This document shows, in pieces, positions 1-64,000 of a stretch of 64,000 nt of DNA. Source of the DNA: Streptomyces sp. SID14436. GTDB taxonomy: Bacteria; Actinomycetota; Actinomycetes; Streptomycetales; Streptomycetaceae. Both the position numbers and the translations under genes were made by a program. Positions within the stretch are counted from its first letter, which is position 1, and each line of letters begins with the position of its first letter. Location: assembly GCF_010548465.1 (NCBI RefSeq), contig NZ_JAAGMD010000791.1, forward strand, positions 1 to 64,000. Reading direction: 5' to 3'. The notes below the pieces were generated by a model, which saw only the letters and a program-made list of their open reading frames with translations, was not told the DNA's origin and ran no database searches.

Positions 1-690
1 GGCGGGCAGCGACGGGATGTGGCCCAGCCCCGCGCCTCCGTCGGCCGGCAGTGTCTCCCCGACCAGGTACGAGCATCCCTCGGAGACCAGGAAGGCCACG
101 CCGGCGGCCACGTCGGCGGCCGTGGTGGTCCGGCGCTGCACGAGATAGCGCAGCAGGCCGGCCTCGGCGGCGGGGGAGAGGCGGTGGCCCAGGCCGGGGG
201 AGTAGCCGGTGACCACGGTGTTGCCGACGACGCCGCGCCCGGCGACCTCGGTGACCAGGTGCTGCCACCAGGCCCGGTCGGCGGCCAGCCGGGCGTGCCG
301 GCCGGGGTCGGTCCCGGCGTGCGGCTCGCCCGTCGCGTCGGTCACCAGGACCAGGCGGCCCCGGCCTGCCGACGCCATCGCCAGGGCGGCCGACCGGATG
401 CGTGCCCGGTCCAGTCCCGGCGAGTGCTCCGCGCCGTACGCCTCCTCGCCGAGCAGCAACGCGCAGTAGGCGGCCGGAGCGGGTTCCGCGGTGCGGGTCC
501 GGCCGGTGCCGGGGGCATCGGGGGCTTCGGGGGAGAGCCCCAGCGCGCCGAGCGCGTCGGTGAGCGCGTCGACCGGAGTGCCCGGCGCCCCGGTGGCGTC
601 GACGACCAGACGGGCGTCGACCGGCGCCCGCAGCGGGTCCCCCGCCACGGCCGTCCCGGGCCGCGCCGCCGTGCTGTGTACGTGGGTCAT
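1..690 (-). CDS. Degenerate SDR-like protein (3' end off window)
   Basis: Open frame of 230 codons running off the left edge. The C-terminal part follows the short-chain dehydrogenase pattern: 'TGYSPGL' around residue 161 matches the PG loop, and 'FLVSEGCSYLVGETLPADGG' (residues 200-219) matches the usual C-terminal strand. The N-terminal TGxxxGxG cofactor loop and the NNAG motif are absent, and where YxxxK should lie the chain reads 'RLAADRA', so both catalytic Tyr and Lys are gone. The start ATG overlaps the stop of the upstream ketosynthase (ATGA), so it is the distal coupled gene of the operon. It is probably a non-catalytic partner or structural subunit. The fold is inferred from the C-terminal half only. 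Confidence 0.6.
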   Translation of the reverse strand, partial: MTHVHSTAARPGTAVAGDPLRAPVDARLVVDATGAPGTPVDALTDALGALGLSPEAPDAPGTGRTRTAEPAPAAYCALLLGEEAYGAEHSPGLDRARIRSAALAMASAGRGRLVLVTDATGEPHAGTDPGRHARLAADRAWWQHLVTEVAGRGVVGNTVVTGYSPGLGHRLSPAAEAGLLRYLVQRRTTTAADVAAGVAFLVSEGCSYLVGETLPADGGAGLGHIPSLPA

Positions 691-1973
691 GGCAAGTCGC
701 CGCCTTCGTATTCGATGAGCATGCTGGTGGCGTCACCGCCCGCCCCGGAGGCGAGCACCAGCGCGCTGTCGCCCCCGGTCGCCAGGCCGCCCGCGAGCAC
801 CGGATCGCCCGGCAGCGCCGCGTACGGCGTCAGGGTGTTGGCGCTGGGCGCGATCCGGCCGTGACGCAGCATCAGGAGGCTGCCGAGGAGTTTGACCAGG
901 CCGCCGGTCCCGGCGACGTGTCCGAAGACCGCCTCCTGGTTGGTCAGCCGCAGCCCGCCCTCGTACCCCGTCGCCTTCCGTATGCCGGCCAGCGCCTGGC
1001 ACAGGTGGTCCTCGACGAACCGGTTGCCGTCCGCGTAGTCGTTGACGAACGCCAGATCACCCGGCCCGCGCGCGGCCGACGCGAGCGTGGCCAGCACGTC
1101 GCCCACCACGTTGTCGGGCGGGCCGGTGGCGACGGTGGAGGGGCCGTTGGAGCGCGAGGTGCGCAGATGCGCGCGGTACCGCAGCCCCGGCCGGTCCCCG
1201 GTCGCCGCCGGGTCCTCCAGGACGACGGCGAGGGCGCCCTCCCCGGTGGCGTTGCCGGTCTGGATCTCGTCGTGCGGCCGGACGTCGGAGGGGTCGTCGG
1301 ACAGCGAGGAGGCGCGGTAGCCGCTGCGCCCGGTGTGGCTGGTGCCGGCCACGAACACCGGGTCCACGGTGGTGTCCACACCGACGACGACGGCCCGGTC
1401 GATGTCCCCGCAGCGGAACATCTGCTGGACCAGGTGGAGCGTACGCAGCGCCACGTTGCAGGAGCCCGCCACGCTGAGCGTCTGGCAGGGGAGCCGCAGT
1501 CCGGAGGCGACGGTGCCGATCACGCTGGGCGGGGTCCCGTTGAGCCAGTACTCCATGCCGAGGGCGGCGACGCCCTTCTCCCGGGCCAGCTCGTAGTAGC
1601 GCTCGGTCTCGGGGAAGGCGAACTGGAGCGAGCAGGCGACCAGCGCGGTGCGCTCGGCGTCGAGGTCCGCGGCGGTCAGCCCGGCCTGCTCCAGGGCCCG
1701 GGCGACCGCGCCCGTGGCCATCAGCCCGGCACGCGACGAACGGCGTATCTGCCGCTGGGAAAGCGGTAGTTCCTTCTCCGGGTCCCACTGGCCGACCGTT
1801 CCGGCGATCCGGAGGGGGAGGCCGGGACGGTCGTACGGGGAGAGGCAGCTCGTCCCGTCGCGCACCACCCGCCAGAAGGTGTCCAGGTCGGTGCAGGCAC
1901 CGCCGTCCGGCCCCGGCAGCACGAACCCGGCGCCGGAGAGCCGCAGCAGGGGTGTCTCAGCAGGCATCGCCAC
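687..1973 (-). CDS. Atypical beta-ketoacyl synthase, first catalytic His replaced by Tyr
   Basis: 428 aa, a normal length for a free-standing KAS-I/II (FabF-like) protein. The nucleophile is kept in 'VAGSCNVA' (Cys172) and the second histidine in 'FGHVAGTGG' (His352). The first His of the Cys-His-His triad, normally in N-x-H-G-T, is replaced in 'VNDYADGN' (Tyr313). The protein could condense with unusual chemistry, transfer acyl groups, or act as a chain-length-factor-like partner of the neighbouring ketosynthase. Its start overlaps the end of the upstream KS gene by 17 nt and its stop overlaps the next start, so it is tightly coupled. The substrate cannot be told from sequence. Confidence 0.85.
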   Translation of the reverse strand: MAMPAETPLLRLSGAGFVLPGPDGGACTDLDTFWRVVRDGTSCLSPYDRPGLPLRIAGTVGQWDPEKELPLSQRQIRRSSRAGLMATGAVARALEQAGLTAADLDAERTALVACSLQFAFPETERYYELAREKGVAALGMEYWLNGTPPSVIGTVASGLRLPCQTLSVAGSCNVALRTLHLVQQMFRCGDIDRAVVVGVDTTVDPVFVAGTSHTGRSGYRASSLSDDPSDVRPHDEIQTGNATGEGALAVVLEDPAATGDRPGLRYRAHLRTSRSNGPSTVATGPPDNVVGDVLATLASAARGPGDLAFVNDYADGNRFVEDHLCQALAGIRKATGYEGGLRLTNQEAVFGHVAGTGGLVKLLGSLLMLRHGRIAPSANTLTPYAALPGDPVLAGGLATGGDSALVLASGAGGDATSMLIEYEGGDLP

Positions 1974-3345
1974 CTCCCAGCAGCAGCGCGCTGTTGACCC
2001 CGCCCACCTGGTAGTTGAAGCTCAGCGCCCGGTCGAACCGCAGGGCACGCGTCGTGGTTCCCGGCACCGGGTCGAACGAGCAGACCGGTGACGGGTCCGT
2101 GCAGTTGGCGGTGGGGCAGACCGCCCCCTCCCTCATCATCATCAGCGTCAGCGCCGTGCCCAGCACGCCGAGCGGTGCACCGCTGTGCCCGAAGCACGCC
2201 TCCTGTGAGCTCACCAGCACCTGTGAGGACCTGTCACCCCACAGGGACCGGACGGCGTTGGACTCGATCCGGGTGAACAGCGCGTCGCCCTCGCCGCCCC
2301 CGTTGACGTACGGGATCCGCGCCAGCGAGGTGTGGTCGCCCAGGGCGCGGCGGGCCGCCTCGGCCAGCGCGGTGCCGCCGGTGTCGATGGCCACCGCGCT
2401 GTTGAGCCCGGAGCGTGTCGTGGCCTGGCCGAGGACCGCCCCGTGCGCGCGGGCGCCGCGTGCGGCGGCGTGTTCCCGGCTCTCCAGGATCAGGGTGACC
2501 GAGCCGTCGCCGTAGTTCATGCAGTCGCCCGCCGCGTCGTAGGGGCGCATCGGCCGGTCGTGGCGCGGCGCGGCCGGCGGATCGTCGTTGTGCCGCACGG
2601 TGACGGCCTCGCGCTCGACGACCTCCCGCAACCGGTGTCCGTGCAGCACCCGTTCGGTGTCGAAGCGGTCCACCCCGGTGACGACGACGAGGTCGCTCTG
2701 CCCGGCGGCGATCATCGTGCGGGCGATGCCGAGCAGCACCGAGGAGGAGGCGCAGCCGCAGCTCACCGTGTAGTTGGCGCCGGTGGAACCGAGCAACGCG
2801 GCCTGGACCGGACCGACGTCGCTGGAGGTGCCCGCCACCAGGAGCCGTACGAAAAGGGACTTGGCCTCCCTCGGGCCGACCGTCGCCGGATCGGCGTCGT
2901 GCCAGGCGCGGTAGCTGTCGTAGTTGCTGTCCACCCCCGCCCGCGCGGTCAGCACGTCCGCACCGCGCAGCTCGCCCGCCGTGTGGTCGAGGCCGGCGTC
3001 CCGGCAGGCTTCGACCAACGAGACCATCCCGTAGAGGTGGACGTCGGCGTAGCTGCGCAGATAGCGGGAGGGGACGTCCGGCAGCAGTTCCTCGAACGCC
3101 TCCCGGGCCCCGCGTACGGTGCCGTGGTGGAAGCCGTCGCGCTCGACATGACTGGCCCCGGTGGCGGCCGTCGCCCAGACCTGCCCGGCCGTGCGCACCG
3201 GCTCGTCCGCCGCGCCGGGCAGACAGAAGCCCATGCCGGTGACCAGCGCGTCCCGGGGGCCGGGGACCCAGGGGCGCGCCGCCGGGGCGAACGGGTCCTC
3301 GGGCGGTGCCGGTTCGCCCCGCGCCCGGCCGTACTCCTCGCTCAC
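1957..3345 (-). CDS. Atypical beta-ketoacyl synthase, first catalytic His replaced by Gly
   Basis: 462 aa from a GTG start whose GTGA overlaps the stop of the upstream SDR; longer in-frame starts would lie inside that SDR. KAS-I/II fold features include 'SCGCASSSV' with nucleophile Cys198 and 'ACFGHSG' with His387. The first catalytic histidine is missing: the segment reads 'YVNGGGEGD' (Gly350 where His is expected). It sits beside a second KS (687-1973) with a lesion at the same site, and the two may form a heterodimer as in KS-alpha/CLF pairs. Unlike a classic chain-length factor, both keep the active-site Cys. Activity is uncertain. Confidence 0.84.
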   Translation of the reverse strand: MSEEYGRARGEPAPPEDPFAPAARPWVPGPRDALVTGMGFCLPGAADEPVRTAGQVWATAATGASHVERDGFHHGTVRGAREAFEELLPDVPSRYLRSYADVHLYGMVSLVEACRDAGLDHTAGELRGADVLTARAGVDSNYDSYRAWHDADPATVGPREAKSLFVRLLVAGTSSDVGPVQAALLGSTGANYTVSCGCASSSVLLGIARTMIAAGQSDLVVVTGVDRFDTERVLHGHRLREVVEREAVTVRHNDDPPAAPRHDRPMRPYDAAGDCMNYGDGSVTLILESREHAAARGARAHGAVLGQATTRSGLNSAVAIDTGGTALAEAARRALGDHTSLARIPYVNGGGEGDALFTRIESNAVRSLWGDRSSQVLVSSQEACFGHSGAPLGVLGTALTLMMMREGAVCPTANCTDPSPVCSFDPVPGTTTRALRFDRALSFNYQVGGVNSALLLGGGDAC

Positions 3346-4166
3346 AGAGCCCCCGCGTCCACGTTGACGGCCTGCCCGGTCATCCCGCCGGACAGGTCGG
3401 AGAGCAGGAACAGCACCTGCGCCGCGATCTCCTCCGGGCGCACCAGACGGCGCAGGATGGTGCTGTTGACCGCCCGCTTCAGATACCGCTCCCAGGTCAG
3501 GTCCGCCGGACCGTGGTGCTTGGCGATGGCTGCCATGAACGGGTCGCCGTACCGTTCGCCGTCCGTGGCGGCCGGGCTGTCGGTGAGCCCGGGGCAGACC
3601 GCGTTGACCCGCACGCCGAAGGCGCCCAGCTCGGCGGCGAGCGCCTGCGTCAGGCCGTTCAGTCCGAACTTCGACGCGCAGTACGAGGTGTTGGCGGGCA
3701 GCCCGCGCTTCCCGGCGATGGAGGAGACCATCACGATGTTGCCCTCGCGCCGCTCCATCATCCCCGGCACGATCGCACGGGCGACCCGGAAGGCCCCCAG
3801 CAGATTGATGTCGAGGGTGGCCATCCACTGGTCCTCGTCCTGGTCGCACAGGAACGCCTGGTTGCGGGCCTCGCCCGCGCAGTGCACCAGCCGGTCGACC
3901 GGGCCGAGCCGCTCCTCGGCCTCGCGGACGCAGGCGCGCACGCTGTCGGGGTCGGTGAGGTCGCCGGGGACCGCCACCGCCCGTCCGCCGTCCGCCTCGA
4001 TCCGCTCGGCCAGCAGCCGCAGCTCCTTCTCGCTGCGTGCCATGAGCGCCACCCGGGAGCCGTGGGCGGCGAGCATCGTCGCCAGGACGGCGCCGATGCC
4101 GCTGCTGGCGCCGGTCAGGAAGGTGGTCCTGCCCTGGAGCAGGGTGGGTGCGAAGCCGCTGGTCAT
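3342..4166 (-). CDS. Short-chain dehydrogenase/reductase (FabG-like)
   Basis: 274 aa classical SDR that should use NAD(P)H, probably to reduce a 3-keto thioester made by the neighbouring ketosynthases. The cofactor loop is TGASSGIG (residues 18-25), 'HCAG' stands in for NNAG near residue 95, and the Ser148/149-Tyr162-Lys166 triad is complete in 'SSIAGKRG...YCASK'. It starts at ATG 4166, whose ATGA overlaps the stop of the upstream SDR, and its own stop overlaps the GTG of the following ketosynthase. The reductase function is well supported; the substrate is inferred from the operon. Confidence 0.9.
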   Translation of the reverse strand: MTSGFAPTLLQGRTTFLTGASSGIGAVLATMLAAHGSRVALMARSEKELRLLAERIEADGGRAVAVPGDLTDPDSVRACVREAEERLGPVDRLVHCAGEARNQAFLCDQDEDQWMATLDINLLGAFRVARAIVPGMMERREGNIVMVSSIAGKRGLPANTSYCASKFGLNGLTQALAAELGAFGVRVNAVCPGLTDSPAATDGERYGDPFMAAIAKHHGPADLTWERYLKRAVNSTILRRLVRPEEIAAQVLFLLSDLSGGMTGQAVNVDAGAL

Positions 4167-5074
4167 GCTGTGTTCTCCGCTTTCTCGGGGAGGTCCGCCG
4201 TCGCGGCTGCCGTGCTGGTTACGGGGATCCGGTCGGCCGGGGGCAGGACGCGGGCCGGCAGCCCGCCCGCGTCGACCTCCAGCACCGTGCCGGTCACCGA
4301 GGGGTTGTCGGCGGCGAAGACGACCGCCTCCGCCACGTCCTTCTCGTCGCACCAGCGGCGCAGCGGCACATGGCGCCGCAGATCGGCCATGTAGGCCGCG
4401 TGCCGCTCGTTCGCCGCCGACCGGCGGCGCAGTGCCTCACCGTCGACGACTCCGGGCGCCACCGCGCTGACCCGGATGCCGTACTCGCCCAGCTCGGTCG
4501 CCCAGGTGCGGGTCAGCGCCTCCACCCCGGACTTGGCGGCGCAGTACGCCGACTGCCCGTACGCGCCCCTGCGCACGGTGGAGGAGATGTTGACGATGGC
4601 TCCGGGCGTGCCGGCGGCCAGCATCGTCTGCGCCGCGTGCCGGCCGACCAGGAAGGTGCCGGTGAGCAGGGAGGTCACCACCCGTTCGAAGTCCTCCAGC
4701 GGGTGCGGGGAGAGCAGGGGAGGCCCGTCGGGCCGTTCCCTGACGCTCACCAGGCGGCGGGAGAAGTTGCTGCCCGCGTTGTTGACGCAGAGCCCGAGCG
4801 GCGGGGCGTCCTCGGCCAGCCGCTCGAACAGGTCGGCCACGGAGCGCTCGTCGGTGACGTCCGCCCGCACGGCGTGCAGGGCGAGCCCGTCGTCGGCCGC
4901 CGCCTTCACGGCCGCGTCCAGGCTCTCGGGGTCGCGCCCGCAGATCACGGTGTGCCGGCCCGCCGCGGCCAGACGCCGGGCGATGGCCGCGCCCAGGCCC
5001 CGGCTGCCGCCGGTGACCAGGGCGGTCCCGCGGACGGCGTCGTGCCGCCCGGAAAGTGATGGCTGATCAGACAC
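4163..5074 (-). CDS. Short-chain dehydrogenase/reductase
   Basis: 303 aa from GTG 5074, chosen because it overlaps the end of the KAS III-like gene by 8 nt. Longer frames read into that gene. Motifs are intact: TGGSRGLG (residues 21-28), NNAG (98-101), Ser164/165, Tyr177 and Lys181 in 'YCAAKSG'. It is the second full SDR in the operon. Two distinct reductases suggest two keto-reductions at different chain positions, or one acting as an alcohol dehydrogenase. An insertion of about 20 residues after NNAG (with 'RERPDGPPLLSPHP') is unusual and could shape substrate choice. Confidence 0.89.
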   Translation of the reverse strand: MSDQPSLSGRHDAVRGTALVTGGSRGLGAAIARRLAAAGRHTVICGRDPESLDAAVKAAADDGLALHAVRADVTDERSVADLFERLAEDAPPLGLCVNNAGSNFSRRLVSVRERPDGPPLLSPHPLEDFERVVTSLLTGTFLVGRHAAQTMLAAGTPGAIVNISSTVRRGAYGQSAYCAAKSGVEALTRTWATELGEYGIRVSAVAPGVVDGEALRRRSAANERHAAYMADLRRHVPLRRWCDEKDVAEAVVFAADNPSVTGTVLEVDAGGLPARVLPPADRIPVTSTAAATADLPEKAENTA

Positions 5075-6035
5075 GGAAGAGCAGCCCCCCGTAGTACCAG
5101 CCGGAGCCCACCGTGGGCGTGTAGCAGAGGTCACCGGGTGTCAGCCGGCCGTCGCGCGCCATCTCGGACAGCACGATCGGCACCGAGGCGCTGCCGGTGT
5201 TCGCCCGGATCTCGTAGTTGGTGACGAAGCGCTCCTGCGGGATGGAGAGCCGCTCGCGCACCGCGGCGTGCAGCTGACCCGTGCCGGGATGCGGTACGAC
5301 CCAGTCGATCTCGTCCATTTTGACGCCCGAGCGGGCCAGCATCCGGGCGGCCAGGTCGGCGTGCGAGGCGGCGGCGATGGAGACCAGCTCGCGGCTGCTC
5401 TTGATCCACCCGTTGGGCGGGTGGGCGGTGACCGTCTCCCGGCCGGAGCCGTCGCTGATCAGCAGCGAGTCCCACAGCCCCGCGTCCGGCTCCGCGCCGC
5501 GCGAGAGCACGGCCGCGCCGGCCGCGTCGCCCACGATCAGCTCGCCCTTGCTGCCGGGGCGCACCCGGCGCGAGAACCGCTCGCTGGAGACGACCAGCGC
5601 GTGCCGCCAGGCGCTGTGCGTGCCGAAGTACGCCGCCGCCGTCTGCACGCCGTGCACGAACCCCGTGCAGGCACCGCACACGTCGAAGGCCAGCGCCCGG
5701 CCGGCGCCCAGCAGATGGGCGGTGTGCGGGGCCCACTCGGGGACGAACTGGCGGTCCGTCCAGTTGCTGACGATCACCAGGTCCAGCTCGTCGGGCGTGA
5801 CGCCGGCCTGCTCCAGCGCCGAGTGGGCGGCGCGCACCGCCATGTACGCGGGGGTCTCGTCCTCGTCCGCCACATGGCGGCTGCGGACGTCGAGCCGGCC
5901 GATGACGGCCTCGTCCACCGCGTTGCCCGCGGGGTCCTCGGCGCTGCCGTTCTCGAGAAGGAGGCGTGGGTAGTAGTGCCCGAACCCGGACAGGCGCAGT
6001 CCGCTCTCGCGCCACAGGGAGGTCTCGTCGTCCAT
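5067..6035 (-). CDS. KAS III-like ketoacyl synthase
   Basis: 322 aa, a typical FabH/KAS III length, starting at ATG 6035 behind a weak GAGAG Shine-Dalgarno. The nucleophile is Cys123 ('DVCGACTG'), with His249 in 'VPHPGTG' and Asn279 in 'RANTGSAS', so the Cys-His-Asn triad is present. The usual HQxN box is changed to HPGT, which in FabH contacts the substrate channel and carrier protein. It may prime a chain from acyl-CoA, or transfer an acyl group as DpsC/CerJ-type relatives do. It opens the second part of the operon after a 65-bp gap, the only sizeable spacing in the gene string. Confidence 0.87.
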   Translation of the reverse strand: MDDETSLWRESGLRLSGFGHYYPRLLLENGSAEDPAGNAVDEAVIGRLDVRSRHVADEDETPAYMAVRAAHSALEQAGVTPDELDLVIVSNWTDRQFVPEWAPHTAHLLGAGRALAFDVCGACTGFVHGVQTAAAYFGTHSAWRHALVVSSERFSRRVRPGSKGELIVGDAAGAAVLSRGAEPDAGLWDSLLISDGSGRETVTAHPPNGWIKSSRELVSIAAASHADLAARMLARSGVKMDEIDWVVPHPGTGQLHAAVRERLSIPQERFVTNYEIRANTGSASVPIVLSEMARDGRLTPGDLCYTPTVGSGWYYGGLLFRV

Positions 6036-6100
6036 CTCTCGTCTTCCCGTACTGTGCGGTGGTGCCGGCCACGGCCCGGCGGAGGGGGATGAGGCCGGGC

Positions 6101-7144
6101 TCACGGGATGCGCAGGAGCATCGCGCCCCAGCTGAAGCCGCGGCCGATGCCGATGGCCGCGACGAGATCGCCGGAGCGGATCCTCCCGGCGCTCAGGTTC
6201 TCCGAGAGGCAGCTCGGGATGGAGACGCTGGAGGTGTTGCCCCGCTCCTGGATGTTCGTCAGGAGCTTGTCTCCCGGGATCTCCAGCGCCCGGCTCACCT
6301 GGTTGATCATGTTGAGGTTGCCCTGGTGCGGCACGAACCAGTCGATGTCGTCCACCGCCAGGCCGTTGCGCTCCAGGATCTCCCGGCCCACGTGGGTGAG
6401 CAGCTTCGGGCCGACCGCGCCGACCTCACGGCCGCGCATCAGCATCTTGTCGTTCTCGTCGATGTCGAAGGCGTCGAAGTACGAGCCGTCCGCGTGCAGC
6501 GCCACGTCCAGCAGTCCGCGTTCCGCGGTGTCCGCCGACCAGACCGCGGCGGCGGCGCCCGCCCCGAACAGCGCCGAGTAGCGGTAGTCGAAGTTCAGGA
6601 TCGGGCGGGGGTTCTCCGCGCAGACGACCAGCGCGTTGCGCATGCCGAGCGCCGGGAGCATCGCGGCGGCGGTCGCGGTGCCGTACATGAAGCCGGCGCA
6701 GGCCACCGAGGTGACGTCGAAGCAGGTGGCGTGCCGCAGCCCGGCCTGCTTCTGCAGCGGCAGCGAGATGTCCATGTAGTTGTTGGTGGCGCTGGAGGGG
6801 TTGGTGCGCGGGCGGGTCGTCGAGGTCGTGCCGATGACGAGGTCGATGTCGTCGGGTCCCAGACCGGCGGCGCTCAGCGCGTCGTCCACCGCCCTGGCCG
6901 CCATCTCCACCGCGCGCTCCTTGTCGTCGGCCGGCCAGTGCCGGCTGACGATCCCGGTGTTCTCGCGGATCCAGGCGTCGTCGATGCCCAGCGCGTCGAG
7001 CTGCTCGAAGTGGGCGTTGGTGATCGGCTCGCCGGGGAAGTAGTGGCCGATCCCGGCGAGCCGCACGGGGGCGATCGCGGTGGGCGGCAGGGGGCGCAGA
7101 TGGGCTGTCGCCGGGTCGGGGACGGTCTCGGCGGTGGTGGTCAT
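6101..7144 (-). CDS. KAS III (FabH-like) ketoacyl synthase
   Basis: 347 aa with a full KAS III triad: Cys149 in 'VACAGFMYG', His273 in 'VPHQGN' and Asn303 in 'RGNTSSVSIP'. The gap-free match to all three motifs argues for an active decarboxylative condensing or acyl-transferring enzyme. The start ATG 7144 overlaps the stop of the CoA-transferase gene (ATGA), linking the acyl-CoA supplier to the enzyme likely to use its product. An N-terminal extension of about 25 residues rich in Pro and Ala precedes the fold. Confidence 0.9.
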   Translation of the reverse strand: MTTTAETVPDPATAHLRPLPPTAIAPVRLAGIGHYFPGEPITNAHFEQLDALGIDDAWIRENTGIVSRHWPADDKERAVEMAARAVDDALSAAGLGPDDIDLVIGTTSTTRPRTNPSSATNNYMDISLPLQKQAGLRHATCFDVTSVACAGFMYGTATAAAMLPALGMRNALVVCAENPRPILNFDYRYSALFGAGAAAAVWSADTAERGLLDVALHADGSYFDAFDIDENDKMLMRGREVGAVGPKLLTHVGREILERNGLAVDDIDWFVPHQGNLNMINQVSRALEIPGDKLLTNIQERGNTSSVSIPSCLSENLSAGRIRSGDLVAAIGIGRGFSWGAMLLRIP

Positions 7145-8928
7145 CGGTAGCAGCCTTCCGGGTCCATGGTGCGCAGGAGCGCGAGTTCTTCGGTGGTGAC
7201 GGCCTTCTCGTCGTGCAGGAACGCGCTGACTCCCGTGGATCCGTCGGGGAAGTCCCACCCGGTCAGGTCGCGGACCGCCGCCTCGGGACCGTCGGGCAGG
7301 TCCGCCTCGGTGCGGCCCCGGCCGGGCACCGGCGCCAGCCAGCTCGTCAGCTCGAACGCGTCGCCGGCTCCGGTGCGGGTGAAGCGCCCGAACTGGCTGA
7401 CCACGTCCCGGACCCGCCGGCCCGGACTGGTGAGGTGGGCCAGCCGCGGCACGTAGCGGCGGGCCGAGGCGGCCGCGACCACCACGCAGTCCACGGTCGA
7501 GGCGATGTCGTTGGCCCCGCCGGAGCCGGTGATCCAGCGGCCGTTCGGCAGCAGCGTCGTGTTGATGTTGGCGTCCGGGTCGATCTCCGCCGCCGACAGC
7601 ACGCCCAGGCAGCGGGGGTTGGCGGCGACCGCGCCGCCGAGCGTCTCCGCGACGCCTGCGAGCATCTGCGAACGCTCGGCGTGACGCTGGCTGAAGAGGA
7701 AGACGTCGCCGGGCTCGGGGTCCATCGACTGCAGGCCCAGTTCGGCGGCGACCCGCACCTGGATGCCGTCGTCCGCCAGCAGCCGGGCCGCCAGCCACGC
7801 CGCCATGTGCGAGGTGCCGATCCCGGCGAGCAGCGTGTCGTAGCCGCGCTCCCGGACCAGGTCGGCGACGGCGCGGGCACCGAGCACGATGAGCTGCTCC
7901 TGCTCGGTGGGCGCGGCGGACGCGTCCACCGGCGGGGCGGCCTGCTCCGCGACGGCGCTGCCGCCCGGGGGAGCCGGGAAGAGCAGTCCGGAGCGGCGCC
8001 GCTCGCCCAGCTTCTCCAGGTACTCGGCGTGGCCCGACACCCCGCCGACCCACTCCTCGTACCAGGCGGCGGCGGTCTCCGGGGTCGTGCAGGCGCCGAC
8101 GATGCCGGTGAGGAAGTCGTAGTCGTCCAGGTAGCCGTCGACCCCGGCGAGACGGCCGGTACGCAGCGACTGCGGGTGGGCGCCGAGCGGAGCCTCGCAC
8201 AGGCCGAGGACACGGGCGGCGGGGATCACCACCCGGTCCGGCATCGCCGCGACGACCTCGTCGTCGACGATCGCCTCCACGGAGGCGAGGACGCCGTCGG
8301 TGGCGGCGTACGCGGCCCAGGGGCCCTCACCCAGCGGGGGGCAGGCCACGATGTTGCCCCGGCTGTCCGCGACGACGCCGTGGAACAGGGCGAAGCGGGG
8401 GCGCAGCGGGCTGAGCAGGGCGACGGTGCGCTCCGGGTCCTCCGGGTGCGGCACCAGGTGGAGGCTGCCCTCCTTGCCGTGCCGGAGGTCGGTCTCGGCG
8501 AGCCTCGAGCCGGTGGTGGCGAACGGCTGGCCGAGTGCCGCGGCGATCAGCCGCTGGGTGTAGGTCAGCAGCGACCACATCTCGATCTCGAACGGCCGGC
8601 CCTCGGCCAGTTCGCGGTAGAGGCGGTTGGGGCGCGGCGAGGGGTAGGTGTCCCCGACGAAGCCGGTGATCACCTTGCGCACGGCGCCGGAGAGGGCGAG
8701 CGCGTGGGCGCTGGAGTGCACGGCGGTGGTGCTCACGGTCAGGCTGCGGCTGCCGGCGAAGGTCCGGCAGACCGCGTTGAGCAGGGCGTTGGGCCGCGAC
8801 ATCGTCGCCGCCGCGTGCAGGTGGTCGCCCTCGCGGACGAAGCGGCGTATCAGGTCGTCGGGGTCGGCGGCCAGGTAGGGGCCGGTCCGGTGGCCCGTGG
8901 CGGCAGGGTGTTCGGGCGTTGTGGTCAT
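7141..8928 (-). CDS. Fused two-subunit family I CoA-transferase
   Basis: 595 aa joining an alpha-like half (about 1-320) and a beta-like half (about 350-560), which are often separate genes in glutaconate/3-oxoacid CoA-transferases. The beta half carries 'AAELG', where the catalytic Glu is expected, and the characteristic 'GGANDIAS' loop. The halves are joined by a linker rich in Pro and Ala. It should move CoA between an acyl-CoA and a free carboxylate, so the pathway probably activates or releases a carboxylic acid. It is coupled by ATGA to the KS upstream and the KAS III downstream. The exact acid is unknown. Confidence 0.83.
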   Translation of the reverse strand: MTTTPEHPAATGHRTGPYLAADPDDLIRRFVREGDHLHAAATMSRPNALLNAVCRTFAGSRSLTVSTTAVHSSAHALALSGAVRKVITGFVGDTYPSPRPNRLYRELAEGRPFEIEMWSLLTYTQRLIAAALGQPFATTGSRLAETDLRHGKEGSLHLVPHPEDPERTVALLSPLRPRFALFHGVVADSRGNIVACPPLGEGPWAAYAATDGVLASVEAIVDDEVVAAMPDRVVIPAARVLGLCEAPLGAHPQSLRTGRLAGVDGYLDDYDFLTGIVGACTTPETAAAWYEEWVGGVSGHAEYLEKLGERRRSGLLFPAPPGGSAVAEQAAPPVDASAAPTEQEQLIVLGARAVADLVRERGYDTLLAGIGTSHMAAWLAARLLADDGIQVRVAAELGLQSMDPEPGDVFLFSQRHAERSQMLAGVAETLGGAVAANPRCLGVLSAAEIDPDANINTTLLPNGRWITGSGGANDIASTVDCVVVAAASARRYVPRLAHLTSPGRRVRDVVSQFGRFTRTGAGDAFELTSWLAPVPGRGRTEADLPDGPEAAVRDLTGWDFPDGSTGVSAFLHDEKAVTTEELALLRTMDPEGCYR

Positions 8929-10217
8929 GCGTGCTCCAGGGCCATGACGGAGGTCTGCGAGCCGAAGGCGAAGGACAGCGAGACCGCCAGGTCGAACTCG
9001 GTGTCGCGGGGCCCCTCGGCGACGTGGTCGTGGTCGCACTCGGGGTCCGGCGTGCGGTGGTTGGCGGTCGGGGCCAGCCGCTGGTGGTGGAGCATCAGCG
9101 AGGTGGCGGCGACGTTGATGATTCCGGCCATGCCGAAGGTGTGGCCGTAGATGGGCTTGTTGGAGCCGTGCGGCGGCAGGTCGGCGTCGTCGCGGTGCGG
9201 CAGCAGCCGGCGCAGGGCCCGGCTCTCGGCGAGGTCGTTGTACCGGGTGGCGGTGCCGTGGCCGCAGACGTACCCCACCTCCTCGGGCTTGCGCCCGGCG
9301 TCGTCGAGCACGGCCGCGACGACCGAGGCGGTGACGTCTCCGGTCAGATCCATGCTGGTGGCGTGGTCGGCCTCGTTGAGCGCGCGGTGGCCCAGGATCC
9401 GCGCGTAGATCCGGGCGCCGCGCTCGCGGGCGGAGGACTCGCGCTCCAGGCAGAGCGTCATCGCGCCCTCGCCCAGGGCGAATCCGCGCCGGTCGCGGTC
9501 GTAGGGGCGGACGGCGGAGGCGGGGTCCTCCTTCTCCGGGGAGAGCACCCCGTCCCCGAGGCCCAGGTAGCAGCGGGCGACCTCCGGGGTGATCGGGAAC
9601 TCGTGGCCCCCGGCCAGCACCATGTCGGCGCTGCCCGAGCGCAGCTCGCGCAGCGCGAGGCCGATCGCGTGGTGGCCGCCGACGCAGGCGCTGCTGACCG
9701 TGGTGACCAGGCCCTTGGCCCCGACGGCGATGGCGGCCAGCGTGGCCGGGCAGCCGGCGAGACCGCGGAACATGGCCGTCGCCTTGCCGGCGTACGGGTC
9801 CTGGTCGGGGCCCGCCGTCATGGTCTCGGCCCACCAGGACAGCGGGCCGCGGGAGGAGGACTGGACGATGCCCATCCGCTCCGGGGCGACCTGGCCCCGG
9901 GCGATCCCGGCGTCCGCGAGCGCGTCGCCGACGGCCGCCATGGTGGCCAGGATGTCGCGGTTGTACTTGGCGGCGTGCGCCGGATCGAGGTCCGGCAGCC
10001 GGACCGCGGTGTCGAACGCACCCAGCTGCGCGGCCGCGTGGACCGGCAGCCCGGCAGCGGCGAATGCCGGCTTCTCCAGCCGGCTCACCTGGGGGGTTCC
10101 GGTGGAGACATGCCTCCAGAAGGCGTGGACATCGGGGGTGCCGGGCAGCACGCACCCGATGCCGGTCAGCACGACGGGATCGGAGAGGTCCGGGGAGAGG
10201 GCTCGGCTGCTGTCCAT
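8925..10217 (-). CDS. Beta-ketoacyl synthase (KAS II-like), complete triad
   Basis: 430 aa, first gene of the biosynthetic operon. Unlike the other two KS genes it has the complete Cys-His-His triad: Cys178 ('SSACVGG'), His320 ('CGHGTATRYND') and His359 ('YGHTFGMAG'). It is therefore the best candidate for the elongating enzyme, with the two altered KS proteins as partners or specialised condensing enzymes. No acyl carrier protein gene is visible in the sequenced part, so the carrier must lie left of the window, be borrowed from fatty acid synthesis, or be replaced by CoA. Confidence 0.9.
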   Translation of the reverse strand: MDSSRALSPDLSDPVVLTGIGCVLPGTPDVHAFWRHVSTGTPQVSRLEKPAFAAAGLPVHAAAQLGAFDTAVRLPDLDPAHAAKYNRDILATMAAVGDALADAGIARGQVAPERMGIVQSSSRGPLSWWAETMTAGPDQDPYAGKATAMFRGLAGCPATLAAIAVGAKGLVTTVSSACVGGHHAIGLALRELRSGSADMVLAGGHEFPITPEVARCYLGLGDGVLSPEKEDPASAVRPYDRDRRGFALGEGAMTLCLERESSARERGARIYARILGHRALNEADHATSMDLTGDVTASVVAAVLDDAGRKPEEVGYVCGHGTATRYNDLAESRALRRLLPHRDDADLPPHGSNKPIYGHTFGMAGIINVAATSLMLHHQRLAPTANHRTPDPECDHDHVAEGPRDTEFDLAVSLSFAFGSQTSVMALEHA

Positions 10218-10233
10218 GGAGCGAAGCTAACCG

Positions 10234-10301
10234 CTCCTACACGAGCCTCGATATGGCCGTCAAGTACTCATACTCGGCCGGTTCGATGACTCCCGGTACT
10301 C
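10234..10301 (-). promoter_or_regulatory. Promoter of the ketosynthase operon with TACTC repeats
   Basis: On the minus strand TTGACG (10263-10258) is followed after 18 nt by TAGGAG (10239-10234), a plausible -35/-10 pair that would start the transcript only about 10 nt before ATG 10217. The plus-strand pentamer TACTC occurs three times just upstream of the -35 box (10265-10269, 10271-10275, 10297-10301). The first two are 6 bp apart, which is suggestive of an activator site. The candidate activator is the LuxR-type protein at 13265-13879. Confidence 0.45.
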
Positions 10302-10352
10302 GATTTTCCGCCGGATCCGTCAACCCCGTGCGGTAGACGCGCCTACGCACGA

Positions 10353-10395
10353 AAGCGGCCCGGGCACCTCCGCGAGGGGAGGGACCGGGCCGCTT
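10353..10395 (-). terminator. Terminator after the ABC exporter operon
   Basis: Perfect 11-bp stem (10353-10363 with 10385-10395) around a 21-nt loop, 22 nt past the stop of the permease gene. It separates the exporter from the ketosynthase promoter. Confidence 0.75.
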
Positions 10396-10417
10396 CGGGC
10401 GCGGAAGGGCGCGTTGT

Positions 10418-11224
10418 TCAGGCGTTCTTGACGTCCCGTCGGCCGACCGCGTGTGTACCGGCGGCGACGACCAGGACCGAGAGGACCAGCAGCAGCGCGA
10501 CCCCGCCCCACGGAACGCCGTTGACCAGCGGGTCGTTGCCCAGCGCCCACTCCCACGGAGAGATGTTCGACAGCGGCTCCAGAGCGTCGGACATCGGCGC
10601 GATGGCGTGCAGCAGATAGCCGACGACGAGCACACCGGCCGCCACGCCCAGCGCGGGACCGCGTCCGAAACCGAATCCGACGACGGCGTAGGCGACCCCG
10701 GCGTGCAGGACGGCCAGCAGGCCGACCGTCAGCGTCACGGCGGCGACCCCGCCCCCGGAGACGTCCATGTCGAAGGCGACGACCGAGCCGTAGACCGACA
10801 GCCAGACCAGGAGACTGGTGACGGCCAGACCGAAGGCCACGCAGAGGAAGCGCACCAGGAAGACCGTGCGGCGGGCCACCGGCAGCGCCAGCAGCAGTTC
10901 GAGCCGCCCGGCCTCCTCGTCGCCGCCGGTCAGGGCGGCGGTCGCGGTCACGGCCATCAGGCCGAGGAGCAGCGGCAGCAGGACCGCGTACAGGTTGCCC
11001 TTGAGGTAGCCGCTGGCGCTGCTGATCTGGTCGATCCCGAAGGCCGTGGCCACCTCCGGCGAGACGCCGGAGGCGAAGTCCTCCAGCGCGCCGGACTTCT
11101 CCATCGAGGGCCAGGCCCCGGCGACGGAGAGCGCGAGCAGGACCAGCGCGGCCGACCAGGCGATCAGGGTGCGTTTCTGGATCTGTACTCCGCGCCGGAA
11201 GATCTCCGAGCTGGGCGACGACAT
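10418..11224 (-). CDS. ABC-2 type exporter permease
   Basis: 268 aa membrane protein with about six hydrophobic segments (roughly residues 21-40, 78-100, 117-140, 150-180, 188-210, 235-255) and no ATPase motif. It matches the permease half of bacterial ABC-2 drug or lipid exporters, and its ATPase partner is immediately upstream. Position next to the biosynthetic operon suggests product export or self-resistance. The transport direction follows from the family; the substrate is unknown. Confidence 0.82.
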   Translation of the reverse strand: MSSPSSEIFRRGVQIQKRTLIAWSAALVLLALSVAGAWPSMEKSGALEDFASGVSPEVATAFGIDQISSASGYLKGNLYAVLLPLLLGLMAVTATAALTGGDEEAGRLELLLALPVARRTVFLVRFLCVAFGLAVTSLLVWLSVYGSVVAFDMDVSGGGVAAVTLTVGLLAVLHAGVAYAVVGFGFGRGPALGVAAGVLVVGYLLHAIAPMSDALEPLSNISPWEWALGNDPLVNGVPWGGVALLLVLSVLVVAAGTHAVGRRDVKNA

Positions 11225-11294
11225 GTGTTTCCCTTCCGGCCGGCCCGGGGGAGCGGCCTTGGTGACTGAAGACCCGTGGCGGTGACTGCGGCGG

Positions 11295-12251
11295 TCACCG
11301 CACGGGGGCGGAGCCCGGGGACGGCTCGTCGGCCGTGGTGCCCCGGCTGCCCGGGACGTCGCTCTGGTAGTACTCCAGGAACGCCTCCTCCAGGTCCGGT
11401 TCGGGCGCCGTGAGCGTGGTGATCCGGTGCCCGGACAGGAGCTTCAGGAGCGGGTCGGGCGATCCGGTCCAGGCCAGGCTGACCTCCTGGCCCCCGGGCC
11501 TGCGCCGTTCCACGTCCGACGCCCCGTCCAGGGAGGTCAGCGCGGCGAGCGGGATGTCCTCGTCGTCCGCGAAGGTGATGTGGAAGCGCTGCGCGGCCCG
11601 GCGGCGCAGCTCGTGCGTCGGGCCGGAGGCGGCGAGTCTGCCGCCCTGGAGCACCGCGACCTGGTCCGCGACCCGCTCGACCTCGGAGAGGATGTGCGAG
11701 GAGAGCAGCACGCTCTGCCCGTTGTCCCGGGCCTCCTCGACCGTGCCGAGGAACACCTGCTGCATCAACGGGTCGAGCCCGTTGGTCGGTTCGTCCAGGA
11801 CCAGCAGTTCCGGCTTGGCCATGAAGGCGCCGACCAGGCCCACCTTGCGGCGATTGCCCGTGGACAGTCCCCGGACCTTGCGTGACGGGTCGATGCCGAA
11901 CCGCTGGACCAGCTCGTCCCGGTAGGCGGTGTCGGTCATCCCCCGAAGCCGTCCCCAGGACGCCAGGGTCTGCCCGATGGTCAGCCGCTCGTCCAGCCGC
12001 AGTTCGCCGGGCAGGTAGCCGATACGCCCCCGCACCTCGGGCCGGTCCGGGTCCTGGCCGAGGACCCGGACCACGCCGGACGTGGGCCGGGACAGGCCCA
12101 TGAGCATGCGGATCGTGGTGCTCTTGCCCGCTCCGTTGGGGCCCAGGTATCCGTAGACCACGCCCTGGGGGACCGTCAGGTTCAGCCGGCTCAGCGCGGT
12201 GAAGTCACCGAACTTCTTGGTGACGTCCGTACATTCGATGAGAGGGGTCAC
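11295..12251 (-). CDS. ABC exporter ATP-binding protein
   Basis: 318 aa from GTG 12251, preceded by an AGGAG box. A longer frame to 12371 reads through the operator region and is not needed. Walker A is GPNGAGKST, the signature is 'LSTGNRRK' (a common variant of LSGGQ in drug-exporter ATPases) and Walker B is 'LLVLDEPTNGLDP'. The C-terminal 90 residues are the extension typical of DrrA/CcmA-type ATPases. It pairs with the permease at 10418-11224 to form an efflux pump, probably regulated from the palindrome about 120 bp upstream. Confidence 0.9.
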   Translation of the reverse strand: MTPLIECTDVTKKFGDFTALSRLNLTVPQGVVYGYLGPNGAGKSTTIRMLMGLSRPTSGVVRVLGQDPDRPEVRGRIGYLPGELRLDERLTIGQTLASWGRLRGMTDTAYRDELVQRFGIDPSRKVRGLSTGNRRKVGLVGAFMAKPELLVLDEPTNGLDPLMQQVFLGTVEEARDNGQSVLLSSHILSEVERVADQVAVLQGGRLAASGPTHELRRRAAQRFHITFADDEDIPLAALTSLDGASDVERRRPGGQEVSLAWTGSPDPLLKLLSGHRITTLTAPEPDLEEAFLEYYQSDVPGSRGTTADEPSPGSAPVR

Positions 12252-12371
12252 GTCTCTTCTGCTCTCCTCTTGCGCCCACGGCTCGTGCGTCCACGGCCGG
12301 CCGGTGTGGCGGGCGACGGGGGTGGAGGGTGGGGGGTCGGTGTCCGCCGTACGGCACGGCACGTACAGCAC

Positions 12372-12389
12372 ATTCAGTGTTTACTGAAT
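12372..12389. promoter_or_regulatory. Operator-like inverted repeat of the ABC exporter
   Basis: Perfect 7-bp arms ATTCAGT (12372-12378) and ACTGAAT (12383-12389) with spacer GTTT. This size and form is typical of TetR-family operators at exporter promoters. It lies about 120 bp before the ATPase start, between that gene and the end of the crotonase gene. No TetR gene is adjacent, so the repressor must be encoded elsewhere. Confidence 0.65.
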
Positions 12390-12473
12390 CTGATCAACAG
12401 GCTATCGGGGTGGCTCACAGGCCGCAACGAAACGCCTGGCCCCGTGGCGCGAAACGTTCAGGCCGCGGCGGCG

Positions 12474-13268
12474 TCAGGAGCGGCGGTCCGAGGGCGGGGA
12501 GGGCTCCCGGTTCGCGGCGGAGGCCGCCTGCCACCAGTAGCCGTTCTCCACCCCGAGCGCCGCCGTGCGGTCCAGGTGCCCGGAGTCCCGCAACAACCGG
12601 ACTCCCGCAGCCAGGAGGGCCGGATCACCGGCGGCCACCGACGCCGCCAGCGCCTGCGCCTCGGCGAGCGCGTCGCCGTCGGGAACGGTGCGCTCCACCG
12701 CGCCCAGCCGGGCGAGTTCGTCCGCCCGCAGGCGCTCACCGGGGATCAGCAGCATCCGGGCGGCCACTCCGCGTCCGGCCCGGCGCAGCAGCGAGTGGAC
12801 CGCGCCGCCGCCGGGCACCGCGCCCACCCCCAGCTCCGGCAGGCCGAACAGCGCACCCTCGCCGGCCACCACCAGGTCGCAGGCCAGGGCGAGTTCGAGG
12901 CCGCCCCCGAGGGCGTACCCCTCGACGGCGGCGACAAGGGGGAAGGGCGCCTCGTGCAACGCCGCGAACACCGTGCGGAAGTGGGCCCGCCGCACCGCGC
13001 GGCGCGACAGGTCGTGCCAGTCGGGTTCACCGGTGTCGGCGCCGCTGGAGAAGGTCCCGCCGGCCCCCGTGAGCACCAGTGCACCGGGCGCCGCCGTACC
13101 TTGTCGGCCTGTCAAATCGCTCAATCGCTTCGCCAGTTGCTCCAGCATCGCGGTGGACATCGCATTGCGGCGGTGCGGCCGATGGAGCGTCAGCGTGACC
13201 ACCCGCCCGCTCCGCTCGACGAGCAGGGGGCCCTGCTCCGCTGCGGGTGCCGTCTCGGAGGGGTTCAT
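12474..13268 (-). CDS. Enoyl-CoA hydratase/isomerase family (crotonase) protein
   Basis: 264 aa crotonase-fold protein. The oxyanion-hole segments are 'FSSGADTGE' (near residue 73) and 'YALGGGLELALACDLV' (near 118), and 'LPELGVGAVPGGG' keeps the first catalytic Glu. The second catalytic acid is not obvious, so isomerase, hydrolase or decarboxylase activity is as likely as hydration. Its start ATG 13268 overlaps the stop of the LuxR-type regulator (ATGA). It may supply or tailor the acyl-CoA used by the ketosynthase operon. Confidence 0.82.
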   Translation of the reverse strand: MNPSETAPAAEQGPLLVERSGRVVTLTLHRPHRRNAMSTAMLEQLAKRLSDLTGRQGTAAPGALVLTGAGGTFSSGADTGEPDWHDLSRRAVRRAHFRTVFAALHEAPFPLVAAVEGYALGGGLELALACDLVVAGEGALFGLPELGVGAVPGGGAVHSLLRRAGRGVAARMLLIPGERLRADELARLGAVERTVPDGDALAEAQALAASVAAGDPALLAAGVRLLRDSGHLDRTAALGVENGYWWQAASAANREPSPPSDRRS

Positions 13269-13879
13269 CCGCAGGGCCTCAGCATCCTGAACAGCTCCTT
13301 GCGCCCGGACACGCCCACCTTGTGGAAGACCCGGCTCGCGTAGTTCTTGACGGTCTGCTGCGTGAGGCACAGCTCCTGGGCGATCTCCTCGTTGGAGCGG
13401 CGGCGCAGTAAGAGGCCGAGGATCTCCTCCTCGCGTCCGCTCAGCTTCCACGTGCCGCACACGCCGATGTCCCGGGCCGGCTGCGGGGGCTCGTCGGTGC
13501 CCAGATGCCAGAAGCTGCGCCCGCTCAGCACGTCGTGCAGTCCCTTGACGATGGACTCGGGCGGGCACGACTCGTGCACGAACCCCGCGGCCCCGCCCCT
13601 GATGCACTCCACCACGCTGCGGGGCGCGTTGTCCCTGCTGTAGAGGATGACCCGGGTTCCGCTCCAGTAGGACCGGTTGCCACGGACCTCCGGCCACTGC
13701 TCGTACTCCACGAGCGCCACGTCGGGCCGGCCGCCGGGGAGGGTGTCGACAGCGGTCGGGTGGGGACAGCCGCCCAGAACGGTGACGTTCGGATCGCCCC
13801 GGAACAGGTCGAGGATCGCTTTGCGTATCAAAGGTGACGAGTGCAGGACGATCAGCCCGCGTCCGCCCGTCTCGGCCAT
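13265..13879 (-). CDS. Atypical LuxR/NarL-type response regulator, TTA-containing
   Basis: 204 aa from ATG 13879. The C-terminal HTH is a clear NarL/LuxR type ('LSGREEEILGLLL...SNEEIAQEL...TVKNYASRVFHKVGV', about residues 140-195). The receiver half is degenerate: the acidic pair after strand 1 is replaced ('LIVLHSS'), the phospho-acceptor Asp is Glu ('VALVEYEQW') and the conserved Lys is Glu ('GFVHESC'). It is probably phosphorylation-independent, perhaps ligand-controlled as in other atypical Streptomyces regulators. No partner kinase is adjacent. It carries one TTA leucine codon, implying bldA-dependent translation, and is the likely pathway-specific regulator of the ketosynthase cluster. 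Confidence 0.85.
   Translation of the reverse strand: MAETGGRGLIVLHSSPLIRKAILDLFRGDPNVTVLGGCPHPTAVDTLPGGRPDVALVEYEQWPEVRGNRSYWSGTRVILYSRDNAPRSVVECIRGGAAGFVHESCPPESIVKGLHDVLSGRSFWHLGTDEPPQPARDIGVCGTWKLSGREEEILGLLLRRRSNEEIAQELCLTQQTVKNYASRVFHKVGVSGRKELFRMLRPCG
13409..13411 (-). promoter_or_regulatory. TTA codon (bldA-dependent translation)
   Basis: The second Leu of 'GLLLRRR' in the regulator is encoded CTC-TTA-CTG on the minus strand. TTA is rare in Streptomyces and is read by the developmentally controlled bldA tRNA. I noticed no other in-frame TTA in the 1-14 kb gene string, though this was a reading by eye. Confidence 0.85.
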
Positions 13880-14749
13880 ACCAGAACCCCTCGTACTCCA
13901 ACGGCGCCGGTCGGGCGCCCTGTCGTTCGGCATATTGCGAATGTGTTGAACCGTACTGGCGAGATACTGCCCACCCCGCCGATGGCAAGACCGCACCGGT
14001 GCGGTGTCGGAGCGGCGTGGAAGTGGAGCCGCTGAGGCTCGCGGGCGCGCGACGTCTTGTTTCGGGGGATACTGCCCGGGTGATCAGGCGGGAAGAAATT
14101 CCGGCCCGGCAGTTATTGCTGGCGCGTAGACAGTCTGCGTACGAATAAAAATCCCTATGGGAGACGCTTCCGTGCCGTGCTCGGTTCCACTTTCAAGGAC
14201 TTTCGATTCCAGTTTTCGGTGGGGACGTTAAGGCTCTGTGACATCCTCGGGAACAGTGGACCGGCGTGTGTGCGTGGCGGTGCGGCAGGCGCAACCTGCC
14301 CGGATGGCGGTGGTCCGGCGTGACGACCCGCCTCGTCACGCGGATAAAGCCTGACCGCGAAGGGTCATGTGGCTGAAGCACGACTTCCCCCTGATGGCGC
14401 ATTGCGACCCGGTGGTCGCTGAAGGCCGCACGGGGCGAACCGCTGCGAGAGTTCGGGCCCCGAATCCGGCTCGATAGTAACCTCCGGATCCTCCACTGTC
14501 ACGCAGCGGACTATTGCCCGGCAGTCAAGAATGCCCGCCGGGAATTGACGTATCCTTTGATCGACTTCGCACTTTCCGCATGTTTTCGGTTGCCGAGAGA
14601 TATTTCTGGCATGTCCGCTTTTGCTGGTGAGGCGTGGTCGGCCGTCCGTGGCCCTCGGCGGTCGAGGCTTGCCCGAGGCCCTGTGATTCGGCCAGCCCGA
14701 GCAGGCGCCTGCGGGCCGCACCGGCCGCGGGGCCGGCCGTTGTCCGTGG
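13880..14749. other. Non-coding or decayed stretch
   Basis: About 870 bp without a convincing gene. Short frames on both strands show no recognisable domain or codon bias. The part 14080-14200 is AT-richer than its surroundings and could hold the promoter of a lost gene. The right half leads into the transposase remnant, so part of this is probably IS scar. Confidence 0.5.
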
Positions 14750-14958
14750 TCGTGCCGGGCCGAAGGGAAGCCGAGCAGCACCTGGGCAACGGCCAGGCAC
14801 AGCAGTTCGGCGTCCGTGAGTTTCGGGGGTCGCCCGATCCGGCGACGAGGGGCCACATGGTCGTCGATGAACACGTACAGTGCCGCCAGAAGGGCGTCCA
14901 GGCTGGTAGTCACACACGAGCCAACGGGCGCCCTTCGCCATGGCTGCGACCAGCACAA
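14750..14958 (-). pseudogene. Truncated IS transposase, N-terminal part
   Basis: From GTG 14913 the frame reads 'VTTSLDALLAALYVFIDDHV' and then 'RIGRPPKLTDAELLCLAVAQVLLGF', which is the N-terminus common to a large Streptomyces family of DDE transposases. After about 55 residues the match ends and the frame becomes nonsense, so only the helical N-terminus remains and the catalytic part is gone. The element abuts the 3' end of a truncated phosphatase and probably caused that deletion. Confidence 0.75.
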
Positions 14959-14975
14959 ACTTCGGACTCACTCAT

Positions 14976-15251
14976 CTAGTCGTAGGGGCGGTGCTCGATG
15001 CTGAGGTCGACGTAGTGGAAGCGCTCGGGTTCCGGCACCCGGCCCTTGGCCTCGATCTCCCACGGGTAGCGCAGGTCGATCACAGTGCAGATGCCGAGCC
15101 CCAGGAACCTCTCCCAGTCGGCGCCCTGGAGCTTGCCGAGCGAGTCGGAGCGGTAGAGGGCCTGCCACGGCACGGTGCGACTGTCGGAAGCGCGGTAGCC
15201 GCCCAGGTCGCGGAAGTTGTGCAGACGTTGGAACTCGACATGCCGCTTCAT
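14976..15251 (-). pseudogene. Truncated tyrosine/serine phosphatase
   Basis: 91 residues with the typical N-terminal half of Y_phosphatase3-type proteins: '[10 protein letters not shown]', 'ALYRSDSLGKL' and 'LGLGICTVIDLRYPWE'. The frame stops before the catalytic HCxxGKDRTG loop, and a normal member is about 250 aa. The start (ATG 15251 behind GGGAGAGAG) is intact, so an IS-linked deletion removed the 3' two thirds. The product cannot be catalytic. Confidence 0.8.
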
Positions 15252-15381
15252 CGGCTCTCTCCCTCATGCCTCGGCATCGTTCGTGACAGGCCGCCAGTTC
15301 CCGGTTGCTCCGTGCGGTGCTCCCGGTGATCTCCTCGCCGAACCAGTCCGGTGGTACGAATTCCCGGGCCGTCCCGATGTC

Positions 15382-15612
15382 GGCGAACTCCACTTCGACC
15401 ACGACGACTTCTTCGCCCTCGGCGGTCATTCGCTGCTGGCCACACGCCTGGTCAGCCGGGTGCGTACGGTGATGGGCGCGGAACTGCCGATCCGTACCGT
15501 CTTCACCTCGCCCACGCCGGCCGCACTCGCGGGCTGGCTCGCCGACCAGGGCGACCGGCGGCCGAAGGCCAGGCCCGCGCTGCGGCGCATGCGCAGGCCC
15601 GACGGCGTGTGA
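15382..15612 (+). pseudogene. NRPS carrier-domain fragment (C-terminal end)
   Basis: The frame contains a peptidyl carrier protein: '[22 protein letters not shown]' has the phosphopantetheine serine at 15430-15432, followed by '[20 protein letters not shown]' and a natural-looking stop. No adenylation or condensation domain precedes it, and upstream of about 15385 the frame does not resemble any NRPS domain. It is most likely the 3' remnant of a deleted NRPS gene. A free-standing carrier protein is possible but no plausible start with a ribosome site is seen. Confidence 0.7.
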
Positions 15613-15636
15613 GCCGCCGTACGGCCGCCCGGTGAC

Positions 15637-15670
15637 GGCCGGGCCCCCGCGGACGAGCGGAGGCCCGGCC
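15637..15670. terminator. Bidirectional hairpin terminator
   Basis: A 9-bp perfect outer stem (15637-15645 with 15662-15670) and a further inner CCGC/GCGG pairing. It lies after the carrier fragment and before the convergent helicase gene. Confidence 0.65.
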
Positions 15671-15780
15671 CACCGAAATCGCCCATGACGGTCTCTCCGC
15701 GGGAGCCCTGGGCACCGGAGAAGTGAGGAGGTGCAGGGCGCTCGGTGGGGTGCCTCGCACGGGCCGCAGCGGACGGCTGG

Positions 15781-17916
15781 TCAGGCGACGTGCGGCAGGA
15801 ACGGGCTCGGAACTCCGCTCCACGTGACGCTCAGGGCTTCGCGAGCGCGGGTGCAGGCGACGAAGAGTAGGCAACGCTCCCGCAGCAGGTCGGCTTCGTG
15901 CTGCAGAGCATCCGCCTCGCGCTGCGTGATCTCCCGGGCGAACGGGACGGCGCCCTCGCCGACGCCGAGGACGGACACCGCCCGGAACTCCAGCCCTTTC
16001 ATCGCGTGCATGGTCGCCAGCCGCACCCCCTCGGTGCCCTGCGCGGTCTGCCCCTTGACGCGGAGCACCGGTATGCCGGCGGCCTTCAGCTTCTCCTCCG
16101 CGGCGTCCAGGGAGAGGTTGAAGCGTGCGCACACGCCGATCTCGTGCGGGGCCAGACCCTCGTCCAGCAGGCCCCGAACCCGGTCCACCAGGGCCTCGGT
16201 CTCCTCCTGACGGGTGGCGTAGCCCTGCGCCTGGGGGCGGCGCCCGTGCAGCAGCGAACGGTACCCGGCGAGTGAGTCCGTGCCGTCGCCCTCGAGCGCG
16301 TCGACCGTGACGGGCGCCAGGAGCCGCGCCGACCAGGCGAGGATCTCCTCGGTCGACCGGTAGTTGACGCGCAGGCGGAAGCTGCGGCCGGCCGTGGCGA
16401 TGCCCAGCGACCCGAGGGACACCCGGGAATCGTAGATCCGCTGGTGGGGGTCGCCGGTGATGAACAGGTCATCGGGCCCCGGGGACACGGCGGCACGCAG
16501 CACTCGCCACTGCGCGGGGTGCAGATCCTGTGCCTCGTCGATCACGACATGGGCGTAGGGGGCGGGTCCCCCGGCGAGGAGATCAGCGGCGCGTGCGCAG
16601 ATCCCCAGGTGCGTGGTCTCACCGCGGTCCCGCAGCAGCCGTTCGAAACGCTCGACGCCGCTCCACACCTCCCTGCGGCGCGCAGGCCCGAGACCTGTGC
16701 CGCGTCCCCGGCGGCTCGCGCCGAGGTAGGCGCCGAGGTCGCGGAGGTCCTGGCCGAGGACGACGTGACGGTACTCCTGCGCCAGGAAACGGGCGGTGAA
16801 CGGCAGGTCGAGCTGCTTGACGACCTTCTCCCACAGCTGCCGCTGCTCCCGGTCCCCGATCGGTTTCGGCGTGGTCGCCGCCGCCCCTCGCAGCACGCCG
16901 TGGGCGAAGGCGTCCACGGTGGTCACGTCGACCCGCGCCAGCAGTTCCTCGTCCTCGTCGAGCAGCAGGCCGAGCATGTCGCGCAGGCCGGCGGCGAGCG
17001 CGTTCGTGTACGTGGTGAGCAGCACACGGCTGTCGTCGGAGCGGCCCAGCAGGTGCTTGACGCGGTGCAGGGCGGCCACCGTCTTGCCCGTTCCGGGACC
17101 GCCGGTGACCTGGACAGGGCCCCCGAAGGAGGTCCGGTAGGCGACCCGTCGCTGCGAAGGGTGGAGGAAGACCCGCCAGGCGGCGAACGGCTTGACCAGG
17201 GCCTCCTCCAGTTCCTGCGGGCCCGTCACCAGACGGATGCGCGCAGGGGTGTTGGCGATCACCGTGGCCAGGTCCTCGACCGGCTCGGCGGGCGCGTCGG
17301 CGGGCCGGCGGACGGCCACGACGTCCCGGTACACCTCCTCCGGGCTGAAGCCTTCGGCGAGGTACTGCAGCACCTCCAGCTGATCCTCCGGGAGGAGCGT
17401 GGAGAACGCCTCCAGCTGGGCCTTGCTCGCCAGGGAGCGCGCGGCGCGCAGCACCTGGTCGTCGATGCCGAGCTCACGCAGCGTGCCGTCCGAGACGTGC
17501 TCGAAGAGCAGCCGGGAAGCGGAGCGGGACGCGGTCTCGTACACCGGGGTCAGCTCGTCGAGGGCGACCGCGTTGCGCACCTCCAGGGCCCGGGTCGCGG
17601 AGTTCGCGCTGTAGAGGCGCTTCGCGGCCCAGGTGTAGGCGTCGTCGTGCGGCAGCACGTTCACGAGGAGGAAGACGTCGCTGCCGTCGTCGGGCGCCAG
17701 GACGACACCGCGCCAGAAGTCCGTGATGCGGATGGTGCGCATGCGTTTGTCACGGGCGTTCTCGACGGACTCCAGATGGAGTCCCTTGTCGGCGTTGAGT
17801 TCGGCGGTGCTCATGGTCTGGAACTTCGCCATGGCCTTGCGCACTCCGGCCCGGACCGGTTTCTCGAGGGTGTCGTAGCCGTCCCAGAAACTCTGGGCGA
17901 AGGCGAGCCGGGGCAT
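15781..17916 (-). CDS. RelE-like domain fused to UvrD/Rep-family helicase
   Basis: 711 aa starting at ATG 17916 behind AGGAAG. Residues 1-100 resemble a RelE/YoeB-type toxin fold ('KRMRTIRITDFWRGVVL...VLPHDDAYTWA'). The rest is an SF1 helicase: Walker A GGPGTGKT (272-279), Walker B 'DEAQD' (460-464), 'RVNYRST' (motif IV/V region), 'VRLATMHAMKGLEF' and 'LFVACTRAREAL' near the C-terminus. It lies 36 bp after mcrC on the same strand, so it is likely a third subunit or accessory of the McrBC restriction operon. Whether the RelE-like part retains RNase activity is unknown. Confidence 0.85.
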   Translation of the reverse strand: MPRLAFAQSFWDGYDTLEKPVRAGVRKAMAKFQTMSTAELNADKGLHLESVENARDKRMRTIRITDFWRGVVLAPDDGSDVFLLVNVLPHDDAYTWAAKRLYSANSATRALEVRNAVALDELTPVYETASRSASRLLFEHVSDGTLRELGIDDQVLRAARSLASKAQLEAFSTLLPEDQLEVLQYLAEGFSPEEVYRDVVAVRRPADAPAEPVEDLATVIANTPARIRLVTGPQELEEALVKPFAAWRVFLHPSQRRVAYRTSFGGPVQVTGGPGTGKTVAALHRVKHLLGRSDDSRVLLTTYTNALAAGLRDMLGLLLDEDEELLARVDVTTVDAFAHGVLRGAAATTPKPIGDREQRQLWEKVVKQLDLPFTARFLAQEYRHVVLGQDLRDLGAYLGASRRGRGTGLGPARRREVWSGVERFERLLRDRGETTHLGICARAADLLAGGPAPYAHVVIDEAQDLHPAQWRVLRAAVSPGPDDLFITGDPHQRIYDSRVSLGSLGIATAGRSFRLRVNYRSTEEILAWSARLLAPVTVDALEGDGTDSLAGYRSLLHGRRPQAQGYATRQEETEALVDRVRGLLDEGLAPHEIGVCARFNLSLDAAEEKLKAAGIPVLRVKGQTAQGTEGVRLATMHAMKGLEFRAVSVLGVGEGAVPFAREITQREADALQHEADLLRERCLLFVACTRAREALSVTWSGVPSPFLPHVA

Positions 17917-17952
17917 ACGGTGGCTTCCTTTCCGTCCAAGTGATGGTCACGG

Positions 17953-19206
17953 TCACGCGCGGGAGAGGGCACAGGCCAGCTGTTCGGCGAGGTCACGCAG
18001 GGCCGACATGAGCTGCCGCGGTTCACAGGAGAGGTCGATGCTGTGCTGGTACAACCGCACTCCGCGCCCGTCCGGCCCCACTGCGGTCCTGCGCACCTCG
18101 TGGAAGCGCGTGGGCAGCTGTCCGGCCGCGTACACCAGGTGGGCCTCGGGCAGACCGAGCACGGTGGCGTATGCGAGAGCCTGGTAGAGGTCGGCGTTGA
18201 GGCGGCCGTCGCCCTTTTCCACCTTGTACTTGGCGTCGACGACGGCAACGGGTGTCCGGCCGTCCCCGGTGCGCACCACGAGGTCGGGGCGGATCCGTAC
18301 GAGGCCGGCGGTGTCCAGGTGGTGGCGGTCCTGGAGACGAGGGACCAGCCCCTGCTCCTTCAACGCTGTGCTCAGCGCGACGGTGACGAAGTCCTCGAAC
18401 AACTGGTTCATGTCGAACAGGAAACCGTCCACGGTGAGCGGATCCGCCCCCGGCGTTCGGTGCTCCGGCGAGGAGCCGCGCAGAACGGCTTCGCAGAGCC
18501 GCAGGGCCGGCTGGTAGCGCACGTTGAGGCGGGAGGGCTGCCAGCGCGGCAGCTCCTGTCCCCGGACCAGTGGGAGCGCGTCGGCGAGACGGACCCGCTG
18601 GTGCGCCAGTCGCCGCCGCACGGGGCCGGGAACGCCCGGGAGCCGCAGCAGTCGCTCGACGGCGGCCCGCAGGATGCGGTTCTCGGCGGTGTCCGCGGTG
18701 TAGGTGTCGTACGCGATCTCCACGGGAGGCGTGCGGCCGAAGTGCCGTCGGATCTGCTCGGCCTCACGGATCCGACCGCGCACCACCAGCGACGTCTCCT
18801 CCACCTCCCGGTAGCCCTGGAGAACCCCCCGGCGCAGCGCCGCGTCGATCCGCCGCTCCACAGCATGGGCGAGAGCGGGCACCACGTCGTCGTACGCACC
18901 GGTGTCGACGACGCCCTCCCGTTCGTCGCGCCACGCCCGTTCCGGTTCGAGACTGAACCCGAGCAGGAAGAAGATCCGGCTCACCGGGGTCTTCGGCATG
19001 ATCCGTAGGACCGGACCGTCGCGCATACGGAGCGCGCCGACCCGGTTCCCCGCCCGCAGCAGCCAGTGACCGTCCCGGGCCGGGTCCGGCGTGGCGCTCT
19101 GGAGTATCCCGGAGGAGGCGAGGGCCCGGCCGGCCTCGGCGCCGAGCGGCACGGAGACGGCGGGCCCGTACTCGTGCAGCACCACGTCCGGCACGGGTGC
19201 CGTCAT
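17953..19206 (-). CDS. mcrC: McrC-like restriction endonuclease subunit
   Basis: 417 aa. The PD-(D/E)xK nuclease core is visible as 'RIRPDLVVR' (Pro307-Asp308) and 'VAVVDAKYK' (Asp-x-Lys near 325-327), with 'LFEDFVTVAL' and 'DLYQALAYA' as in McrC proteins. The N-terminal half would contact McrB. Start ATG 19206 overlaps the mcrB stop (ATGA). With McrB it should form a GTP-dependent type IV nuclease that cuts modified foreign DNA. Which modification is recognised depends on the McrB N-terminus. Confidence 0.88.
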   Translation of the reverse strand: MTAPVPDVVLHEYGPAVSVPLGAEAGRALASSGILQSATPDPARDGHWLLRAGNRVGALRMRDGPVLRIMPKTPVSRIFFLLGFSLEPERAWRDEREGVVDTGAYDDVVPALAHAVERRIDAALRRGVLQGYREVEETSLVVRGRIREAEQIRRHFGRTPPVEIAYDTYTADTAENRILRAAVERLLRLPGVPGPVRRRLAHQRVRLADALPLVRGQELPRWQPSRLNVRYQPALRLCEAVLRGSSPEHRTPGADPLTVDGFLFDMNQLFEDFVTVALSTALKEQGLVPRLQDRHHLDTAGLVRIRPDLVVRTGDGRTPVAVVDAKYKVEKGDGRLNADLYQALAYATVLGLPEAHLVYAAGQLPTRFHEVRRTAVGPDGRGVRLYQHSIDLSCEPRQLMSALRDLAEQLACALSRA

Positions 19207-21017
19207 GCCGGCCGCTCGCGCAGCGAGTCGAGCCCGTAACGGGCGGCGACGTCGATGCCTTCGCCGTAATGATGCTCTTCGAGAAGCGGCAGGATCTTCG
19301 TGCGCCAGGTCCGCTCGAGGCCACCGTCGCGGTACACGCCCGGCTTCATCAGGTACGAGGGACCGATGGCGAAGTCCGCTTCGTCGATACGGGAGTTGAG
19401 AGCGTCGAGGAGACGGGCCGGCTCCCCATCGCGGCCTTGTCGTTCGAGCCAGCGTCCGAGCAGCCCGGAGGTCGGCTCGGTGCGCGGGGACAGCTCGACG
19501 AACGCGAATCGGCGCCGCATGGCCGCGTCGACCAGCGCGATCGACCGGTCGGCGGTGTTCATCGTGCCGATCACGAAGAGGTTGGGCGGCAGCGGGAAGT
19601 CGTCCCCGGAGTAGGTGAGCCGCACCGACCGGTCCCGGTACTCCAGCAGGAAGTACAACTCCCCGAACACCTTGGCCAGGTTGGCGCGGTTGATCTCGTC
19701 GATGATCAGGAAATGCGGGACATGCCGGTTGCCCTCGCGTGAGGCGAGGTCGGCGAGCTCCCGCAGCGGGCCGGCGGTCAGCCGGAACGCCACCTCCCGT
19801 GTCTCGGGGTCCTCCACCGGCCGGAACCCCTCGAAGAAGTCCTCGTAGGCGTACGACGGATGGAACTGCACGATCTTGACCTGCTCCGGGCCGCCGCCGA
19901 AGTGCTCGGCCAGCTTCATCGCCAGGTACGTCTTGCCGGTGCCCGGCGGACCGTAGAAGACCAGCTGCTTCTCGTCGAGCAGGAGCTCGCGCAGCTCCTC
20001 CAGCCACGCCCGGTCGTGGACCAGGAGATCGTCGGCGAGCGTGTCGCTGATCTCGGGCAGGGTCAGTTCCTTCGGCACCGGCCGCTCAAGGGTCTGCACG
20101 ACCTCGGGCTCGTCCGTACCGCCCGCCTCACCGGCCAGCCCGTCCAGAGCGTCCAGGACGCCGGTCAGATCGACCACGTCGTGCTGAACGGACAACTTCT
20201 GCCGCAGTTCACCGGGCAGTTCGTCGTACGCGTGACTGTCCGCCTGCCAGGTGACCGGCCGTCGCAGGTTGGACAGCCCGCCCGGCGACGAGGCCTGCAC
20301 GGCGTCCCCGGTGATCCGGCCGAGGTACAGCCGGTCGTCGTCATAGGTGGCCACGGTGTCCCCGACCCGCATCTGTGTCAGGAACGCGTGCAACTCGTCC
20401 ACCAGGCCCTGCTTCTGGTGGTACGAGGCCGCCCCCTCGTAGCCCTCCTCGACGAAGCGGCGCAGCGCGCTCTTGGTCGGGTCGGACTCCTCCAGCGGCG
20501 GCAGGTGCGCGCCGGACAGCGACACGAACCCTTCCTTCAGCCACTGCTGCCGCACCAGATTGTGACCCGAGACGTTCGAGCCGCGCACCAGCCACGCCTT
20601 GTGCGGGGGGCGCCAGCCGGTGGACTGGTAGTCGGAGAGCGGGTGGCCCTCGTCGGTGCGCCAGGACTCCGGGCCGGAGGCGTCGTAGCCGTACACCAGC
20701 GCGGCGGCGGCCGACGAGGAGTTGCACTCGATGTCCCGCGTCACCACCCAGCGCGCGGGCGCGTCCGGTGGTCGACCCGGGGCGGCCGGGGCGTCCACGA
20801 GTGCGCCGTCCGCGCGGAGTTCCGCCCGGAACCGGCGCGCGTGGCGGCCGAGCCCCGGCCACTCCTCTGCGGTCACGAGAGATCCCTCGCGCAGCAGGAA
20901 CTTGTTCGTCCCGTTGCCGCCGAACCGCGTCAGCAGGTACCCGCGCGCCTCGGCACCGTCCTGCGGCAGCTTGATGCGGAAGTCGGGCGTGCCGGGGAGG
21001 CGGTCGGGCTGCGGCAT
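19203..21017 (-). CDS. mcrB: McrB-like GTPase with non-standard N-terminal domains
   Basis: 604 aa. The C-terminal AAA+ module has Walker A GPPGTGKT (356-363), Walker B 'LIIDEINRANLAK' (437 onward) and the McrB hallmark 'GTMNTADRS' (484-492). The N-terminus is not the E. coli DUF3578 type. Residues about 12-118 look like DUF4357 ('YLLTRFGG...FLLREGS', 'RDIECNSSSAAAALVYGYDASG'), and 140-290 contains 'MRVGDTVATYDDDRLYLGRITG', reminiscent of EVE/PUA-like modified-base readers. Start ATG 21017 has GGAAGG at the right distance. First gene of the mcrB-mcrC-helicase operon. Confidence 0.88.
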   Translation of the reverse strand: MPQPDRLPGTPDFRIKLPQDGAEARGYLLTRFGGNGTNKFLLREGSLVTAEEWPGLGRHARRFRAELRADGALVDAPAAPGRPPDAPARWVVTRDIECNSSSAAAALVYGYDASGPESWRTDEGHPLSDYQSTGWRPPHKAWLVRGSNVSGHNLVRQQWLKEGFVSLSGAHLPPLEESDPTKSALRRFVEEGYEGAASYHQKQGLVDELHAFLTQMRVGDTVATYDDDRLYLGRITGDAVQASSPGGLSNLRRPVTWQADSHAYDELPGELRQKLSVQHDVVDLTGVLDALDGLAGEAGGTDEPEVVQTLERPVPKELTLPEISDTLADDLLVHDRAWLEELRELLLDEKQLVFYGPPGTGKTYLAMKLAEHFGGGPEQVKIVQFHPSYAYEDFFEGFRPVEDPETREVAFRLTAGPLRELADLASREGNRHVPHFLIIDEINRANLAKVFGELYFLLEYRDRSVRLTYSGDDFPLPPNLFVIGTMNTADRSIALVDAAMRRRFAFVELSPRTEPTSGLLGRWLERQGRDGEPARLLDALNSRIDEADFAIGPSYLMKPGVYRDGGLERTWRTKILPLLEEHHYGEGIDVAARYGLDSLRERPA

Positions 21018-21065
21018 GGTGACCTTCCGAAAGGGCGAGGCCTGTGTCGGACACCGCAGAGACTA

Positions 21066-21086
21066 CACGTTGACGCCGTCAACGTG
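21066..21086. promoter_or_regulatory. Perfect palindrome in the mcrB divergent promoter
   Basis: Arms CACGTTGACG (21066-21075) and CGTCAACGTG (21077-21086) are exact reverse complements around one central base. Each arm contains TTGACG, a good -35 hexamer, one per strand. It lies 49 bp upstream of mcrB and 143 bp upstream of the rightward gene, so one regulator could control both. Confidence 0.7.
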
Positions 21087-21229
21087 CATGAGTGAGATGT
21101 TTCAGGCTTCCTCGGACCTGTGCCGCTGGGTGGCCGATGTGGATCGAGTGACACACGGTGCGGTGATTCGGCTATACCGTTCTGCCGGGACGTCAGACGC
21201 GGGCTGACGTGGGATGAGTTGGGGGGGCG

Positions 21230-22552
21230 ATGATCGACTACCGCAAGGTGCCGAATGTTCCGGTCTGGACGCTGGCGACACGCGATGTCCAGGTGCCGGC
21301 CGTCATCGGGGACGGGCCGATGACGCCCGAGCGGCTGACCGAACTGCGCGGGGTGCTGGCCGCGTTGGCCGACCAGCCGATCGCCACGCTGGAGGCGCAC
21401 CCGCTGCCCGAGAAGCTCGACCGCAGCCGTGGCATCCCCCTCGATGCCGCCAGCCCGCTGGCGCAGCATCTGTCGCAGCTCATCACCGACTCGGCGAAGG
21501 TGTCCGCCACGGCCGCCAAGGCGACGGCCTCCGGCGGGATCCTGTGCCGCGTGGTGGTCCCGGCGAAGGTTGCCGAGGAGTTCGGGCAGGGGCTGGTCCG
21601 CTGGATGGTGCCGAAGGGGTCGAAGGGCGGGTTCTACGGCGACCTCGTGAATTCGGCGACGGGGCAGATCGTCGCGAAGCCGACGTTCGTGCCGGTCAGT
21701 GGAGCGGCAGCGGCCGGCACGGTCGGCGGCGCGGGCGCGACCGCCGGCGCCGCGGCTGCGGGGGGAACGGTGCTCACGGTGGCCGCTCCGCTCGTGCTCA
21801 TGGCGGTGGCCGTGGGGGTGAGCGCCCACGCCGACCGCAAGCGGCAGCAGGCCATCGAGCACATCACGGACCTTCTGGAGCAGCTTCAGGCCGACAAGCT
21901 CGACGACGAGCACAGCGCACTCAACGGCTGCCGCCCCGCCATCGACAAGGCCACGGCCATCCTGCTCGACCAGGGCAGGCTCGGTGTCTCGCTGGGCCTC
22001 GACTCGGCGGTGCACGCCATCGACACGGCACTGAGCAAGGCCGATATCCGTCTCGCCCGTTGGCGGAGCACGCTCGACAAGCTGCCCGCCGGCGAGCCCG
22101 TCGAGATGGGCACGCTGACCGAGGCGTTTCCCGGCGTCGACGAACAGGGCGGAGCGTTCCGCGCCCACCTCGAACTGGCCTCGCTGGCCATCGCGTTGAA
22201 GCGGCGCGTCAACGTCCTCCAGGCGGTCGAGCGGGCCCAGAGCGAGCCCGACAACCTGTTCGAGAGCTTCGCCCGCGCCCTCAAGGACGACGAGCGGCGT
22301 CTCGACGAGCTGGAGAGGGGCATCGCCGCCGTGCTGCTGCGTCTGTCGACGCTGCAGCTGGCCCGCCCGAGCAGCAAGCGCCCCGTCTTCACGACCGGTG
22401 AGGTCGACCGGCTCCTGCGTTCGGCGTACCAGCTCCGCAGCCTGGGCGACGGCGTCGCACTCAACGGCCGCCCGGCGGACGTGGCGATCGAGATCGCCCG
22501 CGACCGGGACGGCTCGGTGGTGGTGTTCCCCGCGCTGCCCGCGGAGGCATAG
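21230..22552 (+). CDS. Unknown protein with a hydrophobic Gly/Ala hairpin
   Basis: 440 aa, not recognised. Residues about 155-200 form a Gly/Ala-rich hydrophobic stretch ('GTVGGAGATAGAAAAGGTVLTVAAPLVL' is its core, quoted here in two parts: GTVGGAGATAGAAAA then GGTVLTVAAPLVL) that could be a glycine-zipper membrane hairpin. It is followed by charged helices with coiled-coil character (205-240, 330-385). No catalytic motif is visible. It is divergent from mcrB across a perfect palindrome, so a role as membrane effector or accessory of the restriction unit is a guess from position only. The start is ATG 21230, preceded by a G-rich run. Confidence 0.7.
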   Translation: MIDYRKVPNVPVWTLATRDVQVPAVIGDGPMTPERLTELRGVLAALADQPIATLEAHPLPEKLDRSRGIPLDAASPLAQHLSQLITDSAKVSATAAKATASGGILCRVVVPAKVAEEFGQGLVRWMVPKGSKGGFYGDLVNSATGQIVAKPTFVPVSGAAAAGTVGGAGATAGAAAAGGTVLTVAAPLVLMAVAVGVSAHADRKRQQAIEHITDLLEQLQADKLDDEHSALNGCRPAIDKATAILLDQGRLGVSLGLDSAVHAIDTALSKADIRLARWRSTLDKLPAGEPVEMGTLTEAFPGVDEQGGAFRAHLELASLAIALKRRVNVLQAVERAQSEPDNLFESFARALKDDERRLDELERGIAAVLLRLSTLQLARPSSKRPVFTTGEVDRLLRSAYQLRSLGDGVALNGRPADVAIEIARDRDGSVVVFPALPAEA

Positions 22553-22773
22553 CGCTGCGGAGGGGAGGGCGAGGGCGCGCGGCTCCGGCGCGATGGTGTG
22601 GCTGGGCGGGGAAGCCTGCCCGACGCGCGCCGCATTACGCCAGCGGAAGGCCCAGAACACCGTCCAGCGACTTGGACCTCCTGTACTGATCCCGAGGGTG
22701 GTCGGCTTGGTGTGATCGATGGCCGTGCTGCCGAGGCCGGTGGGAAACCCGGCGCGGTCGGCGGGCGAAGTGA

Positions 22774-23214
22774 TCAGGGGCCGGGGTCGAGCAGGTCCGC
22801 CCGGACGGTCTTGCCGCTGGGTGGGTAGGGGACGCAGTCCCAGTGGTCGGCGAGGGCGGTGACGAGGGTCAGGCCGCGTCCGATGGTGCCGAGCGGGTCG
22901 GTGTCCGCGAGGCGGGGGAGTGGACGGAGGTCTCCGCGGGCGTCGCTGACCTCGATACGGAGGCGGCCGGCTACCGGGTCGAGGGCGAGCGTGAGCCGGA
23001 AGCAGCGGCCCGGCACGCGCCCGTGCAGTACGGCGTTGGCGGTCAGCTCCGCGACGACGAGTTCGGCACGCTCCGCGAGGTCCTGCGAGACGCCCCAGGA
23101 ACGCAGTTCGGTCACTGCGAGGAGCCGCGCGAGACGGGCGCCGCGCCGTGTGGAGGACAGGAGCTGGGTGAAGGCGCCGACGGGGGCACCGATGTGGGGT
23201 GTTGCCTGGTTCAT
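22774..23214 (-). CDS. HATPase (RsbW/SpoIIAB-like) ATP-binding regulator
   Basis: 146 aa from ATG 23214. It has the small GHKL ATPase pattern seen in many Streptomyces anti-sigma-like proteins: N-box 'ELVVAELTANAVLHG', 'IEVSDARGD', 'GRGLTLVTALADHW'. Such genes often accompany XRE and DUF397 genes, as here. Promoter palindrome 23261-23283 is almost identical to the one before the XRE gene at 25466, which points to co-regulation. The likely role is binding and controlling a regulator; kinase activity is not established. Confidence 0.83.
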   Translation of the reverse strand: MNQATPHIGAPVGAFTQLLSSTRRGARLARLLAVTELRSWGVSQDLAERAELVVAELTANAVLHGRVPGRCFRLTLALDPVAGRLRIEVSDARGDLRPLPRLADTDPLGTIGRGLTLVTALADHWDCVPYPPSGKTVRADLLDPGP

Positions 23215-23260
23215 GGTGTCAGCGTGGCGGGAGGGAACAGGCGGAGGCGAGTACCGAGCC

Positions 23261-23283
23261 CCGTACGCTGAGTGAGCGTACGG
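23261..23283. promoter_or_regulatory. XRE-type operator, copy 1
   Basis: Inverted repeat with perfect arms CCGTACGCT (23261-23269) and AGCGTACGG (23275-23283). Over 23 bp it differs from the copy at 25333-25355 by one base. It lies 47 bp before the HATPase start. Confidence 0.75.
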
Positions 23284-23604
23284 AGCCGGAGCGTCCGGTC
23301 TATTCGAGCGCACGCACAGGGCCGTTGAGGAAGCGCGCGGTCGGGGAGCGCATCGCCCCGGCGAGGGTGTACGCGGGGCGTACGAGGGAGCAGCCGTACG
23401 AGATGTCGGCGCCCAACGCGCAGGCGTTCGGCGGGGGCGTCCATCAGCCGGCCCCGGTACGCGGAGTGACGGCAGACGTCCGTGCGCTTCCGGAAGAGGT
23501 GTTCACGAGGCGGTGGCGATCGGCCCCCGAGCGGGCCGCACCCCGGAGTGGGGCGCGGCCGGGAGCGCGCCCATGGTGTCAGTTGGCCGTGCGCCTCGGG
23601 CTCC
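23284..23604 (-). pseudogene. Decayed paralogue of the 24370-24837 gene
   Basis: No intact gene. In two frames the minus strand keeps pieces resembling the end of the hypothetical protein at 24370-24837: 'MDAPAERLRVG' in one frame, then 'ADISYGCSLVRPAYTLAGAM' in another, against 'VDAAAERLHAGGDVSYGRYLERPSYLALAVV'. A frameshift therefore separates them. It suggests the small regulatory cassette was duplicated and one copy decayed. Confidence 0.5.
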
Positions 23605-24330
23605 TCAGCTCCTGGTGGGGCTTGCGGTGTGCTCCGAGCTCTGGGCGGGAGCGGGGACGCGGTCGGTGGTGGAGGGGGCGGCGAAGACCTCGTCGAGGGT
23701 GGTGGCGTCGATGGCGCGGTCGAACCAGAGATCCAGGAGCGGCGCGTCCGCGCAGGTGGTGACACGCTGTCGCGTCTCTTCCGTCAGTGAGAGGCCGCGG
23801 CGATCCATCAGGTGCAGCAGTCGCTCGGCCTTCTCTTTCACGCGTCCTTCCTCCCGTCCTTCCTCGCGTCCTGCGAGGCGAGCGTCGCCCACGATGGTGC
23901 CTCGCCTGGGGGTGAAGAGGGTCTCCATCACGTTCCTCCAAAATTTCCGGGCGTGTTCACTGCCCAAGCCGTCCTCGATCAGTCCCGCCAGGTCGTCCCG
24001 TGCTTCGCGGTCCGAGTCCTGGGCCAGGGCCTCGCCCATGACCGTCAGTATGCCCTCGATGTCCGGGTCGTTGCTGTGGATCCACAGACAGAACGCGGCG
24101 AAGGCGAGGTCCGTCAGGGCGTCTTCGATCCGGCTCACCCGCAGGACGTTGGCCGGCCCCAGTACGTGTGGCACGGTCACCTGGGTGGGGTGTCCCAAGC
24201 CGGTGCGCAGAGGTGTGGCCGCCCACGCCGCTGTCGCCGTGTCCACGCACAGGACCAGCAGGACGACCTCGAGTTTGTACCGGTCACGCAAGTACGCGAC
24301 GTAGTACGGCTGGAACTTGCTGGGGTCACA
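23605..24330 (-). pseudogene. N-terminally truncated Rpn/PD-(D/E)XK family protein
   Basis: About 229 residues with the C-terminal two thirds of a Streptomyces protein family related to Rpn/YhgA recombination-promoting nucleases: 'YKLEVVLLVLCVDTATAAWA', 'VTVPHVLGPANV', 'EGREEGRVKEKAERLL'. The frame continues upstream as 'CDPSKFQPYYVAYLRDR' but the N-terminal nuclease strands with the catalytic acidic residues are missing. It is therefore probably inactive. Confidence 0.6.
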
Positions 24331-24369
24331 CCGAGGAGCGCGACCAGAAGGGCGGGTGTCGGGTCTGCT

Positions 24370-24837
24370 CTACGCGCAGGGGCAGGTCAGTGCGGGGGCC
24401 GCGCGGTTGGGGGAGCAGGTGACCACGGCGAGGGCGAGGTACGACGGGCGCTCGAGGTAGCGGCCGTACGACACGTCGCCGCCCGCGTGCAGCCGTTCGG
24501 CGGCGGCGTCCACCAGCCGGGCCAGGCGCGCGGTGTCCCGGTCGTGCTCCGCGGCGAACCGCGGGGCGTACTCGGCCAGGCGCTCACCCAGCCAGGCCGC
24601 CGCCTCCTTCGCCTCCTCCCAGGTCCCCCGCACCAGCGAGCGGGGCTTGACGAGCCAGTAGGCCGTCTCCAGGGGCGGGAGGTCCGACGTGCGGAACTCC
24701 GCGGCGACTTGGCGGTAGCGCTCGATGAGTTCCGGCCTGCTCCCGGCCGGGGGCGGATCGGGGTGCGGGGGCCGTCGTAGGGCCTCGTCGTCGAAGCGCG
24801 TCTTGGGGCCGGTCCAGAGGTAGGCGTGGTGGTGCAC
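24370..24837 (-). CDS. Hypothetical protein of a regulatory cassette
   Basis: 155 aa from GTG 24837 behind GGGAG. It is charged, mostly helical, with no recognised motif ('LIERYRQVAAEFRTSDLPPLETAYWLVKPRSL' is its most distinctive part, residues 37-68). It ends in a Cys-containing tail ('ALTCPCA'). A decayed relative lies at 23284-23604, and together with the DUF397-like gene upstream it looks like part of a recurring Streptomyces XRE/DUF397 cassette. Function unknown. Confidence 0.6.
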   Translation of the reverse strand: MHHHAYLWTGPKTRFDDEALRRPPHPDPPPAGSRPELIERYRQVAAEFRTSDLPPLETAYWLVKPRSLVRGTWEEAKEAAAWLGERLAEYAPRFAAEHDRDTARLARLVDAAAERLHAGGDVSYGRYLERPSYLALAVVTCSPNRAAPALTCPCA

Positions 24838-24860
24838 GTGTTGCTCCCGGAGGGCGGAGC

Positions 24861-24897
24861 GCCGGCCGGACGCGGGGTGGGACCCGGTCCGGCCGGC
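24861..24897. terminator. Hairpin between small cassette genes
   Basis: Perfect 11-bp GC-rich stem (24861-24871 with 24887-24897) in the 84-bp gap between the DUF397-like gene and the hypothetical gene. It could attenuate read-through. Confidence 0.55.
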
Positions 24898-24921
24898 GAC
24901 AGGGGAGGAGAGGGAGGAGGG

Positions 24922-25146
24922 TCAGGCGCCGAGGCCGAAGCGGACCGGGTCGATACCGGCGGCGTCCAGTTCCTCCGTGGTGAACCGCAGGGGCGCTGCG
25001 TCCGGCCGCTTGCTGTCGCCCAGCGCCCAGGCGTCCTCGCCGATACGGGCGAGGGTCACGCACCCTTCGGTGCAGGGACCGCCGCACGCCTTGGTGAACG
25101 AGGCCGCGCTGATGTCGAGGGCGTAGAGGTTGGTTCCGTTCTGCAT
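24922..25146 (-). CDS. DUF397-like small protein
   Basis: 74 aa from ATG 25146 behind GGAAGG. 'CGGPCTEGCVTLARIGEDAWALGDSKRPDAAPLRF' (residues 21-55, read in pieces) follows the DUF397 plan of a Cys-containing strand, then a D-S-K motif, then 'L.FT..E'. DUF397 proteins are commonly partners of DUF5753-type XRE regulators, and such a regulator is divergent from this gene across the operator at 25333-25355. Confidence 0.65.
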   Translation of the reverse strand: MQNGTNLYALDISAASFTKACGGPCTEGCVTLARIGEDAWALGDSKRPDAAPLRFTTEELDAAGIDPVRFGLGA

Positions 25147-25332
25147 GACTGCACCTTCCAGCTCGTCCGACGCGGCCGGGTCCGGCCGCCGCCGCCCATG
25201 GCGGGCGGGATTGCGCGGAGGGGGCGGGCCGCCTGGTGTTTCCGCAGGTGAGCGGCGGATACGGACGGCTCGTCCCGGATCTCCGTGACCTCAGAGTGGC
25301 GGTCGGACGGGGGCGGGGACGAGTGTGGCACC

Positions 25333-25355
25333 CCGTACGCTGAGTCAGCGTACGG
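25333..25355. promoter_or_regulatory. XRE-type operator, copy 2
   Basis: Inverted repeat with perfect 10-bp arms CCGTACGCTG (25333-25342) and CAGCGTACGG (25346-25355). It sits in the divergent promoter of the DUF397-like gene and the XRE gene and is nearly identical to 23261-23283. The XRE protein is the natural candidate to bind it. Confidence 0.78.
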
Positions 25356-25465
25356 ACACGAAGAGTGGACGGTACGTCTGATGATCCGCCAGTCTTGGGG
25401 TGGACGCGGGCGGCGGAAGAGACGGCCGTCGCGGTGCGGTGCGGAGGCAAGGAAAGGGGCGGCGG

Positions 25466-26368
25466 ATGGACGTGGTCGGGGTCGAGGGGGAGGCGGCGGC
25501 CGGGAGCGCCGGCGGTGTGCGGGCGGTTCCGGCGGGGCCGGTGGGGGAGTGCGAGCGGGAGCCGCATCCGTCGGACAGCCTGCGGACGTTCGGGGCCGTC
25601 GTCCAGGCGCTGCGCGAGCACGCGGGGCTGAGCCGGGCCGACCTGGGCGTGAGGGTCCAGTACTCGAAACACACGGTCGAGTCGGTGGAGTTGGGACGCC
25701 GGATGCCGGACGAGGCGTTCGTGGAGCGCGCGGAGGAGGCGCTGGGCAACACGGGTGCGCTGCGGAAGGCCGCGCGGCATCTGACGCGGGGGGAGGCGGG
25801 GCTGGCGGCGTGGTTCCGGCGGTGGGCTCGGCTGGAGCGGGAGGCGGTGAGTCTGTGCACGTATGAGTGCCGGTTGGTGCCGGGGTTGTTGCAGTCGGAG
25901 GGGTATGCGCGGGCGGTGTTCGACAACAGCATCCCGTTGCTGCCCGACGAGCAGACGGAGGCGCAGGTCACGGCCCGAATGGAACGACAGGCGATGATGA
26001 GGGAGCGGCCGACCGTGCCGTTCGGCTTCATCGTGGAGGAGTCGGTGTTCCGGCGCGGGCTGGGTGGGGCGGAGGCGCAGGTGAGCATGCTGGAACATGT
26101 GCTTGAGCTGACTGCGCCGCGCAACGTGACGCTGCAAGTGGTGCCGGTGGAGCTGGAGTTCCACGGATGCCTGGACGGGCCCATGCGGATCCTGGAAACC
26201 CCGGAGGGGCGGCGGCTCGGGTACTCCGAAGGACAGCAGAACGGACGGCTGATCTCCGACGCGAAAGAGATGAGTCTGCTCTGCCGACGCTATGACACAC
26301 TGCGCTCGCAGGCCCTCAACCCTAAAGATTCCCGGGACCTGCTGGAGCGACTTCGAGGAGAGCTATGA
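25466..26368 (+). CDS. XRE-family regulator with DUF5753-like effector domain
   Basis: 300 aa from ATG 25466. An N-terminal helix-turn-helix lies around residues 40-80 ('LREHAGLSRADLGVRVQYSKHTVESVELGRR'). The C-terminal part has the DUF5753 pattern: 'YECRLVPGLLQSEGYARAVF', 'FIVEESVFRR', 'MLEHVLELTAPRNVTLQVVP'. It is translationally coupled (ATGA) to the DUF397 gene downstream. Members of this family control development or secondary metabolism in Streptomyces; the direct target here is probably its own promoter and that of the HATPase. Confidence 0.87.
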   Translation: MDVVGVEGEAAAGSAGGVRAVPAGPVGECEREPHPSDSLRTFGAVVQALREHAGLSRADLGVRVQYSKHTVESVELGRRMPDEAFVERAEEALGNTGALRKAARHLTRGEAGLAAWFRRWARLEREAVSLCTYECRLVPGLLQSEGYARAVFDNSIPLLPDEQTEAQVTARMERQAMMRERPTVPFGFIVEESVFRRGLGGAEAQVSMLEHVLELTAPRNVTLQVVPVELEFHGCLDGPMRILETPEGRRLGYSEGQQNGRLISDAKEMSLLCRRYDTLRSQALNPKDSRDLLERLRGEL

Positions 26369-26556
26369 GCAGCGGTACGTCGGAACTCGCCTGGTTCAAG
26401 TCCAGCTACAGCGGCACCCAGGGCGACGACTGCGTGGAGGTCGCGGTCGCCGAACAGGCCGTGCACGTACGGGACTCCAAGGACGTGACCCGCTCGGCCT
26501 TCGCCGTCGGCCGTGAAGGCTGGGGGCGGTTCGTACGGTTCGCGTCGGAGCGATGA
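26365..26556 (+). CDS. DUF397 protein
   Basis: 63 aa, textbook DUF397: 'WFKSSYSG', 'DDCVEVAVAE', 'VHVRDSKD', 'GWGRFVRF'. It starts within the stop of the XRE gene (ATGA), the normal arrangement for this pair. DUF397 partners are thought to modulate their XRE regulator. Confidence 0.85.
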   Translation: MSSGTSELAWFKSSYSGTQGDDCVEVAVAEQAVHVRDSKDVTRSAFAVGREGWGRFVRFASER

Positions 26557-26564
26557 ACGACTTG

Positions 26565-26601
26565 GGGCGTGCCGTCCGCTGGAGTAGCGGGCGGCACGCC
26601 C
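26565..26601. terminator. Bidirectional terminator between convergent genes
   Basis: A 16-bp stem with one mismatch (26565-26580 with 26586-26601) and a 5-nt loop. It serves the DUF397 gene on the plus strand and the end of the defence operon on the minus strand. Confidence 0.8.
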
Positions 26602-27162
26602 TCACCGCGTCTCGTTCGTGGGGCCGTACCCGAGGGCCGCGCGGTTGATGAAACGGTCACCGAGGTCGCGCACGGGCGCGGGCTTCGGTTGCTTGGCAGC
26701 GCTCTTCGCCGTGGGCTTCTTCGGGGCTGGCTTCTTGCCGCCCGCACGCTTGGTCGCTGTTGCCTTTGCCTGCTTGGCTTTCTTCGCGGCCGGCGTGTTG
26801 CGCGCGGCGAACCTCTTGCGGGCCGCTGAGAGCCTCTCGCGTTCTGCAACGGCTACGTTGGTGGGAAGAGCCTCGGCGAGAACGCGGGCCCGGCTGAGCG
26901 CGTAGCGCGCCGCACTCCAGTTCTTTCTGTTGATGGCCATGTTCGCCAGGCTGATGGCCTGCTGCAAGGCTCTGATCTTCGCGGGCTGCTTCCGAGGTAT
27001 CTCGGACTCGGCACCGCTGCTGCGCTTCTGCCCGGCGGCTCGGGTACGCCAATCCGTACCTGAGCTCAGAACGACGACCGACCGAGGGTTGCTGCTCTGG
27101 TTCACGCGTACCACGTGCGTTGTTCCTTGGGTGAGCGGTGGGGCAGGCCCTGGGGTGGCCAC
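26602..27162 (-). CDS. Basic Lys/Ala/Pro-rich protein at the end of the defence operon
   Basis: 186 aa. The N-terminal part has 'GTTHVVRVNQSSNPRSVVVLSSG'-like sequence and a helical segment ('KIRALQQAISLANMAINRKNWSAARYALSRARVLAE', residues 62-97). The C-terminal third is a histone-H1-like low-complexity tail of KKAK/KPAPKKPTAKSA repeats, suggesting non-specific nucleic acid binding. It begins 25 bp after the methyltransferase stop on the same strand, so it is likely the last gene of that operon. A shorter start inside the first 20 codons is possible. Function unknown. Confidence 0.7.
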   Translation of the reverse strand: MATPGPAPPLTQGTTHVVRVNQSSNPRSVVVLSSGTDWRTRAAGQKRSSGAESEIPRKQPAKIRALQQAISLANMAINRKNWSAARYALSRARVLAEALPTNVAVAERERLSAARKRFAARNTPAAKKAKQAKATATKRAGGKKPAPKKPTAKSAAKQPKPAPVRDLGDRFINRAALGYGPTNETR

Positions 27163-27187
27163 CAGGCGGGGCCACCCCAGGGGCAGG

Positions 27188-30100
27188 TCAGTCGTGACGA
27201 GGACCCTGACCGGGAGGCGGGGTGAGGGTGGAACGGTAGGTACCGGACTCGCCCTCGGTAAGCGGGTTCTCCAGGGTCAGGCCGGCGGCGGCCATGCGGT
27301 CGTACTCGGCGAGGATCAGGTTCTTGGTGCGGTACTCGCCGTGGGCCTTCATGTCGTTGTCACGGACGACGTTGAAGGTGTCCAGAATGTAGGCGGTGTC
27401 GTCGCGGTCGATGCCGTAGAGGTGGAAGAAGAGAGCGTCCAGTTCGGCGCGGATCACGGCACGGCGGTCCTCGTCCCAGCGGAAGGGGGCGCCCGTGTCG
27501 CCAAGGTCGCGTGCGAAGGGTGCCATGTCGTGGGCGGTGTAGATCAATTCGAGGAGGCGAGGAGTGATTGCGTGCGAGTGCGGAGTCAGCTGCTCAGGGT
27601 GCAGGAATGGGAGCTGTTCGAATTGGAAGAAGTTGAGGTTGGTTCCACCGAGCTTCTGCCGAAGCACGTAGTCCAGAGCGAGTGCAGTGCTGTTGCCGTA
27701 GAAGAGCCAAGGTTGCTCGGTCCTGCTAGGCATTAGAATATTACCGGAGTCGCCAAGTCCGCGCTTCGGAAACGCGAAGGTGATGGCGGTCCGTTCATTT
27801 GTACCGTGACAGATTTTACGGAATCCCATCAGCCAGTCGTGGTGCCAATCCTTGGCAGCCAGGAGACTGTCTACACCTGGAATTTTAACTTCTTCGCCGT
27901 TCTTGTCGAACTTACCTGTCGCTGTGTCATCCGCTGGGACCCAATACCGAGGCATCGGGGCGGCTGAGGGGTCTTGATGTTGTTCGACAGTGAAGCGAGG
28001 CAGAGTGCCCAAAGCGAGCTGCTTCTCCGTCGCGCCTTCGTAGGTGGAGAAGCGGTGATCGTAATAATGGAGCATCTTCGCCTCGTAAAGCGGTAGGAGG
28101 CGCGCCTCTCCCCGCACCAGGACGTTGCCCTCCAGGTGCCAGCCGTCTCTGAGAAGGTCGTCGAAGGTTTCGCCTTGCTCGGCGGAAGGGCGAAATAGGT
28201 GAGAGTCGCTGGTCATGTTGAATAGACCTTGGATGAAGCTGATGCCCCACGGATTCCCGGCGCTCTTTTTAGTCTCGTCTACAAGGACGGGGATGCGGCG
28301 GTAGATGTCAAGGGTGACTTCTGCATCTCGGCGGGAGCGGAAAATAGGGCATGTGCCGGTATTAGGGTTCAGGAGTTGAATTTCGCGACCGGTCAAGGTG
28401 TAGGAGCGTTCAGCGATCTGAGAGACTTGACGGACGCGAAAAGCGATTGTGATCGGAGTTTCAGGAGATCCGGACCCAATCATGCAGAATAGGGCGAAGT
28501 TCACAGCATGGTGAACGCCAGGGAAAAGCTTCTCCTCGTTTTCGAAGCCGTAAAGTGCTGCCAACTGGCCCTTCGTTACCAGATCCTTGAAGAAAAACTG
28601 AGTTGTTGCATCCGTCGCGATCCCGGTCGGAACGATGACTCCGACGCGGCCACGTGGCGAACCGAGGCGACGGTCTTGTTCTGTGAAGATGGTGTCAGTT
28701 TTGATGCGCCCTCGACCGCACAGAGGGTAGAGCCCGGACGCGCTAGCGAAGTGCCGGGTGCCATCGATCTCTCGCTTGGCTTCCTGGTACATGCTGTAGA
28801 GGTCCGGGTCGTTGGCTACGAGTCGTTGGATAAGGCTCTTGCGCCGGGCACCCGCAGATTTGGCGATCTCCGGAGACCGAGCGGCGAAGAACTCTTGCTC
28901 CTTCAGTTCTAGATGTTCCCACGGCGGATTCCCCACCACCGCGTCGAACCCTCCAGTCCACCCCGTCCCCGGCTGGACGCCCGCCCCCGACTCCGGAACC
29001 GCGAACACCTCCGGAAATTCCAGGTGCCAGTGGAAGAACCGATACTGATCCCGCAGGTTCATGATCTCGGCATGCGTGGCGTCCGGCACGGCCGACTGGT
29101 CGCGCCCCCGCAGCGCGCGGAATACCTGGTCTGTCGGCGCCTCCGGAGCCCCGTCCCACTTGGGCCACACGAACGCGGCGCACCACGCATCCGCAGCATG
29201 CAGATCCTGGACGTACGTCGTGGACTCGACGTAGGCCCGATACGCCGACTCCTGCGCCCGCACCTGCTCCAGAGAGTCTGCCGGTGCCGTAGTGATCCGG
29301 GCCAACTCGGCAGCGTACTGGTCGTTGCCGGGCAAGACGTCCGTGTCGAAGGTCAGCTCGTCCTGGCCTGCGCGCTGGGTCCTGTTCCGCTTGACCAGCC
29401 AAGCCGCGTATTTCTTGCCGTCCCCCTCGATCGGCTTGAACGCGTCGTCCGGAACACCTTCCGCCAGCAGCTTCGGCGTAGCCCCGATCAGCCCGTTGCC
29501 GTGCTTGACGTGGGCGTCGAGGAATCCAAGCGGCTTACCCGGCTCCAGCGCCTCCAGCCACAGCGAGACCTTCGCCAGCTCCACGGCCATAGGGTTGAGG
29601 TCCACGCCGTAGATGCAGCGCGCGACGACCTCGTGCAGCGCATGCCGCACCGCGTCGACCGTCGGCTCCGGGTTGCGCTCCCGCACCGACGCAACCCGCT
29701 TGGCGATACGCCGAGCTGAAGCGACGAGGAAGTGCCCAGACCCACAAGCCGGGTCGCAGACCGTCAGGGACAGCAGCTCGTCGACGATGTCGTCGGCCGG
29801 GTCAGGACGGCCGGCCTCCGCGGCCCGCTGCTCGCCCCGCTTCACGGCGTCGTCTATGACCGGATCCAGCGTCGTGTCCAACAGGCACTCGATCAGCGAC
29901 GACGGCGTGTAGTAACTGCCCGTCGTCTTCCGGCTGTTGCCCGCGACCTCGATCAACTCGAAGGACCGGTCCGTAGCCGAGTGCTTCGGCTCGAGCTCCA
30001 GCAGCGACTCGTAGACCGAGCCCAACTCCTCCGCGTCCAAATGCCGGTAGTCCACCGAACGCCACCGCCGCGCACCCGAGTCCCGCACCTGCGCCAGATG

Positions 30101-31303
30101 CCGCACGGCAGCCAGCAGCGACTCGTTGGACAGCTTCAGCCCGTCCAGCGGCGCGTCGGCCTCCGTGTGCGTGAACAGACCGCCGAGACCGGGCAGCCCC
30201 AGCTCCGGACGGCCCCCTTCCTTCCCCAGCGCGTCAAGAACGATCCGCAGCGCCTCGTACTGGTCACCGTGCGCCGTTCCCTGCCGCCGCCGGGCCCGCT
30301 CCCGCAGCCGCGCCGACGAGAAGTACCGCTCGTACGCCTCCCGTTGCCGCTCACTGGCGTTCGGGTCGAGCAGGGCGTCCCGGTCCTCGGCCACAAACAC
30401 GAACAGCAGCCGGTACACCAGCCGCAGCAACGCATCCCGCAGCGCCTTCGGGTCCACGTCCTCCCGCAACCGCACGTTCTCCGGATGCCGCAGGAACCCG
30501 GTCCCGAGCACGGTCAGCGCGTTCTGCACGCCCAGCCGCAGCTGGTCCAGGGCACGCGCCCCCGACGTGACGGCCTCCGTACGCCACTTCTCCAGCCAGC
30601 ACCCGGCCGGCGCCGCCCCCTCCTGCACCGCGAACCGCGAAGCATGCAGCACGCAGTACAGCAGCACGAACTCGCTGAACAGCTCCCCGTCGAAGATCGC
30701 CTCAAGGTCGAACTCGACGTAGGCCGCCGTCGCGAAGGACGACGAGTCGCGCAGCAGCCGCAGCCGGCGCCCGTTCGTGAGCACCGCCCACAGGTGGGCC
30801 TCGGTGCGGTTCAGGCAGTCCTGGAGCATCGACTGCGCCGGGACCTGACCGGCCGCCGGACGCTTGTCCAACTCCTGGTTCCACGGCACCAGATGCACCA
30901 GCGCCGGACCATGCCGGTGCGACACCGGGAACCGCTTCTCGGCATCCGAGTCGGCCGGGATGCCCCCCGCCCCGACCTCCGTCAGCGCACCGAAGTCCAG
31001 CTTGCGGAACAACTGGGCGAGCCAGTCGGAGCCCGCCCGGCCCGTCGGGTCGGCGGACGGCGCGCCCGTGACCGGGTCCGAGGGCAGCGCGGCGCGCAGC
31101 TCGCGCCACAGCGGCTTGAGGTATTCCCAGGCGCGCTCGGCCTCGTCCCGGACGGGGACGGAGGCGGGCAGGCCGTAGTCGGCGGGCTTGGTGCCCGGCA
31201 GGTTCCGCGCCTCGGCGATGCGCAGCAGCATGTCGGCGGGGAGCAGACCGCCGACCGTGGTGACGGCGGTGAAGGCCAGGGCGGTGCGGGTGGCGGCGGA
31301 CAT
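27188..31303 (-). CDS. N6-adenine DNA methyltransferase, DrmMI/PglX-like
   Basis: 1371 aa. The SAM-binding motif is 'DPACGSGHFL' (517-526), with 'GVDLNPMAVELAKVSLW' following, and catalytic motif IV is 'GNPPWEHLE' (791-799), the gamma-class N6-adenine type. About 450 N-terminal residues precede the fold and a target-recognition part follows it. From just after motif IV to about residue 1235 (nt 28915-27600) the DNA is clearly less GC-rich than on either side. Its start shares a base with the helicase stop (TGATG). In DISARM and BREX such enzymes mark host DNA. It could also be a type IIG-like enzyme, but I see no nuclease motif. Confidence 0.87.
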   Translation of the reverse strand: MSAATRTALAFTAVTTVGGLLPADMLLRIAEARNLPGTKPADYGLPASVPVRDEAERAWEYLKPLWRELRAALPSDPVTGAPSADPTGRAGSDWLAQLFRKLDFGALTEVGAGGIPADSDAEKRFPVSHRHGPALVHLVPWNQELDKRPAAGQVPAQSMLQDCLNRTEAHLWAVLTNGRRLRLLRDSSSFATAAYVEFDLEAIFDGELFSEFVLLYCVLHASRFAVQEGAAPAGCWLEKWRTEAVTSGARALDQLRLGVQNALTVLGTGFLRHPENVRLREDVDPKALRDALLRLVYRLLFVFVAEDRDALLDPNASERQREAYERYFSSARLRERARRRQGTAHGDQYEALRIVLDALGKEGGRPELGLPGLGGLFTHTEADAPLDGLKLSNESLLAAVRHLAQVRDSGARRWRSVDYRHLDAEELGSVYESLLELEPKHSATDRSFELIEVAGNSRKTTGSYYTPSSLIECLLDTTLDPVIDDAVKRGEQRAAEAGRPDPADDIVDELLSLTVCDPACGSGHFLVASARRIAKRVASVRERNPEPTVDAVRHALHEVVARCIYGVDLNPMAVELAKVSLWLEALEPGKPLGFLDAHVKHGNGLIGATPKLLAEGVPDDAFKPIEGDGKKYAAWLVKRNRTQRAGQDELTFDTDVLPGNDQYAAELARITTAPADSLEQVRAQESAYRAYVESTTYVQDLHAADAWCAAFVWPKWDGAPEAPTDQVFRALRGRDQSAVPDATHAEIMNLRDQYRFFHWHLEFPEVFAVPESGAGVQPGTGWTGGFDAVVGNPPWEHLELKEQEFFAARSPEIAKSAGARRKSLIQRLVANDPDLYSMYQEAKREIDGTRHFASASGLYPLCGRGRIKTDTIFTEQDRRLGSPRGRVGVIVPTGIATDATTQFFFKDLVTKGQLAALYGFENEEKLFPGVHHAVNFALFCMIGSGSPETPITIAFRVRQVSQIAERSYTLTGREIQLLNPNTGTCPIFRSRRDAEVTLDIYRRIPVLVDETKKSAGNPWGISFIQGLFNMTSDSHLFRPSAEQGETFDDLLRDGWHLEGNVLVRGEARLLPLYEAKMLHYYDHRFSTYEGATEKQLALGTLPRFTVEQHQDPSAAPMPRYWVPADDTATGKFDKNGEEVKIPGVDSLLAAKDWHHDWLMGFRKICHGTNERTAITFAFPKRGLGDSGNILMPSRTEQPWLFYGNSTALALDYVLRQKLGGTNLNFFQFEQLPFLHPEQLTPHSHAITPRLLELIYTAHDMAPFARDLGDTGAPFRWDEDRRAVIRAELDALFFHLYGIDRDDTAYILDTFNVVRDNDMKAHGEYRTKNLILAEYDRMAAAGLTLENPLTEGESGTYRSTLTPPPGQGPRHD

Positions 31304-34248
31304 CAGGCTTCGGCTCCGGACACGGTAGAGGCGGCGGGGGCGGCGGGCGGCACGTAGACGTACACGCCGAGGACGTCGGCGGGCTCCTGCGGGATCACCT
31401 TCAGGCCGCGGACGATCTCTTCGTTGGCCTTGCGCACCCGGCGGTGCGAGGCGTCGAGTTCGGCGGCCAGGCGGGTGCCGTACTCGGTGAGGTGGTCGGC
31501 GAGGCCGGGCAGGCCCTCCAGCGCGCGGGTGATGGACCTGCGGGCGGCCAGCTCGTGGGTGTTGGCGGTGGCGCGCGCGCCGAGCAGCGCGGCGGCCGCG
31601 TCGTCGTCCAGCCAGCGGGCGCGCTGCGGCAGACCCTCGTAGGCCAGCAGCCGCGCGTCCTCGGCGACCACCTGCCGCTCACCCGAACGGGACGGCAGGG
31701 TGAGGTGGAAGCGGTAGCGGACCAGCAGCAGCGTCGTGCGGACGCTCACCGCGTCCGTCGTCACCACACCGCAGCGGCGGGCCGGACGCGGACCCAGCGC
31801 CTTCGCGTCCAGCGCCGAGTCCAGGACGTACGAGGCGACGGCCCCGATCGCCGGGTCGGTGCGGACGAGGGCGGCCTCGCCGCGGCCGATCGCCGGCGTG
31901 GTGCGGAACGGGATCTCGCGGTCCTCCTCGACCAGCCGGTTGCCCAGCGTGGCCGCGAGCGCGTCCCGCAGCCCGGCCGGGGTGCCGCCGACCTGCGCGG
32001 TGAAGTCACCGCTGCCGTCCCGCGGATCGCGCACGAGCGCGTCCAGGTCGCGCAGCGCCTCCAGCGTGAACTCGCGCACCTCCTCCGCGCCGCCGAGCGC
32101 GGCCCGTACGGCGGCGACCTCGCGGGCCACCTCCTCCGGGTGGATGGCCCGCTGCGCGTACTTGGAACGGGAGGTCTTCTCCCGGTCGGCCGCCGACGTC
32201 CACTCCCGCTCGATGCGGTCGAAGGACTCCTGGTGGGCGTCCATCTCGAACAGGCTCTCCTGGCTGCCCTGCCGCCCGTGCAGCAGCAGCCACTCCACCA
32301 CGGCGTCCGTGACGCCGCTCGCGGTTTCGTCCGGGACGGAGACGGAGATGCCGAGGTCCTTCTTGATCTGGCGGTGCTTCTTGAACAGCACCTCCAGGAC
32401 CTTGCCGTCGATGCCGTTGTCCTCGCCGTACATCGTGATGACGCGGACCTGGTCGCGCTTCTGCCCGTACCGGTCGACGCGGCCCTCGCGCTGGTCGTGA
32501 CGGGTCGGGTTCCACGCCAGGTCGTAGTGGACGACGGCGTCGAAGTGGTGCTGGAGGTTGACGCCCTCGGAGAGGCAGTCGGTGGCGATCAGCACGCGCC
32601 GCACGGACGGGTCGCCGCCCTCCTCGGCGGCGAGCTGCTCGATCCGCTCCAGGCGCTGCTGCGGGGAGAGCGTGCCGGTCACGGCGGCGATCCTCGTCCT
32701 CTTGCCGAGCTTGCCGTCCAGCTGCTGGGCGAGGTAGTCGGCCGTGGGGATGTAGCGGCAGAAGACGATCGGGTTGTAGCCCTGCCCGATCAGGTCCTTC
32801 AGGTGCTTGGTCAGCGCCTTCAGCTTGGCGTCCCCCGCCGGGCCCATCAACTCCTCGGCGCGTCCGGCGAGTTCGAGAAGGCGGGCGCCCGCGTCCTCCG
32901 ACTCGGCGGCGCCGGGCGCGACGTCCATGCCCTCGTGCCGGTCGTTCTCGGCGGAGTCGGCGGCCACCGGGGCGCCCAGCACGTCCGCCTCGTGCGCGGT
33001 GCGGGCGGTGGCCGACTCGGAGCGGGTCTTCAGGGTCTGGGCGGCGGCGGCCGGGGACGACACCATGGAACGCAACAGGGCGATCACCGACCACCAGGCG
33101 ATGCGGGCCTCCCGCTTGCCCTGCTCGCCGGCCGCCGAGACGCGGTCCGCGGCGTAGGCGATCGCGTCGTCGAGGAGCGCCCGGTAGGCGGGCGTCAGCT
33201 TGTACGGCTCGTCCTTCGTCCAGCGGTCGGACGGGAACGCGGTCCGCTCCGCCAGGGAGTCGTCGGCGAGGCCGTCCTCCTTGGTGAGGTAGTCGCGGAC
33301 GTCGGCGCGCTTGCGGGCCACGAAGTGCTCGGCGAGCTTCGCCCGTCCCGCCGGCGTCTCCAGGTCCAGCGTCGCCAGCTCGGGCCGCACCAGGCCGAGC
33401 AGGTTGCGGAACGCGGACTCCTTGCCGGAGTGCGGGGTCGCCGTCAGCAGCAGCAGATGGCGGTCGGCGTCGGCGGACACCTTCCGCAGCAGCTCGTGGC
33501 GGAGCTGGTTCGTCGCGGAGGACGCGCCGCCCTGCGCGGGGTCGTCGGCGGCCACACAGGTGTGCGCCTCGTCGACGATCACCAGGTCGGGGCAGTGCTT
33601 GACGAAGTCCTCACGGTGACGGGTCGACTTGATGAAGTCCGTCGAGATGATCGTGAACGGATGCCGGTCGAACAGCGACTGGCCCAGCTCCAGGTTCCGC
33701 TCCAGACGCGACACCGTGGACGCCAGCACCAGCTCCGCGTCGATGCCGAACTTCTCCCGCAGCTCGCCCTGCCACTGCTCGGCCAGCGCGGGGGAGCACA
33801 GCACCGCCAGCCGGGTCGCCTCGCCCTGCGCCAGCAGCTCCTTGGCGATCAGCCCCGCCTCGACGGTCTTGCCGATACCGACGTCGTCCGAGATCAGCAG
33901 CCGTACCGTGCGCTGCCGCAGCGCCATCAGCAGCGGCACCAGCTGGTAGGCGCGGGGCTCGACGGCGATCGACGCCAGCGAGCGGAACGGGCCCGCGCCC
34001 GACCGGAAGCCGATGCGCAGCGCCGTGCGCAGCAGACCGGCGGCACGCTGGTCGCCCAGGTCGTCCGGGCTCGGCGCGGCGAACTCGGCGGGGCGCACCT
34101 CCTCGAACGAGGGGAAGACGGCCGCGATGTCGTCCTCGCTCCCGCCCAGCGGGCGCAGCACCAGCATGTCGGGGGCGCTCTCGGGCAGCACCACCCATTC
34201 CCGGCCACGGGCCGCGACCAGCGAGCCGGCTGTGTACGTGAGGCTCAT
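31303..34248 (-). CDS. SNF2-type helicase, DrmD-like
   Basis: 981 aa SF2/SNF2 ATPase. Walker A 'DDVGIGKT' (121-128), DEAH box (226-229), 'LLLTATPHSGKE', and the C-terminal helicase lobe with 'ATDCLSEGVNLQ' and 'NPTRHDQREGRVDRYGQ'. The pairing with a large adenine methyltransferase directly downstream is the drmD-drmMI arrangement of class 1 DISARM. The C-terminal 300 residues have no motif I recognise. It lies 57 bp after the kinase-helicase gene, so all belong to one transcript. Confidence 0.87.
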   Translation of the reverse strand: MSLTYTAGSLVAARGREWVVLPESAPDMLVLRPLGGSEDDIAAVFPSFEEVRPAEFAAPSPDDLGDQRAAGLLRTALRIGFRSGAGPFRSLASIAVEPRAYQLVPLLMALRQRTVRLLISDDVGIGKTVEAGLIAKELLAQGEATRLAVLCSPALAEQWQGELREKFGIDAELVLASTVSRLERNLELGQSLFDRHPFTIISTDFIKSTRHREDFVKHCPDLVIVDEAHTCVAADDPAQGGASSATNQLRHELLRKVSADADRHLLLLTATPHSGKESAFRNLLGLVRPELATLDLETPAGRAKLAEHFVARKRADVRDYLTKEDGLADDSLAERTAFPSDRWTKDEPYKLTPAYRALLDDAIAYAADRVSAAGEQGKREARIAWWSVIALLRSMVSSPAAAAQTLKTRSESATARTAHEADVLGAPVAADSAENDRHEGMDVAPGAAESEDAGARLLELAGRAEELMGPAGDAKLKALTKHLKDLIGQGYNPIVFCRYIPTADYLAQQLDGKLGKRTRIAAVTGTLSPQQRLERIEQLAAEEGGDPSVRRVLIATDCLSEGVNLQHHFDAVVHYDLAWNPTRHDQREGRVDRYGQKRDQVRVITMYGEDNGIDGKVLEVLFKKHRQIKKDLGISVSVPDETASGVTDAVVEWLLLHGRQGSQESLFEMDAHQESFDRIEREWTSAADREKTSRSKYAQRAIHPEEVAREVAAVRAALGGAEEVREFTLEALRDLDALVRDPRDGSGDFTAQVGGTPAGLRDALAATLGNRLVEEDREIPFRTTPAIGRGEAALVRTDPAIGAVASYVLDSALDAKALGPRPARRCGVVTTDAVSVRTTLLLVRYRFHLTLPSRSGERQVVAEDARLLAYEGLPQRARWLDDDAAAALLGARATANTHELAARRSITRALEGLPGLADHLTEYGTRLAAELDASHRRVRKANEEIVRGLKVIPQEPADVLGVYVYVPPAAPAASTVSGAEA

Positions 34249-34305
34249 GGGATGTCTCAGTTCCTCGGGTCGATACGTCGGGAGGTCGTCAGGGGCGCGG
34301 GACGG

Positions 34306-37300
34306 TCAGCGCAGATGGAAGTAGGCGGCATGGTGCTCGACGACGGCGTCCCAGTCCGCGTCCGCAGGGAAGCGCAGCACGTCCCAGCCCGCCTCCTCCA
34401 GGCGGTAACCGGCCTCCACGTCACGGGAGGAGTCGGCCGGCCGGTCCGGAGTGTCGACGAACACGGCGAGATGGACGTCGTCCAGGTAGAACACCAGGTC
34501 GGGCCGGGCCGCCGCTCCGTCGACGAACACGTCGGCCGCGTCCGGCAGCCGGTAGCCCTTCGCCTTCAGCCAGCCGACCAGATCGCCCTGCGCGACGAGC
34601 GCCGCCAGGTCCGTCTCCAGCGGCGTCGGCACGGACACGGGGGAGGCCCCGGCAGTGGCGGGAGCGTCCGCGTCCGCCGCCGTGCTGCCGCCCGTGCCGG
34701 CAGCCGCCGCCGGCACGAGCCTGCGGAACACCTCGCTGCGCGACTCGCCCCGGTCCTCCCGCTCGGTGCGGGCGCCCGCCAGGCGCAGCAGCAGCGGACG
34801 GGCGGTGTGCCGGCTCAACTGCCGGTGGTGGCCCTGGTTGGCGTACGTCAGTAGGCAGGTGTAGCAGCCGCGCGCGCACTTCTCGTGCTCGGAAGGACCG
34901 CCCAGGTCCTCGCCCGTGTCCGGGTCGAAGTGGCAGATCTCCAGTGCCGTCCGGGCGGCCTGCGCGAGCGCGTCCTTCTCGTGCTGGATACGGCGCAGCA
35001 CGCCCGCGCCGCCCTCCGCGGCCTCCGTGAACAGCATGCGGCGGCGCGGCCCGTCGTCCGGCGGCAGCAGCTCCGCCGTCAGCTCGGAGTCCTCCAGCTC
35101 GAACGCCGCCTCGATGCCCCGCTCCAGCGCGTACAGGAACGACAGCGCCACCGGCTCCGGCTGCGGCTCGTCCAGCGTCACCACCAGGATGTTCCGGCGG
35201 TCCTGCACGTACGGCAGCACCCGCTTCTTGCGGCGCTTCTCGTTGCCGTCCTCGTCGACCACCGGCATGCCGGTGCCCTCGATGGCGTCCGCGGCGGCCC
35301 GGTCGTTCAGCCAGCGGCCGTCGCCCAGGTCCAGCCAGTAGCCGTCCGGCTCGCCCTCCTTGTCGCGGACCCGGCCCAGGTTGGTGATGCGGACGGTCGC
35401 CGAGTCGCCGTAGTCCAGATCGAGGACCGGCGAGCCGTCCCCGTCGCTCACGTGCGAGGAGAGACGGCCCTTGCGGGCGCCGTGGTCCTGGAACGCGTAC
35501 GACGTCTCCAGACGGAAACCGGCCCTGCGCCGCTCCTCCTCGTCCGAGGAGATCCGCTCGCGCGGGGTGGTGTACACGGTGTGCAGCTGGAGCAGGCCCG
35601 TGCGCTTGCCGCGCAGCGGCTCCCCGCACATCGCGCACAGGTCGGAACCGGCCCTGACATCGTGGTGGTAGCCGCAGCCGTCACAGCGGCGGGCTTCTGC
35701 CGTCGCCAGGTCGCCCGAGGCGTCCGGCGGCAGCTGCACCCGGGTCACCTGGTAGCGGGCGCCCTCGTGGTAGATGAGCGCGCCGGGGCCGAACTCGCGG
35801 ATCGCGAGGAAGCGGGGCCGCTGCAGGTAGTCGCCGTCGGCGTTGCGGCGGTTGCCGGACCGCGGGATGTACGCGGCCAGCGGCAGCCTCGGGAAGCTGT
35901 AGCCGGGCAGGAACCCCTCGGACGCCAGGTAACGGTACGGGTTGAAGTCGCTCATCACCGACTTGCTGTCGGTGGAGCGGTTCAGCAGCAGGTTCGTCTG
36001 CGTCTCCGCCTCCCGGCGGCGGGTGCGCGCCCGGCTCTGCTCACCGGGGGAGAGGGTGTGGTCGACGACCCGCTTGTTCTGCTCGTACTGGTCGATGACG
36101 GCCGCCCGGAACAGGTCCCGCCACCGGTCGAACGCCGCGTCGAACTTCGCCGGGGCGCGCTCGATCCGGTCCTCGATCCACTCGTCGTACCACCAGGTCG
36201 TCGCCTCGAAGTCGGCGATCAGCGGGGCGAGGACCGTACGGGCCGCGACGACCGCACGGCGGCGGGCGCCCTCGTCCAGGGACAGGTCGCGGATCCTGTC
36301 GACCAGCGGCAGCGGCATCTGCGGGTCGGGGCGGTCGTCGCCGTCCGGGTCGTAGGCGACGTCGATGACGTGCGGGATCGCGGCGCCCAGCTCCATCCCC
36401 GTCTCCGCCAGCCAGATGCCCTGGAGGTGCGAGCGGACCAGGTCCTCGTTGGCGAGATCCAGGCGCGGCGGGGCCACCTGCCCCGACACCATGTCCCGGG
36501 AAAAGCGGAAGTAGTACTGGTCGTGGCTGTTGCCCGTCGCGCAGTACGTGGTCACCAGCGCGGGCTGGCCGGAGCGGCCCGCGCGTCCCGAGCGCTGCGC
36601 GTAGTTCGCCGGAGTCGGCGGCACGTTGCGCATCATCACCGCGTTGAGCGAGGCGATGTCCACGCCCAGCTCCATCGTCGGCGAGCAGTACAGCAACGGC
36701 AGTTCGGCGTCACGGAACTGCCGCTCGCGCTCCAGCCGGTCCTCCGGCGTGACCTGCGCGGTGTGCTCCCGCGCGAACAGGCCGGCCAGCTCGGACGCCG
36801 CCGTGCGGTACAGGTCGCGGAAGAACGGGTTGACGCGCGGTCCCTCGCCGCTGCTGTAGGTGCGCGCCAACGGGTCGACGGCGCCCCGCTCACCGTCACC
36901 GGCCCGCCAGATCAGCGCGGCGGCCGCCACCCGGTAGCCGAGGCGCTTCTCCGACGCGCGGCGGCGGAAGGCCGGCCCCGAACGCTCGGGAACCGCCTCC
37001 ACCTCACGCACGAGCTCGGCGTCCCGCAGCACCTTCAACAGGTCCTCGATGACGCACTGCACGTCCTCCAGCGAGGCGGACGCCTCACGGAGCGCGGGCA
37101 GGTTCCGCCGCAGGTACTTGCCGAACTTGCCGCGCGCCGACAGGAACAGCGCCGACCGCTCCATGCCGGGCCGCGAACCGTACGGGTAGGCGGTGCCGAC
37201 GGTCGGCTGGTCCGAGTCGCTCAACACCCACGGGCCGGTCAGGCGTTCCTCGCTCGCCCGCTGCAAGGTGTCGAAGTCGTCGCGGAAGTACTGCACGTCG

Positions 37301-40300
37301 ATGGCGAGTTCACGCCGCATGTAGTCGAGCAGCGTGCGGCCGATCTCCTCGCGCAGCGCCGGGTCCGCGTCGCGCAGCACCGCGTGCGCGGACTGCCATC
37401 GGTCCGGCTGGGCGGCCACCCACTCCAGGTCCTCGTAGTCGATCCGCAGCAGACCCGTCTGCTCCAGGTTCGGCATCGTGATGCGCCAGCCGCGCTCCAG
37501 GTCGCGGTAGAGGCGATACCCGACGACGTCCCGGAACACCTTCGCCGCCCGCTTCTCCATGGACGGAGGCAGGTTGGTGCCCGACGCGTAGTCGCGAGGC
37601 GTCAGGCCCATCACCTCGGTGACGGCCTCGGCGAGGTCGTCGTGGCGCAGCCCGTCCTCACCCGCCCGCACAGCCGCCTGGTACAGCGCGCCGCGCAACT
37701 GCGTCACCTGGGCGAAGTCGTTGAAGTGCCCTGCCTGCAGGGACGCGTCCTGCCGGTTGTCGACGAAGGTGAGGAGCTTGCGCGCCTCCTTGCCCAGGCT
37801 GTCCTCGGGCACCGCCCGCAGGGACTTCACGATGGACGCGGAGATCAGCGAGGTCGCGGACGAACGCCCCTCCTGGTCCAGGGTGGCCAGCTTGGCGAAG
37901 TCCCGGCCGCGCGTCTGCTCGTAACTGACCTGGCAGTGCACGCAGAAGAGGAACGGCGCCGGCACGAACGCCGCCACCAGGCCCTCACCGGACTCGTTGC
38001 CGTGGGCGTCCACGACAACCCGCTTCGGCAGACGGGGGCGGTAGGACTTCTTGACGGTCATCCCGCCGTTCGCGTCCGGCTCCAGCCACGACTCCGGCAG
38101 CCGGCGGTCGTCCACGGCCTTCTGCGGATCGGCCGGCCACTCGTAGTCCTGCCCCGGCATGCCCAGATACAGGTAGCCCTCGCCCTCGCGGCCCCCGGAG
38201 GCGGAGGTGTCCCGGCGCGGCTCGTACCGGAAGGCGCCGCCGTCCTCGCTGCGCCAGACCGTCAGGTACTCCTGACCGCACTCACGGCAGAAAGCCAGCG
38301 GGAACAGCGGCTTGCCGCCGCTGTCCGGCTGCTCCAGCTGATAGGTGCGGGTCAGCGGCCGGGTGAGCGGATCCTCCAGCGTCGTGTAGACGGTGTCGCC
38401 CTTGGACAGGAACTGGTGCAGCCGGAACGCGAACAGCGGCCGTTCCGTCACCGGGTGCTTGGCCTGCGCGCCCGCCTCCAGCGTCGTCCGGATCGCCTCG
38501 CGCACCGTCTCCTCGGCGACACCGGACACCGAGGACAGCTCCGCCGCCGCCTCCTCGACGGTGGCCGGGGGGCGGCGGCGCAGCCGGCCGGTGCCCTCCT
38601 CCCGCTCCAGACCGAACCGCGACTCCACCCAGCGCGCCAGAGGGTCCTTCGTCAGCGCCTCGTACGACCGGGGCGCCGAAGGCACCCGCAGCCGCTCGGC
38701 GGGCACGGACTCCGGCGCCTCGTCGGTCGCCCGCACCAGGGTCTCGCCGATGACCCGCTCCGGCAGCACCGTCGTGCCGAACAGCCGCCTGGCGACCTTG
38801 GCGACCTCGCGCCGCTGGTCGTCCCAGGTGCCCTCGGTCGACATGGTCGCCGAGGTGCCGATGCACTGGAGGGACTCCGACGCCCGGCAGGCCTCACGGA
38901 CCCGGCGGATCAGGAACGCCACGTCGGCGCCCTGCCGGCCCCGGTAGGTGTGCAGCTCGTCGAAGACGAGGAACTGAAGTCCCTCCGCCATGCGGATCAG
39001 GCTGTCCCGGTCGTCCGGCCGGGTCAGCATCAGCTCCAGCATCACGTAGTTGGTCAGCAGGATGTCCGGCGGGTTCTTGCGCAGCTCACGGCGCTCCTCG
39101 CTGGACTCCTGGCCGGTGTAACGGGCGAAGGTGACCGGCTCGCGGCCCTTCCCGAAACCGTGGCGCAGGTACTTCTCCAGCTCCCCGAGCTGCGAGTTGG
39201 CCAGCGCGTTCATCGGATAGACGACGATCGCCCGCACCCGGCGCTCGGCGCTGGGTCCCGCAGCCTCACGCTCCTTCAGGACGCGGTCGACGATCGGCAC
39301 GATGTACGACAGCGACTTGCCGGAGCCGGTGCCGGTGGTCAGCACGTAGGAGTCGCCCGCCTGCGCGGCCTCGATCGCCTGGCGCTGGTGGAGGTGGAAG
39401 GTCAGCGGCCGTCCGTCCGGACGCGACGAGGTCTCCCTCTTGCCCGCCTGGAAGATCTCCGCGCACCTCGGGTGCAGGACGCCGTCCCGCACCAGGTCGG
39501 TGACCTGGCCGCCGTCGGCGAAGAACGGGTTCAGCGACAGCCACGGGTCGGGCCACTGCGACTTCGCCCGCAGATCGTCGGCGACGAAGCCCTCGATGCG
39601 CGCGTCCCGGATCACCGTGCCGCTCTTGGTGAAGCTCTCGTACTCGGTGATCAGGTCGGCGTGGATGCCGAAGACGTCCATCGCCTCCGGCAGACGCGGC
39701 TGCCTGCGCGGCGCGGGCGCGGGTACGGCGGGGACCCGCTCGGGAAGCAGGGCGCGCAGCCGCGCCACCGGGTCGGACTCCTGCCAGTGCGGAGCGAGCA
39801 GGGCAGCCGTCGGGTCCTGGGAGAGCGCGAGCGGGACCAGCACCTCGCGGACCGACGCGCCGTTCTCCGGCCGGTGTTCGGCGTCCTTCTCCAGCAGACG
39901 CTCCACCAGCCGGACCAGACCGGCGGGCAGATCCGGACGCACCAGCGTCAGCTGGGGCGGCAGCTCCCGCAGATGCTGCTCGGAGATCTCGTAGTGGGTC
40001 CGGCCGGAGAACGGCGGACGGCCGATGAGCAGTTCGTACAGGATGCAGCCGAGTGCGTAGAGGTCGGCGGAGGCGGAGACCTGCTCGGCGCGGAACTGCT
40101 CGGGCGCCATGTAGCGGGCCGTGCCGAGGCTGACGCCCGTGCTGGTCAGGCGCGTCTGGTCGGGGTCGTCGACGATCGAGCCCATCCCGAAGTCGAGGAC
40201 CTTGACGGTGCCGTCACCGGTCAGCATCACGTTGGCCGGCTTCAGGTCGCGGTGGACGACCCCGGCGGTGTGCGCGGCGGTGAGCCCGGACGCGATCTGC

Positions 40301-40701
40301 GCGCCGATGGCGGCGACCCAGGAGACCGGCAGCTGGGGTTCCTCGTCGATGAGGTCGGCGAGCGGACTGCCGTCGAGCAGCTCCATCGCCAGGTACGGCA
40401 GTCCGCCGCCGTCCGCGGTGTCGTCCACGCCGCCGTCGATCAGGAGCGTGAGGTTCGGGTGCCCCTGCGAGAGCATGCGCATGATGCGCACCTCGCGGCG
40501 GAAGCGCGCGGTCTCCTTGCCGGACCCCGAGGCGTCGATCGCGCCCCCGGTCCGGCTGCGCAGCAGGGTCTTGACGGCGACCTGCCGGTGCGGGGAGTCC
40601 GGGGCGGCCTTCAGGTCCTCGGCCCGGTGCACCTCGCCCATGTTCCCGCGCCCGACGACGCCTGTGATGCGGAAACGTCCGCCGACTGTCCCCAACCCCA
40701 C
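34306..40701 (-). CDS. Ser/Thr kinase-DEAD helicase-DUF1998-type-Vsr-like fusion
   Basis: 2131 aa from GTG 40701 behind GGGGAGGGG. Residues 1-290 are a complete Hanks-type kinase: GRGNMG loop (17-22), VAVK with Lys44, HRDLKPAN (150-157), DFG (170-172), APE (199-201). Residues 435-1450 are an SF2 helicase: TTGTGSGKS (455-463), DELH (581-584), SATM (617-620), later 'TMELGVDIASLN' and 'YAQRSGRAGRSG'. Then come a C4 zinc ribbon ('CDGCGYHH...CAMCGEPL'), the DUF1998-type 'CARGCYTCLLTYANQGHH', and a C-terminus ('RPDLVFYLDDVHLAVFVD', 'LEEAGWDVLRF') resembling Vsr/DUF559 nucleases. DISARM splits helicase and DUF1998 into DrmA and DrmB; here they are fused, with a kinase added. No transmembrane segment or PASTA repeats. 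Confidence 0.88.
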   Translation of the reverse strand: MGLGTVGGRFRITGVVGRGNMGEVHRAEDLKAAPDSPHRQVAVKTLLRSRTGGAIDASGSGKETARFRREVRIMRMLSQGHPNLTLLIDGGVDDTADGGGLPYLAMELLDGSPLADLIDEEPQLPVSWVAAIGAQIASGLTAAHTAGVVHRDLKPANVMLTGDGTVKVLDFGMGSIVDDPDQTRLTSTGVSLGTARYMAPEQFRAEQVSASADLYALGCILYELLIGRPPFSGRTHYEISEQHLRELPPQLTLVRPDLPAGLVRLVERLLEKDAEHRPENGASVREVLVPLALSQDPTAALLAPHWQESDPVARLRALLPERVPAVPAPAPRRQPRLPEAMDVFGIHADLITEYESFTKSGTVIRDARIEGFVADDLRAKSQWPDPWLSLNPFFADGGQVTDLVRDGVLHPRCAEIFQAGKRETSSRPDGRPLTFHLHQRQAIEAAQAGDSYVLTTGTGSGKSLSYIVPIVDRVLKEREAAGPSAERRVRAIVVYPMNALANSQLGELEKYLRHGFGKGREPVTFARYTGQESSEERRELRKNPPDILLTNYVMLELMLTRPDDRDSLIRMAEGLQFLVFDELHTYRGRQGADVAFLIRRVREACRASESLQCIGTSATMSTEGTWDDQRREVAKVARRLFGTTVLPERVIGETLVRATDEAPESVPAERLRVPSAPRSYEALTKDPLARWVESRFGLEREEGTGRLRRRPPATVEEAAAELSSVSGVAEETVREAIRTTLEAGAQAKHPVTERPLFAFRLHQFLSKGDTVYTTLEDPLTRPLTRTYQLEQPDSGGKPLFPLAFCRECGQEYLTVWRSEDGGAFRYEPRRDTSASGGREGEGYLYLGMPGQDYEWPADPQKAVDDRRLPESWLEPDANGGMTVKKSYRPRLPKRVVVDAHGNESGEGLVAAFVPAPFLFCVHCQVSYEQTRGRDFAKLATLDQEGRSSATSLISASIVKSLRAVPEDSLGKEARKLLTFVDNRQDASLQAGHFNDFAQVTQLRGALYQAAVRAGEDGLRHDDLAEAVTEVMGLTPRDYASGTNLPPSMEKRAAKVFRDVVGYRLYRDLERGWRITMPNLEQTGLLRIDYEDLEWVAAQPDRWQSAHAVLRDADPALREEIGRTLLDYMRRELAIDVQYFRDDFDTLQRASEERLTGPWVLSDSDQPTVGTAYPYGSRPGMERSALFLSARGKFGKYLRRNLPALREASASLEDVQCVIEDLLKVLRDAELVREVEAVPERSGPAFRRRASEKRLGYRVAAAALIWRAGDGERGAVDPLARTYSSGEGPRVNPFFRDLYRTAASELAGLFAREHTAQVTPEDRLERERQFRDAELPLLYCSPTMELGVDIASLNAVMMRNVPPTPANYAQRSGRAGRSGQPALVTTYCATGNSHDQYYFRFSRDMVSGQVAPPRLDLANEDLVRSHLQGIWLAETGMELGAAIPHVIDVAYDPDGDDRPDPQMPLPLVDRIRDLSLDEGARRRAVVAARTVLAPLIADFEATTWWYDEWIEDRIERAPAKFDAAFDRWRDLFRAAVIDQYEQNKRVVDHTLSPGEQSRARTRRREAETQTNLLLNRSTDSKSVMSDFNPYRYLASEGFLPGYSFPRLPLAAYIPRSGNRRNADGDYLQRPRFLAIREFGPGALIYHEGARYQVTRVQLPPDASGDLATAEARRCDGCGYHHDVRAGSDLCAMCGEPLRGKRTGLLQLHTVYTTPRERISSDEEERRRAGFRLETSYAFQDHGARKGRLSSHVSDGDGSPVLDLDYGDSATVRITNLGRVRDKEGEPDGYWLDLGDGRWLNDRAAADAIEGTGMPVVDEDGNEKRRKKRVLPYVQDRRNILVVTLDEPQPEPVALSFLYALERGIEAAFELEDSELTAELLPPDDGPRRRMLFTEAAEGGAGVLRRIQHEKDALAQAARTALEICHFDPDTGEDLGGPSEHEKCARGCYTCLLTYANQGHHRQLSRHTARPLLLRLAGARTEREDRGESRSEVFRRLVPAAAAGTGGSTAADADAPATAGASPVSVPTPLETDLAALVAQGDLVGWLKAKGYRLPDAADVFVDGAAARPDLVFYLDDVHLAVFVDTPDRPADSSRDVEAGYRLEEAGWDVLRFPADADWDAVVEHHAAYFHLR

Positions 40702-40777
40702 TTACCCCTCCCCATTCACCCGTTTTGTACGCGGTGGATGCGTCCCGCAAGGGAGCGTATACCGTCCCGGTTGAAGA

Positions 40778-40807
40778 GGATTATGCAATCTGTTTACGTT
40801 GTCAACG
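40778..40807 (-). promoter_or_regulatory. Promoter of the defence operon
   Basis: Minus-strand TTGACA (40805-40800) with TAATCC (40783-40778) 16 nt on, in an unusually AT-rich stretch. An 11-bp palindrome CGTTG-T-CAACG (40797-40807) overlaps the -35 box and shares its half-site with the palindrome upstream of mcrB. Confidence 0.55.
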
Positions 40808-41110
40808 CGCCGACTGTGTTGTTAGTGCGATCGACGTATGTGTCTGCAGGCTGACATCCGGGCGCCTCGCAACGTGGTAGAGCTCGCGGCCGGCCAGTCG
40901 ACCAGCCGACCGGCTGGGCGGGTGCTTCCTGAGCGGCGGCGCGTCGGAGCTCGATGAGGACGACGACGGCGAGCAGGAGTGGCAGGCCGAACACCGAGCG
41001 GGGGCCGCCACACTCCCCGGCCGGCGCTCGGTTCAGGGCCCAAGGGGACAGGGCGGCGTCTTCAGTGCGGGAGTGGACCACGTCGCTCAGGGCGGCATCG
41101 GCCGAACCGT
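40808..41110. other. Intergenic stretch with no gene seen
   Basis: About 300 bp between the defence-operon promoter and the IlvM-like gene. Short frames on both strands lack recognisable domains; no hairpin terminator was obvious by eye. Confidence 0.5.
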
Positions 41111-41404
41111 TCACGGGTGGGCTGCACCGGCGGCGGGACGGCGGGTGGCGGGAAGGTCTGGCACTTCGGCAGTGCGGGCCGAAGCGGGATCCAGCGACAC
41201 GTCGATCACATCGACGAGTCTGCGCAGCTTGTGCTGTGCGCGCGGCGCGTCGGACCGCGGCACGCGTACGACGGCCGTGGCCGAGTCCGGTGATGAGGTG
41301 GTGTACGCAAGGTCGAGCACGTGGTGGTTGTTGAGGGTGGCGGCAAGGCGTGCGAGCGTTCCGTGGCCGGGCCGGAGCGTGACGGTGAGCCGGGTGTGTT
41401 CCAT
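41111..41404 (-). CDS. IlvM-like ACT-domain protein
   Basis: 97 aa from ATG 41404 behind AAGGA. The sequence follows the small ACT-type regulatory subunit IlvM of acetolactate synthase II: 'LTVTLRPGHGTLARLAATLNNHHVLDLAY' then 'HKLRRLVDVIDVSL', compared with LNKLVDVAHVAI in IlvM. No catalytic acetolactate synthase gene is adjacent. It could be an orphan regulatory subunit or an amino-acid sensor. The upstream leader has a terminator hairpin, as expected for attenuation. A tail of about 25 residues beyond the ACT fold is Ala/Pro-rich and probably disordered. Confidence 0.65.
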   Translation of the reverse strand: MEHTRLTVTLRPGHGTLARLAATLNNHHVLDLAYTTSSPDSATAVVRVPRSDAPRAQHKLRRLVDVIDVSLDPASARTAEVPDLPATRRPAAGAAHP

Positions 41405-41454
41405 GGGTGGTGGTCCTTGTCTATGGGGGCCGTGGTGGGGCCGGAAAACGAAAA

Positions 41455-41481
41455 AGACCCCTCGCGAGGTGCGAGAGGTCT
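41455..41481 (-). terminator. Leader terminator (attenuator-like) of the IlvM-like gene
   Basis: On the minus strand an 11-bp stem (41481-41471 with 41465-41455, one G-T pair) is followed by TTTTTCGTTTT, an intrinsic terminator of a strength unusual for Streptomyces. It lies 50 bp before the IlvM-like start and 27 nt after the stop of a short upstream frame. Confidence 0.72.
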
Positions 41482-41507
41482 GCGTGCGGGCGGTGAGCCG
41501 GGGAGGG

Positions 41508-41606
41508 TTACTCCTGCGGGCTCGGTGCCGGCACGCTGCCGCTGGTAATCAGCTGCTGCTGCATGCGGGCATGCTGGCAGAACCCGGCTGCCGCTCGGAA
41601 GGCCAT
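41508..41606 (-). CDS. Possible leader peptide
   Basis: A 32-codon frame (ATG 41606 to TAA 41508) ending 27 nt before the attenuator-like hairpin. It reads 'MAFRAAAGFCQHARMQQQ' then 'LITSGSVPAPSPQE', containing consecutive Leu-Ile but no run of branched-chain codons, and no clear Shine-Dalgarno is seen. A shorter start at the internal Met is possible. Its leader role is inferred from position only. Confidence 0.35.
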   Translation of the reverse strand: MAFRAAAGFCQHARMQQQLITSGSVPAPSPQE

Positions 41607-41691
41607 CTCATAGTGCGGACGAGGGGGAGGGGGCCGGGGCGTGCCCCCTGGTGTGCTGGGGCACGTCCCCGGGCCTGGGGGCGTCGGAGGG

Positions 41692-42375
41692 TCAGCGGGC
41701 TGCTGCGGGCAGATGGAGGCGGCCGTCGTGGACTTCGGCGATCTGGTCGACGGCGGTGAGGCGGGTGCGGTCGTGGGTGACCAGGACGGTGGCGGTGGCC
41801 TGCTGGTGGGTGAGGCGGGTGATCAGGTCGATGATCGCGGCGCCGCGTTCGTGGTCGAGGGCGCTGGTGGGTTCGTCGACCAGGAGGACGGTGGGGTCGT
41901 TCATCAGGGCGCGGGCGATGTTGACGCGCTGGCGCTGGCCGCCGGAAAGCTGGTGCGGGCGGCGGCCCGCGAGGTCGGCCAGGCCGACCGCGTCGAGCAG
42001 GTCGAGGGCGCGGGTGCGGGCCTTGGCCGGTGAGCGGCCGTCGAGCTGGGCCATGACCTGGAGCTGTTCGGCGGCGGTGAGGGACGGCAGCAGGTTGGGC
42101 TGCTGGAAGACGATGCCGATCTTGTGGCGGCGCAGATCGGTGAGCTCGCCGCGGCTCATACCGGTGGTGAGAATGCCGTCGATGGTGACGGCGCCGGTGT
42201 CGGGGGTGATGAGGGTGGCGGCGACGGCAAGGAGGCTGGACTTGCCGGAGCCGGAGGGGCCGATCACGGCCGCGAGGCTGCCCTTGGGGACGTCGAGTGT
42301 GACGTTGTCGAGGGCGGTCAGTCGGCTGTCGCCGTCGGGATAGGTGAGAGTGATGTCGGTCAGGTCAAGGCTCAT
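41692..42375 (-). CDS. ABC transporter ATPase, MacB/LolD type
   Basis: 227 aa with Walker A GPSGSGKSS, 'FQQPNLLPSLTAAEQL', signature LSGGQRQR, Walker B 'VLLVDEPTSALD' and the switch His in 'VLVTHD'. Start ATG 42375 overlaps the permease stop (ATGA). With the FtsX-like permease it forms an efflux or envelope-stress complex. The divergent two-component system is a likely controller, as in Bce/Lia-type antimicrobial-response loci. Confidence 0.92.
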   Translation of the reverse strand: MSLDLTDITLTYPDGDSRLTALDNVTLDVPKGSLAAVIGPSGSGKSSLLAVAATLITPDTGAVTIDGILTTGMSRGELTDLRRHKIGIVFQQPNLLPSLTAAEQLQVMAQLDGRSPAKARTRALDLLDAVGLADLAGRRPHQLSGGQRQRVNIARALMNDPTVLLVDEPTSALDHERGAAIIDLITRLTHQQATATVLVTHDRTRLTAVDQIAEVHDGRLHLPAAAR

Positions 42376-43460
42376 CGGGCGCTCCCCAGGGCGGTCAGCG
42401 GGTCGACGGAGGTGATGCGGCGGATGGCCAGGCCCGCGCCGAGGAGGCCGAGGAGGATCACCACGGCGGCCGGGAGCAGGACGGTTGTGGGGGTGAGGAG
42501 GAAAGGCACGGCGCTGCCGGAGACGAGCGCCCCGAGACCTGCGGCGAGGCCGGTGCCGAGCAGGGTGCCGCCGACGAGCAGGACGACGGCCTGGCCCAGT
42601 GCGTCCTTGAGGAGGTTGGCCGTGGAGGCGCCCAGCGCCTTGAGGACGGCTACGTCGCCGCTGCGCTGGATGGTCCACACGGTGAAGAAGGCGCCGATGA
42701 CCAGGGCGGAGATGGCGAACAGGAAGCCGCGCATCAGCTGCAAGGAGCCGTTCTCGGAGGTGTAGGAGCCGATCGCGGAGAGCGAGTCGTCCTTGGAGAG
42801 CGTCTTGGTGCCGGCGGCCTGGTCGGTGGCCGCCAGATCGGCGTTGGAGGTGGTGGTCAGGGCGATCACGGTCGCAGCCGGGCCGTCACCGCCGGTGGTG
42901 GGGGGCGCGGTCTCCTGCCAGACATCGAGGCTGGTCCAGATCACTGGGGTGTGGCTGAACGAGGCATCGCCCTTGACGGCGGCTACGGTCAGCCGGTCAC
43001 CGGCCAGGGTGAAGGCGTCCCCCGCCTTGAGTCCGAGGTCGTCGGCAGCCGTGGTGGACAGCACCACCGACTTACCGTTGATCTTGTCGCTGTCCGGGGC
43101 GAGGCGGGAGCCGGGCTGGATGCCGAAGGCGGATACCCCGGTGCTCCTGTCGCCGGCGGTGGCCTTGGTGGTGCTGATGCCCAGCGGTTCGGCACTTTCC
43201 ACGCCGGGCGTCTTGGACCACTGCTGCCACTGCTTGGCGATGACGGTGGAGTTGGAGTAGGACACGTCCTGGCCGCCGCTGGGCGCCTGGAAGGCGATCC
43301 TGTCGGCCGGCAGGCCGGTGATGGCGGAGACGTTCTGCCGGCCCAGCCCGGCAGTCAGTCCGGACAGCAGGCCGACCAGCAGGGTGATGAGCACGATGAC
43401 GGTCCCCATCAGGGCGAACCGCCCCTTGGCGAACTTCAGGTCTCTCCAGGCGACGAACAC
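42372..43460 (-). CDS. FtsX-like ABC permease, MacB type
   Basis: 362 aa. One N-terminal membrane segment (about 15-38), a large extracytoplasmic domain (40-230) and three C-terminal segments (about 238-262, 290-315, 325-348) give the four-helix MacB/FtsX topology. 'VAVLKALGAS' is the conserved cytoplasmic coupling motif. Translation is coupled to the ATPase gene. Substrate unknown; peptide antibiotics or lipoproteins are usual for this family. Confidence 0.88.
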   Translation of the reverse strand: MFVAWRDLKFAKGRFALMGTVIVLITLLVGLLSGLTAGLGRQNVSAITGLPADRIAFQAPSGGQDVSYSNSTVIAKQWQQWSKTPGVESAEPLGISTTKATAGDRSTGVSAFGIQPGSRLAPDSDKINGKSVVLSTTAADDLGLKAGDAFTLAGDRLTVAAVKGDASFSHTPVIWTSLDVWQETAPPTTGGDGPAATVIALTTTSNADLAATDQAAGTKTLSKDDSLSAIGSYTSENGSLQLMRGFLFAISALVIGAFFTVWTIQRSGDVAVLKALGASTANLLKDALGQAVVLLVGGTLLGTGLAAGLGALVSGSAVPFLLTPTTVLLPAAVVILLGLLGAGLAIRRITSVDPLTALGSAR

Positions 43461-43633
43461 GGCTTTGGCCTGCCTTTTTCTGGCTGCGGATGAGGTATGC
43501 CTCCACCATTGCCGTCAGCCCCCCGCGCACACATCTGGCTCAGGACAGCACTTGGCGGATCGAAGGACGGCGCGCGAGTTGTAACTTTCGATGGAGGCCG
43601 CGTTGGGGTGTGCGTCCTTAGGCTGGAGGGACT

Positions 43634-44857
43634 GTGAACACCACCGCTCCCTCCCTGACCCCGACCACCCGTGCACTGGCCTGGTGCCTGCACCTGCTGA
43701 TCGTCGCGCTCCTGGTCCTGGCGGCGGGCCGGGCCGTGGCCGATAGCGAGCCGCACGCAGCGATGACCGTCGTCGTGGCCGCGGCGTGCGCCGTGGCGTA
43801 CTCGGCCGGGCCGGCCCTGCCGCGCATCCGCCGCTCCCCGCGGGCCGCCGCAGTGTGGCTGGCCGCCGTGGGTGCCTGCTGGCTGGCGCTGCTGGCGCTG
43901 TCCGCCGACGCCGTCTGGGTCGCCTTCCCGCTGTTCTTCCTCCAGCTCCACCTGCTGCCGCGCCGCGCCGGTCTGGCCGCCGTGGCCACGACCACCCTCG
44001 CGGCGATCACCGGCTTCGCAGCCCATCAGGGCTCTTTCAGCCTCGCCATGGCGATCGGCCCAGCTCTGGGAGCCGCGGTCGCCGTCGCGGTGGTGTGGGG
44101 ATACCAGGCACTGTTCCGTGAGAGCGAACAGCGCCGTCGCCTGATCGTGGAACTCACCGCCACCCGCGTCGACCTGGCCCGTGCCCAGCACACCGCCGGT
44201 GTACTGGCCGAACGCGAACGCCTGGCCCGCGAGATCCACGACACCCTCGCCCAGGGGCTGTCCAGCATCCAACTGCTCCTGCGCGCCGCCGAACGCGCCC
44301 TGCCCGGCACTGAGGAAAGCCCCGCTGCCCGCTACGTGGACCAGGCACGCCAGGCCGCCGTGGACAACCTCGCCGAAGCCCGCCGCTTCGTCGCCGCCCT
44401 CACCCCGCCCGCCCTGGAGGACTCCACCCTGGCGGGCGCCCTGGAGCGCTTGTGCGCCACCACTTCCGCCCGGCACCCCGTCACCGCACGCTTCCACCTC
44501 ACGGGTGGCCCCCTGCCGCTGCCCACCGCACACGAGGTCGCCCTGCTGCGCGTCGCCCAATCCGCCCTCGCCAACACCGTCCGCCACGCCGGCGCCACCC
44601 GTGTCGAGGTCACCCTCAGCCACCTCGGCGATCATGTCGCCCTCGACGTCGTCGACGACGGCACCGGATTCGACCCCGGCCGGGTACCGGCCGCCGACCC
44701 CGGCAGCGGCGGCTTCGGCCTGGCCGCCATGAGCGCCCGCATGCACGCTCTCGGTGGCAGCCTCACCGTCGAATCCGCCCCCGGACGCGGCACCGCCCTG
44801 GCCGCTCAGCTCCCCCTACCCGCCCCCGCCGACACAGAGATCGAGGACCACCGGTGA
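43634..44857 (+). CDS. Sensor histidine kinase (HisKA_3 type)
   Basis: 407 aa from GTG 43634 with GGAGGG upstream. Residues about 12-165 hold four to five membrane segments. The dimerisation box 'ERERLAREIHDTLAQGLSSIQLLL' contains the phospho-His, and the HATPase domain shows 'ALANTVRHAGATRVEV' and 'VDDGTGFDP...GGFGLAAMSAR'. It is coupled by GTGA to the response regulator and divergent from the MacB-like transporter, which it probably controls in response to a membrane or drug signal. Confidence 0.92.
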   Translation: MNTTAPSLTPTTRALAWCLHLLIVALLVLAAGRAVADSEPHAAMTVVVAAACAVAYSAGPALPRIRRSPRAAAVWLAAVGACWLALLALSADAVWVAFPLFFLQLHLLPRRAGLAAVATTTLAAITGFAAHQGSFSLAMAIGPALGAAVAVAVVWGYQALFRESEQRRRLIVELTATRVDLARAQHTAGVLAERERLAREIHDTLAQGLSSIQLLLRAAERALPGTEESPAARYVDQARQAAVDNLAEARRFVAALTPPALEDSTLAGALERLCATTSARHPVTARFHLTGGPLPLPTAHEVALLRVAQSALANTVRHAGATRVEVTLSHLGDHVALDVVDDGTGFDPGRVPAADPGSGGFGLAAMSARMHALGGSLTVESAPGRGTALAAQLPLPAPADTEIEDHR

Positions 44858-45489
44858 CCGACCACGCCATCCGCCTGCTCCTGGCCGACGACCACCCGGT
44901 GGTACGCGCCGGGCTGCGCGCTGTTCTGGAGACGGAACCCGGTCTCACCGTCGTCGCCGAGGCCGCCACCGCCGAGGACGCGGTCGCCCGCGCCGCCCAG
45001 GGCGACATCGACGTCGTTCTGATGGATCTCCAGTTCGGCAAGGGAATGGGCGGCGCCGAGGCCACCGCACAGATCACCGCCCGTCCGGGAGCCCCCCGCG
45101 TGCTGATCGTCACGACCTACGACTCCGACGCCGACACCCTGCCCGCCATCGAGGCCGGCGCCACCGGCTACCTCCTCAAAGACGTCCCACCCGAAGACCT
45201 GGCCTTTGCGGTCCGCACCGCCTTCACCGGCCGGACCACCCTCGCCCCCGCCGTCGCCGACCGGCTCATGAACCGGCTCCGCGCCCCCGCCACCAACCTG
45301 ACCCGACGTGAGACCGAAGTCCTCTCATTGGTCGCCGAGGGCTTGTCCAACCAGACGATCGGCCAGCGGCTCCATCTCACCGAAGGCACCGTCAAATCCC
45401 ACCTGGCCCGCATCTACGCCAAACTCGGAACCGACTCACGCACCGCCGCTGTGGCCACCGCGACCGACCTGGGGCTCATCCGCCGCTGA
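44854..45489 (+). CDS. NarL/LiaR-type response regulator
   Basis: 211 aa. A complete receiver: 'LLADDHPVVRAG' acidic pair, phospho-Asp in 'VVLMDLQF', Thr in 'VLIVTTYD' and Lys in 'GYLLKDVPP'. The LuxR HTH follows ('LTRRETEVLSLVAEGLSNQTIGQRLHLTEGTVKSHLARIYAKLG'). Partner of the upstream kinase. In contrast to the regulator at 13265-13879, all phosphorylation residues are present. Confidence 0.93.
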   Translation: MTDHAIRLLLADDHPVVRAGLRAVLETEPGLTVVAEAATAEDAVARAAQGDIDVVLMDLQFGKGMGGAEATAQITARPGAPRVLIVTTYDSDADTLPAIEAGATGYLLKDVPPEDLAFAVRTAFTGRTTLAPAVADRLMNRLRAPATNLTRRETEVLSLVAEGLSNQTIGQRLHLTEGTVKSHLARIYAKLGTDSRTAAVATATDLGLIRR

Positions 45490-45799
45490 ACAGTATGTGG
45501 TGGGCGGAGTTCCCATTCTCCAGGACCTCAGCAGCGTCCGGAGTTGTGGTACCGGCTGGGCTTGGTGCCCGCTGCTTTGGACCCATGTGAACCCCCACGG
45601 CCAGTTCGAGCCGGACACGAACCCCACCCCGACCTGGCCTTTGCCGCGGTCCAGAATGCCCGGCCCCTGCATGTGGTCTGCCTACCCGTACAGGCAAGGG
45701 CGGTCACCGCTGCCGAGGTGCGGCCAGGAGGCACCGGTCTGCGTCATCCCGCGCGGCTCGGCCGCGCGAGCTGTTCCGGCACCCGCGGGGCCAGAAATG
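45490..45799. other. Intergenic stretch with no gene seen
   Basis: 310 bp between the response regulator and the convergent ABM-domain gene. Several overlapping short frames exist on both strands but none has a recognisable domain; it may be decayed coding DNA. Confidence 0.45.
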
Positions 45800-46096
45800 T
45801 CAGACCTGTGTGACCGCTTCGAAGACCGTGACGCGGTTGTCGTCGGCGAGCGAGGGGGTGGGGTCGGCGTGCGCGGCGCGGAACGCCTCCGACAAGGTGT
45901 AGGCGGTGAACGCGGTGTCGTCCTCGAAGTCGGGGACGGCCAGGTAGCCGTGTGCGCCCTTGCGGGGACGCAGCAGCCGTGTGTTGCGCAGCCCCGGCAC
46001 GTCGGTAAGGGTGGCGCGCATGCTGGCGGTGAAGTTGTCCTCGAACGCGCCCTGGGCGGGCGCGGCGACGGTGAACTCGGTGACGGCGGTGAACAT
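45800..46096 (-). CDS. ABM-domain (antibiotic biosynthesis monooxygenase-like) protein
   Basis: 98 aa from ATG 46096. Its pattern ('FTAVTEFTVAAPAQGAFEDNFTASMRATLTDVPGLRNTRLLRP', 'HGYLAVPDFEDDTAFTAYTLSEAFRAAHAD') fits the dimeric alpha/beta-barrel ABM fold used by small monooxygenases and haem-degrading enzymes. No cofactor-binding residue can be assigned. It lies 118 bp downstream of the MMPL gene on the same strand and may share its TetR control. Confidence 0.65.
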   Translation of the reverse strand: MFTAVTEFTVAAPAQGAFEDNFTASMRATLTDVPGLRNTRLLRPRKGAHGYLAVPDFEDDTAFTAYTLSEAFRAAHADPTPSLADDNRVTVFEAVTQV

Positions 46097-46214
46097 TCCT
46101 GTCTTCTTTCGGTTGTTGGCGTGATGTCGGTGGTTGTCCCGCCCGGCCGGGGCCCGCACGGCGATGGCGGTGATGTGCACCGCGTGTCCGATCGAGTCCC
46201 TCTGCGGGGTGCGG

Positions 46215-48767
46215 TTACCGGGCTGGAGTTGGGCTCGGGGTCGCGGCCGGCTGAGGGAGCTTGCCTGTGCGGCGGGCCCAGATTTCGAACGCGACAGTCA
46301 TGAACGGGGGTACGGCGGCCAGCAGGGCGAAGATCGTGGTCCGGCCCAGCCGCCACTTCAGCCGGATCGCGACCAGGATGGTCAGGGACACGTAGACGAT
46401 GAAGGCGGCACCGTGGAGGGTGCCGAAGATCCGTACGCCGAGTTCGGTGGTTTCGGGAATGTACTTGAAGTACATTCCGGCCAGCAGGCCCGCCCATGTG
46501 CACGCTTCGATGACCGCGATCCAGGTGAACGCGCGCAGCAGACGCCCGGAGCCGGTTTCGGCAGCCCGTGTGGCCGGCACGTCGGCGGAAGGCGGTTCGG
46601 AAGTGGGCGTGGAAGGCGTCTGCGGGGTGCCTGGGCGTGCAGGCCACAGGGCGCGGTCGCCGAGCAGGCGGACGATGGCGGGGACCAGGAGCGGGCGGAT
46701 GAGGAAGGTGTCCAGCAGGATGCCGAAGGCCATGGCGAAGCCGAACTGGAACAGTTCGCGGATCGGCTGGGTCATCAGGACGGCGAAGGTCGCCGCGAGG
46801 ATGAGGCCCGCGGAGGAGATGACGCCGCCGGTGCGTGTCAGGGCGGCGGTGATCGCCTTCGCTGGGGGCTGGGTGCGCAGTTCCTGCTTGAACCGGCTCA
46901 TGATGAAGATGTTGTAGTCGACGCCGAGCGCGACGAGGAAGACGAAGATGTACGCGGTGACGCGGTTGCCGATGCCGTCGTCACCGAGGACGGTCACGGT
47001 GAAGAAGGTGGTGGCGCCCAGGGTGGCCAGGAACGACAGGATCAGGGTCGCGACCAGGTAGAGCGGAGCAAGGAGCGAGCGGAGCAGCAGGACGAGGACC
47101 GCGGTGACGAGGGCCAGGACCAGGAGCTCGATAAGGGTCGTGTCGCGGTCGAGGGCGGAGCGGATGTCGGCGTTCTGCGCGGTCTCACCGCCGATGAGCA
47201 CCGTGGCGTCCTGCACTCCGGCGGCCTGGGCCGCGGACTGTGTGGCCTGCTTGAGGGGACCGATCGCATCGAGTGCCTTGGAGCTGTAGGGGTCGAGGTC
47301 GAGGACGACCTCGTAGAAGACGGTCTTGCCGTCCTTGCCCATGCGGGGGTCTGCGACACGGCTGACGTGATCGGCATCGGTGAGCGCGGTGGCGATGTCG
47401 GCGGGTGCGGGGCTGGAGCGCAGGTTGTCCTGGGAATGGACGACGACGGTACTGGGGGCGATCTCGCCGGGCCCGAATTCCTCCTGGATGAGGTGCTGCC
47501 CGTGCTCCGACTCGGTTGCGGCGCGGAAACCGCTGAGGGTGTTGAAGCTCTCCTGGTAGCCGAGCAGTCCCGCGCTCAGCACCACGAGGAGTGCGATCAC
47601 GGCCGAGGCCACCTTGACGGGGGCCCGGGCGACCAGGGCGGCGATGCGGTGCCAGATGCCTGCGCCGCGACTGCGTTCGGCGGCCTTGTCCACGCCTCCG
47701 GGCCAGAAGACGCCCCTACCCAGCAGGAGGACCAGGGCGGGGATGAAGGTGAACGCCACCAGCGCCATGACGGCCACGCCCAGGGCGAGGTACGGTCCGA
47801 AGCCATGAAGTGCCGGGGAGACGGCCACGAGCAGGGCGAACATGGCGAGCACGATGGTTGAGGCGCTGGCGAGGACGGACTCGGCGGTGCGGCGCACGGC
47901 GGTCTGCATCGCGCGGGCGCGGTCTGGCTCGTCGAGCAGGGTCTCGCGGTAGCGGGCGGTGATGATCAGCGCGTAGTCCGTGCCCACCCCGAACACCAGC
48001 ACGGTCATGATCGAGGCGGTCTGGGAGCTGACCATGATGACTCCGGCGTCCGCGAGAATCGCGCCGAGCGTCTCCGCCACGCGCATAGCCACGCCCACGG
48101 CAAGAAGCGGCACGAGCGCCATCAGGGGCGAGCGGTAGATCGCCAGCAGGATGATCAGGACCAGCACGATGGTGGCCAGCAGCAGGACTTTGTCACCGCC
48201 GCTGAAGACCTTCACGGTGTCGGTGGCGATCCCGGCGGGGCCGGTCACCGCGACGTCGGCGGGCTCGGCCCGGTCGGACGCGAGGGCACGCACCTCGTCG
48301 ACCGCGTTCTGGAAGGACTCGTCCGAGGGGCTTCCCTTCATGGGCACGATGACCAGCTGAGCACCGCGGTCCTGCGAGACCAACTCGGTCACGGCGTCGG
48401 GAGCGGTCACCGTGGAGACCACGCTCACGACATGGTCGGGTCGGCTGGTTCCGGAAAGGGCCGAGGTGATGGCGGCGACCGCCTGCGTGGCGCTCGCCGC
48501 GGCGTCGGTGCCCTTGCCGCGGACCACGATGATCGCCGGCGTCGCGTCCTGGCCCGGAAGCTGGGCTCGGACGAGATCACGAGCCTTCATCGAGTCCGAG
48601 GCGGCGGGCGGCAGGTTGGCGGACGCGTTGTCCTCGACGGATTCCAGGACCGGGGCGACCCCGGCGAGGAGGCCCGCGATCAGGACCCAGAAGGCCACCA
48701 CCACGGCGGCGCGCTTCTTCGATCCCAGGAGACATCGGAGCAGAGCGGGGGAGTTCATCGGTTGCAT
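46215..48767 (-). CDS. MMPL-family RND transporter fused to a DUF3817 domain
   Basis: 850 aa from ATG 48767 (GAAGG 6 nt upstream fits better than the ATG at 48791). Residues 1-690 are an MMPL exporter: twelve membrane segments in two repeats and large loops (about 50-190 and 400-520), with 'GVGTDYALIITARY' and 'ALGVDYNIFIMSRF' as the paired motifs. Residues about 725-835 ('EACTWAGLLAGMYFKYIPETTE', 'GTLHGAAFIVYVSLTILVAIRLKWRLG') are a DUF3817 membrane domain, normally a separate protein of about 110 aa. Likely exports a lipid or drug under the divergent TetR. Confidence 0.88.
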   Translation of the reverse strand: MQPMNSPALLRCLLGSKKRAAVVVAFWVLIAGLLAGVAPVLESVEDNASANLPPAASDSMKARDLVRAQLPGQDATPAIIVVRGKGTDAAASATQAVAAITSALSGTSRPDHVVSVVSTVTAPDAVTELVSQDRGAQLVIVPMKGSPSDESFQNAVDEVRALASDRAEPADVAVTGPAGIATDTVKVFSGGDKVLLLATIVLVLIILLAIYRSPLMALVPLLAVGVAMRVAETLGAILADAGVIMVSSQTASIMTVLVFGVGTDYALIITARYRETLLDEPDRARAMQTAVRRTAESVLASASTIVLAMFALLVAVSPALHGFGPYLALGVAVMALVAFTFIPALVLLLGRGVFWPGGVDKAAERSRGAGIWHRIAALVARAPVKVASAVIALLVVLSAGLLGYQESFNTLSGFRAATESEHGQHLIQEEFGPGEIAPSTVVVHSQDNLRSSPAPADIATALTDADHVSRVADPRMGKDGKTVFYEVVLDLDPYSSKALDAIGPLKQATQSAAQAAGVQDATVLIGGETAQNADIRSALDRDTTLIELLVLALVTAVLVLLLRSLLAPLYLVATLILSFLATLGATTFFTVTVLGDDGIGNRVTAYIFVFLVALGVDYNIFIMSRFKQELRTQPPAKAITAALTRTGGVISSAGLILAATFAVLMTQPIRELFQFGFAMAFGILLDTFLIRPLLVPAIVRLLGDRALWPARPGTPQTPSTPTSEPPSADVPATRAAETGSGRLLRAFTWIAVIEACTWAGLLAGMYFKYIPETTELGVRIFGTLHGAAFIVYVSLTILVAIRLKWRLGRTTIFALLAAVPPFMTVAFEIWARRTGKLPQPAATPSPTPAR

Positions 48768-48799
48768 CGGGCAGCCTTCGGCAGGAAGCACGGACAGGC

Positions 48800-48822
48800 C
48801 TTAGCGACAGGGTGTCTCTAAG
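48800..48822. promoter_or_regulatory. TetR-type operator between MMPL and TetR genes
   Basis: Arms CTTAGCGACA (48800-48809) and TGTCTCTAAG (48813-48822) match at 9 of 10 positions around GGG. It lies 33 bp before the transporter start in the divergent promoter. The adjacent TetR protein is the expected ligand-responsive repressor. Confidence 0.7.
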
Positions 48823-48913
48823 TTGCGTCAAACTAACACAGGCCCCCTCGGCGCCTCGGACGCGGGGATAGATTGGCGTGGGACGGCGCAGCACCCGAGG
48901 CGGAGCGGAGAGA

Positions 48914-49510
48914 ATGCCCAAGATCGAAGCCGGCAGCGTCCAGGAGCACCGGGCCCAGCGGCTCGCGCAGCTGATCGACGCGGCCGAGGCAATCCTGAAC
49001 GAGAGCGGTGTGGAGGCCCTCACCGCGGGCGCGGTCGCCGCACGGGCCGGCATCGCCCGCAACAGCATCTACCGTTACTTCGACTCCATCGACGACCTGC
49101 TCGAACTCGTCGTCACCCGGGAGTTCCCCGACTGGATCGACGCTGTGGAGCGGGCCATCGCGGCCGAGACCTCACCCGAGGAGCAGATGGCCGCCTACGT
49201 CAGGGCCAATCTCGAACAGGCCGCTCGCGGCACCCACGGCTGGCGGGCCGCGCTCTCGCGCGGCTCCCTCTCGCCGTCGGCGCGGGAGCGGGTGAGGAGC
49301 CTGCACATCTCGCTGCACGAGGCGCTCGCCCGGGTCGTGCGCGAACTGGGGCAGCCGCAGCCCGAGCTGACCGTGGCGGTGGTCCAGGCAGTTGTCGATG
49401 CATGCATCCGCAGAGTCGACCAGGGCGACGATCTGACGACCGTGTCCGACTTCGCGGCGGGAGCGACGCGTCGACTGCTCGCGGACGACGACTTGCCGCA
49501 TCACCCGTGA
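48914..49510 (+). CDS. TetR-family repressor of the MMPL exporter
   Basis: 198 aa from ATG 48914 (GGAGCGGAGAG upstream; a GTG at 48878 is less likely). N-terminal HTH: 'LIDAAEAILNESGVEALTAGAVAARAGIARNSIYRYFDSIDDLLELVV' (about residues 19-66). The C-terminal ligand domain is family-typical and unassigned. The divergent position and shared palindrome indicate local control of the MMPL-DUF3817 gene. Confidence 0.88.
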   Translation: MPKIEAGSVQEHRAQRLAQLIDAAEAILNESGVEALTAGAVAARAGIARNSIYRYFDSIDDLLELVVTREFPDWIDAVERAIAAETSPEEQMAAYVRANLEQAARGTHGWRAALSRGSLSPSARERVRSLHISLHEALARVVRELGQPQPELTVAVVQAVVDACIRRVDQGDDLTTVSDFAAGATRRLLADDDLPHHP

Positions 49511-49645
49511 CGCACCCCGCCCGGGCGGCTCACAGGCCCGTCGATAGCGAAGCCCCGGCAGAACGAGCCCGATCCTGAGCCGCCCCGGACCGTGACGCAG
49601 ACCGCTGGTGGCTCACATACGGGCTAAAGCCCAAGGCCGTGAAGT

Positions 49646-50172
49646 TTACGATCCGCGATCTGACGTCAAGATGCCGATGCTGATGGTGGCCTTGTAGGTG
49701 TGGCGGTCGACCCTGAGGCTCTTGTAGGCGTATCGGGACAGGGGCCGTTTGACCGCGCGGGGGCCGAGGCGGGTTCGCCGTGCGGGCATGAGAGTGCCCA
49801 GGACCGCGTGCCCGATCGTGCCGACAAGGTCGATGACGGTGTCGGCGATCACGCCTTGGGCCTGGACGACCTGGTCGCGGGCGGTGTTCAGGGCGATGGG
49901 GAAGCTGCAGCGGTCGGGAGCGGTGCCGGACGCCTGGGCCGCGTCGGCCATGGCGATCCGGATCACCTGATAGGCGGTCAGGAGCGCGTAGATCTCCTGG
50001 GCGATGCCGGGCCAGGTCCTCGAGCGCAGGACGCGTCGGCCGAGCATCGATTTCTTGATCTCGAGGTAGGCCGGTTCCACTTCCCAGCGCTCGTGGCACA
50101 GCCTGACCAGGTCGAACGCCGGGTGGGTGCGGTGGGTAAGGAGCGTGGCGCCCAGCCGGTAGGCGCCGGTGC
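49646..50172 (-). pseudogene. IS4-type transposase, C-terminal fragment
   Basis: About 175 codons ending at TAA 49646. 'TGAYRLGATLLTHRTHPAFDLVRLCHERWEVEPAYLEIK' (near 50170-50060) carries the YREK-like region with the catalytic Glu of IS4-family DDE transposases, followed by 'RTWPGIAQEIYALLTAYQVIRIAMADAA' and 'TIGHAVLGTLMPAR'. The first two thirds, with both catalytic Asp residues, are missing. The break at about 50172 joins directly to an M4 protease fragment on the other strand. Confidence 0.78.
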
Positions 50173-50175
50173 GGG

Positions 50176-50427
50176 GCCGGCCTCTCCCTGGCCGTGGCCA
50201 TGGGAACGGTGGCTCTGCCCGCCGTCACCACCGCCCGGGCCGCCGCGGACCGCGGCACGACGGCCGCGGCCGCCGACCCGAAGCCCGTCGACCGGGCCGT
50301 CGCCGCCGCGGACAAGGTCACCTCCAGCGGATTCGACGCCCTCGCCAAGGGACCCGACGAGCGTCCCCTCGGACGCGCCGGGAGGAAGCGGAGGTCTGAA
50401 CTGGACACTTCCGGGCCGGCCGGGTAG
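50176..50427 (+). pseudogene. Secreted M4 metallopeptidase fragment (signal/propeptide)
   Basis: The frame reads 'GLSLAVAMGTVALPAVTTARA' (end of a secretion signal) and then 'ADKVTSSGFDALAKGPDERPL', typical of the start of the propeptide of Streptomyces thermolysin-like proteases. The start codon is lost at the IS junction and the match ends by about 50385, after which the frame runs to a chance stop. No catalytic HExxH remains. Confidence 0.55.
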
Positions 50428-50436
50428 ACAGGCACG

Positions 50437-50493
50437 CGAAGCCTCTGGTGGGCACGGTGCTACTGGCCGAGAGCGTGCCCACCAGGGGCTTCG
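50437..50493. terminator. Long stem-loop
   Basis: A 20-bp stem with one T-G pair (50437-50456 with 50474-50493) around a 17-nt loop, extended outward by GACAGG/CCTGTC. It may be a strong terminator shielding the Ktr operon, or a structural end of a lost mobile element. Confidence 0.6.
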
Positions 50494-50589
50494 CCCTGTC
50501 TTTCACGCAGTGCGGCTACCCGGCTCACCAGGACAGGCGGGCGGGAGATCGGCGGATGTGAGTCGGGGCGGCACACCGGAGGTGGCGTG

Positions 50590-51930
50590 ATGGATCGCCT
50601 TGGACGGCGGCGGCACCCGGCGCAGATCGTGGTGGCGGGGTTCGCCGCGACGATCGCGGTCGGGACCGTCCTGCTGATGCTGCCGTTCGCTCGTCAGGGG
50701 CCTGGTGCGGCCGGCATGCCGGACGCCCTGTTCACCGCCGCATCCGCGGTCTGCCTGACCGGTCTGACCGTCGTCGACACGCCGGCCTACTGGACGGGAT
50801 TCGGACACGCCGTGATCCTCGGGCTGATCCAGGTGGGCGGGTTCGGGATCATGACGTTCGCGTCGCTGCTGATGGTCCTGGTCTCCCACCGGCTCGGGCT
50901 GCGCGCGCGCATGACGGCCGCGGCGGAGACGAAAACCCTCAGCCTGGGGGACGTGCGCAGAGTGATCGCCGGCGTGGTCGCCACCAGCCTGTCGCTCGAA
51001 GCGCTCACGGCTCTCGTTCTGACCGTACGCTTCGCGGTCGGCTACGACGAACCCTGGCTGCGGGCACTGTGGCTGGGGGTCTTCCATTCCGTGTCGGCCT
51101 TCAACAACGCCGGGTTCGTGCTGTATCCCAACAGCCTGATGCTCTTCACGACTGATGCCTGGATCTGTCTGCCCATCGCCTTCGCGGCCATCGCGGGCGG
51201 GCTGGGTTTCCCGGTTCTCCTGGAGCTGCGCCGCCGTCTGCACCGGCCGCGCACCTGGTCTCTGCACACGAAGATCGTGCTCTTCTTCAGCGCCGCCTTT
51301 CTGATCGGAGGCAGCGTTTTCGTCACGGCGATCGAGTGGTCGAATCCGGCCACGCTCGGCCCGCTCGACGTGAGTGACAAAATACTCGCCGGCTTCTTCC
51401 AAGGGGGCGCGATGCCCCGGAGCGCCGGATTCAACAGTCTCGACATCAGCGGAATGAACTCCGCGACCTGGCTGGGTGTGGACGTCCTGATGTTCGTCGG
51501 CGGCGCCAGTGCGGGCACGGCCGGCGGCATCAAGATCACCACCTTTGCCGTTCTCTTCTTCGTCGTCTACGCCGAAGTGCGCGGCGAGAGCACGGTCAAT
51601 ATCTTCAGCCGTCGCCTGCACGGCGACGTGCAGCGGCAGGCTCTGACCATCGTCCTGCTGTCCATGGCCGCCGTGGTACTCTCCACGATCGCCGTCATGG
51701 TTTCCACCGTCATCAGCCTGGACCAGGTCCTGTTCGAGGTGATCTCCGCGTTCGCCACCGTGGGGCTGACCACCGGCATCACCTCCAGTCTGCCGACCGC
51801 GCATCAGCTACTGCTGGTCGTGCTGATGTTCATCGGCCGCCTCGGACCGATCATGGTGGCGTCGGCTCTGGCCCTGCGTTCACGTGTCCGTATGTACGAC
51901 CTGCCCGAGGAGCGACCCGTCATTGGCTAG
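50590..51930 (+). CDS. ktrB: Ktr/Trk potassium channel subunit
   Basis: 446 aa, start ATG 50590 with GGAGG upstream (a GTG 3 nt earlier is possible). It has the four pore-loop repeats of the TrkH/KtrB superfamily: 'AVCLTGLTVVDT', 'SVSAFNNAGFV', 'MPRSAGFNSLD' and 'FATVGLTTGI', each with the conserved Gly of the K+ filter. It imports K+ (or Na+-coupled K+) at the membrane and needs the RCK ring encoded downstream. Confidence 0.92.
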   Translation: MDRLGRRRHPAQIVVAGFAATIAVGTVLLMLPFARQGPGAAGMPDALFTAASAVCLTGLTVVDTPAYWTGFGHAVILGLIQVGGFGIMTFASLLMVLVSHRLGLRARMTAAAETKTLSLGDVRRVIAGVVATSLSLEALTALVLTVRFAVGYDEPWLRALWLGVFHSVSAFNNAGFVLYPNSLMLFTTDAWICLPIAFAAIAGGLGFPVLLELRRRLHRPRTWSLHTKIVLFFSAAFLIGGSVFVTAIEWSNPATLGPLDVSDKILAGFFQGGAMPRSAGFNSLDISGMNSATWLGVDVLMFVGGASAGTAGGIKITTFAVLFFVVYAEVRGESTVNIFSRRLHGDVQRQALTIVLLSMAAVVLSTIAVMVSTVISLDQVLFEVISAFATVGLTTGITSSLPTAHQLLLVVLMFIGRLGPIMVASALALRSRVRMYDLPEERPVIG

Positions 51931-52648
51931 CCTTTTCTTCTCCCGGAAGACGCCATCGGTCCGGAGAAGCAGAGCAGGGAGCCGACGCCGAGACACTCGG
52001 GCGAGTTCCGTCGCCGTGATCGGCCTGGGCCGGTTCGGCCGGGCTCTCGCCCTGGAGTTGATCGACGAGGACACCGAAGTCCTGGGTATCGACGAAGACC
52101 CCGACACGGTCCAGGCCCTGTCCGGCTCCCTCACTCATGTGGTGCGCGCCGATTCAACCAAGGAAGAGGTGCTGCGGCAGCTCGGTGTTCACGAGTTCGA
52201 CCGTGCCGTCGTCGGCATCGGCACCAATCTGGAAGCCAGCATTCTGACGGCTTCCCTGCTCATTTCCTTCGGCGTCGACGACGTGTGGGCCAAGGCCACC
52301 AGTGAGGCGCACGGCCGTATCCTCACCCAGATCGGCGCCCACCATGTCATCTACCCCGAGCACGACATGGGGCAGCGCGTCGCCCATCTGGTGCGCGGCC
52401 GCATGCTGGACTACATCGAGTTCGAAGACGACTTCGCCATGGTCAAGACGAGCGCGCCGGCCGACATCGTGGGACTGCCCCTGGGCAGCAGCAACGTACG
52501 CACCCGGCACGGCGTCACAGTGGTGGCGATCAAGCGGGCGGGCGAGGGCTTCACCTACGCCACCGCCGCCACTGTCGTGAAGGAGGGTGACACGATCATC
52601 GTCGCCGGGCGCACCCGCCAGACCGAACGCTTCAGTGAACTGACGTAG
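51923..52648 (+). CDS. ktrA: Ktr potassium uptake regulatory subunit
   Basis: 241 aa from TTG 51923, which overlaps the ktrB stop and follows GAGGAG. No in-frame ATG gives a better start. RCK_N Rossmann motif 'VAVIGLGRFGRALALEL' binds nucleotide, and the RCK_C part follows from about residue 155 ('DIVGLPLGSSNVRTRHGVTVVAIKRAG'). An N-terminal basic stretch of about 30 residues is longer than in Bacillus KtrA. It gates the KtrB channel. Confidence 0.9.
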   Translation: MASLFFSRKTPSVRRSRAGSRRRDTRASSVAVIGLGRFGRALALELIDEDTEVLGIDEDPDTVQALSGSLTHVVRADSTKEEVLRQLGVHEFDRAVVGIGTNLEASILTASLLISFGVDDVWAKATSEAHGRILTQIGAHHVIYPEHDMGQRVAHLVRGRMLDYIEFEDDFAMVKTSAPADIVGLPLGSSNVRTRHGVTVVAIKRAGEGFTYATAATVVKEGDTIIVAGRTRQTERFSELT

Positions 52649-52831
52649 TGGAGCTCATGACGGAATGACTCCTCGGGGTCGGTTGCCCGACGTCAGGTGC
52701 TGTCGGGGTGACAAGACCCGATCGTCCACGGTCTGCGCGATGCAGAAAGTTACCGAAGACGGATATTGCTTGGAGGGTTCCGGGGTAGCTGCGCTGGGCA
52801 ATGCTTGGCGCTTCGGAAGTGAGGCGGGTTC

Positions 52832-53281
52832 GTGGATACTGCTGCCCGAAATGAGGGCCGGGAGCCGCTTGTCGATCGGCCGATCGCGGCGTCCGCCGCC
52901 TTCCAGGGCAGCGCGGAGATCGCCGAGGCCCGTGACATGGCCCGCGACTTCCTCATATCGGTGCGGGCGCAGCACAGACTGCCGGTGTCGGTGCGGGCGA
53001 TCGGCATGGTGGAGCTGGTCGTGAGCGAGCTGGTCACCAACGCCCGTAAATACGCGCCCGGCCCGTGCCTGCTGGACCTGGAGATCATCGAGGATGCCGT
53101 CCAGATCACCGTGTGGGACAGCGACACCACCCTGCCGGAGGTCCATGCAGCCGACGCGGAAAGGGTCGGCCAGCACGGACTGGAGATCGTCATGGCGGTG
53201 TCCCGGACCTTCTGCGTTCACCAGGAAGCGGTCGGCAAACGGATCACCGCGTCCGTGGTACTCACCGACGACGCACGGTAG
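52832..53281 (+). CDS. HATPase (RsbW-like) ATP-binding protein
   Basis: 149 aa from GTG 52832. GHKL motifs: 'MVELVVSELVTNARKYA' (N-box), 'VWDSDTT' and 'GQHGLEIVMAVSRTF'. It has the layout of Streptomyces anti-sigma-like kinases, one of two in this window, and stands alone with its own terminator. Target unknown. Confidence 0.82.
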   Translation: MDTAARNEGREPLVDRPIAASAAFQGSAEIAEARDMARDFLISVRAQHRLPVSVRAIGMVELVVSELVTNARKYAPGPCLLDLEIIEDAVQITVWDSDTTLPEVHAADAERVGQHGLEIVMAVSRTFCVHQEAVGKRITASVVLTDDAR

Positions 53282-53312
53282 AGACACCGCCAGGCCGCCT
53301 TGCCTTCCCCCT

Positions 53313-53342
53313 GGACTGTCGAACGAGAACGTTCCACAGTCC
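53313..53342 (+). terminator. Terminator after the HATPase gene
   Basis: Arms 53313-53325 and 53330-53342 pair at 12 of 13 positions around a 4-nt loop, 31 nt past the stop. There is no T-tract, as is usual in this genus. Confidence 0.7.
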
Positions 53343-53507
53343 CGGTCGCGTGGGTAGGGGATGCTCTGTGGTTCGTGGACGGCACGGTCGGGGCCGGTCC
53401 GGACGCGGGGTTCGAACGGCCGCCCGTCCCGCAGGGCGGCGCCCTCCAGGACGGGCGAGCTCGCGGACGCGGTGCCGGGGTGCCCACGGGCACCGGCTGG
53501 TAGTGGT

Positions 53508-53790
53508 TCACCCGTGACCGGTACGGCGGGCGCGGTGAACGGCGACGGCGAGGAGCTCGGCGGGGGGTCCGGCGAGATGTCGGCCGGCAGGCCACACCGC
53601 GCGCAGCGAGCGGCGCAGGTCGACGCCCTCCACCTCGACCGGAACCAGACGTCCCTGGGCCAGGTCGCCTCGCACCGCGAGCTCGCTGAGGACGGCCGGG
53701 CCGGCCCCCGCGACGACCGAGCCCCGCACGGCTGCCGCCGAGCCCAGTTCCAGCAGCGGACGGGCCTCGACATGTGACATATTACATGGT
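53508..53790 (-). pseudogene. LysR-type regulator, C-terminal fragment
   Basis: 'LGSAAAVRGSVVAGAGPAVLSELAVRGDLAQGRLVPVEV' and 'RRSLRAVWPAGRHLAGPPAELLA' (read in pieces) are the end of a LysR effector domain. The HTH and most of the effector domain are absent; upstream of about 53790 the frame has no similarity. It is a remnant left by rearrangement beside the catabolic cluster. Confidence 0.65.
53771..53788. promoter_or_regulatory. Imperfect palindrome with GTGACAT core
   Basis: CATGTGACA / TATTACATG (7 of 9 positions pair) lies about 160 bp before the aldehyde dehydrogenase. GTGACAT also occurs in the two stronger motifs of the hydroxyproline cluster, so it may be a weak site for the same GntR regulator. 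Confidence 0.35.
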
Positions 53791-53947
53791 GTTCGTGAGG
53801 CGCTTCGCGGCGGCATCGTCATCGGTCCGACGTGTGTCGGTAGGGCCCCTCCTGCACCCGCTGCGGAACCGATGTCGGCCCGAAGAGGCGGCCCCTGTGA
53901 CCGTCCGGAGGCCCACTGCGTCATGACTTCATCCCGGAAGGCCCCCT

Positions 53948-55366
53948 GTGAACATCCACCCCGCCCCGACGGCCGACAGCGTGGTCATCTCCCGTAACCC
54001 CGCCGACCCCGGCGACGTGCTCGTCGAGCTGTACGGCTGCACCCCCGACACCGCCGCTCGAGCCGTGCAGCGGGCCGCCCGCGCCCAAGCCACATGGCTC
54101 GCCGCCGGTGCGGCCGAGCGGTCTGCGGTCCTGCGCCGGGCCGGAGACGCCCTGGAGAGCGCGTACGAAGAACTGACCGGGCTCCTGGTCCGCGAAGTCG
54201 GCAAGCCGCTCACCGAGGCCCGCGAGGAACTCACCCGCGCCGTGGCGATCTGGCGCTATTACGCCCAGCTGCCACAGGACGTTCCCGGAGCGGTGCACGA
54301 GCCGACGTCCGGACCAGGGCTCCTGCTCACTCGCCGGCGTCCACACGGCGTCGCCGGATTGATCACCCCCTGGCAGTTCCCGCTGGCCGCGCCGTCCTGG
54401 AATGCGGCTCCGGCCCTCGCGGCCGGCAACACCGTGGTCCTCAAACCCGCACCGGAGGCCACCGCGTGCGCCCTGCGCCTGACGGAGATCCTCGGGCGGG
54501 CTCTCCCCGCGGACGTCCTGCAGGTCGCCCCCGGAGGCGTCGAAGTCGGGGCCACCGTGGCCCGCCTGGCCGATGTGGTCTCCTTCACCGGGTCCCGCGC
54601 CGTCGGTACTGCGATGGTGCGCGCCGCAGCGTCCCGGGGCGTGCCCGTTCAGGCGGATATGAGTGGTTACAACACGGCCGTGGTCCTCCCGGATGCCGAC
54701 GTGGTACGCGCCGCCGCCGACATAGCCGTCGCGGTCGCCGGCTGTGCGGGCCAGAAGCGCACGGCCACCAAGAGGGTGATCGCCGTGGACAGTGTCCTGC
54801 CGAAGCTGCGCGAGGCGTTGAGACAGGCTCTGCAAGCTCTGCCCGCCCGTGATCCGAACGCGACCGACTCGGTGTGCGGCCCCGTCATCTCCGAGATGGC
54901 CCGTGACCGTGTCGTCCACGTCACGGACAGCGCTCTCGCCTCGGGGGCGGACCTCCTGGCGGGGGATGCCCGGGGTGGCCGGAGAGAGGCGCCGGGCTGG
55001 TATGTCGACCCCGTGCTGCTCGAGAATGTGCCCGGACACCATGACCTGAACCGCCGTGAGATCCATGGCCCCGTCGCGGTGTTGTCAGGGGCGTCGGACT
55101 TCGACGAGGCGATCCGGGTCGCGGGCAGGTGCCGCCGCGGCGTGGTGTCCTCACTGCATACGAGCAATCTGGAAAAGGCGCTTGCGATGGCGGACCGCCT
55201 GAACACGGCGATGGTGCGGGTGAACGCACCGACCACCGGTACCGAGTTCCTGCCCCCCTTCGAGCGGGAGAAGGATGCCCGCAGAGTGCGCGAGAAGGAG
55301 CGCGCCACGATGGATTTCTACACCTCCACTCGAACGGTGTCCCTTCTGCCCACCGCGTCGGCCTGA
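53948..55366 (+). CDS. Aldehyde dehydrogenase family protein lacking the catalytic Cys
   Basis: 472 aa, full length for an ALDH. The NAD(P) site segments 'GVAGLITPWQFPLAAP', 'GNTVVLKPAPEAT' and 'VSFTGSRAVG' are kept. At the active site the usual G-Q-K-C-T reads 'CAGQKRTATKR': the codon at 54758-54760 is CGC (Arg) where TGC would give Cys. The general-base Glu is also changed ('VQADMSGYN', Asp for Glu). It is therefore probably catalytically dead or neofunctionalised, despite an intact frame. The position next to the hydroxyproline regulator suggests it was once the pathway semialdehyde dehydrogenase. Confidence 0.87.
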   Translation: MNIHPAPTADSVVISRNPADPGDVLVELYGCTPDTAARAVQRAARAQATWLAAGAAERSAVLRRAGDALESAYEELTGLLVREVGKPLTEAREELTRAVAIWRYYAQLPQDVPGAVHEPTSGPGLLLTRRRPHGVAGLITPWQFPLAAPSWNAAPALAAGNTVVLKPAPEATACALRLTEILGRALPADVLQVAPGGVEVGATVARLADVVSFTGSRAVGTAMVRAAASRGVPVQADMSGYNTAVVLPDADVVRAAADIAVAVAGCAGQKRTATKRVIAVDSVLPKLREALRQALQALPARDPNATDSVCGPVISEMARDRVVHVTDSALASGADLLAGDARGGRREAPGWYVDPVLLENVPGHHDLNRREIHGPVAVLSGASDFDEAIRVAGRCRRGVVSSLHTSNLEKALAMADRLNTAMVRVNAPTTGTEFLPPFEREKDARRVREKERATMDFYTSTRTVSLLPTASA

Positions 55367-55430
55367 GCTCGTCACAGCGAGGGAGCCCAGGGCCCCGCCG
55401 GTCGCACGGACGGGGCGCGTGGAGAGCAAC

Positions 55431-55444
55431 GTGACATTGTATAG
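55431..55444 (+). promoter_or_regulatory. Candidate GntR operator upstream of its own gene
   Basis: GTGACATTGTATAG, 28 nt before the GntR start, matches at 12 of 14 bases the motif GTGACATTGCACAG on the minus strand at 61791-61778 in the structural-gene promoter. Autoregulation and pathway control by the same protein would explain the pair. Confidence 0.6.
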
Positions 55445-55472
55445 TGGGGCAACAAATCCACGGAGGGAACCC

Positions 55473-56189
55473 ATGAGCGAGCTGAAGCCCCGCACACTCA
55501 TCTCGGTGCACAAGCACCTGCGTGACCAGGTCGCCAACGCCCTCCGCGCGGCACTGATCGCGGGCGACCTGAAGCCCGGGATCATCTACTCGGCACCCAC
55601 CCTCGCCGCCGAGTACGGCGTCTCCGCGACGCCCGTACGCGAGGCCATGCTGGACCTGGCGCGCGAAGGTCTGGTCGAGGCCGTACGCAACAAGGGCTTC
55701 CGCGTCACCGAACTGTCCGAGCGCGACCTGGACGAGTACACCGAGATCCGTTCCCTCATCGAGATCCCGACCGTCGGCAGGGTCACCCGGTCGGCCTCGC
55801 GGGAAGATCTCGAGGCCCTGCGCCCCGTGGCCGAAGAGATCGTGGCCGCCGCACGCGCCGGCGACCTCATCGGCTACCTGGAGTCGGACCGCCGCTTCCA
55901 CCTCGGCCTACTCGGCCTCGCCGGCAACTCCCGCCTCGTCGAGACCGTGGCCGACCTGCGTAAACGCTCCCGGCTCTACGGCCTGACCGAACTCGCGGAA
56001 GCCGGGGCGCTGGTGGCCTCCGCGCAGGAACACACCGCACTGCTCGACCTCATGCTGGCCGGGGACTCCGCGGCGGCCGAGGAACACATGCGTCATCACC
56101 TTGCGCACGTCCGGACCCTGTGGGCGGCGCGGAACCAGGAGAAGGCAGGGGAGCGCACCTCCTCGGTGCGGAAGCTGGGCACCCGCTGA
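55473..56189 (+). CDS. GntR/FCD-family regulator of hydroxyproline catabolism
   Basis: 238 aa from ATG 55473 behind GGAGGG (a longer frame exists but lacks a ribosome site). Winged helix: 'LRDQVANALRAALIAGDLKPG...LAAEYGVSATPVREAMLDLAREGLVEAVRNKGFRV' (about 16-80). The FCD effector domain follows, with metal/ligand residues such as 'ESDRRFHLGLL' and 'QEHTALLDLMLAGD...HMRHHL'. The location beside the catabolic genes and the shared promoter motif point to a hydroxyproline or pathway-intermediate sensor. Confidence 0.85.
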   Translation: MSELKPRTLISVHKHLRDQVANALRAALIAGDLKPGIIYSAPTLAAEYGVSATPVREAMLDLAREGLVEAVRNKGFRVTELSERDLDEYTEIRSLIEIPTVGRVTRSASREDLEALRPVAEEIVAAARAGDLIGYLESDRRFHLGLLGLAGNSRLVETVADLRKRSRLYGLTELAEAGALVASAQEHTALLDLMLAGDSAAAEEHMRHHLAHVRTLWAARNQEKAGERTSSVRKLGTR

Positions 56190-56249
56190 TCCCATCGCCA
56201 CCGGCCGGCCACGGCTGACGGGGGACGGAGTGATCGGTCGGAGCATCCG

Positions 56250-56531
56250 TCAGGCCCTCGACCGCCCGACGCACGACACGTCCTTCTCCTTTCCCCGCTC
56301 GACGATCGACCAGGGCGTCGCCCTCGTGATGTCCTCCCCGAACGCCGAGACGGTGCCGGCCCGGGGCCTCACGAGGCCGGAGATCGCCGAGACGGTCGTG
56401 GACTTCCCCGCGCCGTTGTTGCCCAGGAGGGCGACGATCTCGTTCTCGCGGACGGTGAGGTCGAGCCCCCTGAGGGCTTCCACCTTGCCGTAGGCGACTT
56501 CCAGTCCCTTGATGTCGAGGACGGTGTTCAC
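56250..56531 (-). pseudogene. Truncated LivF-type ATPase
   Basis: From GTG 56531: 'VLDIKGLEVAYGKVEALRGLDL', Walker A 'LLGNNGAGKST' and 'SGLVRPRAGTVSAFGEDI', the start of a branched-chain amino acid ABC ATPase. After 'WSIVERG' the frame goes to a stop within 12 codons. The signature, Walker B and the remaining 150 residues are gone, so it cannot power transport. Confidence 0.82.
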
Positions 56532-56968
56532 TGTCGCACCTCCGTCGTGTCGCCCGGACCAGAGTGTCAAGAGCGATCATGAGTACGACCGCGATCGCCG
56601 TCATCGCGAGCTGCGCCTGGGTGATCTGCGCGCCGGCGATGTTCAGCGTGCCGCCCCGGACCTCGATCTGGTACACCTCCGGGGTCGGGCCGAACGCGAC
56701 CGCGATGCCGTACTCGAGCGCGAAACTCGCGCCGACGGCGGTGATGAGAACGGACAGTCTCGACGCGCTCCGCAACGGCCGGTAGGCCACCCGTTCCATG
56801 ACCATGCCGAGGGTACCGGTCGCGATCATCGCGACGATCATGATGGCGACGAGCGCGACGAGTCCGCCGCCGAGTGCACCGGCACTGACACTGAGCATGG
56901 CGAAGCCGGCGAATGCCCCGAGCATGTACAGATCGCCGTGGGCGAAGTTGAGCAGCTGTGTGACGTCT
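56532..56968 (-). pseudogene. LivH-type permease, internal fragment
   Basis: The frame keeps 'QLLNFAHGDLYMLGAF', 'ERVAYRPLRSASRLSVLITAVGASFALEYG' and 'IALDTLVRATR', the middle of a LivH permease. About 35 N-terminal residues and the C-terminal helices are missing, and its end runs straight into the livF remnant. A Liv-type importer linked to the hydroxyproline genes has been deleted on both sides. Confidence 0.75.
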
Positions 56969-56972
56969 GGCC

Positions 56973-57004
56973 TTCTCGTATGCCGTGCGGGCGGCATACG
57001 AGAA
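56973..57004 (-). terminator. Terminator of the hydroxyproline operon
   Basis: Perfect 12-bp stem (56973-56984 with 56993-57004) and an 8-nt loop, 3 nt past the epimerase stop. Confidence 0.8.
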
Positions 57005-57007
57005 CGC

Positions 57008-58009
57008 TCAGAGGCTGAAGCCCGCCGGGTAGGGGTCCGACGGGTCGAGCAGGTACTGCGCGGTGCCGGTGATCCAGGCGCGGCCGGTGACGGACGGCAG
57101 GACGCCCGGGCGGTCCCCGACCGTCGTCCCACCGAGGATGCGGCCGGTGAACCGGGAGCCGATGAACGACTCGTTGACGAAGTCCCGGCCGACCGGCAAC
57201 TGGCCACGGGCGTGCAACTGTGCCATCCGGGCACTGGTGCCCGTGCCGCAGGGCGACCTGTCGAACCAGCCCGGATGGATCGCCATGGCGTGCCGTGAGT
57301 GCTCCGCCGTCGATCCGGGCGCCTCGAGATAGACGTGGTGGCACACGTCGATCTCCGGGTTCTCGGGGTGGGAGACCGGGTTCTGCTTGTTGATCGCGTC
57401 CATGACGGCCAGTCCGGCGTCGAGCAGCCGCTGCTTCTCCGCCCGGTCGAAGGGGATACCGAGATCCTCGGTCCGCACGAACGCGTAGAAGTTGCCGCCG
57501 TAGGCGATGTCGTAGCGCACCGCCCCGTATCCCGGGACGTCGACGACCTGGTCGAGTGCGTGGCAGTACGATGCCACGTTCTCCAGGGTCACCGATTCGG
57601 CGTGGCCGTCGCGCACCCGCACCCGGGCCGTGACCAGTCCCGCCGGTGTGTCGAGCCGGACCAGCGTCTCCGGCTCGGTCACCTCGACCATGCCGGTCTC
57701 CACGAGGACCGTCGCGACGCCGATCGTGCCGTGCCCGCACATGGGCAGGCAGCCGGAGACCTCGATGAAGAGCACGCCGTAGTCGGCGTCCGGCCGGGTC
57801 GGCGGCTGGAGGATGGCGCCGGACATCGACGCGTGCCCGCGCGGCTCACACATGAGCAGGGTGCGCAGGTCGTCGCGTTCCGCGACGAACCGCTGCCGCT
57901 TCTCGGACATCGTCCCCCCGGGGAGGACACCGACACCACCCGTGATCACCCGGGTGGGCATCCCCTCGGTATGGGAGTCGACCGCGTGGTAGCAGACGGT
58001 CGAGCGCAT
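57008..58009 (-). CDS. 4-hydroxyproline 2-epimerase (proline racemase family)
   Basis: 333 aa. The two-base mechanism cysteines are present: 'MCGHGTIG' and 'DRSPCGTGTSARMA'. A Thr at the second site would have indicated the dehydratase branch of the family. It converts trans-4-hydroxy-L-proline to cis-4-hydroxy-D-proline, the substrate of the dehydrogenase encoded upstream. Start ATG 58009 follows the deaminase stop by 2 nt. It is the last gene of the five-gene operon. Confidence 0.9.
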   Translation of the reverse strand: MRSTVCYHAVDSHTEGMPTRVITGGVGVLPGGTMSEKRQRFVAERDDLRTLLMCEPRGHASMSGAILQPPTRPDADYGVLFIEVSGCLPMCGHGTIGVATVLVETGMVEVTEPETLVRLDTPAGLVTARVRVRDGHAESVTLENVASYCHALDQVVDVPGYGAVRYDIAYGGNFYAFVRTEDLGIPFDRAEKQRLLDAGLAVMDAINKQNPVSHPENPEIDVCHHVYLEAPGSTAEHSRHAMAIHPGWFDRSPCGTGTSARMAQLHARGQLPVGRDFVNESFIGSRFTGRILGGTTVGDRPGVLPSVTGRAWITGTAQYLLDPSDPYPAGFSL

Positions 58010-58011
58010 CG

Positions 58012-58908
58012 TCAGTTCACCCCGGCGTCGATGAGGGCCTGGGTGGCGGCGCGCACGACGGCTTCGGTCTCCGGGGCCAGAGCCTGCCGCGGCGGGCGGC
58101 AGGCGCCGCCCCGCCGGCCGATCATGTCCTGGCCGAGCTTGATGGCCTGCACGAACTCCGTCTTGCTGTCCCAGCGCAGCACCGAGTGCAGCCGACGGTA
58201 GAGCGGCAGGGCCGTGTCCGGATCGCCGCCGACGGACGCCTCGTACAGCGCAAGACAGGCATAAGGGAAGACCTGCGGATAACCGGCGACCCAGCCCTTG
58301 GCGCCGGCCATGCCGACCTCCAGCACGGTGTCGTCCGTACCGATCATGAGGTCGAGACCGGGCGCCAGCTCGGCGATCTCGTAACAGCGCCGGACATCGC
58401 CGGAGAACTCCTTGACACCGACGATGAACCCCTCGGCGTGCAGCTTGGCCAGCAGGTCGGGGCGCAGGTCCACCTTGGTGTCGATGGGGTTGTTGTACGC
58501 CGTGACGGGCAGCCCCACCGAGGCCACCAGCTCGAAGTGCTCCAGGACCGCGCGGTCGTCGGCGCGGTAGGCGTTGGGCGGCAGGCACATGACGGCCTGG
58601 CAGCCGGCGTCCTTGGCGAACTGGGCGTGCCGCCTGGCCTCGGCACCGCCGTAGGCCCCGACACCGGGCATGACGGTGAACCCGTCGGGGGCGTTCGCCA
58701 CGGCCGTCTCGACGACACGGTCGCGCTCCTCGTAGGTCAGTGTCTGGTACTCGCCCAGCGACCCGTTCGGCGCGACACCGTGCAATCCCTGCTCGGCGAG
58801 CCAGGCGACGTTCTCACCGTAGGCGTCGAAGTCGACGGTGAGGTCGTCGTGGAACTGCAGGCTGGTCGCGACGATGACGCCGTGCCAGGGCATGCGGGTC
58901 TCTGTCAT
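58012..58908 (-). CDS. DapA-family 1-pyrroline-4-hydroxy-2-carboxylate deaminase
   Basis: 298 aa TIM-barrel of the DHDPS/NAL family. The Schiff-base Lys lies in 'IVGVKEFSGD', the conserved Tyr in 'VTAYNNP', and 'PNGSLGEYQTLTYEE' is the substrate loop. In hydroxyproline clusters this member deaminates 1-pyrroline-4-hydroxy-2-carboxylate to 2-oxoglutarate semialdehyde. Coupling (ATGA) with the dehydrogenase alpha gene and the epimerase makes this assignment much more likely than lysine biosynthesis. Confidence 0.87.
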   Translation of the reverse strand: MTETRMPWHGVIVATSLQFHDDLTVDFDAYGENVAWLAEQGLHGVAPNGSLGEYQTLTYEERDRVVETAVANAPDGFTVMPGVGAYGGAEARRHAQFAKDAGCQAVMCLPPNAYRADDRAVLEHFELVASVGLPVTAYNNPIDTKVDLRPDLLAKLHAEGFIVGVKEFSGDVRRCYEIAELAPGLDLMIGTDDTVLEVGMAGAKGWVAGYPQVFPYACLALYEASVGGDPDTALPLYRRLHSVLRWDSKTEFVQAIKLGQDMIGRRGGACRPPRQALAPETEAVVRAATQALIDAGVN

Positions 58909-60356
58909 GTGTGCTCCTTCGGAAGTTGTCGGTGTTCTTCTTCATCGATGTCGGCAAGCGCCCCGAGACTGATGGGCGTTGCGACAAGCCGCTCTGCGGG
59001 CGTGTAGGCCCGCTCCCGGGCCGTGAGGCAGTGCACGGCAGGGCCGCACATCCGCCCCTGGCACCAGCCCATCCCGGCGCGGGTCAGTTGCTTGACCTGC
59101 CGGTGGTCGTGGGCCCCGCCCCCGGCACAGGCGCTGCGGACCGCGCCCGCGGTGACCTCCTCGCAGCGGCACACCACGGTGTCGTCGCTCAGCCACCACG
59201 GCCAGGCCGGAGGGAGCGGATGGGCCAGGGCCATCGCCCGGGCGAAGCCGCGCTGCCGGGCCACCGCGGAACGCACCGCGGACAGCCGCCTGCGCTCCAG
59301 CACGGAAGCGGAGCCGGAGTCGGCGAGGACCGATTCCGCGGCCAGACGGCCCTCGCCCACCGCGAGTACCGCCCCGCCCACTCCGCAGGTCTCCCCCGCG
59401 GCGTACAGACCGGGGACGGTGGTGCGCTGTCCGCCGTCGACGGCGACGACCGCATTGCCGTCCGGAGCGTCCGTGAGGGCGCAGCCGAGGGGAACGAGCA
59501 GGTCGAGCTGGGGTGCGAATCCCCAGCCGACACCGACGGCGTCGACCTCGACCTGTCGTCGGGTGCCGGGCCGGGGGCTGCCGTCCGGCCTCAGCGAGGC
59601 GATCCGGACCGCTGTGACGCGGTCGCCTCCTTCGGCGCGGATGATCGCCGTGCGCGGGTGGACCCGGATGCCGTGGCGCGCGAGCGTGGCGCCGTACCGT
59701 GCCCCTTCCGTCCACTTGGCGGGGTTGCGCAGCAGTGGCCCGGGGTGGCGCAGCCACGCCAGCGGGTGAGCGGCCTCGCAGACCGCGACGACGTCGACTC
59801 CGCGCGCCGCGAGGCCGGCGGCCACCGGCAGCAGGAACGGGCCGGTGCCGCCCAGCGCCACCCGGCTCCCGGCCGTGACCCCGCCGCCCTTGAGCAGCGC
59901 CTGGAGGCCGCCGATGGTGAGCACACCGGGCAGGTCCCAGCCCGGGAAGGGCAGTTGCCGGTCGTAGGCCCCGGTCGCCACGAGCAGTCTCGGCGCACGC
60001 AGGGCTCCGGCGGTCTCCCGCGGCGCGTCCCGGCGGTCGACCACGTGGACGGCGAATCCGTCGTCCTCGCGGACGGCGGACCAGGCATGATGCGCCAGGC
60101 GCAGATCCAGCCGGCCTTTTTGGGAGTACGCCGACAACGCCTGGCTCAGGGCGCGGTAGTCGCGCAGTCCGTGGTGCAGGTCGTCGGTGGGGATCGCCGC
60201 CCGCGCATGCTCCGGCGGGTGCCGCCAGTACTGACCGCCGACGGCGGTGCCCGAGTCAACCAGTACCACGCGCAGCCCACCCGCCAACGCCGTGACCGTC
60301 GCGGCCATACCGGCCGGGCCCGCGCCCACGACAATGAGGTCGGCCGATTCACTCAT
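58905..60356 (-). CDS. D-hydroxyproline dehydrogenase, alpha (FAD/Fe-S) subunit
   Basis: 483 aa from ATG 60356, where GAGGAGG is 6 nt upstream; the ATG at 60362 would touch that box. N-terminal FAD-binding 'LIVVGAGPAGMAATVTAL', a second nucleotide site near 'VALGGTGPFLLPVAAGLAARG', and a C-terminal Cys-rich BFD-type Fe-S region 'VVCRCEEVTAGAV...GMGWCQGRMCG'. This layout matches the alpha subunit of heteromeric amine dehydrogenases such as D-hydroxyproline and octopine/nopaline dehydrogenases. Confidence 0.85.
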   Translation of the reverse strand: MSESADLIVVGAGPAGMAATVTALAGGLRVVLVDSGTAVGGQYWRHPPEHARAAIPTDDLHHGLRDYRALSQALSAYSQKGRLDLRLAHHAWSAVREDDGFAVHVVDRRDAPRETAGALRAPRLLVATGAYDRQLPFPGWDLPGVLTIGGLQALLKGGGVTAGSRVALGGTGPFLLPVAAGLAARGVDVVAVCEAAHPLAWLRHPGPLLRNPAKWTEGARYGATLARHGIRVHPRTAIIRAEGGDRVTAVRIASLRPDGSPRPGTRRQVEVDAVGVGWGFAPQLDLLVPLGCALTDAPDGNAVVAVDGGQRTTVPGLYAAGETCGVGGAVLAVGEGRLAAESVLADSGSASVLERRRLSAVRSAVARQRGFARAMALAHPLPPAWPWWLSDDTVVCRCEEVTAGAVRSACAGGGAHDHRQVKQLTRAGMGWCQGRMCGPAVHCLTARERAYTPAERLVATPISLGALADIDEEEHRQLPKEHT

Positions 60357-60603
60357 CGTCATCCTCCTCGGTCGTGACGGTCATACCCGGGCGCGCCGGT
60401 ACCAGGCAGGCACGCTGTCCGCCGGCGCCGTCGATCGTCACCAGGCAGTCGAAGCAGACGCCGATCCCGCAGAAGACTCCGCGAGGACGGCGCCCGACGC
60501 GGCTGGTGCGCCAGGACAGCCGACCCGCGGCGACGAGCGCCGCTGCGACGGTCTGTCCCTCGACGAACGGCAGTGGCTCGCCGTCGATGATGAGCTCACT
60601 CAC
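60349..60603 (-). CDS. D-hydroxyproline dehydrogenase, small [2Fe-2S] subunit
   Basis: 84 aa from GTG 60603, overlapping the stop of the beta subunit gene (GTGA). 'GVFCGIGVCFDCLVTIDG' and 'QRACL' give the Cys-x4-Cys-x2-Cys...Cys pattern of a plant-type [2Fe-2S] ferredoxin domain. It is the gamma subunit of the heteromeric dehydrogenase, passing electrons from the flavin sites. Confidence 0.87.
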   Translation of the reverse strand: MSELIIDGEPLPFVEGQTVAAALVAAGRLSWRTSRVGRRPRGVFCGIGVCFDCLVTIDGAGGQRACLVPARPGMTVTTEEDDDE

Positions 60604-61766
60604 TCCGGTGCACCTCCAGAGGTGAGGAATCGGTTCGGCAGAAGTCCGGTGTGCGCGGTCGGATCGGCGCCGCGCCAGGTACGGCCGAGCAGGTGGGCCG
60701 TCACCAGAGCACCGGTGGCGGGCGCGAGACCGATCCCCGCGCCCTCGTGGCCGCATGCGTGGATGACGCCGGGGGCCCGCGGGTCGGGGCCGACGACCGG
60801 CAGGTGGTCCGGGCAGTACGGGCGGAAGCCGCGGTAGCTGCGGATCAGATGGGTCTCGCGCAGGAAGGGGAACAACCGGCAGGCCTGCGAGGCGAGCCGG
60901 GTGATCACGGCGGTGTTCATCGTGGTGTCGAAGCCGACGCGCTCCCGACTGGCGCCGATCAGGATCGTGCCGCCGCGCGTGCCCTCCACGACGCACGAGG
61001 TCTCCAGTCCGGCGTCGGACGACGCCACGTTGGCGACGTAGTCGGCCGAGTAGACCTTGTGCCGGACCATCGGCGGCAGCGGTTCGGTCACCAGGACGAA
61101 ACCCCGGCGGGGAAGTACCTCGACGTGCGCGCCGAGCCGCCGGCCGACCTCACCGCCCCAGGTCCCGGCCGCGTTCACGACGGCATAGGCGGGCAGGACG
61201 TCACCGGCCGCCGTCCGTACACCGGTCACCCTGCCCTCCCGGCCGGTCACCGCGCCGGTGACCTCACCCGGGTGGAAGCGCGCGCCGCGTTCCACGGCGG
61301 CACGCAGCAGGGCGGCCGCCGCGAGCACGGGCTGCACCTGCGCGTCCTGCGGATAGCGGATGCCGCCGGGGAGTCCGGGGGCCAGGTGGGGTTCGACGTC
61401 CCGCACCTCACCGACCGGCTCGACGCGGACACCGGCCGCCTCCTGTCGCGCGGCGAACCCGCCGAGCGCCGCGAGGCCTTCGGCCGTGCTCGCGACGACC
61501 AGTCCGCCCTTGTGCTCGAGTTCGAAGGAGTCCGGCCCGAGCTCCTCGCCGGCCTCGTCCCACAGGGCACGGCTCAGGCGAGCGAGTTCGAGTTCGGGAC
61601 CGGGCTCCTTGTCGGAGAGGAGGATGTTGCCCTCTCCGCGACTCGTCGTCCCCGAGCCGACGGCTCCGCGGTCGACGACCGTGACGTCCAGCCCCGCCGA
61701 CGTGGCGTGGAAGGCGCACGCCGCGCCGACCACGCCCGCACCCACGACGACGACTTTCAGGGTCAT
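60600..61766 (-). CDS. D-hydroxyproline dehydrogenase, beta (DAO-type FAD) subunit
   Basis: 388 aa DAO-family oxidoreductase with 'VVVVGAGVVGAACAFHATSAGLDVTVVDRG' at the N-terminus, 'TTSRGEGNIL' and C-terminal 'GHEGAGIGLAPATG'. It should hold the active-site flavin that oxidises cis-4-hydroxy-D-proline to the pyrroline. First gene of the leftward operon, ATG 61766 behind GGGGGAGGG, with the candidate operator only 12 nt further upstream. Confidence 0.86.
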   Translation of the reverse strand: MTLKVVVVGAGVVGAACAFHATSAGLDVTVVDRGAVGSGTTSRGEGNILLSDKEPGPELELARLSRALWDEAGEELGPDSFELEHKGGLVVASTAEGLAALGGFAARQEAAGVRVEPVGEVRDVEPHLAPGLPGGIRYPQDAQVQPVLAAAALLRAAVERGARFHPGEVTGAVTGREGRVTGVRTAAGDVLPAYAVVNAAGTWGGEVGRRLGAHVEVLPRRGFVLVTEPLPPMVRHKVYSADYVANVASSDAGLETSCVVEGTRGGTILIGASRERVGFDTTMNTAVITRLASQACRLFPFLRETHLIRSYRGFRPYCPDHLPVVGPDPRAPGVIHACGHEGAGIGLAPATGALVTAHLLGRTWRGADPTAHTGLLPNRFLTSGGAPE

Positions 61767-61777
61767 CGACCCTCCCC

Positions 61778-61813
61778 CTGTGCAATGTCACATTCCATTG
61801 CCTAGGCTATACA
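61778..61813. promoter_or_regulatory. Divergent promoter with candidate GntR operators
   Basis: The minus strand contains GTGACATTGCACAG (61791-61778), the counterpart of the motif before the GntR gene, and GTATAG (61812-61807), which also occurs in that motif. Located between the dehydrogenase operon and the semialdehyde dehydrogenase gene, it could control both. Confidence 0.58.
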
Positions 61814-61877
61814 GCCGACCGACGTGAAGACAACGCCAATGGCAGTACGACTTTTCTGCAACAGGAGACGGAGAGCA

Positions 61878-63461
61878 GTGCACCTGACTGGAACCTCGAT
61901 CGTGGCCGGCCGTGGCATCCCCGGAACCGGCGCCCCCTGGCGTGCCGTTCAGGCGGCGACGTCCGAGCCCTTGGGCCCACCGTTGCGTGACGCGTCACCC
62001 GACCAGGTCGCGCAGGCGGCCCGTCTGGCCGCCTCTTCCGCCCGCGAATACCGCGCCTTGCCCGGGCACCGCCGGGCCGCCTTCCTCGACGCCTGCGCGG
62101 AGGAGATCGAGGCACTCGGCGACAGGCTCCTGGACCTCGCGGCGAGTGAGTCCGGACTGCCGCGGGACCGTCTGACCGGTGAACGCGGACGCACCTGCGG
62201 ACAACTGCGCATGTTCGCCGATCTGGTCCGCAGCGGTGACGCGCTCGGTGTGCGCGTGGACCCCGCGCTGCCGGGGCGTCTGCCGCTCGCCCGAGCGGAC
62301 CTGCGTCTGCGCAGGATGCCCGTCGGCCCTGTCGCCGTGTTCGGCGCGGGCAACTTCCCGCTGGCCTTCTCCGTCGCCGGCGGAGACACCGCGTCCGCAC
62401 TGGCCGCGGGCTGTCCCGTCATAGCCAAGGCGCACCCGGCGCACCCGGGCACCTGCGAACTCGTCGCCCGCGCCGTCGTCTCCGCCGTCCGGCGCACCGG
62501 CATGCCTGCCGGCGTCTTCTCGTTGCTGGTCGGCCGCGGCACCGAAGTCGGTCAGACACTCGTGCGCGACCCACGCATCACGGCCGTCGGATTCACCGGG
62601 TCCCGGGAAGGCGGCCTGGCCCTGGTCAGGGCCGCGCACACCCGGCCCGTGCCCATCCCCGTCCATGCCGAGATGTCGGCGGTCAACCCGGTGATCGTCC
62701 TCGACGGAGCCCTGACCGACCCTGCCGCACTCGCCGCCGCGTATGTGACGTCGCTGACCAATGGCTCGGGCCAGTTCTGCACGAATCCCGGCCTGGTGCT
62801 GCTGCCGACGGGCGCGGCAGGTGACGCCTTCCGCTCGGCAGTGGCCCGGGAGGTGGCCGACACGACAGGACGGGTCATGCTCACTCCGGGCATCACGGAG
62901 GCGTACATCGAGGGGTCGAGACGGTGGGCGGCCGTCGACGGCGTCTCGTTGCTGGCACAGGGAAAGCCCGGGGAGAGCCCGTATGCACCGGCCCCGGTCG
63001 TGCTCGAGTGCGATGCCGCGACCTATGCCTCCCATGAGGACCTCTCCGGTGAGGTCTTCGGGGCCGCAGGACTCATCGTGCGATGGTCCGGTGTCGAAGA
63101 ACTCCTCGGCCTGCTGGAGAACATGGAGGGGCAGTTGACGGCAACCCTCCACGGCACCGACGCCGACCTGACGACGGCTGCCCGCCTCCTGCCCATTCTG
63201 GAGGAGCTCGCCGGACGCATCCTGTGGGGCGGCTGGCCGACAGGGGTCGAGGTCGGCCACGCCATGGTGCACGGCGGACCGTGGCCCGCGACGAGCTCGC
63301 CCGGTACGACGAGCGTCGGAACCCTGGCGATCGAACGCTGGCTCCGCCCCGTCTGCTACCAGTCGTTCCCCGACGCCCTTCTCCCCGAGGAACTGCGCGC
63401 CGACAACCCGCTGGGGATCCCCCGGCTCGTCGACGGCACGCTCGAACCGCGGCCGAGGTAG
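61878..63461 (+). CDS. 2-oxoglutarate semialdehyde dehydrogenase (KGSADH-like)
   Basis: 527 aa from GTG 61878 with a GGAGACGGAGAG leader; the upstream frame has no good start. Catalytic residues are intact: Cys in 'SGQFCTNPG' and Glu in 'VPIPVHAEMSAVNP'; 'VAVFGAGNFPLAFSVAGGDTASALAAGCPVIAKAHPAHPG' (read in pieces) is the long-type KGSADH cofactor region. It finishes the hydroxyproline route by oxidising 2-oxoglutarate semialdehyde to 2-oxoglutarate. It lies divergent from the other enzymes and shares their promoter region. Confidence 0.9.
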   Translation: MHLTGTSIVAGRGIPGTGAPWRAVQAATSEPLGPPLRDASPDQVAQAARLAASSAREYRALPGHRRAAFLDACAEEIEALGDRLLDLAASESGLPRDRLTGERGRTCGQLRMFADLVRSGDALGVRVDPALPGRLPLARADLRLRRMPVGPVAVFGAGNFPLAFSVAGGDTASALAAGCPVIAKAHPAHPGTCELVARAVVSAVRRTGMPAGVFSLLVGRGTEVGQTLVRDPRITAVGFTGSREGGLALVRAAHTRPVPIPVHAEMSAVNPVIVLDGALTDPAALAAAYVTSLTNGSGQFCTNPGLVLLPTGAAGDAFRSAVAREVADTTGRVMLTPGITEAYIEGSRRWAAVDGVSLLAQGKPGESPYAPAPVVLECDAATYASHEDLSGEVFGAAGLIVRWSGVEELLGLLENMEGQLTATLHGTDADLTTAARLLPILEELAGRILWGGWPTGVEVGHAMVHGGPWPATSSPGTTSVGTLAIERWLRPVCYQSFPDALLPEELRADNPLGIPRLVDGTLEPRPR

Positions 63462-63525
63462 CCCTGCCGGCCGCACAAGAGGGCTCCGCCGAACGGATGA
63501 CGGGCCGCCCCTCCCGTGCTTCCGT

Positions 63526-63553
63526 CAGCCGGGCCCGGTGCGGGGCCCGGCTG
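63526..63553. terminator. Terminator after the semialdehyde dehydrogenase
   Basis: Perfect 11-bp stem (63526-63536 with 63543-63553) and a 6-nt loop between converging frames. Confidence 0.75.
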
Positions 63554-63560
63554 AGCGAAC

Positions 63561-63745
63561 CTACGGGGTGAGGCCTCGCAGGATCGCCTCGACCTGCCGT
63601 TTGCCTCCGAACTGTGCCCAGCCGAGGGCGGGCGAGTCATGTTCCGTGTCCTTGATCCGAGGATCCGCACCCAGCATGGCCGCAGGAAGGTGGGCGACCG
63701 GGACCGCGGTGCCGTGGCGGCTGGAGTTTCCCCGTGACGTTGGAC
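63561..63745 (-). pseudogene. Unidentified C-terminal gene fragment
   Basis: An open frame ending 'WAQFGGKRQVEAILRGLTP' has gene-like codon use but no start: its upstream part runs into IS3-type sequence. I do not recognise the family. It is probably the 3' end of a gene cut by the IS insertion. Confidence 0.35.
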
Positions 63746-63754
63746 ACTCGATGC

Positions 63755-63880
63755 CTACGCCGCGAGGGCATGTCCTTGCTCGTGCCGCTGCCGGATCTCC
63801 AGCGGGGTCAGGTAGCCCCAATGCGGTTGCTTCCGTAGCCGCTTGCGGTTGGAGAAGTTCTCGACATAGGACGCTGATGC
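63755..63880 (-). pseudogene. IS3-type transposase C-terminal fragment
   Basis: 'YVENFSNRKRLRKQPHWGYLTPLEIRQRHEQGHALAA' (minus strand, ending at 63755; quoted from residue 43 of a longer frame in pieces YVENFSNRKRLRKQ, PHWGYLTPLEIRQRH) follows the end of IS3-family integrase domains, where YN(R)xRxHxxLGY(L)TP is usual. The catalytic DDE core is absent. The sequence to the right (63881-64000) holds a hydrophobic minus-strand frame running off the window that I cannot identify. Confidence 0.6.
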
Positions 63881-64000
63881 CGACCGGTATGCCACCGGTG
63901 GCCAGGCCCTGCAGCGTCGGCCGACGACGACCGGGACCAGGCGGTCGGAGACCGCGCAGACGACGGAGCCCGCGACGAGGGGGAGCAGCGACACGATCAG

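Follow-up and report, generated by a model that had tools for sequence, protein, structure and literature searches.

The window analysed here, that is, the whole 64,000-nucleotide stretch from Streptomyces sp. SID14436, carries four leftward open reading frames that were confirmed in an ORF check, so the four-gene leftward unit of the original prediction (2131-, 981-, 1371- and 186-aa products) is present in full. The genes, and the domains recognized in the longest product, are as follows.

34306 to 40701, minus strand: kinase-YprA helicase, 2131 aa, assigned as an ARMADA Type I YprA homologue with an N-terminal Ser/Thr kinase
39802 to 40701, minus strand: PknB-like Ser/Thr kinase domain (aa 1-300); K44, E70, D152, N157, D170, T186 and T194 invariant in 51/51
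39679 to 39681, minus strand: codon M341, the fusion junction, which in the alignment matches the position where kinase-less ARMADA I helicases start
38839 to 39390, minus strand: DEAD/RecA1 domain (aa 438-621), with Walker A TGTGSGKS and DELH retained by every complete homologue
34852 to 35133, minus strand: MZB/DUF1998 zinc-binding domain (aa 1857-1950), from Pfam
34309 to 34614, minus strand: Vsr-like domain at the C-terminus (aa 2030-2131), with an eroded active-site signature (VDTPDR)
31303 to 34248, minus strand: RapA/BrxHII-like SNF2 helicase, 981 aa
27188 to 31303, minus strand: PglX/DrmMI-like N6-adenine methyltransferase, 1371 aa, with intact motif I DPACGSGHF and NPPW
26602 to 27162, minus strand: 186-aa basic protein, an optional fourth gene (ORF, and recurrence at other loci)

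Pfam placed a kinase at residues 13-279 of the 2131-aa protein, DEAD at 438-621, Helicase_C at 1310-1378 and MZB (formerly DUF1998) at 1857-1950, and identified the 981-aa protein as SNF2/Helicase_C and the 1371-aa protein as Eco57I/N6_Mtase. Together with a model of the C-terminus, these matches bear out the earlier claim of a kinase-helicase-DUF1998-Vsr-like protein encoded alongside a SNF2 helicase and an N6 methyltransferase in one operon. The 2131-aa protein has CxxC pairs at 805, 920, 1673 and 1689, and C805, C808, C920 and C923 are invariant. The motor and catalytic motifs are intact throughout (kinase K44/D152/D170, YprA helicase TGTGSGKS/DELH, SNF2 VGIGKT/DEAH, methyltransferase DPACGSGHF/NPPW). 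The methyltransferase ORF overlaps the stop of the SNF2 gene, and its product has no PDB relative at 1e-3. The 186-aa basic protein matched no Pfam family; its ORF is nevertheless a real gene, since it recurs directly 3' of the methyltransferase in about 20 of the 50 kinase-bearing loci.

A YprA helicase, a RapA/SNF2 helicase and a PglX-like methyltransferase in this order were named ARMADA Type I in a 2025 preprint (Bell et al. 2025, PMC12458937), and the window shows the same order (YprA helicase, then RapA/BrxHII-like helicase, then PglX-like methyltransferase), with MZB/DUF1998 and internal CxxC modules on the helicase polypeptide and a Vsr-like domain at its C-terminus (Foldseek E-values of only 0.02-0.2). 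According to that work, YprA helicases normally carry the MZB domain on the same single polypeptide, and those of ARMADA lie nearer to DruE than to DrmA. The helicase part studied here belongs to the YprA family and scores 340 bits against DruE vs. 47 bits against DrmA, a placement made by PADLOC profile scores only. A Vsr domain predicted to be active is described as typical of, yet not class-defining for, ARMADA Type I (PMC12458937); in the Streptomyces kinase-bearing branch its IDGPxH signature has been lost. For the region after RecA1, where a BrxA-like insertion was sought, no fold match was obtained, the model of aa 622-1060 being poor (pTM 0.45). On this evidence the operon is ARMADA Type I with an added kinase, membership being judged by the order of the genes, their domains and their profile scores. 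The architecture without the kinase had thus been described and named already, whereas the kinase-fused form is new relative to that description: the word "kinase" is absent from the main text of PMC12458937.

The arrangement is widespread. Nearly all sufficiently long loci among 72 named ones, found via the SNF2 protein of Streptomyces and thus biased toward close relatives, have the genes for helicase, SNF2 protein and methyltransferase arranged as in the window, and they come from Actinomycetota, Thermodesulfobacteriota, Planctomycetota, Chloroflexota and others; the proposed association of the helicase with these two partners therefore stands. Copies were also found on the Deinococcus radiodurans plasmid MP1, where the methyltransferase gene is in two pieces, and on the Nocardioides plasmid pNOCA01, and ARMADA I occurs in 24/150 Streptomyces genomes. 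ARMADA Type I as described lacks the N-terminal Ser/Thr kinase, the eroded Vsr signature, the optional basic protein and the operator-like site shared with an McrBC-RelE/UvrD operon (below) that distinguish the window. ARMADA Type II of E. coli NCTC 12900 has the three core protein types in a different gene order, with a RelE-UvrD (GajB-like) helicase inside the operon, whereas here such a helicase lies downstream in a separate McrBC operon. Druantia provides the closest PADLOC helicase family (DruE), but DruH, DruA-D and DruM/F/G are absent from the operon, which has kinase, SNF2 and N6 methyltransferase partners instead. BREX type 2 (Pgl) likewise unites a kinase with a PglX-like methyltransferase in a single defence operon of Streptomyces; here, however, the kinase sits on a YprA helicase and is not PglW (NCBIfam PglW 48.6 bits, cut-off 990), and there is no PglY/PglZ in the operon.

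The methyltransferase is mosaic, and a recombining cassette can be delimited within it.

27404 to 30586, minus strand: recombining methyltransferase cassette (aa ~240-1300), with a low-GC target-recognition part (aa ~780-1300)

Some strains have helicases that share 95-97% identity with that of the window; among them, the methyltransferase of S. viridochromogenes is close to the window's over its first 240 residues and that of S. pseudogriseolus over its first 780, beyond which identity falls to 20-65% in the core and/or the target-recognition part before the last 50 residues become alike again. Across 39 operons, kinase and SNF2 distances track those of the helicase (r of 0.89 and 0.88, respectively) vs. 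r of 0.01, -0.03 and 0.03 for the methyltransferase core and recognition region. Two methyltransferase backbone types require 10 changes on the helicase tree, and the recognition part has a GC content of 52-62% vs. 72% for the operon. By these comparisons, the METHYLTRANSFERASE is shuffled, and the pattern is that of DNA specificity being exchanged on a fixed effector chassis. This pattern argues that the helicases take their choice of target from the methyltransferase.

The kinase was acquired once. In two helicase trees, obtained by quick searches with SH-aLRT support only (50 of 69 rows kinase-bearing in one, 32 of 56 in the other), the kinase-bearing proteins form one actinobacterial clade with 100% support and the label changes a single time, which indicates one fusion of the kinase to the helicase, with no loss seen within the clade. 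Nearest neighbours of this clade include kinase-less Streptomyces copies (loci L131-L133). Kinase-less homologues start at the residue aligned with M341 of the window protein, and therefore the kinase and a linker were joined just ahead of the old start; no conserved, well-spaced ribosome-binding site was seen for an internal start at M341. The nearest solved relatives are PknB kinases, and the catalytic residues and activation segment (T186-S187, T194) are invariant in 51/51. In 14 close pairs, the median dN/dS was 0.12 (kinase), 0.13 (helicase), 0.29 (Vsr-like domain) and 0.23 to 0.45 (linkers); hence, the kinase is selected as strongly as the helicase. Kinase-less relatives are equally widespread, so the kinase is dispensable for the basic function. 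No phosphatase was recognized in the operon. Phospho-switching is plausible, given the strong purifying selection on the kinase, and among its possible roles we favor phospho-gating.

A structure model of the C-terminus of the same protein shows a small PD-(D/E)xK-like domain (pLDDT 79), with best fold matches to VRR_NUC and the Vsr-like catalytic domain of I-Bth0305I at weak E-values (the 0.02-0.2 noted above). Most homologues carry PDF and IDGPxH, which is intact in most kinase-less homologues, and the basal kinase-bearing proteins (L037, L040, L066, L138 and L139) keep the IDGPxH signature, whereas it is wholly or partly gone from every Streptomyces kinase-bearing protein examined. The erosion is thus distributed as a derived loss inside the kinase clade. 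Accordingly, the proposed nuclease in cis is upheld as far as the existence of a Vsr-like domain goes and is doubtful as an enzyme, because the signature is eroded in the Streptomyces branch.

Downstream of ARMADA I, and in the same direction, lies an McrB-McrC-RelE/UvrD operon; together with the putative regulatory elements, the features outside the ARMADA genes are these.

40792 to 40806, minus strand: operator-like palindrome GTTGACAACGTAAAC, 91-105 bp upstream of the kinase-helicase start codon
40754 to 40761, minus strand: conserved TATACGCT block (TRTACGCT), a possible -10 region, from an alignment of 20 loci
25400 to 26368, plus strand: HTH-DUF5753 (WhiJ-like XRE) regulator, conserved in the interval between the two operons
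21069 to 21083, minus strand: second operator-like palindrome GTTGACGGCGTCAAC, 52 bp upstream of McrB
19203 to 21017, minus strand: McrB-like AAA_5 protein with DUF4357, 604 aa
17953 to 19206, minus strand: McrC-like nuclease, 417 aa (PF10117, E 1.5e-51), with a VDAKYK motif
15781 to 17916, minus strand: GajB-like UvrD helicase with a RelE-like N-terminus (RelE by eye), 711 aa

Pfam returned no RelE match at the N-terminus of the UvrD protein, and the label comes from inspection of the residues and from a resemblance to the fusion reported for ArmD. In a set of 150 Streptomyces genomes, this UvrD protein, counted at an identity of 63% or more, occurs in 20/24 genomes with ARMADA I vs. 3/126 without it (Fisher p 5e-18), about 5-40 kb downstream and on the same strand where checked; in a few genomes it lies on another contig or is inverted. 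The interval between the operons holds the WhiJ-like regulator and variable cargo. A RelE-GajB-like helicase is the fourth gene of ARMADA Type II (PMC12458937) and McrBC often adjoins an operon of this type (PMC11090510), so the ARMADA-McrBC link was known in outline.

The two operons also share an operator-like site. The 20-locus alignment revealed a conserved promoter-like region ahead of the kinase-helicase gene, containing the palindrome and the TRTACGCT block; a sigma-70 scan gave 0 sites and so does not support the single strong promoter proposed earlier. GTTGAC-N3-GTCAAC or a near form occurs no more than 220 bp (usually ~106 bp) upstream of the kinase-helicase gene in 42/50 kinase-bearing loci. 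The McrB-proximal copy in the window compares with 0.16 strand matches expected, and the strict form GTTKAC-N3-GTCAAC is found once, before McrB, in each of the seven other islands of the window's branch (20-35 kb scanned). In three genomes the pattern occurs at exactly two places genome-wide, both of them the operon promoters, and the window's genome has one further site, ahead of an HTH-N6-methyltransferase gene whose homologues in six islands show 10-11/12 matches ~60 bp before the start. Overall, 374 kb of island sequence contain 26 sites with at least 11/12 matches vs. 0-1 in simulated sequence, and 20 of these lie within 150 bp of a gene start as placed by simple GC-frame calls; the 26 sites are not all independent events, because neighbouring islands are related. 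Candidate binders are the HTH-N6-methyltransferase, given its own site and HTH domain, and the WhiJ-like protein; a literature search found no published binding sites for XRE-DUF397 regulators.

The explanation that we prefer as a whole, and regard as probable, is an ARMADA Type I anti-phage operon built around a kinase-bearing YprA helicase. Analogy makes anti-phage defence its likely function: ARMADA Type II of E. coli was found by experiment to be anti-phage and non-abortive and to require both helicases and the NPPW motif (PMC12458937). In this model, whose methylation-based discrimination and complex formation are taken from relatives, the methyltransferase would mark host DNA, with its exchangeable target-recognition region determining the site, and the SNF2/RapA and YprA helicases, probably complexed with the methyltransferase, would engage unmarked DNA and block replication. 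We further infer, and only infer, that the kinase gates the helicase, by autophosphorylation or by phosphorylation of partners, and that cleavage, if any, is probably in trans in Streptomyces, since the in-cis Vsr nuclease has decayed there; the best candidate would be the co-regulated McrC/RelE-UvrD operon. Our literature search found no experiment on any ARMADA Type I system or kinase-fused one.

Alternatively, the kinase itself might be the effector, phosphorylating host or phage proteins upon recognition of phage DNA and thereby stopping growth. Kinases serve as effectors in other defence systems (e.g., PglW and Stk2), and these precedents, the complete RD-type Hanks kinase with its invariant activation segment and the erosion of Vsr only after the kinase was gained all speak for this main rival. 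However, the basal kinase-bearing proteins keep both the kinase and an intact Vsr motif, the kinase-less relatives work without a kinase and Type II ARMADA is non-abortive (PMC12458937), and we consider it unlikely. To the same degree we doubt that the Vsr-like domain still cuts DNA as part of a helicase-nuclease in cis: its PD-(D/E)xK-like model, three invariant acidic residues (D84, D99 and D110 in alignment A1) and dN/dS below 1 are in favor, and it may retain residual nuclease activity because these three aspartates remain, but the Gly and His of IDGPxH are lost (VDTPDR in the window), an insertion displaces the canonical glutamate and, judged by dN/dS, the domain changes at about twice the helicase's rate.

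Other readings would place the operon outside ARMADA, or outside defence. MrfA/YprA acts in DNA repair when outside defence, and this role, together with the lack of any phage test of Type I in the literature searched, leaves some room for epigenetic or DNA-repair machinery; this seems improbable against the patchy presence (24/150 Streptomyces), the plasmid copies, the specificity shuffling and the defence neighbours. Far less credible is the merger of DrmA and DrmB into a compact DISARM hybrid, as originally predicted. A relation to DISARM class 1 does hold through two genes, the SNF2 helicase resembling DrmD (282 bits) and the methyltransferase DrmMI (235 bits), and, as in the original prediction, no DrmC phospholipase D protein was seen among the genes searched in 15781-51930. 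The helicase, however, belongs to another YprA clade, DISARM's separate DrmA and DrmB genes are absent from the window operon, and true DrmA (670 bits) and true DrmB (228 bits) exist as separate cargo genes next door in several sister islands, and beside ARMADA I on pNOCA01. A merger is not needed, given that the helicase is DruE-like and ARMADA Type I already names the arrangement. We also rejected a Dpd (7-deazaguanine) system, the least credible reading of all: the SNF2 protein matches PADLOC PDLC02853 DpdE over its full length (1654 bits), but NCBIfam DpdE gives 171 bits against a cut-off of 500, no dpdA, preQ0 or other Dpd gene was found among the neighbours examined, and the same helicase accompanies YprA and methyltransferase across phyla.

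To our knowledge, no phosphorylation-based on/off control has been described for anti-phage YprA-family helicase systems. A once-fused kinase under strong selection makes phospho-control directly testable by one point mutation (K44), and the methyltransferase shuffling shows the part of ARMADA that carries target choice. It is tempting to extend this, tentatively, to a two-layer island in which one controller of GTTGAC-N3-GTCAAC, perhaps the HTH-N6-methyltransferase, would switch the kinase-ARMADA I operon, the McrBC-RelE/UvrD operon and some cargo operons between them, and the kinase would relay infection status to the helicase. If true, an operator common to both defence operons, and perhaps to cargo as well, would offer a rare example of unrelated defence systems governed by a single visible switch. 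Finally, for annotation purposes, the PADLOC label "DpdE" on the SNF2 protein should be read with caution.

ARMADA I, in the window the operon of the kinase-YprA helicase, the RapA/SNF2 helicase and the PglX-like methyltransferase, is closely linked in Streptomyces to an McrB-McrC-RelE/UvrD operon (window 15781-21083), and in the window both are preceded by a palindrome that is almost without further copies across the window's own genome.

Copies of the palindrome GTTGAC-N3-GTCAAC
Window 21069-21083: before McrB
Window 40792-40806: before the kinase-helicase gene
C701:15070 (L146:4571), another contig of the same genome: before an HTH-N6-methyltransferase gene (564 aa)

Among the sister islands, genuine DISARM DrmA/DrmB, together with an MzaA-like gene, occupy the interval between ARMADA I and McrBC (L113:6087-11110, L117:7241-12149). 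The cargo of the L124 island includes a second Hanks kinase and an LmuB-like protein (L124:4177-6408, L124:11093-13612), with operator-like sites close to the starts of their genes. Downstream of ARMADA I, an HTH-DUF5753 (WhiJ-like) gene (window 25400-26368) is retained at 37 loci, its DUF397 partner being encoded on the opposite strand. The optional fourth gene of ARMADA I, found at about 20 of 50 loci, encodes a basic protein rich in lysine and alanine (window 26602-27162).

PADLOC model PDLC02853, labelled DpdE, matches the ARMADA SNF2 helicase over its full length (1654 bits), and mislabelling by automatic annotation is therefore to be expected. The annotation of Deinococcus radiodurans MP1 (L128) splits the ARMADA I methyltransferase into two adjoining genes, next to which lies an IS element.
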